From contig NC_088943.1 in assembly GCF_033473495.1 (NCBI RefSeq), positions 434,001-498,000 of the forward strand: a stretch of DNA of 64,000 nucleotides. Reading direction: 5' to 3'. The translations under genes were made by a program, and so were the position numbers. Source of the stretch: Cercospora beticola (taxonomy: Eukaryota; Ascomycota; Dothideomycetes; Mycosphaerellales; Mycosphaerellaceae). Shown in pieces: positions 1 through 64,000 of this stretch. Positions within the stretch are counted from its first letter, which is position 1, and each line of letters starts with the position of its first letter. The notes under the pieces were generated by a model that did no database searches, was not told the origin of the DNA, and saw nothing but the letters and a program-made list of their open reading frames with translations.

Positions 1-304
1 CTTCTCATCCTTCGTGCACCCAACGTCTGCATTCACTGCACGTAGCACAAACGAAGATGAATGGGGCAAGATTCGAAGAAGTGCTATGCTTCAAATGAAC
101 AGAAGGCGTTGAATATCGTGCTATCTTTGCCGTGATACCTGGTATCTACTACAATATTCCCGGCCATCTCACTAGATGCTCTCCATCACACACCCCTGTT
201 CATAATTTCGGCATTCACATTCGCTTGTCTTGACAACTCTGCAGGCAATCAGTCTATGACCAGAGGTGATCTCGCCTCTTTCGACATACCATTATTCGAG
301 ACAT
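1..304. other. Intergenic, no gene seen
   Basis: No convincing coding exon or RNA gene is visible. It lies downstream of the small secreted protein gene that ends at 305. Confidence 0.5.
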
Positions 305-637
305 TTATGCCACGACAGTCATGATAGCTCCAGCACTCTTAATCTCCTTGACAACGGGAGCACGCTTCTGGATGGCCGCAGACGCATCGTCCCTCTTGGT
401 CGGGAAGTCGCAGTCTGAAGTGAGTTGGCCGTTGGGGTCTTGGTTCATGCAGCACGAGCGGAAGTTTGAGAGCTTTTCGGAGATGGTGCCTGCAACACAG
501 TCGTTGCCTTCGTAGCGTCCGCCAAGGGAGCCACAGCAGATTCGGGTGGCCTCGTCGTTGGTGCCGCCTTGGACACACTTGCAGGCGGTGGCAGTGAGAG
601 CCATAGAGGCGAGGATGATGGCATTGAAGAACTGCAT
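305..637 (-). CDS. Small cysteine-rich secreted protein (110 aa)
   Basis: Unnamed candidate effector or surface protein. The ATG at 637 opens a signal peptide (MQFFNAIILASMALTATA) followed at once by CKC. The mature part has eight cysteines in the order CxC, CC, C, CC, C. Upstream in-frame residues back to 799 lack an ATG-led signal peptide and were excluded. The C-terminal tail carries two KR dibasic sites (TKR and QKR), so Kex2 trimming is possible. It is a clear paralogue of the 1475-1708 gene, with the same signal-peptide start, the same CC spacing and a shared ISEKLS/ISERLS block. It has lost the last two cysteines and gained the tail instead. The function is unknown; secretion is inferred from the N-terminus. 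Confidence 0.75.
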   Translation of the reverse strand: MQFFNAIILASMALTATACKCVQGGTNDEATRICCGSLGGRYEGNDCVAGTISEKLSNFRSCCMNQDPNGQLTSDCDFPTKRDDASAAIQKRAPVVKEIKSAGAIMTVVA

Positions 638-1474
638 GTTGATAGATTGATTTGTGGTGTGTTGGGAAGTAGTTGGAAGTCTTGAAGTGTTTGTGATGAG
701 TTGGATGATAATTGTTCTTTGGTCGGCTTGAGGACCGCCTTTTGTATCAACACAATCATACGGACTTGGTGCTTGTGACACTATTCTCAATGTCCACATC
801 TGTGCTAGGTATGACGACGATGGGTGCCAATAGTGATCTACAGTAGCGTCGGCGACGCTTCACTCGGGCTTCGTGCTTGTTGAAACATCTCAACGACCCC
901 TGGTGAGGAAGTGTTCAAGCTGGATGACAGCAGTCCCGGGCATGCAAGTGGAGTACATGAGATCAGCACGAGTATCTCCAACAGTTCCCGACGCGCGATG
1001 GCAGCTTTGCTCGTGATACCAAGACCCTAGCGTAGACCGCGAAGCTGAATGACGATCGTAGGAGGTAGGCAACTCCAGTCCCCGAACCTCAGTTCAGAGT
1101 TCAACATTGCACGTGTTTTTCGACTGCACGTGTACTTCGACTGAGAACTGCGCAAGGATCTTCGTCGTCATACCACGAAGGATTCTCGGGGATGTCGTTG
1201 GCGAGTCGCGAACCACGAGGGGCTGCATCTTCTTGGCAGAGTTTGATCGGGAACGGATGCATAGCGATGATGAAGGTAGCAACGACAGGTGTCATAGGAC
1301 AATGGAAACAGTGTTGAAGCAAAAAAAGGGTGAACGCAAAAATATCGACGCAGAAGACGTATATAGTCCCAGTCCTCCCTCCACGAAGACAGAATCCCAG
1401 AACTATCAACTCTTCACAGTCAAATAAATCAACAAACCATCAATTCTCGCTCCACCAGCACCACCACCGCAAAC
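638..1474. promoter_or_regulatory. Shared upstream region of two diverging secreted-protein genes
   Basis: About 840 bp separate the two divergent start codons, so they may share regulatory DNA. CACGTG-type sequences occur near 1110-1130 and a TATATA element at about 1359. ORFs inside look like noise. Confidence 0.35.
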
Positions 1475-1708
1475 ATGCAATTCTTCACCGTCGCCATCAT
1501 TGCCCTTTTCGGCCTCACCGCCAACGCATGCAAGTGCTCCAACGACAGACTCGCCACTGAGTCCTGCTGCGCTCAACTCCAAGGCAACTATCTCCCAGAT
1601 CAGCAAGATTGCCAGGCCGCCTCCATCTCCGAGCGCCTCTCTACTTTCGCCTCTTGCTGCAGTGAAGGTGGATTCGACAGCGACTGTGACTGCCCATCTG
1701 GCTGTTAA
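1475..1708 (+). CDS. Small cysteine-rich secreted protein (77 aa)
   Basis: Intronless gene with a good start context (aaacATG). A signal peptide (MQFFTVAIIALFGLTANA) is followed by a 59-residue mature domain with ten cysteines in the order CxC, CC, C, CC, CxCxxxC. An even number of cysteines suggests five disulfides. It is paralogous to the divergent gene at 305-637, which keeps only eight of these cysteines. Pairs of tandem or divergent small cysteine-rich genes are common in plant-associated and extremotolerant ascomycetes, but I do not recognise a named family. The role is unknown and an apoplastic location is inferred. Confidence 0.8.
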   Translation: MQFFTVAIIALFGLTANACKCSNDRLATESCCAQLQGNYLPDQQDCQAASISERLSTFASCCSEGGFDSDCDCPSGC

Positions 1709-2258
1709 ATAGCCTCGATATGAGAAATGGATTGGTGAGTACAGAAGTCCCTCGCCATTATACGACCACACTGACATATGCTGGTCCAGATAGTGGCGGC
1801 ACGATATTGATCTATGCTGGAGGCAACTCGTGGTTTTTCCGGGAGATAATGTATCATGAGATCAGGTCATAGTCAATGAATCGACCAGTAGCCCAGCTAC
1901 ACTGTCCGCCAATTGGTATTCATTCCTGTTGCCAATCAAAGCTCTCGTGTCTGAGTTCATTACCACTGCCTTTAGATGTGCCGCGGATCTCGAGCCGCGT
2001 AGTACTTATCGCCAAAGGTTACTCATCTGAAACGCTAATTGAGGTGATGCGACTGTGAAAGTGTTAGCAATGAGCTTTGTGTATCGTGTGCTTGGTATTG
2101 GCCTTGTGCCGGAGCCGCGACGAGCCAACCAAGGCACTTAACATGAATGCAATCCATTATCTTACCCTTTGATTTCCAGCCCGGCAGGAGCATGGGGTCG
2201 TGTTCGGCTCTCTCGAGAAGTGAGGTTTCCAACAAAAAGAGCGATGAAGACGAGTCTG
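1709..2258. other. Intergenic, no gene seen
   Basis: This is 3' flank of the small secreted protein on one side and the GT90 gene on the other. No supported ORF. Confidence 0.5.
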
Positions 2259-4977
2259 TCATTTTGAGATATGCACCGCTTGTCGCTTCGGATCCTGTAG
2301 CCTCGCCATCTCCAACAACAATCGGTAAACATAAATGCTAAGATCAACTTCTCGGAACGCTTTTGCATGCCACTCTCGACCAAGATCTGCAATTTCTTTT
2401 GCCTTTTGCTGCCCCCTCACGCTCGTCGTGAGATAGGATACCAATTCCGGTAGCTCTTCTAGACCTTGACTGACGGGCACGTAATGCGCCCAAGGCACCA
2501 AGCGATCATCATGCCACTCTCGAAGAAGCGTCTGCTTCAAAACCACCGACTTTGAAGCCAGAAGCTGGTAGTACCTCCCACTAATGCCGTTGCCATCCAT
2601 GTCGAATGTCAATTTAGAACGGAAGGCTTTGTATTTGTCTGCCCAAGGTTTGGTTCGGAAATATGCCTTTTGCTCTCTGCAAAATTTCCACGGACATTGG
2701 AAAACTCTTGTGAAGGCGACATCGAATAACCTCGCGTTCAAGAACTTTGACGCTACGCCCGTCACCACGCCTCCCACGTCTTGCAAGTATGTATGATGCT
2801 TGTGTTCGAGATTCTGTGCCAAGGCAACGAATCTCTGGCGATGCAGGTTGCGCCACTGGTCATCAGAAGCATAGCCGCCAGTGGTCGAACCGACCCAGTA
2901 CAGATTGTTCGTCTTCTTCTCCCACTTGGCGTCATGTGCTTCGTCGTATTGAAATTCAGCTTCCAGGTATGCCGGACTGGGGTAGAGGATATCGCCCATT
3001 GTAGAGGGCGAGCCAGTTGAAAAGATTGGTATTAAACCTTCGAATGGTCGGAACGACGTTGGGTGTGTAAAGAGACCGTACGAATCGCGGTACTCTGCAT
3101 GTAAACATAGATCCATAGCTGACGACACATTCGTCACGAAGGGAAGCGGAGAAAGTTCTTTCGCAGATTCTGTGGGTGCCCTTGAGCTATGTCGTCGTGA
3201 GGATACACAACTCTTGGTGACTATATCCCATGTAGGCCGGTGTGACAAGTCCTTCAGGGTGAATTTGTCGTAGCCATGATTGCTGGTTCCTGGCGTCTGG
3301 GGTGGAACAAGCGCCCGTGGCTCATCGAGATGATTGACCAGAAATTTGACATCGGGAATCTTGTCAGACAAGTCTCTCAGCAGCTTCTCAAAAGAATATT
3401 GTATGTTCCTGTCGAATCTGCGGAAAGGATGCTGACAATGTGTCTTTGATCCTTCACTAGAAACTACGCAGGACCATACATCGCTTCCGGCTGTGGACTG
3501 GACCTCCTCCATGATTTGTACGACTTCGCTGCCGCTCAATCGCCAAAAGGGAGAGACAGAGTTGTATATGGTGTCGAAGTCGTCAATGATAGGCGATTGA
3601 TGTGCTGTTGCAAAGTTGTACCACTCCTCAAAGCCAACGGGTGGCTCGATGCCGTATCTCCTTCGATATTCTTCATGGGCAGACTTGTAGCTCTTAGACT
3701 GTCGCTGAACGAGACCCTCGAATGTTGATTTGGCATTGTTGATCAATTTATCGACAGGATGCTCGAGGGAACCACTGAACGCATGCTGCGTTGCAGCCTG
3801 CGAAGTTCGGACCGCCGAGAGGTTCGCTAGGTAGGGCGCCAGCGATGCAAGCAACAAGACCCACAAATAGGGTTTGTACTTCGTCCGATCTGGAAGGACA
3901 TGGATGACTTGAGCCAGAGCGAGGGCCGAGGCTACAACGTTGAACAGAGCAGAAGTCCCTGAAGATAGTTTGAACGGATCATAAGCAGCGATCACGCTGA
4001 AGGTCCGGGTTGCAGGGGCAATGCACCATGGAACATGTCGCCTCTTGGGAGACTTATCAGCACTCACTATGAGCTTGGGGAATGTGGCTACGTACCGTGC
4101 GAAGTAGGAAGAACCACGACAAAGCCTTTGCCACGCCGACCAGCAGCGCTTGTATGCAGTAGATTTTGCCGAGACCAAATACAAGTACTTGGATACCCTT
4201 GGCGACAGTCAATAGAACCACGACCCTCCAGCAGAGATCAGTCGCAATTCTGTCATGCTTTTCCACAATTGGTGGAAGTTGTCGCGGTGCAGGACCATCC
4301 TTTGGCAGAAAGGCAATGTAGACTATCAGCATTGGCAACACTGCAAACAGGGATAACAGTGAGCCACCAAAGCCCCATTTGGACGAGGACAAGGTGACTA
4401 CCAAAGCTGCCAAGCTACTTCCCCAAAGAAGGGGAGACAAAAAGCCAGGGCAAGAGGTTCGCAACGCGGGAAGCTCTGACTGGAGACATGTCTGAGCAAT
4501 GACCAACAGTGGAGTCAATAGCGGCTTGTCGTCGTCAGTTCATGAGTATACTTCCCTCGTTTCGAAAGTGCTACTCACCATAAACTCTGCCAGGCCATTC
4601 TCCTCTTCATACGCGCATGCGATGGTGAGGCATGCCGCAATGGCCCATACGGACTTCCCCCGGATATTGTAGTCAGAGAGTGTCGGAATACTACTACCCG
4701 GTGTTTCGCCCGTAGTGAGCAAAATAGGAAGTAGGCTCCAGCATACAATCTCGGAAGTAAGCCCCGAGTGTTGAGTGAATGAACGCTGCGCGAAGACCGA
4801 ACACAGCACAGCGGTGCCGACTACCACAGAGGCAGCTTCGACATCCTCCAGCCAATTGGTCCGCATTGGAGATCGAAAAAGCAGAGAGAACGCGTAGAAC
4901 GCGTTTGACGATGAGAGGAATGCAAGGGCACAACCCCGCGAATGGACGCCGGCAATGATACAGCAACGTGGACCCAT
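2259..4977 (-). CDS. GT90 (CAP10-like) glycosyltransferase, multi-pass N-terminus
   Basis: Predicted 870-aa enzyme in three exons: 4977-4579, 4524-4096 and about 4043-2259. Phases agree at both junctions (GTGAGT donor at 4578, GTACGT donor at 4095; the second acceptor could instead be at 4053). The first two exons encode a hydrophobic region with several membrane spans. The last exon carries the CAP10/GT90 domain, including LYWVGSTTGGYASDD, the SGRYYQLLASKSVVLKQT block and EWHDDRLVPWAHYVPVS. GT90 enzymes such as cryptococcal Cap10/Cxt1 transfer sugars (xylose in known cases) in the Golgi; the donor here is unknown. Start 4977 is the first ATG in frame, since longer readings would need TTG. 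The gene diverges from a GT15 gene, suggesting joint control. Confidence 0.88.
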
Positions 4978-5436
4978 CTCCGCCTTGGCGCGTAGGATGT
5001 TGGTGGATGTGTGCGTGTCATAGGCCAAGAGCTTAATCTGGGCACCCTAGGGAATCCTTCGAGCTAGGGGATCCTTCCAACTGTCTGCATCCTCCTTGCG
5101 TTGGCCGACCATTCACATGCTCTGTTCGACATCCCACGTTGCGCTTGAGTTTCATCTCACTGTGCTCGCCCCAGAAATCGTCAGGCGTGCCGACCCACTG
5201 GGCGGATCGCCAAGTCTGATCTGCCATTGTGGGCCCCGGCGCTACTGTAGCTTTATGCACGGCGTCATTTCTACCAGAACCTTATTGCGTCACAAAGAAT
5301 GAGCCTCCACTTCCCCGTTCTTTGTGCATTTTGTGCACATTCACGGGAGCAGTCGACTCGCGGAATCATGTGTTTGATCAGCAACACTTTTGCCTTTAGA
5401 TTCATTCACTTGGACAGTATGGGATAGACACGTGCC
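4978..5436. promoter_or_regulatory. Bidirectional promoter region, GT90/GT15 pair
   Basis: About 460 bp between the two divergent start codons, with no coding sequence of its own. Shared regulation is inferred from layout only. Confidence 0.4.
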
Positions 5437-6763
5437 ATGCTGCTCTCCATACTCGGCCTTGCTCGAAGCCAATTACGCGCCTGGTATCGTACGGCCAGTT
5501 TGCACTGGGGAAAATTGACTGGATTGATCGCATTCCTCCTACTACTGGAAGTCGGACTCCACGTACGGCATCATGCTATTGAGCGCCCGGCCGAGGCCCT
5601 GGATGGGCCATTCTACACAGGCTGTCAAGATCCCGTGCTAAATACTACAGCTCGTGCATCTGCCGTGTTGGTAATGCTCGCCCGGAATTTCGAAGTCCAT
5701 GGAGCCATGGCCAGCGTACGAAGCGTTCAAGAACAATTCAATGATCACTTCGGCTATCCTTGGGTCTTTCTGAATGATGTGGAATGGAGCGATGAGTTCA
5801 AGGAGAACGTCGCTCATGCTGTGGGCGAGGGAATCGATGTGAGGTTTGAACAAATTCCGAAGGACATGTGGGGATACCCGGAGTGGATTGATCAAGAGAA
5901 GGCGAGGTCTAAGATGCACACCATGGAACAGCAGGGTATCCAATATGGTGGCTCAGAGAGCTATCGCCACATGTGCCGTTTTCAATCAGGGTACGTCGTA
6001 TTCTTCCTCCGCTCGGTTGTGACTGACCCTTTTCAGCTTCTTCTTCGATCATCCGGCTTTGCTCCGATACAAATACTACTGGCGAGTGGAACCTGACATC
6101 CGCTTCACCTGTGCCCTGACCTACGATCCCTTCGTCGCCATGCAGACCCACAAGAAGAAATATGGCTACAATATGGCGCTGTGGGAACGTGGGCAGACAG
6201 TGGCTTCCCTTTTCCGCAGGCTCTCCGACTACAAAGTCAACCAGGGCATCTGGACGACTCCGTTGTGGGTGGCAATGATTGACGCATCGTATGTACCATG
6301 GCCGTTCCGTTGGATACTCGCATGGCTCCGGAATCGAGACGGCAAAGGAGACTTGTGGAACATGTGTCACTTCTGGAGCAATTTTGAAATCGCGGATATG
6401 GATTTCTTCCGCTCCGATGCATATCGCAAACTGTTCGAATACCTAGACAGGGACGGTGGCTTCTACTATGAGAGATGGGGCGATGCAGCGGTACATTCAC
6501 TCGCTGCTGCTATGTTGCTCGAACCTCGAGAATTGCACCACTTTTCAGATCTGGGCTACATACATGATGGGTTGCAGTATTGTACCTTCCAGAGCACGCC
6601 AGATGAGAAGCAAAGGGGTTTCGCAGTGCCACCAGATATCAGAGGAATGGGCATAAGCAAGATCGAAGGCAGAGCAGAGGTTGGGTGCCGATGTAGTTGC
6701 GATTCATCAGTGAGGATAGTTGAGCCAGTCTGCCTCAATAGAATTGGTCTCGCTATGCAATAG
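5437..6763 (+). CDS. GT15 alpha-1,2-mannosyltransferase (KRE2/MNT1/KTR family)
   Basis: Type II Golgi membrane enzyme adding alpha-1,2-mannose to O- and N-glycans. Two exons, 5437-5990 and 6037-6763 (46-bp GTACGT...CAG intron), give 426 aa, the usual length. One membrane anchor (GLIAFLLLLEVGLHV) is near the N-terminus. Family signatures are intact and in order: SVLVMLARN-like start of the lumenal domain, YYWRVEPDIRF with the conserved catalytic glutamate, YGYNMALWE, CHFWSNFEIADMDFFRS, GGFYYERWGDAAVHS and HHFSDLGYIHDG. The coding frame runs unbroken across the splice. It lies head to head with the GT90 gene, so both probably build cell-wall or secreted glycans. Confidence 0.95.
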
Positions 6764-7369
6764 CACCTGCAGAAGCGCTCGAAACTTTAAGGTTTTGTCA
6801 AAAATTGGCCTCATATTATACCTCTCTATATCAAGGTTGATCTATGCTCACGAAGGTCGCAAAGCCTAACATCGAAGCTGCTCTTCCTGCAGGGAATGGA
6901 TTACATCAAATTTAGTCGCGTCCGGGGAAGACAAACCTCTTCATCTTCGATACATGTAAGTACCATTCTCTCGATCCGACCTTGAGTGCTGAGGAGTAAT
7001 CTTGCTGCCTTTTGTATGGCTTTGATGGTGAAATGTCAGCGCATTCGCTCGTGGGCTATGACACGGACTGAGTCTCAGGACGGCGGCTTCAACCACGAAA
7101 AGAATCGTAGCCGGCCGTATTGAGTCGTGGATCGCAAAATTCGACGAGGCCACACGATAACAGAAGTTTGACTTTGCCGCACTCCCGGCTGTCGTTCTTG
7201 ACGGCACATAAATAATGCAAGCCCCCGTACCGACTCGTCTCTTCTGCACAGTGATCTTACTCCATGTATCTTCGACTTTCTAAGCCCAAGATCCCTCTCC
7301 CAAAGGCTCAGCAAACCCAAGCTCAAGATCTTCGGCTCTAGCACCTCACCACCCCTCTTAACACCCGAG
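6764..7369. other. Intergenic, promoter side of small secreted gene
   Basis: No supported gene. The pyrimidine-rich, adenine-poor stretch just before 7370 looks like an ordinary fungal 5' leader. Confidence 0.45.
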
Positions 7370-7864
7370 ATGAACTTCAAGAAGCTCTTGCTGCTTGTGC
7401 TTGGTGCTCTGGTGACTTCCACATCGGCACGTACCAAGAAGTCATCCTGGTCCTCAGAAACCCACAACGCCAAGGCCACGGAGCTCGTGCGATGCATTGA
7501 GCAAATGGAGGCGACGCTGATTGCTCGTCCAGAATGTAAGTCTGCTCTTCATGAACAAGGCTCTTTACAGGAACGAGTGCTAACATCATTTGTAGCGCAA
7601 CGTTATAGGGGCTATCAGTGCGGAGACAGATGGTATCAATGGGGCAGTGACCTGGACTGGGTGCTTGAGAAGACCAACCTCTTCGTGTTTAAGAAATGCA
7701 AAGATGGTCTCGTCGATGCTGTCCTGCACTCTAAAGATTGGCTTCTGTGCTATGTACGTGGCGGCTGGGGTGGTAGGATCATAGCATATTCGCCTTTGGG
7801 GCACAGAGCGACCCTCGCAGGTGACCACACACCTTATGAGTGGCCCCCAAAGGGTGGTGAATGA
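7370..7864 (+). CDS. Small secreted protein, four cysteines, one intron
   Basis: Signal peptide (MNFKKLLLLVLGALVTSTSA) followed by a basic, tryptophan-rich mature domain. A 60-bp intron (7536-7595, GTAAGT donor, GCTAAC branch site, TGTAG acceptor) is a multiple of three without a stop, so the unspliced frame also reads through. The spliced product has 144 aa and reads RPES-QRYRGYQCGDRW across the junction. The mature region holds four cysteines (RC, QC, KC, LC). I do not recognise a family; it could be an effector or a secreted small enzyme. Confidence 0.72.
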   Translation: MNFKKLLLLVLGALVTSTSARTKKSSWSSETHNAKATELVRCIEQMEATLIARPECKSALHEQGSLQERVLTSFVAQRYRGYQCGDRWYQWGSDLDWVLEKTNLFVFKKCKDGLVDAVLHSKDWLLCYVRGGWGGRIIAYSPLGHRATLAGDHTPYEWPPKGGE

Positions 7865-9452
7865 GCAGTGATCGTATCAGGCGCTGGCATAGTCTCATGT
7901 GGTGGTTTTGAGGCTGTGTCCACAAGGCGGAGATCTAGTTGTACCCAACCTTGACGTAAAGCAGTATGAAAGCTGGCAATTCGAAGACAGTATGCTAAAT
8001 GCTCCTCATTGTCAGAGCTTTGTCTTCGCGCTGCCTTTCTTCGCAGACAATAGAATACCCCCGTCTTGCGCATAGCTGGTTTCTGACGGAATTTCTCTCC
8101 CACTCCTGGCTCAATGTATTGGCCTTATGCCGAAACTTGTGACAGAGACAAGTCTAGCCATTCTCCTGTCCTCACACGAAATCGGGCTACCTTCTTGCGA
8201 CTCGTGGCATCGGCACCTGAGCTTTCATCACACGTGCCCAGGGTGACGTTGGAGCACCCAGCAATCAGACTGTGGCCCGGGTTTCGCTGCTCCTGTTGCC
8301 TCTCTTGCGGAGGTTCGTGGCCTCCCCCTCCTGTTTCCCAAGTTCGATTCTGATTGACCCAACGACCTTCCTCACTTTGTTACTGGCCAGCTCATCCGCA
8401 TTCCTTGTCAGTAGGTCGTTGGCCGCCTGTTCAGCCTCTTTTTCTGCGTTTCTCTTGAACATTTCCTAGAGGACCTAAGCAAGCTACAAGACAGCTTTGA
8501 ACGCAATATCTCCATACATGTCCGCCTTTTTCATTCGTACTATTTGTGGAGTCATGAACTTCACAGTACAGCCTTTGTGTCTGTAGAATTCGGCAGCAGT
8601 GACACCTGCCAAACAGAGGCCCCCGAAGCTTTTTGCAATAGCGTGCGCCCTTACTGAATGCGTCCGTTTGAACTGACAACACAACCCAGAACTGACCTTC
8701 TACGTCTCATGCTCTAACCTACATCCCGGATCTCTGCTCTGTACTTCTTGCGAAGTTGGGTTTCTGACAGTAAGCTGTCACCTGTCCATACCCCTTCGCT
8801 AGTACAAGCAGCAGAGAATATTCTGTTGGCTCGGAGAGGGAGCTGAAGTCTCGCATTAGGTTGTGCCACAGGTGGGCAATCTCAGATGGATGATCACGCA
8901 GCCTTGTCGATCCGAGCCAGTCTCGACAGCGTACAAGTCTGTTGCTCCTCAGAGACAACCAAGTTCTCCAGCAGATTATATCCGACTCCGGGTTTCCATG
9001 TGAGATCCAAAAGCTACCGCCGGAAGGGAAGGATCTTTCAAAATTCTTCTTCACGGCATTGTCGTGCCCGTGGCCTCGGCGGCCGCCTGAGACATACGTA
9101 TAGGGCTGGGGGCAAGGGCAGCCTTATAGGCATAAGCAAGGATGAGCAGATATGAATAACATGCACGACTACCCGAATAGTAGTGACAAGAGAAACCATA
9201 TTAGAGACGAGCACTCACCCCTGGGGTCCACGTTGTCGTAGACGTGTACTTCACGTGCTAATCGCCGAACGAACGAGTGTACATTGTGCTGCATGATTAG
9301 CCGGGCGGCCTTTCGCATGTTGCCCGTGGTCCCCAGAAGGCAGAGTCGCTAAGCTACAGCCTTCTTCGATTTTCACCTGTGGCCCACTCATCTTCGCACA
9401 GTCCCTCCAGCTTTCAATATCCACTCCTCTTCTCCCATCTCTTCTCTTCCAC
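7865..9452. other. Intergenic, unresolved possible minus-strand gene remnant
   Basis: No gene I can support firmly. Minus-strand ORFs at 8719-9054 and 8431-8684 could be joined by a GTAGGT...GTCAG intron of about 48 bp. The joined frame is cysteine-rich but has no clear start or family, so it may be noise or a decayed gene. Confidence 0.25.
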
Positions 9453-12400
9453 TCACCACATCAAACTCCACCCCGCAACAATCACAGGCAACACACTAAC
9501 CACCTCTCCCAATCCCGCATACGCCGGCGGGATTCTGACCTTCACCAATGCCCCAGAAGCTAACAAGATGGCCAAGACATTATACACAGCCGACCAGACG
9601 AAGTTGAATACGATGCGTCTGAACGAACGCCTCGAGATATTAAGGAAAGATTCGATGCCGGTGAGAGGATGATGAGTGCCGAGGAGGGTGACGTCGCAGA
9701 CGGATTGTGTGACGGCGCTTGCAGTTCCGGAGGGAGAATTGGCGGAGGTGGTTGGAGAAGTGGAGGCGGCGATCTGCATTCCGACATTTGCTTGAGCGAC
9801 TGCGACTGCATCGTTTGTTCCGTCTCCGCAAAAGAGAACGATCCGATTTTCGCGTTGCAGGGCTTCGACGTATTCTTTCTTTTGTGCTGGGGTACATTGA
9901 GATCGAACGAGGAGCGGATCAATGCCGACTGCTGTGGCAATGGCGTGCACGGCTTTCTGGTTGTCGCCGCTGAGGATGTGGCACCGGAGGCGGCGAGCGG
10001 AAAGAGAGGCGATGACTGCCTGAGCTTCAGGTCGGAGAGTGCTTTGCAGACCGTAAGCGAGGATGAGCTTGTTGTCGATGGACATACAGAAAGCCGTGAG
10101 ACTCTTGTCCAGAATATTGATCACAGCTGGGTCATTGCTGGCTGCAAGCCACCGCGGGTTACCTGCTTGTACCTGACGGCCCTGCCAGGTGCAATGAATA
10201 CCAGATCCGGGCAGAGATTGCACGCCCTCCACTTTGACGGCGGGCGCGAGGTGATCCTGCAAATGTTTACTGATGGCGAACGAGACGGGATGATAGTTGT
10301 CCGTCACGAGAGCCTTCGCCAAGGCAACAATGAGGTCTTTCGAAATAACCGAAACAGGCTGCGAGTATTCATGCACAACAGCCAAATCAGCCAAAGTCAG
10401 AGTTCCAGTCTTGTCGAATACGACATCGGTCGTCTTGTAGCCTCGCTCCAATGCATCAACGCTTTTGATCGCAACACCAGAGCGAGCAGCAACGCCTCCG
10501 GCGATCACAAGGACCTGGGAGCAGTCAGTTGGAGGGCACCCGATACAATCACACCACCATAAATGCTTACCATCGGAACGGCGAGACCGAGCGCACAAGG
10601 ACAAGCTATCGCAAGCACAGCGATGGCATAAGTAATGGCTGTGCCAACAGCGCTGCCCCCAGTCTCATCGCGAACGGCCAGAGCGACGGCAACCCAGATG
10701 CCGAACGTGATCAACGAGATGGTGCAAACCACTGGGATGAACCACGAGGCCACCTTATCGGCGAGGTCCTGGACTCGCGGCTTGGCTCCAAGGGCATCCT
10801 GAACGAGATTTTTGATGTCCGAGATGCTGTTGGAATTTGGCAAACGCATGATTTTGACATCCAAGATGGTAGCGCCATTGATCGTGCCTGCGATGACTGC
10901 GTCGCCTTCCGATTTGGTGACAGGCTCGCTTTCTCCAGTGTACATCGATTCGTCCACGGCACCCGATCCACCGACGATGACACCATCTCTGCCCACAATC
11001 AGCGGAGGTTCAATAGGAGCGGAGAGATTGGGACTTACGTGACGATCGAAGTATGCGCCGGCACACGGATGAGGTCTCCGAACTGCAACAGTCGTGCATC
11101 AATCTCTTCCGTTCGTCCATCAGTGGTTAGCAGGAGAGCCGACTCGCGTTGCAGAGACGACATCGAGACAGCGGAGACAGCGCGCACGCGTGCCGCTGCA
11201 GCCATGAGTCGGCCTAACAGGACCAATGTAATCAGCAACGAGCTGGTCTCAAAGAAGGCCTCTTCCTCCAACTCGACCCCAGCCTCGGCAAGTGCGAAAG
11301 CAACAACAGAATACCCGTAGGCGGCCGTGATACTGATCACGATCAGCATGTCCATCTCCACAACCTTGCTGAAGACCAAAGACTTGAGAGCACCGACGTA
11401 GAATTCCGGGATGGCAACAGCCTGAACAAAGGTAGCGAGGACGAGGGAAATGATTTGGCGGGTCCGCTCCGGCACAGGATTGTCCGACCAAGACAGAACG
11501 ACCACGGGAATGGTGAAGATGGCGGAGACCAGAGTTGCCCATGCCATTGAAATGAGTCGCTTGCGGCCTTCAGAGTGTGCTGCGTCTGGTTCGGGAGGTG
11601 CCAGGTCCGCTCCATTTGGCATCACGCTGCGAGCGCCAGCGACTCGTGGATCGTATGTGATACGATACTTGTTCTTTCCTTTGACCTGCGCGACCATCAC
11701 ATCGTTAGTAGATAATTTTTCGGGTTGCGGACATTTAGTGCTCGCAGCAGCATACACGCACCTTTTCGAAAGATTCCAGCCCAAGGCGGTCCTCCCGCCC
11801 ATACGCTTCAGCGGCTTCCTTGCTGAGAAGTACGTCCAACGTTTGGAAATCAGCAGTAATCCGTCCCAGCTTGAAACCCGTCCGCTTCTCGATCAGCGGC
11901 AAAACTTCTTCCACAGAACCATGAGCAGGATCGAAATCGAACGCGGCCATGCCCGACACAAACGTGACATGAGGATTCGATATGCCTGGGATGTCGCCCA
12001 AGACATTGAGCATCTTTTTGCTGCAGCCGGTGCAAGTCATGCCAGTAACACTGAGCGCCACGTGGTCTTTCACTGGCGAGATCTCAATGTCTACGTCGGC
12101 AGACTTGTCTTTCACAGGGACACTCTTGACGACCGAAGTGACCTTGCATTTGTCGCCCACGGCGCAGGAGGTCTCTCCACATCCAGCCTTGGTGGGGACA
12201 CAGCAATCGTCCTCACAGCCGGCGGTAGATTTTGCCAAAGTCTTGGTGGCGGGCTCTTCGGACTGCTTGTGCGCGTTGCACGGCGAGCCTTCCTCGCAGC
12301 AGCAGCAGAAATCGAACTCCTCGATCATCTTGCGGCACAGGCATTGACCGAGACGCAGCAGGGCCTCGAAGCGCTGCATGGCCGACTGCAACTGATCCAG

Positions 12401-13496
12401 GCAGGCCGATGCGGTGTTGCTGGACGCATCTTCCTCGACCTCGTCACAGCAAGCATCAGAGCATTTGGACGCCTTTGTAGTGACTGCAGTGGACGTTTCG
12501 CAGCACGCGTTCTTGGGCTGATCCTTCTTGTCGCATGGCTTCTGAGCATCATTGTCTGCTCTGTCGGCACAGCATCCGCTCGCAGGAGTGCTCTTGATGT
12601 TGACTTCGGTGGATACCGTGCAAAAGTCCGACTTGCAGCCCATGTTCGACTGGTTGTTCAGCTTCTCATCGCAGCATGAAGCGTTCTTCGGACCTGCCTC
12701 AGCACCGCAGCATCCTCCCACGTCGCGAACTTTCTCCTTTGCCTGCTTTTCGGCGCCACAGCACGTTGTCTCGCAGCCCTTGTTCTGTGCCTTGTTGTTG
12801 ACCTTTCCGCCGCAGGACATGGCGTCGTTGCAGCCCGCTTTATCGCCACAGCAGCCACTCGCAGCGACAGCTTTTTTCTTCACCTCGTCCATTGGGCGAC
12901 AACCACCAGTCTCGCAAGTCGTGTCTACCTGATCGGTCTCTTCCTTGTCGCAGCAGCCATCGCCTTCACCATCACAGCTCTTCTTCACCGCCTCTTGACC
13001 TCCACAGCATCCGCCGGCAGCGACGACCTTCGTGTCATCCTTCTTCTCGTCACCGCAACATCCCGTCTCACAGCTCGTGTCCACCTTCTTCACCACTTCC
13101 TCCTCACCACAACCCTCACCACAACCCATCTCTTTCGCCGCCTCATTCTTCTTCACTTCCTGATCACCACCACACTTCACATCACCACAACATCCTCCGC
13201 TCTTTCCTCCATCTTGGCCTTCATTCGCAGTCAGTTCGTTATTGTCAATCTCCTTCAGATGTTTCGCAATCCGTTCCAAACAGCTCTCTATACCACCATA
13301 TCAGATTCACGTCGCGCATCTCTCATCCAGGAGCTGAGTCGGAAGAGGAAGAGGTGAAGGAGGAGAACTCACCATCACAACCCCTCCTACCTCTTACTCC
13401 CTTTCCCTTTCCTGATCTCTTCCTCACATTGCTGCCGCCGCCATTCCCAGCACAACTCGAAGACGTCTGAGGTGTGGAAGGGGAGGAACAAGGCAT
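9453..13496 (-). CDS. crpA: Copper-exporting P1B-type ATPase with Cys-rich tail (CrpA/PCA1-like)
   Basis: Heavy-metal P-type ATPase exporting copper (possibly cadmium) from the cytosol. Five exons, 13496-13373, 13287-11762, 11685-11039, 10988-10571 and 10514-9453, join in phase to 1,258 aa. The N-terminal tail (about residues 74-424) carries about 50 cysteines in some thirteen CC or CCCC clusters, mostly GCCG(D/A/G)-like repeats. One HMA domain with GMTCTGC follows (residues 457-463), then MYTGES (actuator), ACPCALG (membrane metal site), FDKTGTLT (phosphorylated Asp), NYHPVSFAI (HP motif) and GDGTNDAV. This layout matches fungal CrpA/PCA1 metal-resistance pumps rather than the Golgi pump Ccc2, which has no such tail. 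It sits next to a cluster of HxxHC proteins that may need metal; a functional link is unproven. Confidence 0.93.
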
Positions 13497-13959
13497 GGTT
13501 GCAAGTTTGCTTGGCGTGTGCTCACGCGCTCAATCGGGCGTTGCAGTTCGCCCGGCGGTGAATGTTGTTGGTAGGTTTGACGCGAGAGTGAAAGAAGAGG
13601 AAAGTCAATGGCGTGACGGAAAGTGAGATGTGAGATGTGGAGTCACAGAGCTCCGATAACGATAAGGCCAAGCTTGCATTGCCCGAGTGCGGAGGCGGAG
13701 GCGGAGGCGGAGGCGGAGGCGGAGGCGGATGCGGGTGCGGCAGGCGTGGGCCCGGGTTGGAGCATGGGTGTTCAAGGGGGAAAGGGAGAGCGGACGAGAA
13801 GCGACTGATGTACTTTGCAAGAGAAGGAGGTTGTTCATGTGAGAAAGACCGACCACCAGCACTGATCTCCTCGCCAACACGCTCCGCGTCCTGAAAGCAC
13901 CCTCGGATCTTTCCGCCCCCATGCTCCGCGGACCTCCCAGCATCTCGATGGAGAGCGTC
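13497..13959. other. Upstream region of the copper ATPase
   Basis: It holds a GC-rich hexanucleotide tract (13691-13726) and no gene. It is also the 3' flank of the UstY-like relic. Confidence 0.4.
13691..13726 (+). repeat. (GGAGGC)6 microsatellite
   Basis: Six perfect copies of GGAGGC, with a seventh changed copy (GGATGC) right after. It lies about 200 bp upstream of the copper ATPase start codon, so length changes could affect its promoter. Confidence 0.9.
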
Positions 13960-14230
13960 TCAGGCACGATGCACCGCCCGGACGAGGTCGGGATGCGTCC
14001 GCTTCCACTCTTGCGGCGCCATGGGGAGCCAACGGCGGAATGCCATGGCCGACAACTGCTCATAGTCCTTACACACATGTGTCACCCCCCCATCCGTGGG
14101 TCGCGTCGCTGTGTGCTCGGCCCGGGTCGGAGCCTTCGAGCGCCGTGTCCCCGCAGCACATGACCGCCTGGCGGAGGTAGTCAAAGCAGTGGAGGATGCG
14201 CTGCGGATCGCTCTTCTGCCACGTCACATG
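13960..14230 (-). pseudogene. UstYa/DUF3328-like C-terminal relic, frameshifted
   Basis: The minus strand encodes LHCFDYLRQAVMCCGD and then, in another frame, THVCKDYEQL, ending at 13960. Together they match in order the end of the intact UstYa-like gene at 17523-18518 (HCIQYIRQAIMCAAD ... GWGNTHVCRSWDSL). The frame breaks in a run of seven G on the minus strand (plus-strand C run 14085-14091), consistent with a one-base insertion or an assembly error there. The first His of the second HxxHC is Arg (RILHC), and I find no convincing first HxxHC or membrane exon upstream. It therefore looks like a decayed copy rather than a working gene. Confidence 0.65.
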
Positions 14231-14447
14231 GGTGGCGACGGGCGACACGGCACGAAGGGGAAGGTAATTCCTCTGGCACGGCTTCTGTGATGGCGGCATG
14301 ATGGCCGAGCGGGACTGCCCCTGGCCGTGCGGCGAGCTATGTACGCCGAAGTCACTCGCAGATCGGGGCATGGGTTGGTGGTGGACCAGACGTCACGCCG
14401 ATCGATGGTCTTGGACAGAAGCCACTCCCCCGCCACCATTGGTCGCC

Positions 14448-15203
14448 ATGCTTCACCATCACGTTCGCAATCTGGGAGTGCTGCCGGACGTCGTCGAAGA
14501 ATATGTAGAGAGCAAGCATCACAACGCCGACGTCGACACTGACGACCATCTTCCGGCTGCTCGCTACCCCCAAGACAAGCACTGGAAAGGCCGGCTCACG
14601 AAAGTCACACTTTGCGCACTTGCCGTGTGGGGCTCCGTCAACCTCATCTCGTCTCTATGGGACGCTCTTCGCGCTCATCCACAAGACCTGTCCTGCAGAT
14701 GCGGAAATTCCATTGCCGAAGCGAAGAAGAATCACTGTCGCTACGATCCTCTGCAGCTCGGCTGGCCGCCTCCACACTGTCGAGACGACGAGGTCACGGA
14801 CGCATTCCGTCGCGCCGCGCCCGCTGTCTTCGGTCACCGATGGCCGTACTACGAACGACAAGATGCGCACTCTCCCATTCTCGAGGAACACGATGTTGCA
14901 AATTTTGCAGACACCGGGCAAGTGTACTATACTGTGCATGCGCATCACTTGGCACACTGCATGCACATCTGGATGAAAGAGGCTCGAGTGCCGGAGAGCG
15001 GAATTGTAATGCCAAAGAGGTTCAGCGGCGACGGCCATGCGGAACACTGCGCCCGTGTGGCCATGATCAACAGTACGCTGGATGCCCTGGTCTCGGTTTC
15101 CAGCGTGTCTCTAGACTTGGATGCGCATTCCGAGCAGTCGAGGAAATTTCACGCTCTGAAGACTCTTCACGAAGATACTGACGAGCGGGGAGGGCACTTT
15201 TGA
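14448..15203 (+). CDS. Membrane protein with CxCG signature and two HxxHC motifs
   Basis: Intronless, 251 aa from the ATG at 14448. Earlier in-frame ATGs would only add a low-complexity leader. A single membrane span (VTLCALAVWGSVNLISSLW) is followed by a lumenal domain with CRCGNSIAEAKKNHC, a WPPPHC block and two HxxHC motifs, HLAHC and HAEHC. This signature belongs to a widespread ascomycete family of unknown function. The paired HxxHC resembles UstYa oxidases, though overall similarity to DUF3328 is not obvious. It is convergent with a truncated GT90 gene, and the last 93 bp of both coding frames overlap on opposite strands. Its role as an oxidase is inferred from motif and neighbours only. 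Confidence 0.75.
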   Translation: MLHHHVRNLGVLPDVVEEYVESKHHNADVDTDDHLPAARYPQDKHWKGRLTKVTLCALAVWGSVNLISSLWDALRAHPQDLSCRCGNSIAEAKKNHCRYDPLQLGWPPPHCRDDEVTDAFRRAAPAVFGHRWPYYERQDAHSPILEEHDVANFADTGQVYYTVHAHHLAHCMHIWMKEARVPESGIVMPKRFSGDGHAEHCARVAMINSTLDALVSVSSVSLDLDAHSEQSRKFHALKTLHEDTDERGGHF

Positions 15204-16493
15204 CGAGGCATCGAGATAAGAGCATCCCTGGTTGCTGCTTCGAAATGCATCGTCGCGACACCGAATGGTACTGAAGCCCGTGTCCATGTACTCTCGTGTG
15301 ACCTGGAGCTTTCGATCCGTGATCGGCATTCCTTTCTCAGCCCCGCCTTGCTGTTGCCCTTCTTTGATGCTGCTCAGGTAGGTGGCATTCGTCAAAGCAA
15401 CGAATCGATGGCGGTGGAAGCTCTGCCAGTTTTCGCGTCCGTGTCCACCTCCTGTATTGGCCCCTCTCCAAAACGCCTTGTTCGATTTTGCTTTCCACGG
15501 TGCCCGTCGCGAAGCATCAGCATGGTACCCAGGCTCTCGCGACCAGTAAATGGAGTCCGGATATCGTATGGCGGTTTCGATGCCTGCGACCTTGGCCGGT
15601 GAGAATAATGGCATGAGCTCCGTCGTGATGTTCAGACAATTCGGCCGTACCAAGGCCCCGTGCATCTGAAGCAACCGTGGCTGCGAATATACATCGCCCC
15701 AGCGCTGTGGGTCGTGTACCGCCGGATCCCCAAGGGCAGTGGCGTGCACGCCGATTGTCCTGGGCCGAACACTTTCGATAATAATCGCCCGTGACCCGTC
15801 GTCCCCTGGAAACATTGCCAAGCTTGAATTCCCCACGCAAGCGCGCTGCATGACCGCTAGTCGATCGTGCGGGATGGTGAAGAGCGGTGAGTCGTTCAGC
15901 CAGCGTAGGTTCTGATGGCCGTGTGCGGCCGTGCTAGTGTCTGCGAGGACACGGGGCGATGCATGCCCGTGGAACGGCAATACAAGATCCGGAAGCGTCT
16001 GCGCGATTCGTCCCAGCATGGCTTGCACCTGCAAGCATGGCAGATTGGCGGGCTCGCAAGTTCCGACAACGCTGCCATTTTGGATCACGTACCCATCAAT
16101 CAATGGAGATGACGTGGTGGCTATGATGTGGGCCATCACCCCAAGCTCGTGTGCCGAGTATTTCGAAAATGGGTCGAGATCCTCGTAAATGGGATCCCAG
16201 AAACTCTCCACGATCACAGCATCGTGCTGCACCGCAAGCCGATACCACTCCGCGAATCCTGGAGGTGGGCTTTGATGGCGTCGAAGCATGTATGCCTCCA
16301 CGGTCGTAGCCAACGTATCTGTGCGTGCTGATATCATCGCCGAGAACGATTTGTTTGCTCGTTCCATGAGCAGCTCGAAACGATCTAGCAAGACTCCCGT
16401 GGAGTTAGAGGGGTTGTGCTGCTTGGGAAAGTACAAGCGAAACGCCAAAGCTCCGGCGAGAGCCTGGGAAGCGTATCGCCACACTCGAATCAT
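15111..16493 (-). pseudogene. GT90 (CAP10-like) gene lacking its C-terminal catalytic part
   Basis: The ATG at 16493 opens a 460-aa frame with an N-terminal hydrophobic segment and the first two-thirds of a GT90 domain (PPGFAEWYRLAVQHD, FWRGANTGGGHGRENW, HRHRFVALTNA). The GT90 gene at 2259-4977 continues with a GRYYQLL...EWHDDRLVPW-type block. Here the frame instead ends about 30 residues after MDTGFSTIRC at a stop at 15111. No matching continuation is found on this strand, because that DNA is occupied by the opposite-strand HxxHC gene. It is probably a truncated pseudogene created by rearrangement; a shortened working protein is less likely. An extension to 16526 would need a TTG start. Confidence 0.7.
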
Positions 16494-17522
16494 AGTCTCG
16501 CAGTTGCAAATCGTGGATGTACCCAAACCGTTCCTGGGGAGTCGACAAGTAGTCCAATTCGCAGGAGGAACGCCGCGCCATCTGCGGAGGTATATGTGGG
16601 CCTTCCACCGGTGCGGCGTTCTACAACACCCGGTTCACGCATCAAGCCATGTCACTAATGTCTGTATAACGGCAAGAGTGGGAAGACATGGTGGCATTGT
16701 GGAAGCACAGCTGCCATGCAAGGTATTACGTGAAGTATAACTTGAAGTGGGTATTGCGTTCGAACCATTGGTCATCGAACCATTAGTCATCGCAATCAAT
16801 GGCGTGCCTGGGATATGATCATATGAGTCTATTCTGGAGCTCATGCGTCGTCTGCCATGCAGCGTGCATTATAGCCCTTGAACGCTGCGGCTGCACGACG
16901 GCAAGTCAAAGCTCGTAAAGCTTGTTCTATCAACAGCGCCGTTGTACATGATTCACGTTGCACATTGGCCTTGCTCGACATTGAATCATGTTGCGATTTG
17001 GATCTCACTCTAGAGGTGGATTGACCGGCAGAAAGGCAGAGAGAGGAATCCTGGATCAGGCGCCCTGGACGAAAGGCTGAAAGTCAAAATCTGGAATCAC
17101 TCATGCCTTCCAGCCGCATCCTGGTGGACGCAACGAGACCTGGTGGTATGCACGACAAGCTCAACTTTCGGTGCTCGAAGGTATGTGCCCGTTTATCGGA
17201 GCAAGTGTGGCGATCATCAGGCCCCGCCGACAGGAATGTCATCTTCGCTCGCGATGGAAGGTTCGCTCGGCGGCATCTGCAAGCTGTACGTTAGCTTTGA
17301 CCACGTGAAGAATGGGGATCGACGCTGAGGATTGTAAGTCATGGCGGCTGATCCGAGGTGTGCGGAAGCGTCTCGACGTAGAGAGGTGTCCATGTACGTG
17401 GCAGCATGCAATGCACAGACCCGCCCTCAAAAGCCTGTGCTACTACGACAACTTTGCCACCACTACTGCACAACATGTTTGGAGCGATACACGACAAGTA
17501 CACGCCCTCCTACACGAGCAAA
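16494..17522. other. Intergenic, about 1 kb
   Basis: It lies between two divergent genes (truncated GT90 and UstYa-like). No gene seen. In-frame ATGs at 17406 and 17475 could lengthen the downstream gene. Confidence 0.45.
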
Positions 17523-18518
17523 ATGTTCTCGAGCAATTCGAGATACGCGCGTCTACCGGAGGAGGAAGACGAAGAGTGCACGTCCCCAGAACCGGCCACC
17601 GGCACAGGAGCGAGTCTGTCACGTCGTCTGGTTCATGTATTGGGCTTCTGCTTTCAAGCACTGGTACTCCTCATTACGGTCTACGTGGCTGTGACACTGG
17701 CCTTGCGTCAAAGCGATTGCCATGCGTCTCGCACCGCAATGACCAACTCCTTTATTCCAGAATGTAAGCATGAGCCTACAAATGGCTGTGGAGCGATTCA
17801 AAGCTCGACCAAGACTGAAGTGATCACCAGATCTGCGACGCGGGCCCCAATTATTGGTGAAGTGGAACGACTACCCCGAATTCGACGGCGGCTCAAAGGC
17901 AGCCGATGATGCGTGGGACAGCCTCATGCCGCGTAAGTTGTGCTCAACTTGTCCTCGGGATATTTGACTAGCAAACGCTGACTGCGTCAACCGCTTGCTC
18001 AATAGGGGGACGAGGCTATATCGCAATACCTAATCCGGCGCAATACGGGCTCGGGCGAGGCAAGGACAGAGGCGATCCCGACGGCGACATATATGCCATA
18101 TCTGCATTCCATCAGATGCATTGTTTGGTGAGTACCAAACTGGCAATCTCCAGACAATAGGCTTTCTAAACTTGTGCAGGGCGTCATTCGAGAGGTCTTC
18201 CTGGCCCTTCGAAATGATTCTTCCAGCATCGACTTCTCTGCTGCAGTGCATGGTCATCCCCCTTTGGGCGACCATATCAACCACTGCATCCAGTATATAC
18301 GGCAGGCGATTATGTGCGCTGCCGATCCCACAATCGAGAGTCTTGCGGAAGATGTTGAGCAGGATGGGAGGGTTCGGGTGACCGATCTTGGGTGGGGCAA
18401 CACCCACGTTTGTCGCAGCTGGGACTCACTGAAGAACTATGCTGCTATGCACACGCATGCACGAGGCGGTGGTCTCGGCGCTAAGGAATATGTTGCAGAG
18501 GCTGTGCGGCTATCATGA
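17523..18518 (+). CDS. UstYa-like (DUF3328) oxidase, intact
   Basis: Four exons, 17523-17763, 17831-17932, 18006-18127 and 18180-18518, join in phase to 267 aa. Introns carry GTAAGC, GTAAGT and GTGAGT donors. The order is a cytosolic start with YARLPEEEDEE, one membrane span (LGFCFQALVLLITVYVAV), a lumenal WDSLMP/GYIAIPNPAQYGL block, then HQMHC and HINHC followed by YIRQAIMCAAD and GWGNTHVC. This is the full UstYa pattern. In ustiloxin, asperipin and phomopsin pathways such proteins oxidatively cyclise or modify the core peptide. It lies 2 kb from a repeat-containing precursor gene, which supports that role. The start is uncertain: ATGs at 17406 and 17475 are also in frame. Confidence 0.87.
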
Positions 18519-18902
18519 GAGACCGGCTTCCAGCTGCCCAACATCTATTTGTCGTCAGAACGTATGTAGGCACTTCAACCGTTGCGTATATAGCCGGGCA
18601 TTCGGCGCACTCCTTCTTCTCCCTTCCTATATTGACACGAGTTGGCAATTGGCCACTTATGCGTCGTGATGCGCGTCTCGCAAGTCGAGTGCCGCGGATA
18701 GGAGCTGCACACCATGATGTGACTCGGAACATCAAGCTCATCAGCAATACATTCAACCTTTGACAACGAGGTGTATTCAAAATAAGATGCCAAGTCATGT
18801 TCATTTCCGACGCGACAACATGTGGGATCTATAAGATCTAGCTCACACAAATGACTTTATGTACGATCGAAGCCTTGTCCACGCCTTGCGTTCGAAGTGG
18901 CA
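18519..18902. other. Intergenic between convergent UstYa-like genes
   Basis: Shared 3' flank of two convergent genes. No coding feature seen. Confidence 0.5.
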
Positions 18903-19854
18903 CTAGATGGCTGTATTTACCTCCTCTGGGGTCAGCGGAGCTACCCTTGGGATCTCTCCAGTGTCACGCCAGTGCTGCATCGCTTCGTTGAACATTTTGC
19001 GTCGCTCTACCAGCCACTCATCTGGTTGCAGCAATGATCCTCCGGCAGCATCCCGGATAGCTGCATCTCTTGCGCGTTGTTCGTCCGTCATGGGATGCAT
19101 GTGATCTCCCGGCTGCGGAACCACATAGAGGATGCGTGCATCCGTCGACACATCGTTCTCGAGATAGAAATCATGGAGAGGTTTCCTGCTGCGGCATTGA
19201 CGCTGCGACGCATGATCTGGGTAGGGTCGTGGGAAGCCGTCAAGCCACTTGTAGTTGTAGACGTCCCAGCTCACATGGCAGGAGATGTAGTCATACAGTG
19301 CCCACAGACAGTGCTCCCCGTGGCCTTTCACCAGCGGAGTGACACCGCCTTGTTCGGTAGCGTTGATCTTGTAATCGATTGGATTTAGCATGGCGTGGAG
19401 GACGTGGATACAATGCATCTGATGCGTGAAGTCGAGGCGTGCTGGATAGATCTTATCGCCATAGCCCCAGTCCTCTCCGATGTGAGCATATTTGGTCGGA
19501 TCTTTGCCTATACGTTTCATGTCCTCTGCTGACAAGAGGAATATCTTGTTGTGGCCGAAATACTGGTGGTAGAAGGCCTCACGTTCGAGGCCTAGAGCAA
19601 GTCTCCAGGGGTGCTCTTGAAGGTGAGGATCCGCTTCGCGCACCTGTGGCGTTTCCGTGAAGTGGCTGAACGATTTGCTTGCATCGGTAGTCTGGAGAAG
19701 ATCGCGGATTATCGAAGGCACTCCTCATAATTAGTCAAAGTCGAAAGCGGACACATGGCTACTTACGGATTGTTATAGAATCGTAGTTCCAGCTTATGGG
19801 CGTAGCAGCACTTCTGATTGTATACCTAGCGATGAAGAAAGCCGAGCAGGCCAT
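18903..19854 (-). CDS. UstYa/DUF3328-like protein with damaged N-terminus
   Basis: Exon 2 (19720 or 19723 down to 18903) encodes DFTHQMHCIHVLHAML and HGEHCLWALYDYI, the two HxxHC motifs of UstYa proteins, plus an unusually long acidic C-terminal tail. It joins in phase to exon 1 through an intron with a GTAAGT donor (19766) and a GACTAAT branch site. Exon 1 reads back in the same frame through a membrane-span-like segment to KWRPLSNDEED, typical of the cytosolic start of this family. But a TAG stop (19938-19936) interrupts it, and no ATG precedes that part. The only usable ATG is 19854, which would give about 302 aa with a shortened anchor. It may be a recent pseudogene or a protein with reduced membrane targeting. 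Confidence 0.68.
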
Positions 19855-20536
19855 GGCTACAAGAGACACCTGCCAAAGATTTCGACGGCTGCGAGGTCTT
19901 GTTCGAGCGCTTTGGTCGATGAGACCGGAGTCTTCCTAGTCTTCTTCATCGTTGGACAGCGGACGCCACTTCTCGTCTCCTAGCTTATCTATTATTGCAG
20001 TGTAGTAAGCTATGTTTTCTGAAAGAGTCGATCGAGGTAGTGTAGCAAGACCATCACTGAAGGAAGCAAGAAAAGCTGAAGAGAATTTGCTGAGTACCTA
20101 TACGGACGAGCTGGAACTTCGGAACCGGCAGTAAACATCTTGCGGCATATTCGATTGGGGGTATCCTCGCGATCAGCCTTACACGCAGCGGACAACTTCG
20201 CTGCATATGGTTTTCGATCGATCGTTCGGATATTCGTTGCGTGACTGATTATAAGGACTTCGTGATATGTAGGTCATGCTATCGATGATTGTTGTTCACT
20301 TAGGCATCCATGCAACGCTTAAGTCCTACGTAATACGACGAACATTCTTACTAGGCGACCTCTGCTTATAACTTATCCTAAGCTGAGATGAGGTAATTTC
20401 CTAAGGACTCATTCCGACTCGATACGTTGGAGTCCATTAACGACATATATATACCTATAAAGATCCGCAATATGGGCTATTGCTATAAAACATTCATCCT
20501 TTAAAAGACATATACCGAGTCCCGCGGCAATCAAAG
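19855..20536. promoter_or_regulatory. Divergent region upstream of the precursor gene
   Basis: AT-richer than its surroundings. It holds the damaged 5' end of the UstYa-like exon (to about 19990) and, near 20440-20490, TATA-like sequences of the precursor promoter. Confidence 0.4.
20484..20490 (+). promoter_or_regulatory. Candidate TATA box of the precursor gene
   Basis: TATAAAA lies 47 bp before the ATG at 20537. A second TATATATA-like run lies near 20445-20452. Assigned by sequence and position only. Confidence 0.4.
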
Positions 20537-20956
20537 ATGCAATTTCGATCTCTCCTTCTCTCTACCTTCGCGGTTCTTGCGTGGACTGCTCCAGCAAAGG
20601 ACGAAGAACGTGGAATCTCCAACGAGCGTAAGATCCTAATTGAGCTCGTCCTTTGCCAGGCCAAAGGCTAAAGCTAAGACATTGTAGTAGGGATGGCATA
20701 CAAAGACCGCAACTACGAACAAAGACCCCGTGGGCCTTCGGAAGCTCAGGTCAATGCCATCCACGCTAGACAGGGCTATCCTGATGGTTACTACGAGGAC
20801 GAAGCTTACGTCCCGCCAAGGTCCAAGAGGGATGAAGTCGAAGAAGCCGAGGTCAAGGCTATTCGCGCCAGGCAGGGTTATCCCGATGGCTACTACGAGG
20901 ACGAGGCTTATGTCCCGCCGAAAGCCAAGAGGGTCGCCACCGAGGATGACATGTAA
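20537..20956 (+). CDS. Kex2-processed repeat precursor, candidate dikaritin-type RiPP
   Basis: Two exons (20537-20627 and 20688-20956; the second acceptor could be 3 bp later) give about 119 aa. A signal peptide (MQFRSLLLSTFAVLAWTAPA) leads into two 34-residue units. Each holds an identical core, RQGYPDGYYEDEAYVPP, at about residues 58-74 and 92-108, and each ends in a dibasic site (RSKR, KAKR) followed by an acidic linker. A short VATEDDM tail closes the protein. Signal peptide, tandem cores and KR sites are the hallmarks of UstA/AprA-type precursors, and UstYa-like genes lie on its upstream side. The likely product is a tyrosine-rich peptide of about 15-17 residues, cross-linked after export. 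Core borders other than the Kex2 side are not known. It is too short and repetitive for most gene callers. Confidence 0.85.
20768..20818 (+). repeat. Core repeat unit 1 of the precursor
   Basis: Encodes RQGYPDGYYEDEAYVPP. Its spacing to the second copy is 102 bp. It differs from unit 2 at seven third-codon positions with no amino-acid change. Confidence 0.9.
20870..20920 (+). repeat. Core repeat unit 2 of the precursor
   Basis: Encodes the same 17 residues as unit 1, followed by KAKR instead of RSKR. Confidence 0.9.
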
Positions 20957-21421
20957 AGAGCTCGTGGTGAAAGAGAAGTGCCATGTCGATGTCACGTGCA
21001 AGAGGTTGCTTGACGCATGTCTATGACTAGGAGATATGTCTTGGTCCCTATGGTAGCAGGGCCCTGGAATGCATGTTGAGTCGTGCGAAAGTGTTTTGCT
21101 CAACATCTCTGAGGCTTCGCTCCGGATGCTGCCCAGGGAAAGAATTCCACTCGTTATTTGGTTTGCAAGGACCAGCGTCTGGGTATAAACTTTGATCAGC
21201 GCTGTGAACTCTCGTTACAGAGGTGGGAACCGCTAGGCTTGGCAAAACTACGGAACTTCGTTCGCGTTATAAATCAAATCCCTCGCGCTCCTCTCAAGAG
21301 TTACCTGTTCTATCTCACTGTGCATCGCTCCATTCTTATAATTCCAGGTCAGCGTTGAAGCAAGGTGCGTCACAATCGACAACTTGCGATACCATTCGAG
21401 ATCGGCGTCTGTCTGCTCAGA
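20957..21421. other. Intergenic, promoter of the GMC oxidoreductase
   Basis: About 465 bp between precursor and GMC gene, same orientation. No coding feature seen. Confidence 0.5.
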
Positions 21422-23475
21422 ATGGCTTTTTGCCACACTTTGTGGTCTGCAGTGCTCCTCTACTTTGCATTCTTCCATATTTCGAGCGCTGTCGCAGATC
21501 CTGCAAGAGAGAATTTCGACTTCGTCATAGTTGGCGGAGGAACAGCTGGACTTGTCGTGGCGAGTCGCCTTGCAGAGCATCGTAATTTTTCTGTGCTAGT
21601 GATCGAGTACGGCACCCACGAAAAGGACTCATCGATGTCAACACCAGGCCTTTTCAACAAGATCCCGAGTTCGCGATATATCAATGTAACTTCCGTCCCT
21701 CAGCAACATCTACAAGGACAGACGTATCCCGTCGTTGTGGGAGGCACTCTCGGCGGTATGATCCCTACCAAGATCGTGAACCGCGAACTTCTTCACTCAC
21801 ACCTCGTAGGAGGGAGCTCCGTCAATCGTCTCTTCTTCTCGAGAGGAAGTCAGTCTGATTATGATGCCTGGGAAAGCTTGGGTAATAAGAACTGGTCGTG
21901 GCACGCTCTCGAACCGCAAGTCTCACCTCCATTGGTCTACTTAGCACAGATCTCATGTCCCTGTGTTTCTCCACTGACCTTGATGCGCAGTTACTTCTTG
22001 AAGAGCACCAACTTCACTCCCCCATATGAGAGGGCTAGGGATATCTGGAATTTCACCTGGGACGAACGGGCTTGGGGCAATGCCGGTCCGATACATGTCA
22101 CTTTCCCGCCTTTTCAATGGGAAACATTCTCGAGCTTCAGAAATGCCTTTGCTGAAGTGACAGGAATCGTGAATGGTGCTCCGATTCCACATCCCATTGA
22201 CGGTAATACTGGTTCGGCGGTCGGAGCACTTTGGGTCCCGGCCAGTCAGGACGGCGAAGAGCAGACTCGTAGTTCTGTCGTGACTGGTTACTACGAGGTG
22301 GCTCGCCGTGCATCTAATTTCAAGCTGATGCTCGACACCAAGGTGACAAGGGTCGTGTTTGAGGATAAAGTAGCCGTCGGTGTGGAAGTCTCGGATCGCC
22401 AGACAAAACGCATGACAATGATCAACGCCAGGAAGGAGATCACCCTCGCAGCGGGAGCGATTAACACTCCGAATATCTTGCAAAGGTCAGGCGTTGGGTT
22501 GAAAAGTATGCTGGAAGAGGCGAAGGTGGGTGTGGGAAATCAGTGCAACAATCCAGAGGACAACTAACATATGAGCAGATCACAGTAGTCCATGAGCTAC
22601 CCGGTGTGGGTATGAACTTCCAGGACACGCCCACAATGGTGTCCGTCTACGACCTGACCAGAGAAACCACGCTACAGAGACTCTGGACGGATATGGGAAA
22701 GAACGCAACGGCTCGCATTCGCAAGCAGTTTGAGCACGAGTATTCCGTCAGCCGTTCTGGGCCTTTGACCATGGCTCAAGCTAGCTTTGCGGCTTTTCTG
22801 GCACTTCCACACGTCACAGCCCGATGGAATGCCACAGTGATGAGCATACAAGCGCAAGACCCGTTCGCAAATTTGCCCTCGCTCTACGCCCCAAGCGTGA
22901 GAGAGGGATATCAGCACCAGCGCAAGATCATTCTTGACCATCTGAAGAGCACCGTAAGCGCAGCTTTTGAATTTCCGGTCAACGGTCGAACGGATCCCTT
23001 CCAAGGACTTCTGCTGAAACCTCTGTCCCGGGGAACTGTGACGCTGAACACCTCAGATCCCGATTTGGGGCCATTGGTGGACTACAGAGCGCTCGCCGAT
23101 CCAGGCGATAGAATGCTCATCGCTCACATGATGGATTTTACCAGGGCTCTGATGAGTACTGCAACGCTGCAACATGAGCTCCGCCCAGTAGCAGTACCAG
23201 AACCATCAGAAGACAGCGATTCGATGATCGACACCGCAATCAGGGAGCGAACGCTCTCACCATCCTGCTCTCATCAGTGTGGGACCTGTGCAATGCTCCC
23301 ATTGCATTTGGGTGGCGTGGTCGACGATCAGCTCATGGTGTACGGCGTCAGCGGACTAAGCATCGTCGATTCGAGTATCTTGCCTATGCTTCCTGGTGCA
23401 AGGCTGGGGAGCACAGTGTTTGCGGTTGCCGAGAAAGCTGCGGACATCATTTTGCTGAGGCATCGGACTGGGTAG
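21422..23475 (+). CDS. Secreted GMC oxidoreductase (FAD), altered active site
   Basis: Three exons, 21422-21915, 21991-22525 and 22579-23475, give 641 aa. A signal peptide (ending ISSAVA) is followed by FVIVGGGTAGLVVASRLAE, the FAD-binding start, and by VGGSSVNRLFFSRGS, the second GMC signature. The first intron begins with GC (GCAAGT...CAG); only this junction restores the conserved EPYFLKSTNF reading. The second is GTGGGT...CAG with a CTAAC branch. Near the C-terminus, SHQCGTCAM keeps the first catalytic His (codon 23272). The second catalytic His/Asn, expected in a GHLxST- or AHLQ-type block, is Arg (PGARLGST, codon 23401). Classical alcohol oxidation may therefore be altered. It is placed just after the RiPP precursor in the same direction; a tailoring role is inferred. 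Confidence 0.9.
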
Positions 23476-24572
23476 AGACGTGGAAAGGGTTCGTTGGGAT
23501 TCAATCCATGCCACCCATTCTAGCTTCAGCCCCCAGCGGCCCGGCACAGGCTCTTCTTCTCTTGCACGCATCGAACGACTGATGGAAGCTGATCACATCG
23601 GCGGCTGAACGAACCTAGAATGCACCATGCATGTATTTGAGTCTGCGGGGATCGCTAGATGCTGCGGCATGATGATCATCACGACGACCTGAAGTCTGAT
23701 CAAGCATGCGGCTCGCATAGCGGCACATCATCGCATGACGGACTCGTAGCTCGAAAAGTACAAATCGTAAAGCTGGGAACCCTAAGGCCTTGTCCTCGAT
23801 CTTCTGGGATGCTAAGCGCGGACTAGCTTGCAGATCAGTACTGTAGTGACCACACCTAGGATAACAATCCCTCCACTAGGCATGTATGAAAGGGCACGGG
23901 CCTGGCAGAGCATAGTGGGTCAGTCGAAGTCCTTCATTAGGTTCAGACAAAGCCCGAGCGTTAAGGATGCCACACAATAGTTGCATCGTATCTTCTCGGA
24001 TTGTGTCGTTCTGGGCGCATTACGCATGTCGTCCGATCGCAACAGCTCTGGTTTCGTGCCGGGAAGACGTACTCAGTCAAGGAGAGATCCCCTGGCGCGT
24101 ATCCAGATTGCTATTCGCTGTTGACCTGTAAAGACGTGCGTTGGACGGCAGCACGTATTCCTGACTGAAACTTACAAGGGATCGATGACGGCCGACACAC
24201 AGCAAACCCTTTGCGAGCATTTGATGCTGGTTTGAAGCGACGTAGAGCCATTATTTGAGGCAATTAAACGTCAATGGCAGACATGGACTATTGAGCTAGG
24301 ATCCCCTGGTACTGTGTCAGCCTCGTGGCATCCTGGAAGACCGCGGCAAGCGTGTGCCTCGAAAGTCTCAAAGACATATGATGAGATACGATAAAGCAGC
24401 AGATGCGGGAAAAACCGGCCGAACGAAGCGTGTAATAGCGGCCTGAGTAAGAGGTCACGAGGTTGACTGGCAATGAGACGACGTCGGAAGTTGTTTTTAG
24501 TACTATGCAGAAAGTTTCGTGTCGCATGCATTCTCTCCAACGCTATTCAGAGTGAAGACCACCCATCCCCAG
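23476..24572. other. Intergenic, about 1.1 kb
   Basis: No gene seen on either strand. It ends at the fold-back element. Confidence 0.5.
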
Positions 24573-24771
24573 TATTCTATAGTCCGAAAGTGTCGGGCCA
24601 ACTTTAAACCCCATTTTTCGCACAATTTAGCGACAGCCTCTAATGAAAATTAATTGTGCAGGGGTCACATTAATTTTCATTAGGGTTACATTAATTTTCA
24701 TTAGAGGCCGTCGCTAAATTGTGCGAAAAATGGGGTTTAAAGTTGGCCCGACACTTTCGGACTATAGAATA
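24573..24771. mobile_element. Fold-back MITE-like element with 82-bp inverted arms
   Basis: Two 82-bp arms (24573-24654 and 24690-24771) are inverted complements with a single mismatch (gacAgcc against gacGgcc), separated by a 35-bp spacer. A TAATGAAAATTAAT block occurs once in the left arm and, inverted, twice near the right. Both outer ends carry TA, which fits a Tc1/mariner-type TA target duplication. There is no coding capacity, so this is a non-autonomous element moved in trans, or a very long hairpin. Confidence 0.85.
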
Positions 24772-25299
24772 ACATCCCTTGCCGCACTCGAATGCCACTC
24801 TGGGATATCTCCTCCACGGCTGCGCCATGGGGTCATCGGCAGAACCTGTCTACAACACGTGTTTGTATGCCAGTCGGTGAGCAGATATCTGATCAGGAAT
24901 CGTCAAGTGGCGTGAGTACATCAGAAGAACGAGTGACCCACTTCTTGCGATGGGCCAACCGCGTTGTCAACGAAGGATATCGCCTCGCCCCACTCGACTG
25001 TGCGGTGGAGATATTGTCGAATGATCAAGCATGGTGTGCACAAAGAACCTTTTTGCAAAATCAAGTGATCGTGGCCATCGCGAGGAAATGCCACGCCTTC
25101 TGCCTGCTCCACAAGCAAGCATGCCAGTTGGAGCTCAAGCATCGATGCTCAATATGGATAGGGAGAAGAGGACGCTAGTTCACGACCTGCGTGGAGGTGG
25201 CCACTGGAGTACAAGTCCTCGCTCGTTCTTGGTGATCAAGCCAGCGGAGACATCATCTCTCGCACTGCATATGCGGATTGCTCGTCCAGACGATCCAAT
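24772..25299. other. Intergenic, upstream of the dioxygenase gene
   Basis: No supported coding exon; ORFs here have no recognisable family. Confidence 0.45.
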
Positions 25300-26399
25300 A
25301 TGGGTGGCCGCATTGGATTGCAAGGAACGGTCAGTACCACGGGGTCACCGGACTTCGTCACGAGGGGTACGGTCTGTGCGACACTCTCCGTACTGATTGC
25401 TCTCGTCTTCTTGACCACCGACATGTCGTCACCGAACCCCTTGAAGCAGCAGGTCGAGGACGTGCATGAATGGTTCCGAGCGGGAGCTACAACGTCTGGA
25501 GTGAACATCATGCAAACCTCGACCGAGAGTTCGCCGTCTCTGGCTGACCACTACACCGACGGCTGCCCCGAGCATCGTCCCCAAAGCCGACTCATCTCGA
25601 TGGACCCGCTGATGATCTACGTTGAACAACTACTCACGCGGGACGAGGCTGCCCACGTACTGCGCATGGCAGAACCCCACTACAAGCCATCAGCAGTCGT
25701 ACAGCCTGACGGCAAAAAGTACGACAGCGACTTCCGGAAATCCGTCTCGGCGAGAATCCCCTACGACCCGGTTGTGGCATGTATCCGCAAACGCGTTGCC
25801 GACTTTCAAGCTTTCACGCCCGTGGAGAATGTGGAAGAAATCTTCGTCGTCAAGTACGGCATGGAGGACCACATCCAACACCATTTGGATTGGCATGAAG
25901 CATTGATCAACCCTCGAGTGACGACATTCTTCGTGTACGTGGCATGCGATGATGGTATGGGAGGACAGTGTCAGGGAGGCGAGGTACGTTCCCCTAGTGT
26001 GACTACAGGTGGTCGAAGTGATTTGCTCCATCGATCCGATGCTGACCCGCGCCCCAGACCAACTTTCCCAACTGGCCCGGAGAGACGGCTTCGGAATGGT
26101 GTGAGCGCGGATTGGTGAACTGCGAAGCGCGATTCCCAGGGATCAGTTTCCGTCCGATCGTGGGCAACGCAGTCTTTTGGAACAATTATCACTCCAATGG
26201 TACCGGCATTGAGACGACCTTGCACGCTGGTCTGCCGGTGACGAAGGGCACCAAGGCGGGTTTGAATGTCTGGACCAGAAAACACAAAGCCTCGAACACG
26301 GATGTGCTCAAAGTACATGACAGAAGTCAACTATCGGACAAGGACAGAGCTTCGTGTGACGCGGAGTCGCAGACTGGCCCCTGTTATGTCAGAGTCTGA
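25300..26399 (+). CDS. Prolyl 4-hydroxylase-like 2OG-Fe(II) dioxygenase
   Basis: Two exons, 25300-25983 and 26058-26399 (GTACGT...CCCAG intron with a GCTGAC branch), give 341 aa. A single N-terminal membrane span (VCATLSVLIALVFL) makes it a type II secretory-pathway enzyme. The catalytic domain has the iron ligands H195 and D197 (HHLDW) and distal H284 (TLHAG), and the 2-oxoglutarate-binding K294 (GTKAGLNVW), all expected for the P4H alpha family. It hydroxylates proline or another residue in the secretory route. The two core repeats of the nearby precursor each contain three prolines, so core hydroxylation is plausible but inferred. Housekeeping protein modification is the alternative. Confidence 0.88.
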
Positions 26400-27186
26400 G
26401 AGTGCAGCAGAAGGGAAGCTCCACACAAAACTTAAATTGCGTGCGTTCCTCCACGGAAAGAATTGGAAACGAAAGATGGGATGGTAAATCGCGGCATCAG
26501 ACTGTAATTCTGCTATGGGTAGTGACAATGCAACAGCTGCCGTTACTATAGATTGCGAGCATGCATTAGTTTACAGACGTTTTCTCAACCACTCACCACA
26601 CCGAGATCAAATCTTCGAGCCGATATGAATCTCCTCCAAATCTCTTTCCGTTTTGCTTTCGAAACCAAAAAGCTGGACTAAATAGATCGTCGGAAGATTA
26701 ACGGAAAGCGAGAAAGTTGGCCGAGCAGAAGAGGGAGGACAAGAAGAAGAAGGAGCAAAGGGAATAGAGCAGAGATATAATATACTGGAATCGTTTCATT
26801 ATAGAGACAAGCAAAGATTGAATCTAACAAAAAATAAAACAGAATCCAAGGGCACAGGAAAAAGAGAGAGCCAAAAAAAAAAGGGATCCCGGAAGTGTGG
26901 ATTTCATCTGCTCCACATAATGTGATTGCTTTTGATGCACACCGGCGGCGGGTTCGAGGTTTGGATAACATAGTCTCTTCCATTCATTGGCGATCAGAGG
27001 GGTGGTTCATTTACGTGGGAAACCACGAGAGAAGACGGAGGAAGTAGCAGCCAGGCACGTGAACCTACGACACATGTAAGTCTCAAAAAGGAACTCTCTG
27101 CATTAGAACCATGTCTTCTTCCAACCAAGTATCCACCCCCGTCGCCTTTCAAGGCTGCTCACACGCGGAGAAACAAGCAGTGGACT
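26400..27186. other. Intergenic, A/G-rich
   Basis: Contains purine-rich stretches and short A runs (near 26870-26885). No gene seen. Shared 3' flank of two convergent genes. Confidence 0.5.
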
Positions 27187-28809
27187 CTACTCCCTCCACC
27201 TAAACCTCGGATGCTTCCAATCCAAATCCTCAATCTCCCTCCTCCCCATCCCCTCCAACTCCTGCTCCGGAACCTGATGCTCCCTCGCCCTCTTCCCATT
27301 ATCCCATCGAATCCAAAACCACAACGCAATACTCAAAATCAAAATCGTACTGCTCGTCGCCAAATTCAATCCGTTACCAATCGGGTAATTAGGTCCATCA
27401 AACGGCAAAAACGCCCACGTAGAAATCAGACCTCCGACATTACCCAACATGACGTTTGTGCCGATGGCGGAAGAGCGTGCGGTATCGGTGACGACGTTGG
27501 CGGAGACTTGAGCGTTGCAGAGAGAGCCGAAGGAGAAGGCGCCGATGGCGATGATGAAGATTGCGCCGTAGCGGACTTCGCCGTCGGTGGAGGCGAGGAA
27601 CATTATGTAGCCGATCATCATGAGGGGGGCGGAGCCGATGAAGTAGACGACGCGGCGGTCGGTTTTGCCGCTGAAGTAGGGGATGACGAGAGTGGCGACT
27701 GCACCGACGATGTATGGAGGTACGGTGCGGAGTTGCTGCTGCACGACGGTCTTGCCGGGGTAGATGGTTCGGACGATGGTAGGGGCGAAGAAGGCGAGGC
27801 CTTGGACGGTGATGTTGTCGAGGAGGAAGATGAGGGATGTGGCCAGGACGACGGGGTTGAAGATTCCAAGGAGAATCTTCTTGGTGTCGATCTTGTCGAG
27901 GACTTCCGTGCTGCCGACGCGTTCGGAGCGAATACGTGCCTCGGCGAGGGCCTTTTCCTCGGGAGTGAGCCATCGAGCAGTGGCAGGGCGGTCGGTGAGG
28001 GTGATGAACGCGATGAGAGAGATGCCGATGGTGATGACACCTTCGATGGCGAAGATCATGCGCCAGCTACGGAGAGTGCCAAAGCTGTCGAGTGTGAGAA
28101 TGGCTGACGCGAGGAGACCACCGAACGCTCCGGCGAGCGGAGCCATGACAATGTACAGCGCCAGACGAAAGGCGAGCTCGGTGCGGCGATACCATCGAGA
28201 GAGGTAGTACGCGATTCCGGGAAGCATGCCAGCTTCGAACAGGCCGAGTACGAAACGCACACCTGCGATCTGCGCCCTATCGTGTGTGAAAGCGCATGCC
28301 ACAGAGGCAGCGCCAAAGCCGAGCGAGATGGATGGGATGAACCATCCTGGGCCAAAGTACTTGCAGGCGAGATTGGAGGGAATTTCGAACACAATGTAGC
28401 TGATGTAGAAGGTGGTGAGGACGAAGTTGTAGTCGTAGCCCGTCAGACCGAGGTCCTTCTCCAAACCAGCCAGACGTGCATTGCCTGGTGCCGTGGTCAG
28501 CATGCATATTTCAGAGAAAGGATCGAGATGAGGTAGACTCACCGATATTCGCGCGATCGATGAAGCAAAAGAGGTAAAGCAAGGCCACGGTGGGCACAAT
28601 GCACAAATCGATCTTTCTGCGCAACCTCTTCTCGGCTGCGGGATCCAGAAGCACCTCGGGCGTGGTCTCGCTGCTGAAACAGTGTCAGAGTCAAGGTGTA
28701 ATCGCTGATCCACGGTCGAGTGAACTTACTGCCCTGACCCTACATCAGATCCATTGTGCTCTGCGACGCGACCCGTCTTCTCGTCCCCTCCGCTGGGGAT
28801 GGAAATCAT
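27187..28809 (-). CDS. MFS transporter, allantoate permease (Dal5-like) family
   Basis: Three exons, 28809-28730, 28673-28543 and 28484-27187, give 502 aa with 12 predicted membrane spans. The first span region PTVALLYLFCFIDRANIGNARLAG type (split by an intron after ANIG) and SRWYRRTELAFRLALY are typical of anion:cation symporters of the Dal5/Tna1 type, which import organic acids, vitamins or allantoate-like compounds at the plasma membrane. The substrate cannot be told from sequence. It lies next to the putative RiPP locus in opposite orientation. It might be unrelated, as efflux pumps for secondary metabolites normally come from other MFS branches. Confidence 0.9.
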
Positions 28810-31306
28810 CTTGTCGCGCTCTCCCCTTCCACAAGTCGCCCCTCGATGGATGGATAGTTATACGCGGTGCCTCTGATGGACTGCCATGCGCTGAGATGAG
28901 ACACGCGCAAACAGCTGGGGCAGTCAGAAATCTGGGGAAAGAAATCGGGGGTTCGGAGATTTGGGGAAGTAAGATGGAACCAGGACCAGGGAACGACGGA
29001 CCTCAAATACGCCAGACGAAACGAGTTGCCGTCGGCGGGAGTGAAGGGCGGTCCAGAAGGTGTCAGTTGGTCAGCAGTAGCAGAGTGAAGTCTTTTTCCG
29101 ACTCTTCGCTTGCTCGGGCCAATAGCCACTGCGCTCTGTATTGGGGCAAGCGCGGAGGGGTCAGGCTGGGCATCTGCTCTTGGCGGGCATCCACTCTGCC
29201 GTTTCAGTCGTCTTGATTCGCTTGGTTGTCGGTCGGAGCGATGCTTGGTCGCGGAACACGTGTGCATGGCAGCGCATGGCACCTCGGATCGGCAGTCCAG
29301 GCCAGAAACACGCGACTTCGGTGCCGGGAGGAATGCAGACTGCGAGTATCGTCGCCAGAGTACAAAGTACAGCAACCTCCCTACGCGCGTTGCGGATGCG
29401 TCTTCTTCCCCGGCATATCCCCGGACCTTCGCACGGCTGCGGAGAAGGCTTCATCAGAAATCTGGAGGCTCGAACTATTTCTGTCTCGCTGATCTTGGCA
29501 CTATACGACGCAAGGACATTCTCCTTCTTTGCTGTTTCTGGAAGACTGTGTCGCACATAGACCAGATACGGGCACATCGAACCAGGATCCACGTGTTGAT
29601 ATCTCGCCAAGCTCATGTCCAAGCGACGCGGCGGCATGGTTGAGTCACGGCAAGATTGCCGCAGGATCGGATCTATATTGCTACGTGTGACACTGCATTC
29701 CTGCTTCCGGTAACTCATATGTGTAGGGCAGAGCTTTCGCGAGCTCGAGAACGGCGGTCTGTCCAAACGCGCACGACGTGGTCACCGATTGAGAGCACAC
29801 CAGACATCAGTCCATAGTGGGCGAAGACTATATCTGGCCACACGGCGAGAAGTCAACGACCAAGCCCAAGAATAGCACACATTGAAGTGGAGAGGAATGT
29901 ATCGACACGGACATCTTTCGAAAATTCAAGAGCAGATCGGATTTTCGCAGTCGACCGAAGTCCGTAACATCCCAGGCAAGTCCTCGCGTCCCCGTGGCTG
30001 TCACAAGATATGTATAGTAGATACTTCTGAGCCTGGGAAACTCACACGGAGTGACTCTGACCCGCCAGCCGTAATATCTTCCATGCGTCAGAACATTTGA
30101 TAGCATTCAGATGATCCGAGGAGCGGAGAAACTGAAGCTGATGCTGCTCAATGACGACCAACCATCCTACCCCTTCGATCTTTTCTCCGCGCCAGAATGA
30201 GGATCAATCGCTCTCAAGTCTTCGTGAACAAGAACTAGCATTCAAGACAAGCCGTCCTGTCACTTCTCCTCACTCGGTATCTCAGCTCAATGCCTCGCCA
30301 TCCTCGACGAGAGACGTTCATCGCCGCGCATGGCCTGCTCCGTTTTTGACCATGATCGAAATACCATTGAGAACCACCATTGGCATTCTGTCTCCTCTCG
30401 CATCTACACGAGCCCATCCCGTGCATATCAACCCTACTTCCATCTAATCTGTCCCTTCTCTTCCTTTCCGCCCTCCACGTCCCCTCCATCTCACAATTTC
30501 CTCAAACCCCTCTATATCTCGCTCCTCACAAACAAACATCTCAAGACCAAACCAAACCACCCACCCTCTCCCAATCCTCTCCTCCTTTTCTCCTCCTCCT
30601 TCCTCCACCTTATCAACCACTTTTTCTTTCCCACAAATTCTCAAAATACTCCTTCTTCCCTAGCACGACCACACCAGCCAAGTCCCCCATCCATCCATCA
30701 TCATCAACCCTCCTTCGACGTCTCTCGTACTTACCATATCTGCCCCACAATGTCAATCCCTTTTCATCGAGATCCCAATTTTCCCAGCCGATTAGCTATC
30801 GACAAAGTTGAGCCAATTCATTAAGTAAGTACACTGGCAGACAAATCACTCAGAAGCTAAGGCTGCGTGAGACATTTCACTCCTCACATCTCGGAAACAT
30901 CGAAGCCCCGGAGAAGGAGGGGGCAGGTATATTTACTTTCCATTCTGTTCTCTTCAACAAAGCCATATACCACGTCACGGAGAGGAGAGATTTAGAAATG
31001 TGGCAAAGCAGTTGGAATGTGGGGACAGCATAGCCATTATCACAGCCCAAGCCGTAATCAGCCAAGGAGCCCGACAGTGTAGCGACCAAGCTGAAAGGTT
31101 TCATGCCTATTTGGGAGAGATGAGGGAGAAACAGTTTGAACAAATTGTCGTACTTTCATTTCATTTCACAAAGAGGATATCTTCTTTTATAATACTACCC
31201 ACCTCGCCAGTGCAAGTGGTAGCAGAGATGTCATTCCCGTCCTGTCACATCAACAACCTCTTTCATTCATCGTGAATCATCGTCCAATCTAAATCGATCG
31301 CATCGT
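28810..31306. other. Long intergenic stretch with pyrimidine-rich leader and micro-ORF
   Basis: About 2.5 kb without a gene I can support. Around 30440-30720 the plus strand is strongly C/T-rich, like fungal 5' leaders. It is followed by a 24-codon ORF (30750-30824, MSIPFHRDP...) whose stop directly precedes a consensus GTAAGT donor. This could be a spliced non-coding RNA or an upstream leader. Confidence 0.3.
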
Positions 31307-31428
31307 TTACTTCCCTGCAACAAGAAACTGGTCAGCACCAATCCTCGACATGCCATGATGGAATCAAGCACACGCGTGAAGAAGAACGCCCCCATCATAC
31401 CTTGATCGGGAACAGTGGCAGATGCATA

Positions 31429-35327
<3,899 letters not shown>

Positions 35328-35766
35328 CTACGCCGAACAATCCGCATACTTGACCACATTCCCCAACTCTTCACTTCCCGTCTTGTGAGGCGTGCAACCG
35401 TTGCCTTGCACCTTGCACCGCCCGATATCCGTGGACTGACAGCATCCTTCTCGTCAGCATCATGTCTCCTCTCATGCGATGCGAGGATGTCCAACCGCTA
35501 TCCTGCAACTGACGACAGAATGAAAGAACGACTCACAGCCTGATGTCTACAAGGATAGATGTCGTTCAAATTTCCATTTTGCACGCAGTCGCCGAATTGA
35601 TTGACGGCCGTCCCGCCGTATGATTTCGGAAGGATGCAGGTCTGCAAGTACTGTAAGTTGTAACGCACCAGACGATGCGACCCTTGACGTGTGCTCCACT
35701 TACCCAAGCCGCTTGGACACCACCGGCAGCGGCTGCGAGGACGATGGCATAGAGACCGGACTTCAT
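35328..35766 (-). CDS. Small secreted six-cysteine protein, three exons (91 aa)
   Basis: Assembled by hand from exons 35766-35704, 35641-35537 and 35435-35328. All junctions are phase 0 and use GTAAGT/TTGCAG and GTGAGT/GTCAG, the second with a CTGAC branch site. A signal peptide (MKSGLYAIVLAAAAGGVQA) leads into a mature domain with six cysteines (TC, DC, PC, RC, GC, DC), enough for three disulfides, with blocks such as KSYGGTAVNQFGDCVQNG. I do not recognise a family. Size, signal peptide and even cysteine number fit a candidate effector or antimicrobial protein. Each exon is too short to stand out alone, so it may be missed by automatic annotation. Confidence 0.68.
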
Positions 35767-36348
35767 TGTTGCTTTGTGTTTTTGACGAAAGAATCTTGAA
35801 ACGATTAAACTTCGCAGGACGCAACGACGAAGCTGAAGATGCACGACTCGGGTTCTTATCTTTTTACGAGACGTTCCAGATCGCACAACTAGTCTGATCA
35901 CACAACTAGTCTGCTGGCACTTCTTCTGCATCCGCCTACACCGCGGCAGCCACGAACCTATCCGGTTCGAGCAAGGAGGCAGACACTTACGAGCTCCTGT
36001 GACCTAGTCAATGACCGGTTGTACAATTTTGCTGTGGTCTTGACCTGCTCGCGCACATAGCGCTGACCGGCCGTCTTGGCAAGTCAGGAAATACTGACTC
36101 TCCGAGACTGCGATGGCCTTGTGCGGCCACATTCCGAGCGATTCTTGATAAGTTGCGTGGTGCGTTCTGATGCAACGACTTCCTTCTAGCTTGTCTCTCG
36201 GCCAATCCTCACCAGTCTGCATGCAGAACAGCTTCGATGAGGCCTGGTGCTTTAGAAGCCAAGGAGCGAACGAATGAGCACGGGCTGGGGCACGACAGCC
36301 TACGACCATTGGCCTTAGCTCGAGGGTCTGGTTGATGCCGAAACGGGC
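35767..36348. other. Intergenic, up to the LINE insertion site
   Basis: Contains a short tandem duplication near 35880-35910 (cacaactagtctg twice). No gene seen. Confidence 0.4.
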
Positions 36349-36362
36349 AATATGCTATTGCT
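36349..36362 (+). repeat. Left target-site duplication of the LINE
   Basis: AATATGCTATTGCT, identical to 37302-37315. Confidence 0.85.
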
Positions 36363-37301
36363 CAGCCCTCCAGAAGGAGACAGAGATTCCACCAATGCAC
36401 CTATATACCCAGGAACTAACAAGGAACCATGCGGGAAAAGCAGTTGGCAAACCCGCTACAAAGTACATTCAAGACCGGTGCAAACAGGTCCAAGAGGAGT
36501 GTAGGAGGAAGAAGAAGGGTACAGCCCAGGCACAGACCCTATGGACAAGACAGGCAGCTATCGTAGCAATGATAAATAGCCAGGAGAGGAAGAGTACCAA
36601 ACGGGGAGAGTACATGCCGAAGGCATGGTGGCTCCATCGGGAATGGAACAAACGATGGAAGGCCCAAGTCGCGAAAAGACAGGCGGCCCAACAGGGCCAG
36701 GAACTACCAGCGACATGGAAGGATACCGAGAAAGGCAGGACACTCCATAAAGGATGGACAAGGAAACAAAGTACAATGGCGACCCTCATCCGGACGGAAC
36801 ATATTGGGTTCAATGCTTACCTTGCGAGGAGAAGGGTCCCAGGGAGGACACCCGAGTGCCCATGCGGCTACAGAGCCCAAACACCGAAGCACGTCCTGTT
36901 GTTCTGCCCGGCGTGGCAGGAATCAAGAGAACGGCTTATTGAGGCCGCGGGATCGTCGTGGCAAGAGATGACCCAGACAAGAAGAGGGTTATGTGCGACA
37001 ACAAAGTGGATGATCCGGGAAGGTTTGCTGGAACAGTTCTCTCTCGCGAGAGAGGCACTAGAGAGAGAGGAGGAAGGGAACTAGGTGCCTGGTGAGAGGA
37101 AGGAGCCATAGAGATCCTCTCTATGTCCAAATGCCGAACAGACGCTAGGGGTGGGGATGGAATCCCACAAGACACAAGGGAGGTGAGGGGTTTTATGCCG
37201 GAGGCTATAGGCCGAGGGCTTTTACCCTCGGCGAACATCGTAGAGATAGCTGCTTGTCCCGTAGTTGGAATAGTACAGCAATATAAGAATTTTATTATTA
37301 T
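36363..37301 (+). mobile_element. 5'-truncated non-LTR retrotransposon (Tad-like LINE)
   Basis: The 939-bp insert is framed by a perfect 14-bp direct repeat, the mark of target-primed reverse transcription. Its only ORF (to 37084, open from the 5' break) encodes the C-terminal end of a LINE polyprotein: an RTEHIGFNAYLARRRVPG block, then CPCGYRAQTPKHVLLFCP (C-x-C-H-C zinc knuckle). A 3' UTR of about 215 bp follows, ending in an AT-rich tail (ATTTTATTATTAT). The reverse transcriptase and endonuclease are missing, so the copy is dead on arrival. A perfect target duplication suggests a fairly recent event. No gene is visibly broken by it. Confidence 0.9.
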
Positions 37302-37315
37302 AATATGCTATTGCT
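37302..37315 (+). repeat. Right target-site duplication of the LINE
   Basis: AATATGCTATTGCT, the second copy flanking the insertion. Confidence 0.85.
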
Positions 37316-38615
37316 GAATTGAGCATTAGAATTGACTATGGCAACTAACTTAAAGAGGCAAGCCGACGTGCGAAAATAGGAATTTCTCGTGACCGACTGC
37401 AAATTTTCTTGGCCTGGATGGTGATGTTTCACGGATCGGGACATCTTCGCTTCCCAGGCACAAAAGAGGCGTTGGCGAGAAGGCGGTCTGGAACAATCTA
37501 CGGGCAATCTTCTTAGGCATTTGATAGAGGGACAGAAAGGACAGACTCTCTTCGCTCAAAGAATCCTTCGTCTTGTAAAGGAAAAGATTCCTTCCGACTT
37601 GCGGCTTGCGTTTTGTTCAATCCAGAGCGACCTGAAGACTCCTTGTCGAAACGCGCAGCAACAGCATTCGATCGATCGGCAGTTTTTCTGGTGCCCGCAA
37701 ACGCAATCAAAGCCTCTTTCCTCGATGCGGAATGGCACACGAAACAGAGATCGTGATCACACTCTGGATCATTCTGCTTGAGCGTACCATTCGTTTTTCC
37801 GAGTCGCAACGCAAACGAACAAGGGTCTGCTTGTTTGTCTCCAAAACGCTTCAAGCATGCAGCTTTGCAGATTGGACTCCTCCAGATACAACCATTGTGA
37901 TGCCGCGAGTTGGCCAAGGCAGCAGTCTTCAATGACCTCCCGCCCCAATTGGAGACGAACTCGCTCAGACCTTGAAACTTCCCCAAACCCCAACCCCAGC
38001 CCGTGTTCGCATGACAACATCCAGACTACAGGCCATTTCGAGCTTCTTGTTTTCCAAACCAAATTTGAGATCCTCGAGCCGCAGGCTTGTTTCTTCTTGT
38101 TTGCACCCATCGATTTCTTAATGTCGGTTATGAAATGAAGGAATCGATTCTTGTTGAGACAGCAGCAGCAAGACTGTATCAAAGAAAATGAGCTGCATTT
38201 TCCGCATTGTAAAGCAATTTGCGTTCGTCTAGACTGCTGAGATCGGATCTCCATCTGTTTCGACGCAGCGACTACGACCTACGAGGTAGGTAGAATCCAC
38301 GCCTTGTGGAAAAGCTTCGCCTACATCTGGAGAAGAGAACACAGAACTTGATCATGCTCTCAGGCACACAGTCCAGCTGAGACATGCCGATTTCTCCACT
38401 CCCAACTCAGCGGCCTCTAGACCCGATCTTCTTCCCTTTCACTCTCATCTCTCGCTAAAGATTCACGCAGTGCCCACCTCCCCACAATCCAAACGACAAG
38501 AGCCCTCTTCTCCTCCCCAACAGATCGTCTTTCCACCCTCAACACCCTCCCACATTCCCAACAACATAAGTACTCCCCCACTTACCCCCCAAATTCACAT
38601 TATAGCACCCCGCCC
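37316..38615. other. Intergenic, about 1.3 kb
   Basis: ORFs on both strands lack recognisable motifs or clear splice structure. No gene called. Confidence 0.45.
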
Positions 38616-39170
38616 TCAAACACCGAAAATGTTGATTGTGTTGATGGCTCCTCGAGGGTCCATGTCCACATTCGTCGTCTTGCTATATGTACATTATCAA
38701 ACATGTTAGCACACACATTCCATCACCGTAGACATTAGCAGATCGATTGATTTTATGTTCCTTGTGTGATTACTGCGGACGTTTAGAGGATAGTGTTTCT
38801 TTGCAAAGTGGGGGAAGGGCGGAGGCATTTAGAAAGAAAGCGTTCCTTTCGTTTCGGGGGAGAAGGGTTACGAGACTTACCCAGAGATCTACATCAAAGA
38901 ACCCGCAGCCTTCGCTGAGACGAAAGGAGTGTTTGTTCAGCAATGCTTTATGGCAAAAGCCATTTGGTGGGATCTCTGTCAATGGACTTGGGGAGTTGTC
39001 GTTGTCGCAGTTGTTGCCGTGAAATCTGGCAGGATGTGTTAGTAGTACACGACATCTTGTGAGTTGTGTTTCAATGCGAATAGAAGGTGGTCGTACTGTT
39101 GTACTGTACATGCTGCTTGTGCGAGGGAGATGATGGGGAGGAGAAGAGACAGGGTATGGGTGAGGAGCAT
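38616..39170 (-). CDS. Small secreted protein, three exons (about 93 aa)
   Basis: Exon 1 (39170-39097) encodes a signal peptide (MLLTHTLSLLLPIISLAQA). Exon 2 (39025-38881) continues in phase with CTVQQFHGNNC...NGFCHKALLNKHSF...EGCGFFDVDLW. The first intron has a perfect TACTAACA branch site and a GCCAG acceptor. A GTAAGT donor and a GCTAAC branch support a second intron, but two acceptors four bases apart (TATAG or GCAAG) give different ends. The second gives a short tail ending at 38616 and is used here. Four cysteines lie in the mature part. Family unknown; candidate effector-sized protein. Confidence 0.58.
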
Positions 39171-41575
39171 CTTGCTTGAGAAAATCGGGGATAGTGCGAT
39201 GGATGGAGGATGAGAAGAAGACGAGGGTGTTGAGATATACTACGCATCTGTTTGTCGTGAAAAGGTCATGAGGTCTTGCTGCTTGGTGTAAAGACACAGC
39301 TTAGGCATATTGTGCAACATCAGAACACAAATGTACGTCGCAAACAATTTCGACTTCATGTGGTACACGGCTGTGTGCATTGTTCATCGCAGTTGTGCTT
39401 CGAGCGACCTGCCTCGCGATTGTTGATGGTGACGATGTATGTGGTAGTTGTGCCGTGGCTGAGCTTTAATGTAGAATGAAGGTTCCCCAGATGTTGCAAG
39501 GACTGAAGTCGCGTGCGTGTATCAGCGTGTCGGAGTCAAAACTCGGCGAACTCACATTGGTACGACTCGTCCAACAACAGAAGGCGGGAGGAGAATATTC
39601 GCTCTCCGCATAGGAGAGGAGACACTCAATGCAGGCTCGCCAATCCTATGCGACTGATGGCCAGGGTGGAAGAGCGGAGAGCCGGGTGATGAGTTCGAGC
39701 AACATGGCCATGCCCGTAGAAAGTGCTCGAATCGATTGCTAGCGACATACGCTCTCCACTACCTGGCGTTGCACTCATATAAGAGGCAGCGAACATTGGT
39801 GATCCGGAGAGTCGGCCATTCTCAAACCTCTGGGCAGAGCTTGAAGTGCTTCGTGTATCGTGGAGAAGAACTTCGACGCCACCCATTGCACTGCGTTCAT
39901 TGCGCTATTGCCTTTTCCCACAAAGTACGAAGCCGGTTATGCTGGGTGAGCAGCGAGATCGTCAAACGAGGCGGCATATGCAGGTGCTCATTGAAAGCCT
40001 TATGATCCCATCGCAGCCGCCTCTTTCACGATGGCATGGGAGCGTTCGGACGTGCATAAGACTTTGGAAGGAGAAGGAGGCTCTCAAGGACCGAGCATCG
40101 CTAGCCCAAGGTGTGTCATGGCCAATGAATGCTTCGATGGCTTGCTCTTCGTTCTTGACTTCGCGTTCTTTCGTCCTTTCCTAGTGGAATATCGCTCGCA
40201 TGAAAACCAGTTGCACAAAGCGAGTCCTAGGCGTCCAGCTAACACGACTCGCTGTCAAAGTACAGGCGTAAGGAGTCTTCTGCCAGGCCGATGTGATCGT
40301 AGATGTATGCGTTGGCGACCAGATGCATGTTCATGTGTAGTAAAGAAAGGCTGACTACTGCAGCGGGGAAGCTGAGTGTCCGTTTGGTGATTGGTTGCTG
40401 GACGTCGAAGCCACAAACCCATTGGGTACAATGCGCAAATCTGATCGGGAGTTGACTCCTCAAACCACAAGCTCTGCATCTGGCAGAAATGGTGTATTCG
40501 TTCCAGAACGGCATATCCTGCCAAGACGCGCCCGCGATACTTCTTTTTCGCGAGTTCACGAATATGCTGGAGCATGCCGGTTCCGCAGCGGGCATCATGG
40601 ACAGCAACGTATCAGTTGCGGCTTTGACACATCATCCCATCAGGCGTGGAGATCCTCGAATGCGTTGTCAAACCAGCCCAGGCCTGTCGCTGCATTAAGG
40701 ACCGGTCACTGTAGCGGAAATTGCGGCCCTTCTCTCTCGTATCGCATGCGAGTAGTTGCATTGGCCGAGTCAGTCGATTCGATCGATATCGGAGCATGCA
40801 TTTGCCTTGCATTGTTGGTGTTGTTCCAGAACGGATGTGCCAAGCATAGCCAGGTTGAAGTAACTCCCACTGTGAGGGCCCCTCGTTCACCAACATCCCA
40901 CTCCTCAGCACATCCATTCGTGCATGGAAACACCAGAGTACGAGCTCGCAAAGTGCAGTCGATCGCTCTCTTCACGAATCGCGTAGTCCAAAGGAGCTTG
41001 CTTCCGCTCGCTGCAAAATCCAGCCGAGGTCGGCAAAATCGGGACAGGCCGGAGCATTTCCGCATGCAGAGCTTGCAAGTTCGAATCACAGCCTCATCTT
41101 ATCAGATGAGCAAAGCATACTCTGCCCGCGCATACTGGCTCGATCGCGAAAGCTCCCTTTTCTCCGAGACGAGAGCGAAAGTCGTAAGTTCGTCGTCAGA
41201 CGTGCCTGGCTCGTTTTGTGCGAAGCCGACCGGGGAAGTGCTGGGACGCCCGCCGTGACCGGATTGGATCTTGCAAGGCTTTGCAGGGTCCGCGGAGTGT
41301 TGGCCGTGGCGATGACGGACGGTGAGGAGGAGAGGAAGTGAACGATTCGATCTGTTATTGTACCGCGCATTGTGCGGAAGAAGAGAGTCGGCGAGGTTTG
41401 TTGAGAGCGAAAGTTCCAGTCGCCGTTCGCATCTCAGGCTGTCCTGGTAGGCGGCCGCGTCTCATTTCTCAAACTTCGATCTCGTCCAGCGACAGAGCGG
41501 AAGCGTCCACGGAGGCCTTCGACTCGGAGATTCCGACCTGGAATTGGCGTCCATCACACGAGAAGCACATTCAAC
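39171..41575. other. Intergenic, about 2.4 kb
   Basis: Several ORFs of 100-290 codons occur on both strands (for example 40395-41258 plus), but none shows family motifs or supporting splice sites. Possibly decayed sequence. Confidence 0.4.
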
Positions 41576-41887
41576 ATGCCCAAGACCATTCGCCAACTTC
41601 TCACCGAACCCAGCAGCAACCCGAGATACGTGCGGCTGCACAACGCCAGCTATTCATCCCGCGAACTGCTCGGTGAAATCATCTCGATGGCCGGCAGAAT
41701 CGTACGTCGCGTCTCCGAGGCTCAGATGTCCAGCAATGATGAGCGGTGGTGGCCGATTCGAGAGATTGCGAGCAAATGGGACAGTATTCGGGCATATCCG
41801 GAGATGCTGCAGGATGCAGATGCGGAGCTGTTGAAGATTCTGGTGCTGGATGCATATGCCGACTTGGAGAGGTTGGAAGGAAGGTGA
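41576..41887 (+). CDS. Hypothetical small protein (103 aa)
   Basis: ATG in a good context (caacATG) and an unbroken 103-codon frame with protein-like composition, rich in Leu, Glu and Arg. Stretches such as RELLGEIISMAGRIVRRV and AELLKILVLDAYADLERLEGR are predicted helical. There is no signal peptide or membrane span. I do not recognise a family. It could be a conserved fungal orphan; a chance ORF cannot be excluded. Confidence 0.5.
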   Translation: MPKTIRQLLTEPSSNPRYVRLHNASYSSRELLGEIISMAGRIVRRVSEAQMSSNDERWWPIREIASKWDSIRAYPEMLQDADAELLKILVLDAYADLERLEGR

Positions 41888-42878
41888 TGGAGGAGGCCGC
41901 GAAGTGGTCTTGAGACTAAGGATCCGGCTAGGTGGGGTGTAGGTGTGGGGCTGGAAGAGGAGTCTGTTACTCGTGAGCTGTCTGTGGCGCACAGTCTTCA
42001 ACACTGAGCAGAGATGGGAGAGAGAGGTTTGACATGATATGAGGAGGTGAAGTCGCGGGGAACTGTGGGCAAAGGCATGAAGGAACGAAAGGAATGGATA
42101 CCCAATGGGCTGGTGATCGCGAAGGACGCGCAAATGTACCTGCGCTTGGAGCAATTGGCGTATAGCGGTGCAGTGGAAGCACACAAAATGTGGTTTCGAT
42201 ATCAACAAGATGTTTCGCGACGATGGCAGAGTGCAATGCAACCTCTCGCAATGTTTCTGGCTCTTGTATAGTCTTGTCAAGTGGCTTGTTCGTGGTCTCT
42301 CAGTCTTGTGTTCATCTTCTGTGTGGATAACACTGAAACGAGCTCATCACGGTGGAGGCTGTATGGTCGACGATGAATGGCAGCAGGTGAAGTCCAAGTG
42401 CGATTGATAAAAGGTGGAAAGAGCAGAGCAAAAACGTAATACATGCCCAGTCAGGCATCCAGGCACGCTTGTGGCACGGCACCTGATCCGGTCAGCGTAT
42501 CAGAGCAATTCTGATTACAACGCCTTGTCCCAAAACAGGCGACAGCGCTCCCGCCATCTTTCCGCTGCATCAGAACTCTATTTCCAGTGACATTTTTACC
42601 ATATTCGAGACACTTTTGCTCAGCCCGTGCTGCGTTCACCAAACAGAAGTCAAGTACCCCAGGCGTTCAACACCGCTTCAACGCCTCTGCACGACTAGAC
42701 CGGGGCCCCGGAGATAGTGGAACACGTTCAGTAATCGATGCACAGAAAGCCCAACGTCAGCTGTCACCAGTATCCGATGTAGAATGGGGCAATGTAGCTG
42801 TCTAGATAAATGTACACGCTTCACAATTCTTAAGACGCCGGCGAAGTGATGCTTTCTGCCCTCTATTCAATCCTCTAA
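41888..42878. other. Intergenic, two doubtful short ORFs
   Basis: A 74-codon plus ORF (42047-42271) and a cysteine-containing minus ORF (42451-42642, ending PQACLDA) are open. Neither has a signal peptide exon or known motif that I could find. Confidence 0.3.
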
Positions 42879-45220
42879 CTAGATCTTCAACTCCCTCACC
42901 GCCGCCTCAATCGTCTCCTGGCCCCCAGGCCTCGAAGCCGGCCCCCTCAAAATATTCGGATACTCCGAACTAATCCTCTTCCAATCCACCTCTGTCCACA
43001 CATTCTTCCCAAAAAACTCCAACATCCTCTCCACACTCTCCGGAAGTTTCACACCCATCTCCAACGCCGTCCGATGCAACATCCGATTAATCCCTCTCGG
43101 TAGCATCAAATGCATGCTAAAAGCCAAAAGACATCGACAGCAATCTTCAAACGCAGCAATGACTTCTGGGGCGTGAAGGCAGCGTTTGCTGGGATCCTTG
43201 TCGCGATCCATACATCGGAGGAGGATTGAAGCCACCATGGCGGCGACTTGAAAGAGGAAGGGGGGAGTTTGTTTGTAGCCGTAGTGTTGGCGGTAGTCTC
43301 GGAGGATTGCGGTGCTTTGGATCGCGTAGCGGAGGGTACGTGAGCGGACTGCGTCTCGTTCGACTTTGTCGAAGTAAATGCTGGCTTCGCTGAGGAGGAC
43401 TTCGGCCCAGTGGTCGTTGAGCATCATTTGCGCGACGAAGTATTGGGCGCTGTGGACGTGTCAGCCACGCATTCGTGCCGATCCATCATACTCATGCAAA
43501 CATACTGGAATTCGTACAGAGGTGTCGGCATTTTAGGCGTGTAATGGAGTGGAGCCGGTAGGTACTGATACCAATACCGCATTCTCGATTCCAATTCCCT
43601 GACACCTTTCCAAAAGGCCGGCTGCGTGAGATCTCGATCTTCGGCGCAGACGTCGTGGAGTATTTCCCACAAGAACGCACTCAGAGACTGGTTCTCCAGG
43701 GCCATCAGGTTCATGTGCATCGGGATGGGATCTTGCCGGGAACAAGGATACGGCCGCCAAAGCATCACTTCATCCTTCAAGATATGCCTGAGGTCGGGCG
43801 CGTTTTTGGCACAGACAATTTCGTTTCCGGACTTGCCGAATAGTCCCATGATCCAGTACCTGCCATGCGGTCAGTGGAGGTCGCGAGTTCGTAGACAGTT
43901 TTTCTCACATGTGATTTCGAACGACACATGATGCGATGCAGGCGCGAGCTCTTTTGTATGCCCGTGTGGCCTGCGCGTCCATGTCGCACGGGATCTCTGA
44001 GCTGTTCAAGTCTTTGATCATGCGCGCCAGATCTTGGTGAAGCGACCATCCAAGCCGATCTTGGCCACGCCACGAGGATCTGGTTAGCCCGTCAATGGCA
44101 ACGCTGGGCACCGTGTGCAGCAGACTGAAAACCTACTCTCCAGATAGGATCGATAATGCCTGAGCATTCGTGATTGACACCCGGCCCTTCTCCAACTCCC
44201 ACAATCGAAGAGCCTCTTTGTGGTAGTGTTCACCCCGGGTGAGATAGTCGTGGTCGTATGTGAAAGCCTCGTCGTGCTCAGAAAATAGCTACAGATCGTC
44301 AGTGTTACTAAACAAGAGGTGTAATGGTCAGTCATAGCTACCGAGCCACATGCGAGAACTGCATGAACGAGCAGCGGCGAACAGAAATGACTGTGCTGAT
44401 CACGAGATCGCATGTCTGCCAGGAACAGATCGGGTTCTAGATGCCTAGCAAATGGATTGGTCACAGAAAGATACGTGGAGACCAAATCCGAGACGCCGTC
44501 ATCAGTGCTGCTGCTGCTGCTGACCCATGGCGATGCAGGAACGCGGTGAATCGGTACTGACTTGCGTTGATCTCTGGGGTCATGCCCGTTCGTACGCGGC
44601 TCCTTGGAGGATTGTGGAGTCTCAGTCAGCATGCCGTTGGTGACTGGCAGTCTTCCAGTGATTTCCTCGAGCTTGATAACGCGGCTCCGGAGTGATCTCA
44701 GGGCATCAGGCGCGGGCATTTGGTGGAGTCCGAGAGAGTTGTTGAAGATATGCTCCGCAACGGCTACGATATCCTTGAGTGGGGCTGTCGGCTGCGCGAG
44801 TGAAATGAAAAGCTGCCCATAGACCCGCTGCTCATACATGAAGTTGTGCGCTTGTTGGATATCGTGGTGATGCCCGAGAACGCCGCGGATGGACTGGCCC
44901 GCTCGCACTCGACGTAGAATGTCAAAGGCTTGGTCTTGGTCGGCCGTCATGAGCAGATTATGGAGCTCCATGACGGGCTCCGTGGCCTGCAGCATTTCAT
45001 CGTGCTTCCGCTTGATGGCTTGCCTTCGGGTCTCGTTTTCTTGTGTGATCCAGACACATTCTACACCGGCGGCGGCACAGGAAGCGCAAGGCCTCTCTCC
45101 GCCGCATTTGGTCTTCCGCACGCGACATCGTTGACACGCCGCCGCGGCCTGTTGGCGTTTGGCGCGGCCAAAGGCGTGGAGCAGGACGTCGCTGGCCGCC
45201 GAATCTGCTCGATCCCCCAT
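42879..45220 (-). CDS. Zn(II)2Cys6 transcription factor with fungal-specific TF domain
   Basis: Nuclear DNA-binding regulator of 708 aa in five exons: 45220-44342, 44288-44137, 44079-43909, 43859-43506 and 43449-42879, all in phase. The N-terminus holds the binuclear zinc cluster CQRCRVRKTKCGGERPCASC...C. It is followed by a linker, the NPFARHLEPDLFLADM block and the middle homology region (for example DRLGWSLHQDLARMI). The first donor (GTAGCT) is weak. It lies just downstream of a paralogous regulator (45687-48012) in the same direction, so the two probably arose by tandem duplication. The target genes are unknown; the neighbouring transporter is a candidate. Confidence 0.9.
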
Positions 45221-45686
45221 GTGCTTGCTTTCTGGCCCGGTTCCGATCGGATCACTTGGCTTGATTTTGGCGGGAGATGCAGAGCGATTCCAGCATGCTT
45301 ATGAGATACGTCTGGCGCCCACGCGACGCCACGGAGCTGCGAGTTGTGCAGTTGTGCACAGGGCTGAAATGCGGCAATCAAAGTCAATGTGTCGGAAGTC
45401 CACTCCCGAACGCTGTGAAGACCGCATTTCTCCGTGCCAAGACCTGGAAGCCAGGATCCTGAGGGTCTCGATGGCGAAAATCTGCGTCGTCATCGGGACT
45501 GGGGACGTTCCTGCAGAAGCAACGAGATGTTGGGTGGCAAGAGAAGTGGGGAATGTCGCGGCAACAGAGCGGATGCAGGACAGGTGTCGGAGTCTGGACG
45601 CTTTCCTATCGGACTTATGTCCGGCGTCCATGAGAACAACTCCGACTCAAGCCAACCGTATCTGGACGCAAGCACTCGTAAAAGCC
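45221..45686. promoter_or_regulatory. Spacer between the two regulators
   Basis: Promoter region of the first regulator and 3' flank of the second. No other feature seen. Confidence 0.4.
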
Positions 45687-48012
45687 TCAACTAAAATTGA
45701 TCAACTCATCAAACAGAGCATCATCTTCAACTTCCGCATCGTCCGTCTCAGCAAGCACAGTTGATTCCAATCTCGAAGCCAATTCCTCCACAGTCCCCGG
45801 CCTCTCCTTCAACTCGCCCACATCGAGATTCATCTGAATGCCCGAATATGATTTCGTCGGATCATGCTGCTCCCCATGTCGTGACAGCTCTTGCGCGAGG
45901 AATCGAGCTCGTGACGCTGGCATCTTGCCAGACTCCACTGCGAGGGCCAACAGGCCTTTGAAGCACAAGCTCGCAACAGGGTACGCGGTGCTCAACACAC
46001 CGTATCCGTAGAGGCAAGCCATGAAGTAGAACTGCCATTCCGGGTCGTTTGCCGAATTCGCGAGGACGGCGTTGGCGATGAATAGCAAGGACGGATGCCA
46101 GTAGATGTTATATATCGCTTGCGAATAGTAGAGCCGCATCTCGATCATGAGTCGTTTGAGCTGTCGCAAGGATGCAGCCGAGATGCTTTCGGGACTAACT
46201 AGAGCCCGGGGAGTCGAATGTTCGGAGGACGACCTTCTTTCCGGATCACGGTCGCATGAGTGTGACGATCGCACCATGGTACCAAATTCTGCACGAAGTA
46301 CTTAGCTTTTCAATCCGTGGATATTGCGGAGGAGATGTACGCACTGGAAGATCGCTATGTGATGTGGCACTCGCGTGCCCTGGGAAGGCTCGACCGCGAA
46401 CTCTTCAGCAAGTGCAAGCAGCTGCTGATACTTGGATTCCATGGCTGCTAGTGGCACGCGTTCGGCCGTGTTTTCGGGCGCGCCGGAATACAGGATAACG
46501 ATTTCTCGGCAGAGACGCCAGAATTTGCAGATGTGGTTGATTGTTGTTCCCATGTACGAGGGCAGCTTGAACCCTGGTGAGCCCGGGATGAAAAGAGACG
46601 GGGTGGCTCTGGTGGGCGGATGTTGATAGTAGAAAGCGTACCCGCTGATGTGGTCAGCGTACGACGGAACAGCGCGCAAAAGGAAGACTCACCAAGTGAC
46701 GCAGAAATAACCCCAAGCAATATGTGCTCGTGATCGAGTGTCGTCGCTCAGCGGGTTGGTTTCTGACACATGTGGAGCAGAATCTGGGTCGCCATCTTCC
46801 AGACCCAATCGGTCTGCCATCTTGCGAGCGAGCTTCAGATATTTCATTCCATCTTTGTCGTGCCCATTGCTCGAGCCGGCATAGGCCATGTTGGCCAACG
46901 CGGCAACATGGAGTAGCGAGTCGGTACTCTGATCAGCCTCCCACATCTTGTTCGCCTCGTCGTACAACTGCCAAGCGAGGCTTGGTGCAGTAGCGTCGAA
47001 GACCGTATATGGGTGCTGCGAACTTCATAAGCTCCGCAGTTTCCGTGGCAGGAGCACACATACACATCCATAGTAGAGCACTGCGTTCACGAGGAATGGC
47101 GAGCAGAATCGGAGCTTGTGGGCAAGGAGATCACCGAGGAACAGATCGGCGTCAAAGGTACCGAGGACGGGATGCATGTTCTCCAAGTACAGGGAGATAA
47201 TCGAGGCAGCGGTATCGTTGGAAACAGGCACGGTCGTCCAGTAGGAGATTTGGAGGTCTCGAAGGCTGGCATCACAGAGGGCATGCTTTTGCCGCAGCCT
47301 CGACGGTGGACTGACTTCGCCGATAGTCAACCTGATCTATTGTCAACGCAACAACGTATGTGGGGCTGCTGCTCATGATGTACTTACTGAGACCGGAATG
47401 GCGATTCGGCGAAAGTCAGCAGAGCGTTCGCGACAGCTTCTGAAGGCCCGTGAGGCTCGAGGATTTGGTATGCATTCGGATGCTTGCACATCAACTCGAA
47501 CTCCAATGCCGATTGTGTGTACGGTATTGTCGCTCGTACAGTCTCATGATATGAAGGCGAAGCACTATGGGTCAGGCTCGCTGGCTGCACAACCTCGCCG
47601 AGCATGTCGAAGAACTGTCTGCTGGATGCATCGCTGCTACTGGACAACGTTCTCGAATTGGTGTCGATATTTGCACGCGATTGCTCGAGCAGCCTACGTA
47701 GATTCATCACTTCATCTCGGAGGGCTTGATTTTCCTGCCGCCGCGCTGTTGCAGGCAATTCTGTGGCATATTGGCATATTTGAGATTGATTCAGGCAGGA
47801 TGTGCAGGATGGCCTTAACCCGTCACACTAGGCTGCGGTTAGCAGATGTCGCGGTGCTCGTCACGACCGGGAGCGAAAGTCGCCTTGGTCTTTCGCGAGC
47901 GACATCGTTCGCAGGCCATGGAAATCACCACTCGTCTCTTCTTCTCTGAGGGCCCTCCACTCGCGCCGGGAGAGCCGGCGGAAGTGCGGTTCGACGCATT
48001 CTTGGAGGCCAT
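45687..48012 (-). CDS. Zn(II)2Cys6 transcription factor, unusual splice sites
   Basis: The start at 48012 gives MASKNASNRT...KKRRVVISMACERCRSRKTK. The zinc cluster is completed across an intron by CDGLRPSCTSCLNQSQIC. That intron (47883-47828) begins with GC, not GT, but has a good CTAAC branch and CTAG end. Further exons are 47827-47388, 47331-47064, 47015-46693, 46644-46345 and 46288-45687. In the last exon the frame breaks after LMRP: either a weak 55-bp intron (46249-46195) is removed, restoring a 668-aa product, or the gene carries a one-base frameshift. It is paralogous to the regulator at 42879-45220 (shared FCSPFLVNAVL/FCSPLLVHAVL block). The next gene upstream, on the same strand, is an MFS carrier. 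Confidence 0.8.
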
Positions 48013-48456
48013 GGATCAGTCCGGCTGGCGTGGCGTAGCGGCGTCCATGCGGTGTGGCAGAATCAGGTGCATTGCTCCCACGCAGAGGCGTCTTGAGGTC
48101 CTGCAAAAGTCGTTGTTTTCCGCTTGCACATGTCTGTGGTCTAGGCGAGGCCCGGATAATAAAACATATCCGTGTGACCCAATCGGATGCCGATCCCGGG
48201 TCCCTCCATTTCACTTTGACCCACCCTGCGCTGAAGATGTAAGGAGACTCTTCCCATCGCGATTGCCATGAGACTCTCGAATTCTTCATCACCCACTCAT
48301 ACTCATCGACTGAGAAGCAACGCCACGGTGGCATACGAATGAAGTGGTTATCGACATCAATTCTGCAATCTGCGTACGAGCTTATTGTATATCAAGATCT
48401 CAGGATCGCAGAGCATATTTCAGGCCACCGAGTCTGCTGCAACACCCGATCCGTGA
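48013..48456. promoter_or_regulatory. Spacer between regulator and MFS carrier
   Basis: 3' flank of the carrier and promoter of the regulator, about 440 bp. No other feature seen. Confidence 0.4.
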
Positions 48457-50254
48457 TCACGCTAAGGCAGACCGAACCACATTTCTCTTCAGATCTCGTC
48501 GTTGGAACCACCACACGAGCCACGTAATGCCGAACTGCGCGACAAACGCACAAGTCGACCAAATGAAACCTTTCCTGAAGATGGGCGCATCGACTTGCGG
48601 ATACGTCAAGAGTGGCAGCCAGGCATTGAAGGCGTAGCCGAAACTGTTCATCAGCCCGAGCACGATACTGCGTTCTTCTGCATCTGCGCCACAGATTTCG
48701 CTGTCATGAAATGTCAGCTCGGTTCAATGGACTGTAAGTAAATCGAGGACTTGAGTACTTACTTCGCCCACGACATACTGATCGGCCCGTACGGGACCGA
48801 CATTCGATAGATGAAGAACGCGAACCATTTCAGGCCGGAAGGAACTGCCCAGATGGCCAGAATGATCGAGTACAGCAGACCGAAGAATGTCGAAACGGAC
48901 ATCCACGCTGCTCGCTGTCTCCAGTAATCCGAGAAAATGGCAATGACCACAGTAGCCACTGCTTGCACAGCTGACTGTGCCGTGGGGATGATGTTGATGA
49001 GCTCGACTGAGTAGCCCGCGTCCTTGAGCCAGAGCGAGAACGGGTTGATGCCGGATGATGGTCCCTGCGAGAGGTTGTCAGCATTGCAGAAATTCACTCC
49101 TCGGACACCAGATCTCTACTTACAGTATTGATGAAGATGATGTACAGGATCGTGAGCAGGTACACATGCCATCTTCCGAAGATGCGCTTCCACGCCGACC
49201 AGCCCAGCTTTGTCCTCGGAGCACGACCGACCGATTCCATACGCTTCTGCGCAAGAACGATTTGATCCTTACGCAGATAAAACGCGCGACTGTTCTCCGG
49301 AAGATCTGGGATCAGGAAAAGACCGGCGATCGCAATCGGCGCGCTGATCACTCCATCCATGATGAACAACCACTGCCAGCCTGTGCCAATCAATCAGTCA
49401 GCGAACAAAACATGCGACTTCATTGCCCGGTTCGACTCACCCGCTAGCCCATGTGTCCCATTCAAACCTTTATACACTCCCGCCTGCAAATATCCACTAA
49501 ACATACTCGCAATCGCCGAACTCGCATGAAAAATACAAGCCCTCTTTGCCAGCTCCGAGGGTTTATACCAACTTCCCAAGATCATATGCGCCGCAGGATA
49601 AAAAATACTCTCAAACAACCCCACAAAGAACCTTATCGCAATCACATGCTCGCTCGTCTTCGCAGCCGCCAAACAAAACGTCAGAATCGTCCAAACCATC
49701 TCACATGAAGGAATCCATATCGAAGGCCGAACTTTGGTGAGAATGATTTGTGAGGGAATTTGTCCGACGACGTAGCCTGTCGTCCACGCCACGTCGACGT
49801 AGTTGATTTGGTTTTGGTTCATGCGGAGGTCCTCTTTCATGCCGCTGACGTAGGCGTTGGCGATGTTGGTTTGGTCGAGGTTTTTGATGAAGTAGCCGAG
49901 GGAGAGGATGATGAGGACGCTGGTATCTAGACGGTGGAGGAAGGCGCTTTCTTCTTTGCTGCGGTTGGGTTCGTAGTCCCAGATGTAGGCGTACCAAGGG
50001 ACTTTGGGTTTTGCGGAGGAAGAATTTGGCGATTGAGGCTCATCGCTAGTGGGAGAGGAGATTTCGCTGGACGCTTGGAGGTCTGTTTTGGCCTCTACCG
50101 TGTAATTGGCCTTTTCCGGAGTGGTCGAGGCCATTTTGACGTTCGTCGTTGACGAGTTGGAGGAGGATGAGATCAGCGGCTGAAGTTCACCATCGTCTCG
50201 CGCGCCGGACGACTCTCGTCTGTTATAGGTAAAGGCTCTGGACTTGCCACTCAT
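48457..50254 (-). CDS. MFS transporter, pantothenate/Liz1-Seo1-like family
   Basis: Plasma-membrane carrier of 538 aa in four exons: 50254-49441, 49380-49124, 49064-48763 and 48700-48457, all in phase. A long polar N-terminus (Ser/Thr/Asn-rich) precedes the first span. Family hallmarks are KNLDQTNIANAYVSGMKEDL, GYVVGQIPSQIILTKVRPS, the PAAHMILGSWYKPSEL loop and SWANEICGADAEERSIVLG (rejoined by the last intron). Members such as Liz1, Fen2 and Seo1 import pantothenate, biotin or related acids; the substrate here is unknown. The two Zn2Cys6 genes downstream on the same strand may regulate it. Confidence 0.92.
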
Positions 50255-51469
50255 TCTCGATTTTCACGCGCGGTCCTCGAATGGGACGATGATAAGAACC
50301 TTATCCCAACCGAAATCAGGTCCCTTGCAGCACATCTTTGCCAAAACTTCTCCCACGCGACAGACCGGGCCTATGCATCTCCAAGCTACGCAAGCAAGCA
50401 AGTGCGCAGCCGATATGCCGGAGAACGTGCTTGGAGGGAACATGCTCTCCCGGCTGAAAAGAGGTACGAAAGTGGGAATCGTGGGCCGTTTCGAGGGTTA
50501 CTAATGGCCAACGTGCTTCGCATCCACCATTGCGACACCTTTCTACACGGCAGGATTGGCGGGATGAGAGACATGAAGTCCACGGACGTACTCCGGTCTA
50601 GCGCGTGATTGGTCTTGGCGTGGATGAGAAGCTCGACAAGCTGGATGGCGCAATAGGTGGATGCTTAGTTGGGCTGTACAGGTGCGTGTGGAGAAACCGG
50701 TTTCGGTGGGTTTGCTTGGCTGGTGTTCGGGATGGCTGTATCAGGTTGGCCGTCTCCATTCGTCGGACTGCTTGAGATGTTTGGCATGTTTAGCATTTTG
50801 CTGCCTACGTGCTTCGTGTTCTCTTAGAGCGGCAAGGATATGTAGCGTCTTTTGGTTGCATTTCCCTCGTCACGATTGCGGGTTGGAGCTGCTCTTATTA
50901 TTCACTGTTGCCGTGCTTGGGCAGTGCAGAAGTCGCGGCTGCAGAAGGCAAGTAGCAGGGTGAGCCAAGCCTGACAGATCCGTTCTGGACATGAGGTACT
51001 TGAGGAAGTTTGTCTCTTTGCGCCGCTCACATCGAAATTTGATCATCGATGCCACTTCATTGCCCGTGAGCACGTTTGATGGCTTTGGGGAAGAGCATCG
51101 AAAAGAGGCTATTGCGACCTCAGCAATAACCGCAGCGAAAGATGTCAACTTGCTGTTCTTTTTCGAGCATGTTGAGAGGGCAAGCGCTATGAGATCGCAT
51201 TGTGTTCGAGGGTGTCTCTCCATGAAGTTGCTGAGGCCGAGATTGCATGCTAGAAAGATGGGAAAAGCTCACATGGTTGGGCGGACCCCGGCGTGATTAC
51301 AGCATCACGTTCGTAATCAGGATCTCAGCAATTTCTGACCATACGGGAGCTCTCGATCTAGCAATACATTGTAATTTCCTGGCGTCCTGTAGCTAGACCC
51401 TAGAGTAAGCGGGAATAATAGCGCTTGCCTACCTTCGCAAATCCAACACCAAGACGCCTCGCTCGAGAA
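50255..51469. other. Intergenic, about 1.2 kb
   Basis: Promoter of the MFS carrier and 3' flank of the NRPS. No gene seen. Confidence 0.5.
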
Positions 51470-54400
51470 CTATTCTGGCCGAACTGCGAGAATAGTAGCT
51501 AGAAATTGCGAAAGCAGCTCCGAGGCACTTCTCGCAGAGAGGAAAGTCGTCTTGTATTCCACCACGACAGAAGCAGTCCTCTCGATGCTTGTGATCTTCG
51601 CTGAAACGGCATACTACAAGATGTCAGTAAACTGGTCGCAATTTTGGTCGCTTGAACTTGTTTTATTACCTCATTCGGATCTTCTCCTCCGATGTCTTCG
51701 AACACAAGACTGGGAGCGCTATCACCGCCACGCTTGACATCCTCGCTTGGACCCACCTGCTGGTAATTGAAGACCGAATCGAAGAGATGGCCACATTTGA
51801 TCTCGTGTTGGATTTCCGCCAGAGAGCAATACTGAAAATCGAGATCTTCAATCATCTGTCTGCGGACTGCCCTGGCCAGCTGGAGGAGGGTCGCGTGTCC
51901 GCTCACGTCGACTCGACATGTGAGCAGATTCGCATAGGCGCCGATGGATCGTTCGATACCGGGGACGGGCAAATCGCGGCCTGCACGAAGGTATCCGAAA
52001 CATACGTCGGCGCTGTGAGTGTATTGATGCAGCATTTGAGCCCAGGCGGATTGGAATAGACTGCTGAGGGTGATGTCGTTCTCGCGACAAAACTGTTCGA
52101 GCCGGGTGTAATCTGTTTCGCTGATTCCTGCATACACCGTCTTCGTGACTGAGCTCGTGGTGTGGGGTGCATCGACGGCTGGAAAATGGCATGGGGACGA
52201 GTCGTTCAACTTTGTCTTCCAATAGTCCAACTGATGAGCTTTATCCATCTTATCAAGCAATTGAGCAAATGCACGCGCGGTGTCGATGAGTTCTAAGTGT
52301 CGTTCGAGGTCAGGCTTGTCGTACGCTCGTTGCCACTCTTCGAGCAGGATCGCGACAGAGGCCCCATCGGTAATTGCGTGGCTCATCTGGAACTGACAGA
52401 TGATCAGACTAGGATCATTCGCGAGCTTGCACAGCAGCAGCCGATGTGGCGGACGCAATGGACTCTGGCCTTCAAGCGAACGCTCGCTTTGCAGCCATTG
52501 TCGCGCTGCAGTCTCAGTAGCCTTCTCCGCAGTGACCACTGTAGCGTGAACGCCTTTCAGAATGATCTGGTGGAACGAGGCAACCGGGTCTGTGTTCTCC
52601 ACAAAGACTGCTCGAAGCGAGGGTTGTGAGTCCACCACGACCTGCCACGCTCGCTCCAGGTCATTCGGCCGCACTGGCAGACCAGATTTCGACGACACGC
52701 GATACGTCTGCGTCGAATTGTATAGTGATGGATCTCTCATCTGGCTTATCAACATGCCGGACACCATGGGCGCGCACGTGACAATGTCCTGCACAGTACA
52801 GTCCTGGTTCGCTCGGCAAATGTCAGGCAGCACAGAGCTTTGCAGATGGTCCAGCTCATCATATGTCAGGCGAGCATTACTGAGATCACTCAAGGTGAGC
52901 TGAGGCTTCGCATCGGCAAGAGTGGTACAGATGTCGGTGAGTGTTGGGACCAGTTGATTCGCCCACTCACGTATCTCCGCTTGTCTTGTGAGGGCTCGAT
53001 TGAAACTAAAGCTGAACGCCGCCTCACCCTTGGTCACGGAAGCAAGTATGACAATGAGGGAGGATGCCGGAAATTCGCCCTGCGCATCCGCACAGTCCAA
53101 GTTAATCGACTGGAGCAACGAGTCCGAGGATTCGAGCTCTTGGAACTGACCCATATAATTGAATTCCACCTCCATGGTCGAGTTGTGTGATTTGAAGGCA
53201 AGTCGGCCGTCTTCATTGAAAAACCGTGCGGCGAAATACTGCCAGCCATTCGCGGGAAGTCGTCTCCTCATGTCTTTGACATGTCTAACCACGCTATGCA
53301 CCGTCTCCGCATCGTGACGCTCGGTAGTCAGGGGCGCCATGGTCGTGAACCATCCAACGGTGCGTGACAAGTCAATATTCTCGTTCCACGGCTCACGACC
53401 ATGTGCTTCGGTGAACATACTGAAAGAATCGCGCTCTGGAAAGATGCGGAAAAAGGCAAGCCACACTGCCGCTTGGAGAAGATCGACAGGGCTGGTACTG
53501 AGCGCAGCGTTGGCAGAGGAGAGCAAGAGTTTGGTGATGTCGCGCCCAATCAAAATGTCCAGCTCTTCGTGGTCTTCATTCTTGTTGGACGTCACGCCAT
53601 CATTGAACCCCCAAAACGATAGCTCGTTCTTGACCGCGGGTGTTGGTAGCACAGTCTTTGCGTCACTGAATATGCTCGACTTCGCCCGGTCCTGCTGTGC
53701 CTCGTTCCACAGCATGAACGAAGTCCCACTCGCTGGAGAAGTCGCATTCGTCAGCCGGTTTTCGAGGTCTCCGGCAATGATGCGCCACGAGACCAAGTCT
53801 ACCACGAGGTGATGCGCGAGCATGATGAGGATCTGGCTGCCGTCTGGAAAATCACACAGCTGCGCGATGAACACTGGGCCATGTTCGATATCCAATGTGT
53901 ATTGTAGTCCTGTTGCCAAATATTCGGCCGCCGCCATATCTGGCACCGTGGACGACATGAACTTGTGAAGAGGCTCCGCTTTGGCATCTGCTGCGGGCAA
54001 GTACTGTACCCAATTACCGGACTCTCGACGAAATCGTGCACGCAACATGGCGTGGTCAGCCACCAGTGCCGACAATGCGTCTGATACTGCCTGAGGTTCG
54101 CAGAAGCACGTAAGCCTTACGGCAAGGTGCTGCAAATACCCGTTGTACACAGATGGTTCAAGTTTGTTTTTGTCGACTTCGGCGAAGAAGATCTGCTGGA
54201 TAGGAGAGCACGCGTAGGAGAAGTCAGTCATTGGTTGGCCGGCCACTTCTGTGCCACTTTCAACGCTCACTTGGGCCTGGTCTGCCAATACCGCAATGCT
54301 TTCGCTCTTCAGGATCTGAGTGACTGTGACCTGGATATCGTCCTCGCGACAGCGTGGTGCCAATCGCATCGCTGAAATGGAGTCGCCTCCGTTTGCCACA

Positions 54401-57400
54401 AAGGATCGATCGAGGATGACATCTCGTGTTGAAGTACCGAGCACGTCAGCAATGGCCTTCTGAATTAGCCGTTCAAGCTCACTGCCAGGTTTTCTCGAAA
54501 GATGCTTCGGCTCGTCGGACAGCAACTCCTTCCTGGATTCCGCAAGAATACGCATCAAACTCCTCGTGTCTAATTTGCCTGCTGAGGTCCTCGGAAGGCT
54601 GGACAGGGCACAAAGCGCCGCAGGAATCATATGAGAAGGCAAATGAAGTGTCAGATGCTGTCGCAGCGCCTCCTTCAACAACGGCAGATCTTCGATATCG
54701 GCAGTGCCCAGTCGCCTCGTACCGTCATGTTTCGCTGAGCCAGGTTGATCAGGGACAGTGAAGAAGCCTACGAGGCGGTTCGAGTAGGGCCCTGTCTCGG
54801 CAAACACGCACACGGCTTGGTCCACTCGGTCATGCTGGGACATGCAGCTTTCAATTTCCCCAAGCTCCACACGCTGGCCAGCAATCTTGATCTGGCTGTC
54901 TTTGCGGCCTTTGAATAACAGATTGCCCGCCTTATCGTAACACACCAAATCACCGGTGCGATACAGCCTACCACTCCGTCCTGGAATGCCGTTTGATCCA
55001 CGGCTCAGCCACGGCAAGTCGTGGACAAATGGTGAGTCTGTTTGATCACAGCTTTGAACGTACCCAGGACCGACCAGTGGCCCTTCGAGCAATAGCTCTC
55101 CTACGCAACCAAGAGGTACAAGATGTCTTCGCTCGTCAACGATCCATGTCTTGCAACCCGCACCTTTGCCAATGCTTCCGCGAAAACCCTGCTCGCAGTT
55201 GATAACCTGTATGGTCGACGTGGATGTACACTCTGACGGGCCGTAGCTGTTGATAAGGGTCGTAAGCTGTGACCATCTCTGTGCATCCTCCGGTGTAAGT
55301 GGCTCGCCGCCTACGTTCATCGTCTCGAGACTCTCTATGACATCGAATGGTAGCATGCGGGCTACTGAGGGGGTGAAGTCTGCAAAAGTTATTCCGAAAC
55401 GCTTGATCGCGCCTACTAGATCATTCGATCGGTCTGTTTCCGAGGGCACACAAAGACAGGCCCCGCTAGTCAGTGCATGTAACAGATTGGACCAGGCTAC
55501 GTCGAAACTGTAGGACGCGAAATCTAACACGCGAGCTTGTCTGGAGGCGCGCGATCTTCCAAGTTGGTAGAAGGGAGCCTGGTGCTTGATTGCACTCGCG
55601 AAATTTGAATGCGTGATCTTGACGCCTTTGGGAGTGCCTGCACTGCCGGACGTGAAGATAATATATAACAAGGCAGAAGTTGATACTGTTGCAAGTCGGA
55701 TTTCGCCGACTTGTGAGTGGAGGATTCCTGTACAGAGTGCATTTTCTAAGCAGACCGACTGGCAATGTATGCCTTGTGCAGCGAGCTCTTCCACTAGCGC
55801 TCCCAGACCTGGTGTCGCAATGACCATTGCGGGTTGAAGGTGTCTGAATATTGCGTGCAATCGACCAGAGGGCTGACGAATGTCCAGAGGAGCAGACACC
55901 GCGCCGACTTTCATTATGCCGAGCATGACCACGGGAGCCCATCCTGTCTTCTCCATCAGCAGCACTACGGTCGCGCCACGACCAATGCCACGCGATATGA
56001 GGTACTGAGCGAATTTCGCCGAGACATCGTCAAGTTCTTGGTAGGACCAGTCGACATCCCAAGCGCAGACCGCCTTTGTAGCTGCGTCCTGCTGTCCTGC
56101 AGTCTGTGATATCCAGTCATGCAGGCACATATTGTAAGTCCTGGGTACCTCCCGATTCCAGTTCCAGATCGTTTCGGCGTGGCTCGAGCAGAGAAAGTCT
56201 AGCTCACTGACGAGGCTGTTCTGAAGGCGTGGATCACACAGCTGCCGCAGAACATGCGCGAGCGTCTCTGCTAGTCGCTTGACCGAAGTTGCAGAGATGA
56301 GTGTGCTGTCGAAAGTGATGTCCATGCTACATTCTGCGTTGCCCAAGTTGCAGACCAGTGTGAGCGCCTGCTCGTCAAAGCTTCCGAGTTCAGAAGCGCC
56401 TGGCTCTGACTGCGGACAGAAGAGTGTTGCACCTGGTGCTTGCGCGGCCGGCTGATGAATATCAATTACGAGCATGGTCTGGAAGGCGCATGCCCGCCTG
56501 CTGTCGTCGTTGATCTTTCGAATTCTGCTCAGGCCATACTGCTCGTGCGGAACGGTGGACACCGCGCCATCCTGTATCTGCCGGAGCAATTGCTCCACGG
56601 TGCAAGTCGTTTCGAGGCGAACACGGACTGGCACGGTGGCGATCGTGGGCCCGAGCATCGAGTCTATACCCGCGACATCCGCCTGACGACCAGACACGAC
56701 GGCTCCAAAAACAATATCGGTGGAATCAGAGTAACGACCAAGCGTTAGGGCGCATGCGGCGCGAACGAGATTCGACGGCGTGATATCTGACGCTGGCCAA
56801 CATACGTCCACGATGCGATGCTGTATCTGTGAGTCCACCCGTGGTCTGTAGGAACGCGATGGGATCGTGGGGAAGACGGTGGTCTCGACACCGCGCATCC
56901 GCGAGGCCCAAAACTCCTCGCTCTCTCGTGAACGAATATTGCTTTGTTCTGCAAATGTAGCGAAAGGCGCTGCTGGTGGCACCGGCCGGCCGTGATAAGA
57001 ATGCTCAATGTTCTGCATGAGGAGTCCCATCGTCCATCCGTCGTAGACGGCATGGTGAAGGACCAACATGAACGTGTGGTGCGACGCGCCGTCTGCTGCG
57101 ACATCACGAATTAATGCACAATGTGCAAGTCGCGTGCCCAGCCCTATATTGTGCTGCAAGCTCTCTTGCCAGTAGGCAGCCGTACTGCAATGCCGGGGTG
57201 CCTCTACGGGCATGTGCTCATCGGCCACAACGACCTGTATCAATCCTTGTCGGCCACCGTCCACGATGCGAGTCCGCAAAATAGGTGTCGAAGCTACCAC
57301 TTCACTGACAGCTCTACCAAACCGAGCCGGGTCAATGTCAGGAAGCAGCTGGAACGACATACGGTTCACGTAGGCATCCTTACGTGTCGTTGTTGCTGCC

Positions 57401-59634
57401 AGCATGTCTTCTTGCAAAGGTGTGCACTTGTAGACCGCCTGTACTCGGTCAGTAGCGATCTGACAAAGGCGGGCGGCCACTGTGATCAAGTCAACTTTGT
57501 CCGAGACGGAAGCTCTCTTGGTAAGTGCATTGGATGAAGAAGCCTCCCGCGGAATCTGTCTCTTGGTCTTGCCGAGCTCCAGCGCCATTTCTTCTAGGAC
57601 CGGCCTTTTGAAGACTGTCGCCACTGATAGTGAGTAGCCTTCTCTGCGGAGGATCCCGACCAGCTTCATGGCAGCCATCGAGTCTCCACCTATGCGTAGG
57701 AAGTTGTCCGCCTCGGCGATGCGATCTTCATTCATGTTCAGTAATTCGGCCCAGAGACGGCGCAAGAGCGCTATGCGTGGAAAGTGCCCAGTTTTCCTCT
57801 CGCTTGTTGTCGTCTCGTGTACGAAGCCATCGCGATCGGCTTTCCCGGCTATCGCTCTCAGGACGGATCTGTCAATCTTCCCACTGCGAGTCATGGGCAT
57901 TGTAGGAAGTGCAATGTAAGCTGCTGGCGCCATATGCCGAGGAATCCGATCGCGCAATGCCAACTCAACGTCTGGTCGTGTTGAGTCAACGAAAGCCTGC
58001 AGCGCGATGGCCTCGTCCTCTTTTGCAGCTTTGGGCAAGTCTGCGACCACGACAAACGCAGCCAGCATTGTTCGCGGGCTCTCTACGACTTCCGCCACGA
58101 CTCGAACAGTGCACGAGGGTCGGACCTCCTCAAATGCTTTCTGAACGTGGTACTCGATATCGCCTAGCTCGATCCGCTGCCCATGTAGCTTGACTTGGAG
58201 GTCTTTACGGCCCACAAAGATCAGAGAACCGTCTGGACGCATGCGGACGAGATCTCCCGTCTTGTACAGACGACCACGGCGGCCGGGTTGAGATGATGTG
58301 CGGCACCCCTGCAGAAGCCATGGAGGATCGCAGATGAAAGCCGCCGACGTCCTATCGGTGTCGTGCAGATACCCGGATCCGATCAGTGGACCTTCCAAGA
58401 GGAGTTCTCCCACACGGCCAATTGGTGCAAGCAGAGAGTCATCCGTAGCGTCCACGACCCATGCGTTCACACCATGACCGCGTCCGATGATGTTAGCTTC
58501 ATCCGCAACGTCGGCAATAGTCGCAGTGGGCGTGGTCTCGCAGGGTCCATACACGTTTTTAATGGCAACATGTGGTAGCCATCGCTCCATGTCGTCCGCT
58601 CGCAGTGGCTCACCTGCGACGATCAGAGTCTTCAGACTGGCGACAGTCTCTTGCGAAAGCATTCGTGCGACTGATGGCGTCAAGTCAACTATGGTGGTGC
58701 CGAAGCGGACGATGGAATCGTCCAGGTCGTCTTGCCGCTCCTGGGAGGATGGGATACAGAGACAAGCTCCACATGTCAAGGCATGTATCATATTAGACCA
58801 AGCGGCGTCGAATGCGTACGATGCGAAGTCGTACACGCGTGAGTCTGGCCGGAAGCCGTGACGCTCTTGCTGGTAGAATATTGCACTGCAGAAATTCTCG
58901 TGTGTGATAACAGCGCCTTTGGGCATTCCAGTGCTGCCGGATGTGTAATTGATGTAGAGCATGTCTGATGGGCTGACGATGGGAAAGCACGAAGTCGCGT
59001 CTTCATTTTGATCGGTGCTATTCCGCTCGTGACTTTTGTCTTGGTCAATTTCAAATTTCGGCGTTCCAGAAACGCACAATTCTCGGTCTTGTATGCTCGC
59101 GAAGTCTTTCTCGATTGACAATATTGGAACTGCGCTACCGATCAGCGTTCTTGCTAGGTCAAGGTGCTCCTTGCCGGCTACCACAAGGCCGGGCCGGGCC
59201 TGCGAGATGATGTCTTCAAGTCTCTGTCTAGGCTGTTGCGTTGGTGACACATCACAATCGATCAGCAATGATGCTCCACCGGCCTTCATCACTGCATAGA
59301 TGGCAAGCGGTGTCCACTTCGATTTTCCCACGAGATGCAGGACTATTGTATTTGGCGCCAGCCCCAGTCCACACAGACGGATTGCGAAGCGCAAGGCGAT
59401 GTCTTCGAGCTCGGCATAAGTCCACTTGCCGTCCCACGCCTCGATTGCCACTTTATCTGGTTGTTTCTTCACTTGTGCCGATATCAGGTCGTGGACACAT
59501 TGTCTGTGAGCTCGAGGCATTGCGCCATTGATCTGCCAAATGGCTTGCAGGTCCTCGTCGGTGATCAGGTTCGAGCACGCCATGTTGTCAGCTTCTTCTG
59601 TCCCCTCTGGTTGTCGCTCAAAGGTCGGAAACAT
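51470..59634 (-). CDS. Two-module NRPS, A-T-C-A-T-E-C
   Basis: Non-ribosomal peptide synthetase of 2,702 aa. A 2,655-codon exon (59634-51670) plus a 48-codon last exon (51613-51470), joined by an intron with a CTGAC branch, completes the final domain. Reading through to 51499 would lose that ending. Domains in order (approximate residues): A1 45-560 (YTSGSTGMPKG), T1 near 670 (IGGDSM), C1 730-1150 (HHAVYDG), A2 1180-1680 (FTSGSAGTPKG), T2 near 1750 (NGGDSI), epimerase 1800-2230 (HHLVVDLVSW), terminal C 2260-2700 (SHAITDG). There is no loading C domain and no thioesterase. The last C domain has Ser for the first His, common in fungal release/cyclisation domains. It should join two residues, epimerise the second and cyclise. 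Substrates are unknown. Confidence 0.95.
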
Positions 59635-60723
59635 CGTGGGCAGCTCTATTGAGAGATAAGCGGATTGCGCGGGAGCAGCGTGAATTTGTGGTCCAAAGAG
59701 GTATCGGCATTGTGACAGCGCTGCACGACGATCTCTGGCGGTTGACAACCTTCTTTGGTCCCACAATGAGCTCCTGGGTATTATCACTCACAGGCCCGGT
59801 TCCTGCATTGTCCCGAAAAGGTTTAAACTCGACGCTGCGTGCGAAGTGGGATGACCTAAGAGGTTGGGAATGTGACGTGTCTCATTAGCTCAGCGTCTAC
59901 TTGGCTCGTATATGCAGCTGCGAGTCTATAACCTCTGCTTTTTGTTACTGCTGAGTTTGCTGGTCCGTTGTTGTGACCAGCGGTGTCAGCAACGATCAGC
60001 TTGCCCATTGGGTCGGAAGTGCCTCCGCGGTTGCGATCTGCCATTCTCCACCGTGACGATGCGCAAGACATCGGCCAACTTCGAGCTTTACCGTTTATGG
60101 CCGACTCCAGGCGGAGGGCAGATTGACAACTGGTCTTTCCTCAACAAAAATGCGGCAACACCTGTGACTTTCGAGACCAAAGGATACATGTTGATGTGCT
60201 TATCCGCTGTCAGAAATCGAGACCTGCTTCCAGTTTTGCTCGATCGCCAGTATGCCTAGAAAGCGTCAAACCACTTCCACGGCAAATATCTCAAATGGGA
60301 ACTCGAACGAAGGTCGTTATGTTATTGCGACAAATGAAGGTGCTGGCAGCGAAGCTGTTTTCATCGTCCGTGGAAAGTCTAGAGTTGAAGTCTTTGTGAA
60401 CCCTGATTCCGTTGATTCAAACAGATGGTAGGCAGTGGATGTACGCTATGACTGCGCATGTGTTTGCAGCTGGAGTATTGTGGCCACAGTCGTCGAACTC
60501 GAGAAATCTTGTGATTGCGAACGGCGGCTGTATGGGATACCCTGAGTTTTGTTACAATCATGTGCCTGGTGCTTAGTCGATCTCCCGGCGTACCAATCGC
60601 AGCAGAAATGGCGGCTGGTGCTCAACCCAAGTAGTGTGTTCGTACCGTGCCTGCTTTAAGTGCGAGAAACTGCACGAGACGCAGCGGACGTGGTGAGATC
60701 ACAGGACCCTCGACGCAAGGTGA
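59635..60723. promoter_or_regulatory. NRPS upstream region, about 1.1 kb
   Basis: Promoter of the NRPS and 3' flank of the regulator. The frame upstream of 59634 stays open to 59787 but lacks an ATG. No other gene recognised. Confidence 0.45.
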
Positions 60724-62394
60724 TCAATCAACATGCCAAAGAGTAGACAACGCTTGATTGGCCATCCATTCCCGGGTCCGAGGACTATGCGGCGCCTGCG
60801 ACGAGTCTGACCACTGACTGGGTGTCGAGATCTGACTGATCTGAGCTTGCTCGACTCTTCTTTCCAAGGGCAGCGAGTGCTCGGTGAGGAATTTCACCAT
60901 CCACTGATCGACACGATGGGTGGCTGAAGTGTCGCTTTGCAGGCAAGCTTCCTGGAAAAGCAGAAGTCGTTTCATCTGTTGCAGTATTTGTCAGCTGTCG
61001 TTCGAGATTGGGAGACATCCAGCGCTTACAATGTGATCCAGACATGGCCAATATTTCCTCATATCTATCAAAGCGGCAAAGTTGGACAGCAAGTCCGCAC
61101 GTGCCTGCTTCAGCTCATCGTCGCGCCCGAAGAGCAGAGTGTGAAGGTGCACGGAGGACGAGACCACAGTCAGATGCGCGATTGTTGGGAAGATGACTTC
61201 GTAGCCTGTGGTTTCCCTGGATTTCCGAAGGAGCTGACTATACGATGACGCGTGCTGTCTGCAGCTCCTCGCATAGGCATGCGCAACGGTCGACGTAGTA
61301 GAGCTCGTACCAAGGTAACGGAAGTAAAGCAGGGTGGAATAGTGGTGATATCCCAGGTGAAGTGAAACGAATGGCCCGCCAAGGTCTCGGGATTTGTGTG
61401 ACTCCATATTGGCGTGGGACTCAGTGGTACCGGGTGGGAGTGTGGCAGGCCAGTCGTCCAGTTGACGAGCGATGTGTGCAACTCTACGGTCTGCTTCCTC
61501 TGCATCGATGGAATGCCCAGCCACGAGTCGGTTCAATTGATGAATGGGGCCAAGCAGATCGACGAGGCGAATCATGTGAGCCCACAGTCCTTCCTTCAGT
61601 GCAGTCGCTGGTAAGGGTGGCTCGCCGAGCTCCAGACGCTGGAACGTGAATTCATCAAAGGGCAAGGGCATGTCGGTGGGCTCCGTGGGTGTCAGTTGCC
61701 GCGGGATGCCTAGGCCAGCAGAGCACCAGTTGTCTGCCATGACCAAGGTCCACCAGATCCGGCAATTTGTCTCACGCTGTATGAGGCCCAGTGAGGGATC
61801 TGGCCGGTGTAATCCAAGGATCTGAGCCATCCGGTTGGCGATTCCAAAGTACAGAGTCTCCAGATGGGGTGCCAGCTCGGCGGCATATATGTTCGCCAGA
61901 AGAATGTACGCCTGGACGTTCTCGATACGGATTTGCTCGATTTGACCTTGCAGCACGCGCTTTGCCCGCACAGTGACAGTCGCAGCCATCTCACGGATAT
62001 GTGGTTTCGAAGAAAGTCGAGAGCCCAGCGCGCACAAATTCAACAGCAGGGCGGAGGATATGGATCTCTGGCGTACTGATGTCCACAGCGAGGATACGTG
62101 GAACAGGCTGTGCGGGCGGTCGTGTATGAGCGTCAAGTAGGAGCCGAGCATGTCCTCAATGACCGCCTCGCCATACTCCTGGAAGATGGAGGTGGAAGTG
62201 GGGTCCGCATTTCGAGCTGTCGGAGTGGCATCTGTCATGGCATCTGGCCTTGACAAGACTGGAGCATTTCCGTGACGTTCGAGAGAACAAGTTCCGTTTT
62301 TCCGCGTGCAGTACGTGCACTTCTTCTGTCCATCGGCGCGAATACACCGCCGTTTCGTGATGCGGCATTCCGTGCAAGCTGTCGGTCTGCGCAT
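60724..62394 (-). CDS. Zn(II)2Cys6 transcription factor, probable NRPS cluster regulator
   Basis: Two exons, 62394-61030 and 60975-60724 (intron with a GTAAGC donor, GCTGAC branch and CAACAG acceptor), give 538 aa. The zinc cluster is at the very N-terminus: CTECRITKRRCIRADGQKKC with two further cysteines. The fungal-specific TF domain follows (LYFGIANRMAQILGLHRPD, CRIWWTLVMADNW). It is the only gene directly upstream of the NRPS, on the same strand, so a pathway-specific activator role is likely but inferred from position. Confidence 0.9.
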
Positions 62395-63420
62395 TACCAG
62401 ATGGCGGGAGGTGGAAGTCGATGACGCCGGAGCTCAGGTCGGTCCTCATGTTGTCGAACATGGCCGACCTCGCGATGAGTTGGAAGGCCTCCATAATTTC
62501 GGGGTGGGCCGAAACCTTCTGTTGTCGATTGTCGACTTTGAGGCGATTCGTACCGGAGGCAGAAAGGTGACGATGTTTGGGATAGCCTCGGTTCCCGGAG
62601 GGCGAGTCCTAAGCAGGGACCCCTTGGGAGGACTACTCGAATCAATATGCATCAAATGCTGAATCAAATCTTGAAATCTCATTTCGTCATCTCCCTCAGT
62701 TGCGTGGTACTCGGAGTTTTCGCCGAGGCCGCCGGCGCCGCTATAAGGGCTGAGGCCTGAGGCATCGAGCAATGAGCGAGAGACGGAATTCACCAAGCGG
62801 TCGTGAAACTTGACACTTCACATTTGGCCATCTGCCCAGCTGCCAGAGAGCTCTACCCACCAGCTGCAGCTCTAGCTCGAGCTCGAGCTCGAACATTGCT
62901 TGATTTGCGTGCGAGCCTCGAGACCTGATCACATGGCCAACATGCCGCCTTGTCGCTCCTCGGCCAAGGCAAACACACCAGTCGCACAAGATCCTGCCAA
63001 ACGACACACCGCACACTTGCGTCGACGAAGGATGCCATCTTGAAACTCAAAGCCACCGGTCAACCGCATGCCATCTCCTTTGGGTCTGCGACAGGCAGCC
63101 ACAGCCAATCGACATGCGCCCAGTCTCAGGCTAAGCCACACGAGTATTCTACCTTTGGTTCGCGCTACACCTTCTTCGCGTTGCACGATGTCATTTCTAC
63201 TTTTTTCCCGCTGCGCTGTGCCGCTGGTGGATGCGCCTGTCGCGCGATGGCAGGTAGGATCGTAGGTGGCACGAGGCAGGTACAAGAGGGAAGCCGTTCT
63301 GCATTCCTTACTTGACAATCCCTTTCTTGTTCGATTCTGCAATTTCCAGCATTCTCACGCAGTTCTGAGCTCTAACACATCACTATCGCTGGGATCGCAT
63401 AGAACAGGAACGCCGAAACC
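62395..63420. other. Divergent intergenic region with short repeat
   Basis: Promoter region between the regulator and the MARVEL gene. It contains three copies of GCTCGA (62875-62892) and no recognisable gene. Confidence 0.45.
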
Positions 63421-63985
63421 ATGCAGAAGAGCACTCTCGGCCTTCTCGCAGCGCGAGCTTTCCAGGTACGTTGTCCGGGCCCGCACTCGCGTCACAAATT
63501 ACTGACAAACACTCGAATAGCTCCTCTTCGCCGTCGTCCTCCTCGGCGTGGGCGTCAGCTTCGTGCGAGACATCAATTACGCCCGCCGAGTATGCGACTT
63601 CAACGACATCAACTGCCAATTCGGTCGCCTGCCCTCCTCGTCCTATTTCGCCGCATTTACTGGTGCCTGGGGACTTCTAGATGGACTCGTTGGACTCGTG
63701 GGAGCCTTTGTCTCTGCTCTGCCATGGATTGTCGTGATCGTCTTTGATGCTTTGGCTGCGATCTTCTACATTGCTGCGGGAATTGTGAGTTTTGCCCGCG
63801 ACAGGGAGGATGAGATGCATGTACTGATGTGTTTTCATTAGAACCTCGCCGTCCTGCGATCGAACTTTGGCACCTGCGGAGATCTCTGTACCAAGTGGAC
63901 CACCACGATCGCCTTCAGCTTCCTGGGACTCATCATCACTGTCGTCATCATTCCGCTAGTCTTCTTTGCCCGAAGGCGTGCTTGA
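63421..63985 (+). CDS. MARVEL-domain four-span membrane protein
   Basis: Three exons, 63421-63465, 63521-63784 and 63842-63985, join in phase (GTACGT and GTGAGT donors) to 150 aa. Four hydrophobic spans form a MARVEL-type fold: LLFAVVLLGVGVSFV, a WGLLDGLVGLVGAF span, ALPWIVVIVFDALAAIFYIA and FLGLIITVVIIPLVFF. A short basic C-terminal tail (ARRRA) follows. Fungal relatives such as Nce102 organise plasma-membrane domains and eisosomes or aid non-classical export. The exact role here is unknown. The family call rests on topology and short spacing rather than strong motifs. Confidence 0.85.
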
Positions 63986-64000
63986 GGCAGCACATCATCC

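Follow-up and report, generated by a model that had tools for sequence, protein, structure and literature searches.

The stretch of DNA analysed here, 64 kb long and referred to below as the window, comes from Cercospora beticola, the leaf-spot fungus of sugar beet. At 20537-20956 on the plus strand it carries a two-exon gene for a candidate peptide precursor. In brief, exon 1 (20537-20627) opens with the ATG at 20537 and encodes a hydrophobic N-terminus, a probable secretion signal, exon 2 (20688-20956) encodes two repeat units and ends with the stop codon TAA at 20954-20956, and a GT...AG intron (20628-20687) lies between them. Joining 20537-20627 and 20688-20956 gives a protein of 119 aa that is identical to the deposited C. 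beticola protein P0001 / CB0940_10901. The latter is annotated as a hypothetical protein of 119 aa and its model, which is a gene prediction, implies the same intron as the one proposed in an earlier note on this DNA. An alternative acceptor 3 bases further on, with exon 2 starting at 20691, is likewise in frame.

The best 11-residue hydropathy mean at the N-terminus is 2.14, against at most -0.05 in segments starting past residue 30. When the protein was shuffled 100,000 times, 0.1% of the shuffled sequences reached this peak, a figure that measures hydropathy alone and is not a signal-peptide prediction.

Repeat units and the conserved block

Exon 2 contains two directly adjoining units of 34 codons each, 102 nt apart and in register. 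Unit 1 is located at 20732-20833 with a KR at 20825-20830, and unit 2 at 20834-20935 with a KR at 20927-20932. Two 34-residue units are what the earlier note had described. It had also described an identical stretch of 17 residues; the stretch is indeed shared between the units, but codon comparison shows that it is 18 residues long, ARQGYPDGYYEDEAYVPP. This block, rich in tyrosine and proline, is predicted to hold the core and spans codons 12-29 in both units (20765-20818 and 20867-20920). It ends in EDEAYVPP and does not contain Ile, and in the second unit YVPP stands before KAKR. An acidic linker had been proposed after the KR of each unit. We found the KR in both, but the acidic linker, DEVEEAEV, only after the first; the second is followed just by the tail VATEDDM.

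The two copies of the block differ in 8 codons, with 8 synonymous and 0 nonsynonymous differences, whereas the flanks, that is the other 16 codons of the unit, differ in 12 codons, 3 of them synonymously and 9 nonsynonymously (block against flanks, Fisher p = 0.0014). Within the 17-residue stretch 7 of 7 nucleotide differences are synonymous, and when 7 substitutions were placed there randomly the protein was kept in 8 of 400,000 trials. The synonymous-only differences and the random-placement trials indicate that the copies have been diverging for some time while the peptide was held constant. The block peptide is under selection and the flanks are not, and this conservation between the copies is the best evidence that the precursor peptide matters. 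Two copies cannot mark the ends of the core, since recognition stretches may be constrained too. A chance repeat was also considered, and is ruled out by the synonymous-only differences in the block, the 8 of 400,000 trials and the Fisher test.

A search of the protein collection for precursor homologues gave a sole match at E <= 10, one cluster of 52 candidates scored, and this was the entry of the precursor itself. The matched cluster has 3 member sequences at 90%, and the named C. beticola member is the one that was compared. This absence of homologues is weak evidence, since the search needs shared 5-residue words. Searching the C. beticola genome for sequence encoding the block revealed no place besides the gene at 20537-20956, and a literature search by locus tag (CB0940_10899 to 10902) gave nothing.

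Genes surrounding the precursor

Proteins of the UstYa family carry two HxxHC motifs. Two genes encoding both motifs are located within 3.1 kb upstream of the precursor, 0.7 and 2.0 kb away. UstYa gene 1 (18903-19854, minus strand; PF11807 E 1.3e-21, relatives and reading frames) is the nearest and is divergent from the precursor. It encodes HQMHC and HGEHC, and its catalytic part at 18903-19723 is intact as judged by PF11807. UstYa gene 2 (17475-18518, plus strand; PF11807 E 4.9e-25) has four exons placed by inspection and encodes 283 aa with HQMHC, HINHC and, by eye, a hydrophobic anchor; a sequence search against solved structures matched none. The earlier note had made its reading depend on a UstYa gene near the precursor, and these two genes are present.

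On the minus strand between 19723 and 20140 we did not find an in-frame ATG in UstYa gene 1 ahead of its hydrophobic segment, and an in-frame TAG is located upstream. The deposited protein P0002, encoded on another contig and 98% identical, starts at the internal Met of this gene. Relatives of UstYa gene 1 were found in metagenomes and in Dothistroma septosporum (49%), the latter with a longer N-terminus than the internal-Met start would give. A third UstYa match at 14069-14392 (minus strand; PF11807 E 5.5e-7) consists of the C-terminal part alone, with RILHC as its second motif, and is probably a relic.

Next to this fragment, at 14448-15203 on the plus strand, lies a gene whose protein matches no Pfam family; it carries one CxCG and two HxxHC motifs and, judged by eye, a hydrophobic segment. 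None of the 4 members of this CxCG family scanned matched PF11807/UstYa, and a profile comparison of the CxCG and UstYa families gave a weak result (probability 12%, E 0.0024, 47 columns). A family search of the C. beticola genome found five places, the one in the window and C4:739172, C4:722179, C5:292614 and C5:846469. Each of the five has a UstYa match at a distance of less than 10 kb, and so have the four outside the window taken by themselves, two of which belong to one cluster on C4. A sixth look-alike ORF, C5:847313-848356, was seen in a stretch fetched for its UstYa gene.

Downstream of the precursor, a GMC oxidoreductase is encoded at 21422-23475 (plus strand; GMC_oxred_N E 2.8e-25, GMC_oxred_C E 1.9e-27). 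Its N-terminus is hydrophobic by eye and both domain-bearing frames are open; the exon-intron limits are approximate. It is followed at 25300-26399 (plus strand) by a gene for a prolyl 4-hydroxylase (P4H) of 341 aa with exons at 25300-25983 and 26058-26399, which the earlier note did not mention in its account of the locus. Prolyl 4-hydroxylases are marked by a 2OG-Fe(II) domain with an HxD...H motif and a 2OG-binding Lys. The P4H of the window matches PF13640 above the Pfam cut-off (E 2.8e-6), and residues H195, D197, H284 and K294 do not vary among the 6 sequences aligned, these being the query and 5 of its 8 matches, with 3 partial or weak matches left out. Among solved structures the closest are prolyl 4-hydroxylases (best E 3.2e-23). 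The N-terminal part contains a segment that is hydrophobic by eye and is a probable ER anchor, and orthologues are present in C. kikuchii (91% identical) and C. berteroae (87-93% identical). The gene models of the precursor, UstYa gene 2 and the P4H are without internal stops.

Two further genes are only possible members of the cluster. One encodes an MFS transporter, a possible exporter (27187-28725, minus strand; PF07690 E 5.2e-33), the other a GT90-like protein with a weak match (15111-16634, minus strand; PF05686 E 0.0064, 15.9 bits against a cut-off of 24). Neither a tyrosinase nor an S41 peptidase match was found in the 64-kb window. Elsewhere in the window, an open frame of 2,762 residues at 51502-59787 (minus strand) encodes an NRPS with condensation, AMP-binding and carrier domains, and Zn2-Cys6 and Fungal_trans regulators are located alongside it at 44087-45298 and 60994-62433. 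At 9456-13300 (minus strand) an open frame that is Cys-rich by eye, an HMA (PCA1) domain and a HAD hydrolase domain lie one after another and are probably the pieces of a heavy-metal P-type ATPase.

A second P4H cluster and other repeat ORFs

The C. beticola genome has 63 UstYa matches at 34 loci, and 2.0% of the genome is within 10 kb of one. The P4H of the window has one close paralogue in the genome (56%), located at C4:735538 and within 1.6 kb of a UstYa match. The next P4H match (36%) is 214 kb from any UstYa match. The independent count of P4H genes near UstYa is thus 1 of 1, since the member in the window was picked by the finding itself.

The paralogue is part of a second cluster at about 722-740 kb of C4 (genome G000), which also encodes three UstYa genes, a CxCG protein and a Kex2-repeat precursor. 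This C4 precursor (L044:3313-5124, that is C4:726812-728623, minus strand) has 603 residues, a hydrophobic start, 30 copies of QYVWSP and 29 KR, and YVWSP stands before KAAxKR. The two clusters share the P4H subfamily, UstYa genes, the double-HxxHC protein with CxCG motif and a Kex2-repeat precursor; they differ in that the C4 cluster has three UstYa genes and 30 short repeats, whereas the precursor in the window has two long ones. Apart from itself, UstYa gene 1 gave one match in the genome (E 9.5e-4), and the C4 cluster contains nothing closely related to it, so that the two clusters do not share this gene. What they have in common is the P4H, the CxCG family and UstYa genes that fall in a different branch from UstYa gene 1. 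The missing C4 relative speaks against a full shared origin of the clusters. In a metagenome, relatives of UstYa (P0004, 54%) and of the P4H (P0012, 59%) from the same source are each encoded on a contig of 9,448 bases, probably one and the same contig.

Seven other KR-repeat ORFs are located within 2.7 kb of UstYa matches, at loci L018, L020, L024, L025, L029, L031 and L044. The repeat scan covered 23 of the 34 UstYa loci including the window and, in addition to these, stretches shorter than 4 kb of L002 and L005, which gave no match. Other frames of the same repeats, the other L024 repeats, the ORFs of L010 and L011 (other proteins), the L023 repeats lacking KR and a 39-aa ORF at L007/L030 were left uncounted. 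The frame of the L024 ORF is only putative. The ORF at L018 has just two units, ESYQWASDGGYVSFY, and the repeats are PYFLGRTWTPPEAAENT at L020, AYKFFSDGPYGGPIKEV at L025, TIYGAGSAFPFGY at L029 and EVPYEVGLTYADYG at L031. At L021:3290-4144 (minus strand), an ORF that starts with a hydrophobic stretch and has AQAYGNEKALR repeats lacking KR is located 0.6 kb from a UstYa match.

One survey sorted 7,878 repeat proteins into 838 types and 2,560 stand-alone proteins (PMC7329392). The diversity reported there, together with the seven further KR-repeat ORFs found here, means that a core unlike any known one is what most such precursors have: new cores are the rule in this class.

Interpretation and comparison with known systems

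We suggest that the gene at 20537-20956 is likely to encode the precursor of a dikaritin-type RiPP, from which C. beticola probably makes an undescribed modified peptide. The proposed route follows what is described for the class (PMC10512285, PMC9233826, PMC7329392), with the P4H added. The precursor protein would enter the ER, where a secretory P4H may hydroxylate at least one core proline (in YP or VPP); that the P4H acts on the precursor peptide we infer from gene neighbourhood alone. By analogy with the class, Kex2 would cut after each KR, exopeptidases would trim the ends of the released peptide, and the core would be oxidised by the UstYa enzymes, which most likely join the side chain of a Tyr to a neighbouring residue. 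The resulting product would be a cyclic, Hyp-containing peptide drawn from GYPDGYYEDEAYVPP, and probably carries hydroxyproline. The earlier note had called the gene a Kex2-processed RiPP precursor. What we found is a repeat precursor with Kex2 sites in a UstYa-bearing cluster, for which processing is predicted.

The dikaritin reading is based on selection on the block, on two UstYa genes with paired HxxHC motifs and on an intact P4H. It draws further on the small part of the genome (2.0%) that is near a UstYa match, on the location of the only close P4H paralogue in a second UstYa cluster, on P0004 and P0012 being probably on one contig, and on the presence of orthologous P4H genes in C. kikuchii and C. 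berteroae. Against it stand the presence of only two repeats, the lack of a precursor homologue beyond its own entry, the lack of a clear start in UstYa gene 1 and the absence of tyrosinase and S41 peptidase matches in the window.

The extent of the product may be smaller than the block. The precursor could be that of a dikaritin whose product is only the end of the block, AYVPP or YVPP, the rest being a conserved recognition stretch; the peptide would then be nearer the phomopsin type than a new four-Tyr scaffold. EDEAYVPP recalls the EDYXI core of ustiloxins and phomopsins (PMC6339444), and the four-Tyr scaffold may for this reason exceed the true product, although the likeness is by eye and without statistics. 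YVIP cores are noted in three genera in PMC7329392, and YVWSP before KAAxKR in the C4 precursor parallels YVPP before KAKR in unit 2. We consider this short product rather unlikely, as conservation between the copies is uniform over the 18 residues of the block, and the known dikaritins, as described in PMC9233826, link Tyr to an internal Ile, which the block does not contain. A long core of 15 to 18 residues with four Tyr and a short C-terminal YVPP core may both be candidates. The core that the earlier note called new is thus unmatched elsewhere in the protein collection, but such newness is usual in the class and the four-Tyr scaffold may be more than the product.

Two other explanations do without a cyclic product. 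The peptide released by Kex2 could be a linear secreted signal, unmodified or only hydroxylated, that acts on the fungus itself (pheromone-like) or on the plant (as a Hyp-peptide mimic), with UstYa genes that belong elsewhere. The acidic residues and Pro around Tyr and the nearby P4H suit a small secreted signal, and in one survey 78% of the Kex2-repeat proteins lacked a DUF3328 gene within their 15 closest neighbours. The UstYa genes are, however, only 0.7 and 2.0 kb away, a type of neighbour lacking in almost all pheromone-type precursors, with three exceptions (PMC7329392), and the dipeptides after KR are DE and VA, where pheromone precursors have EA or DA (PMC6339444); we regard a linear signal as quite improbable. 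An alpha-type pheromone precursor in the proper sense is ruled out by these dipeptides and by the UstYa neighbours. The cluster might also be decaying, with an intact precursor but a mature product that is no longer made, the start of UstYa gene 1 lost and the third UstYa copy fragmentary. The lack of an in-frame ATG before the hydrophobic segment in UstYa gene 1, the in-frame TAG upstream, the start of P0002 at the same internal Met, the longer N-terminus of the Dothistroma relative and the fragment at 14069-14392 agree with decay. On the other hand, UstYa gene 2, the P4H and the precursor are free of stops in their models, the GMC domain frames are open, UstYa gene 1 retains an intact catalytic part, the block is under selection, and the start of UstYa gene 1 could be accounted for by an upstream exon that went undetected. 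Decay appears improbable.

Under the dikaritin reading, the P4H is the least usual part of the cluster. Among the matches listed in a search of the fungal RiPP literature no main text named a prolyl 4-hydroxylase, supplements and most subscription journals being outside its scope, and a hydroxyproline search listed nothing but a plant-peptide review. Hydroxylations are also attributed to UstYa-type proteins (PMC12048977), so that a mass shift of +16 Da alone would not prove a P4H step. Should the P4H be part of the pathway, hydroxyproline would be an expected modification in the class and a simple mass tag. We tentatively propose that the P4H link makes the cluster a variant within the dikaritin-type RiPPs. 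More broadly, and as a speculation that we hold somewhat short of likely, the two clusters could represent a sub-kind of fungal RiPP in which a dedicated secretory P4H, UstYa enzymes and the CxCG double-HxxHC family act on Tyr-Val...Pro cores to give cyclic Hyp peptides, present in Cercospora at least and probably in another fungus (the metagenome contig).

A 2022 review counts only five dikaritin-type products (PMC10512285), and one survey reports 1,758 candidates for precursors that have a DUF3328 gene nearby. The host of the precursor described here is a plant pathogen with 34 UstYa loci. Surveys of Kex2-processed repeat proteins (PMC7329392; PMC6339444) describe proteins that have a signal, as the precursor probably does, and, like it, repeats of at least 8 residues between Kex2 sites; a DUF3328 gene is nearby in 22% of the survey cases. 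Both surveys demand at least three repeats, so the precursor, with two, falls below their line and outside their strict definition. It does fall within the looser definition of PMC9632046, a DUF3328 gene near a precursor with a signal peptide and one or more repeats, 10 residues or longer, that kexin sites separate: two UstYa genes are located within 3.1 kb, the two units share 18 identical residues with a KR in each, and the signal peptide is judged by hydropathy. The precursor suggests that two-repeat precursors, left out by both surveys, can be real. The same search logic yielded nine DUF3328 clusters in Venturia inaequalis, likewise a Dothideomycete leaf pathogen, where 4 of 10 putative precursors peak in mid-late infection (PMC9632046); the C. 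beticola precursor is known from sequence alone.

The cluster differs from the known dikaritins in its new core, in having only two repeats and in the presence of a P4H and a GMC oxidoreductase. To our knowledge, no known dikaritin cluster contains a P4H. It differs from the ustiloxin cluster in lacking tyrosinase and S41 peptidase matches in the window. The mean number of repeats is about five, and more repeats raise the yield of ustiloxin (PMC10512285). The dikaritins compared here are ustiloxin, phomopsin, asperipin-2a and victorin, with epichloecyclin counted among them or as a sister class. Features of the class (PMC10512285) that the precursor shares are a block that is repeated, KR sites, core Tyr residues and adjoining UstYa/DUF3328 genes, and it has a probable secretion signal as well.
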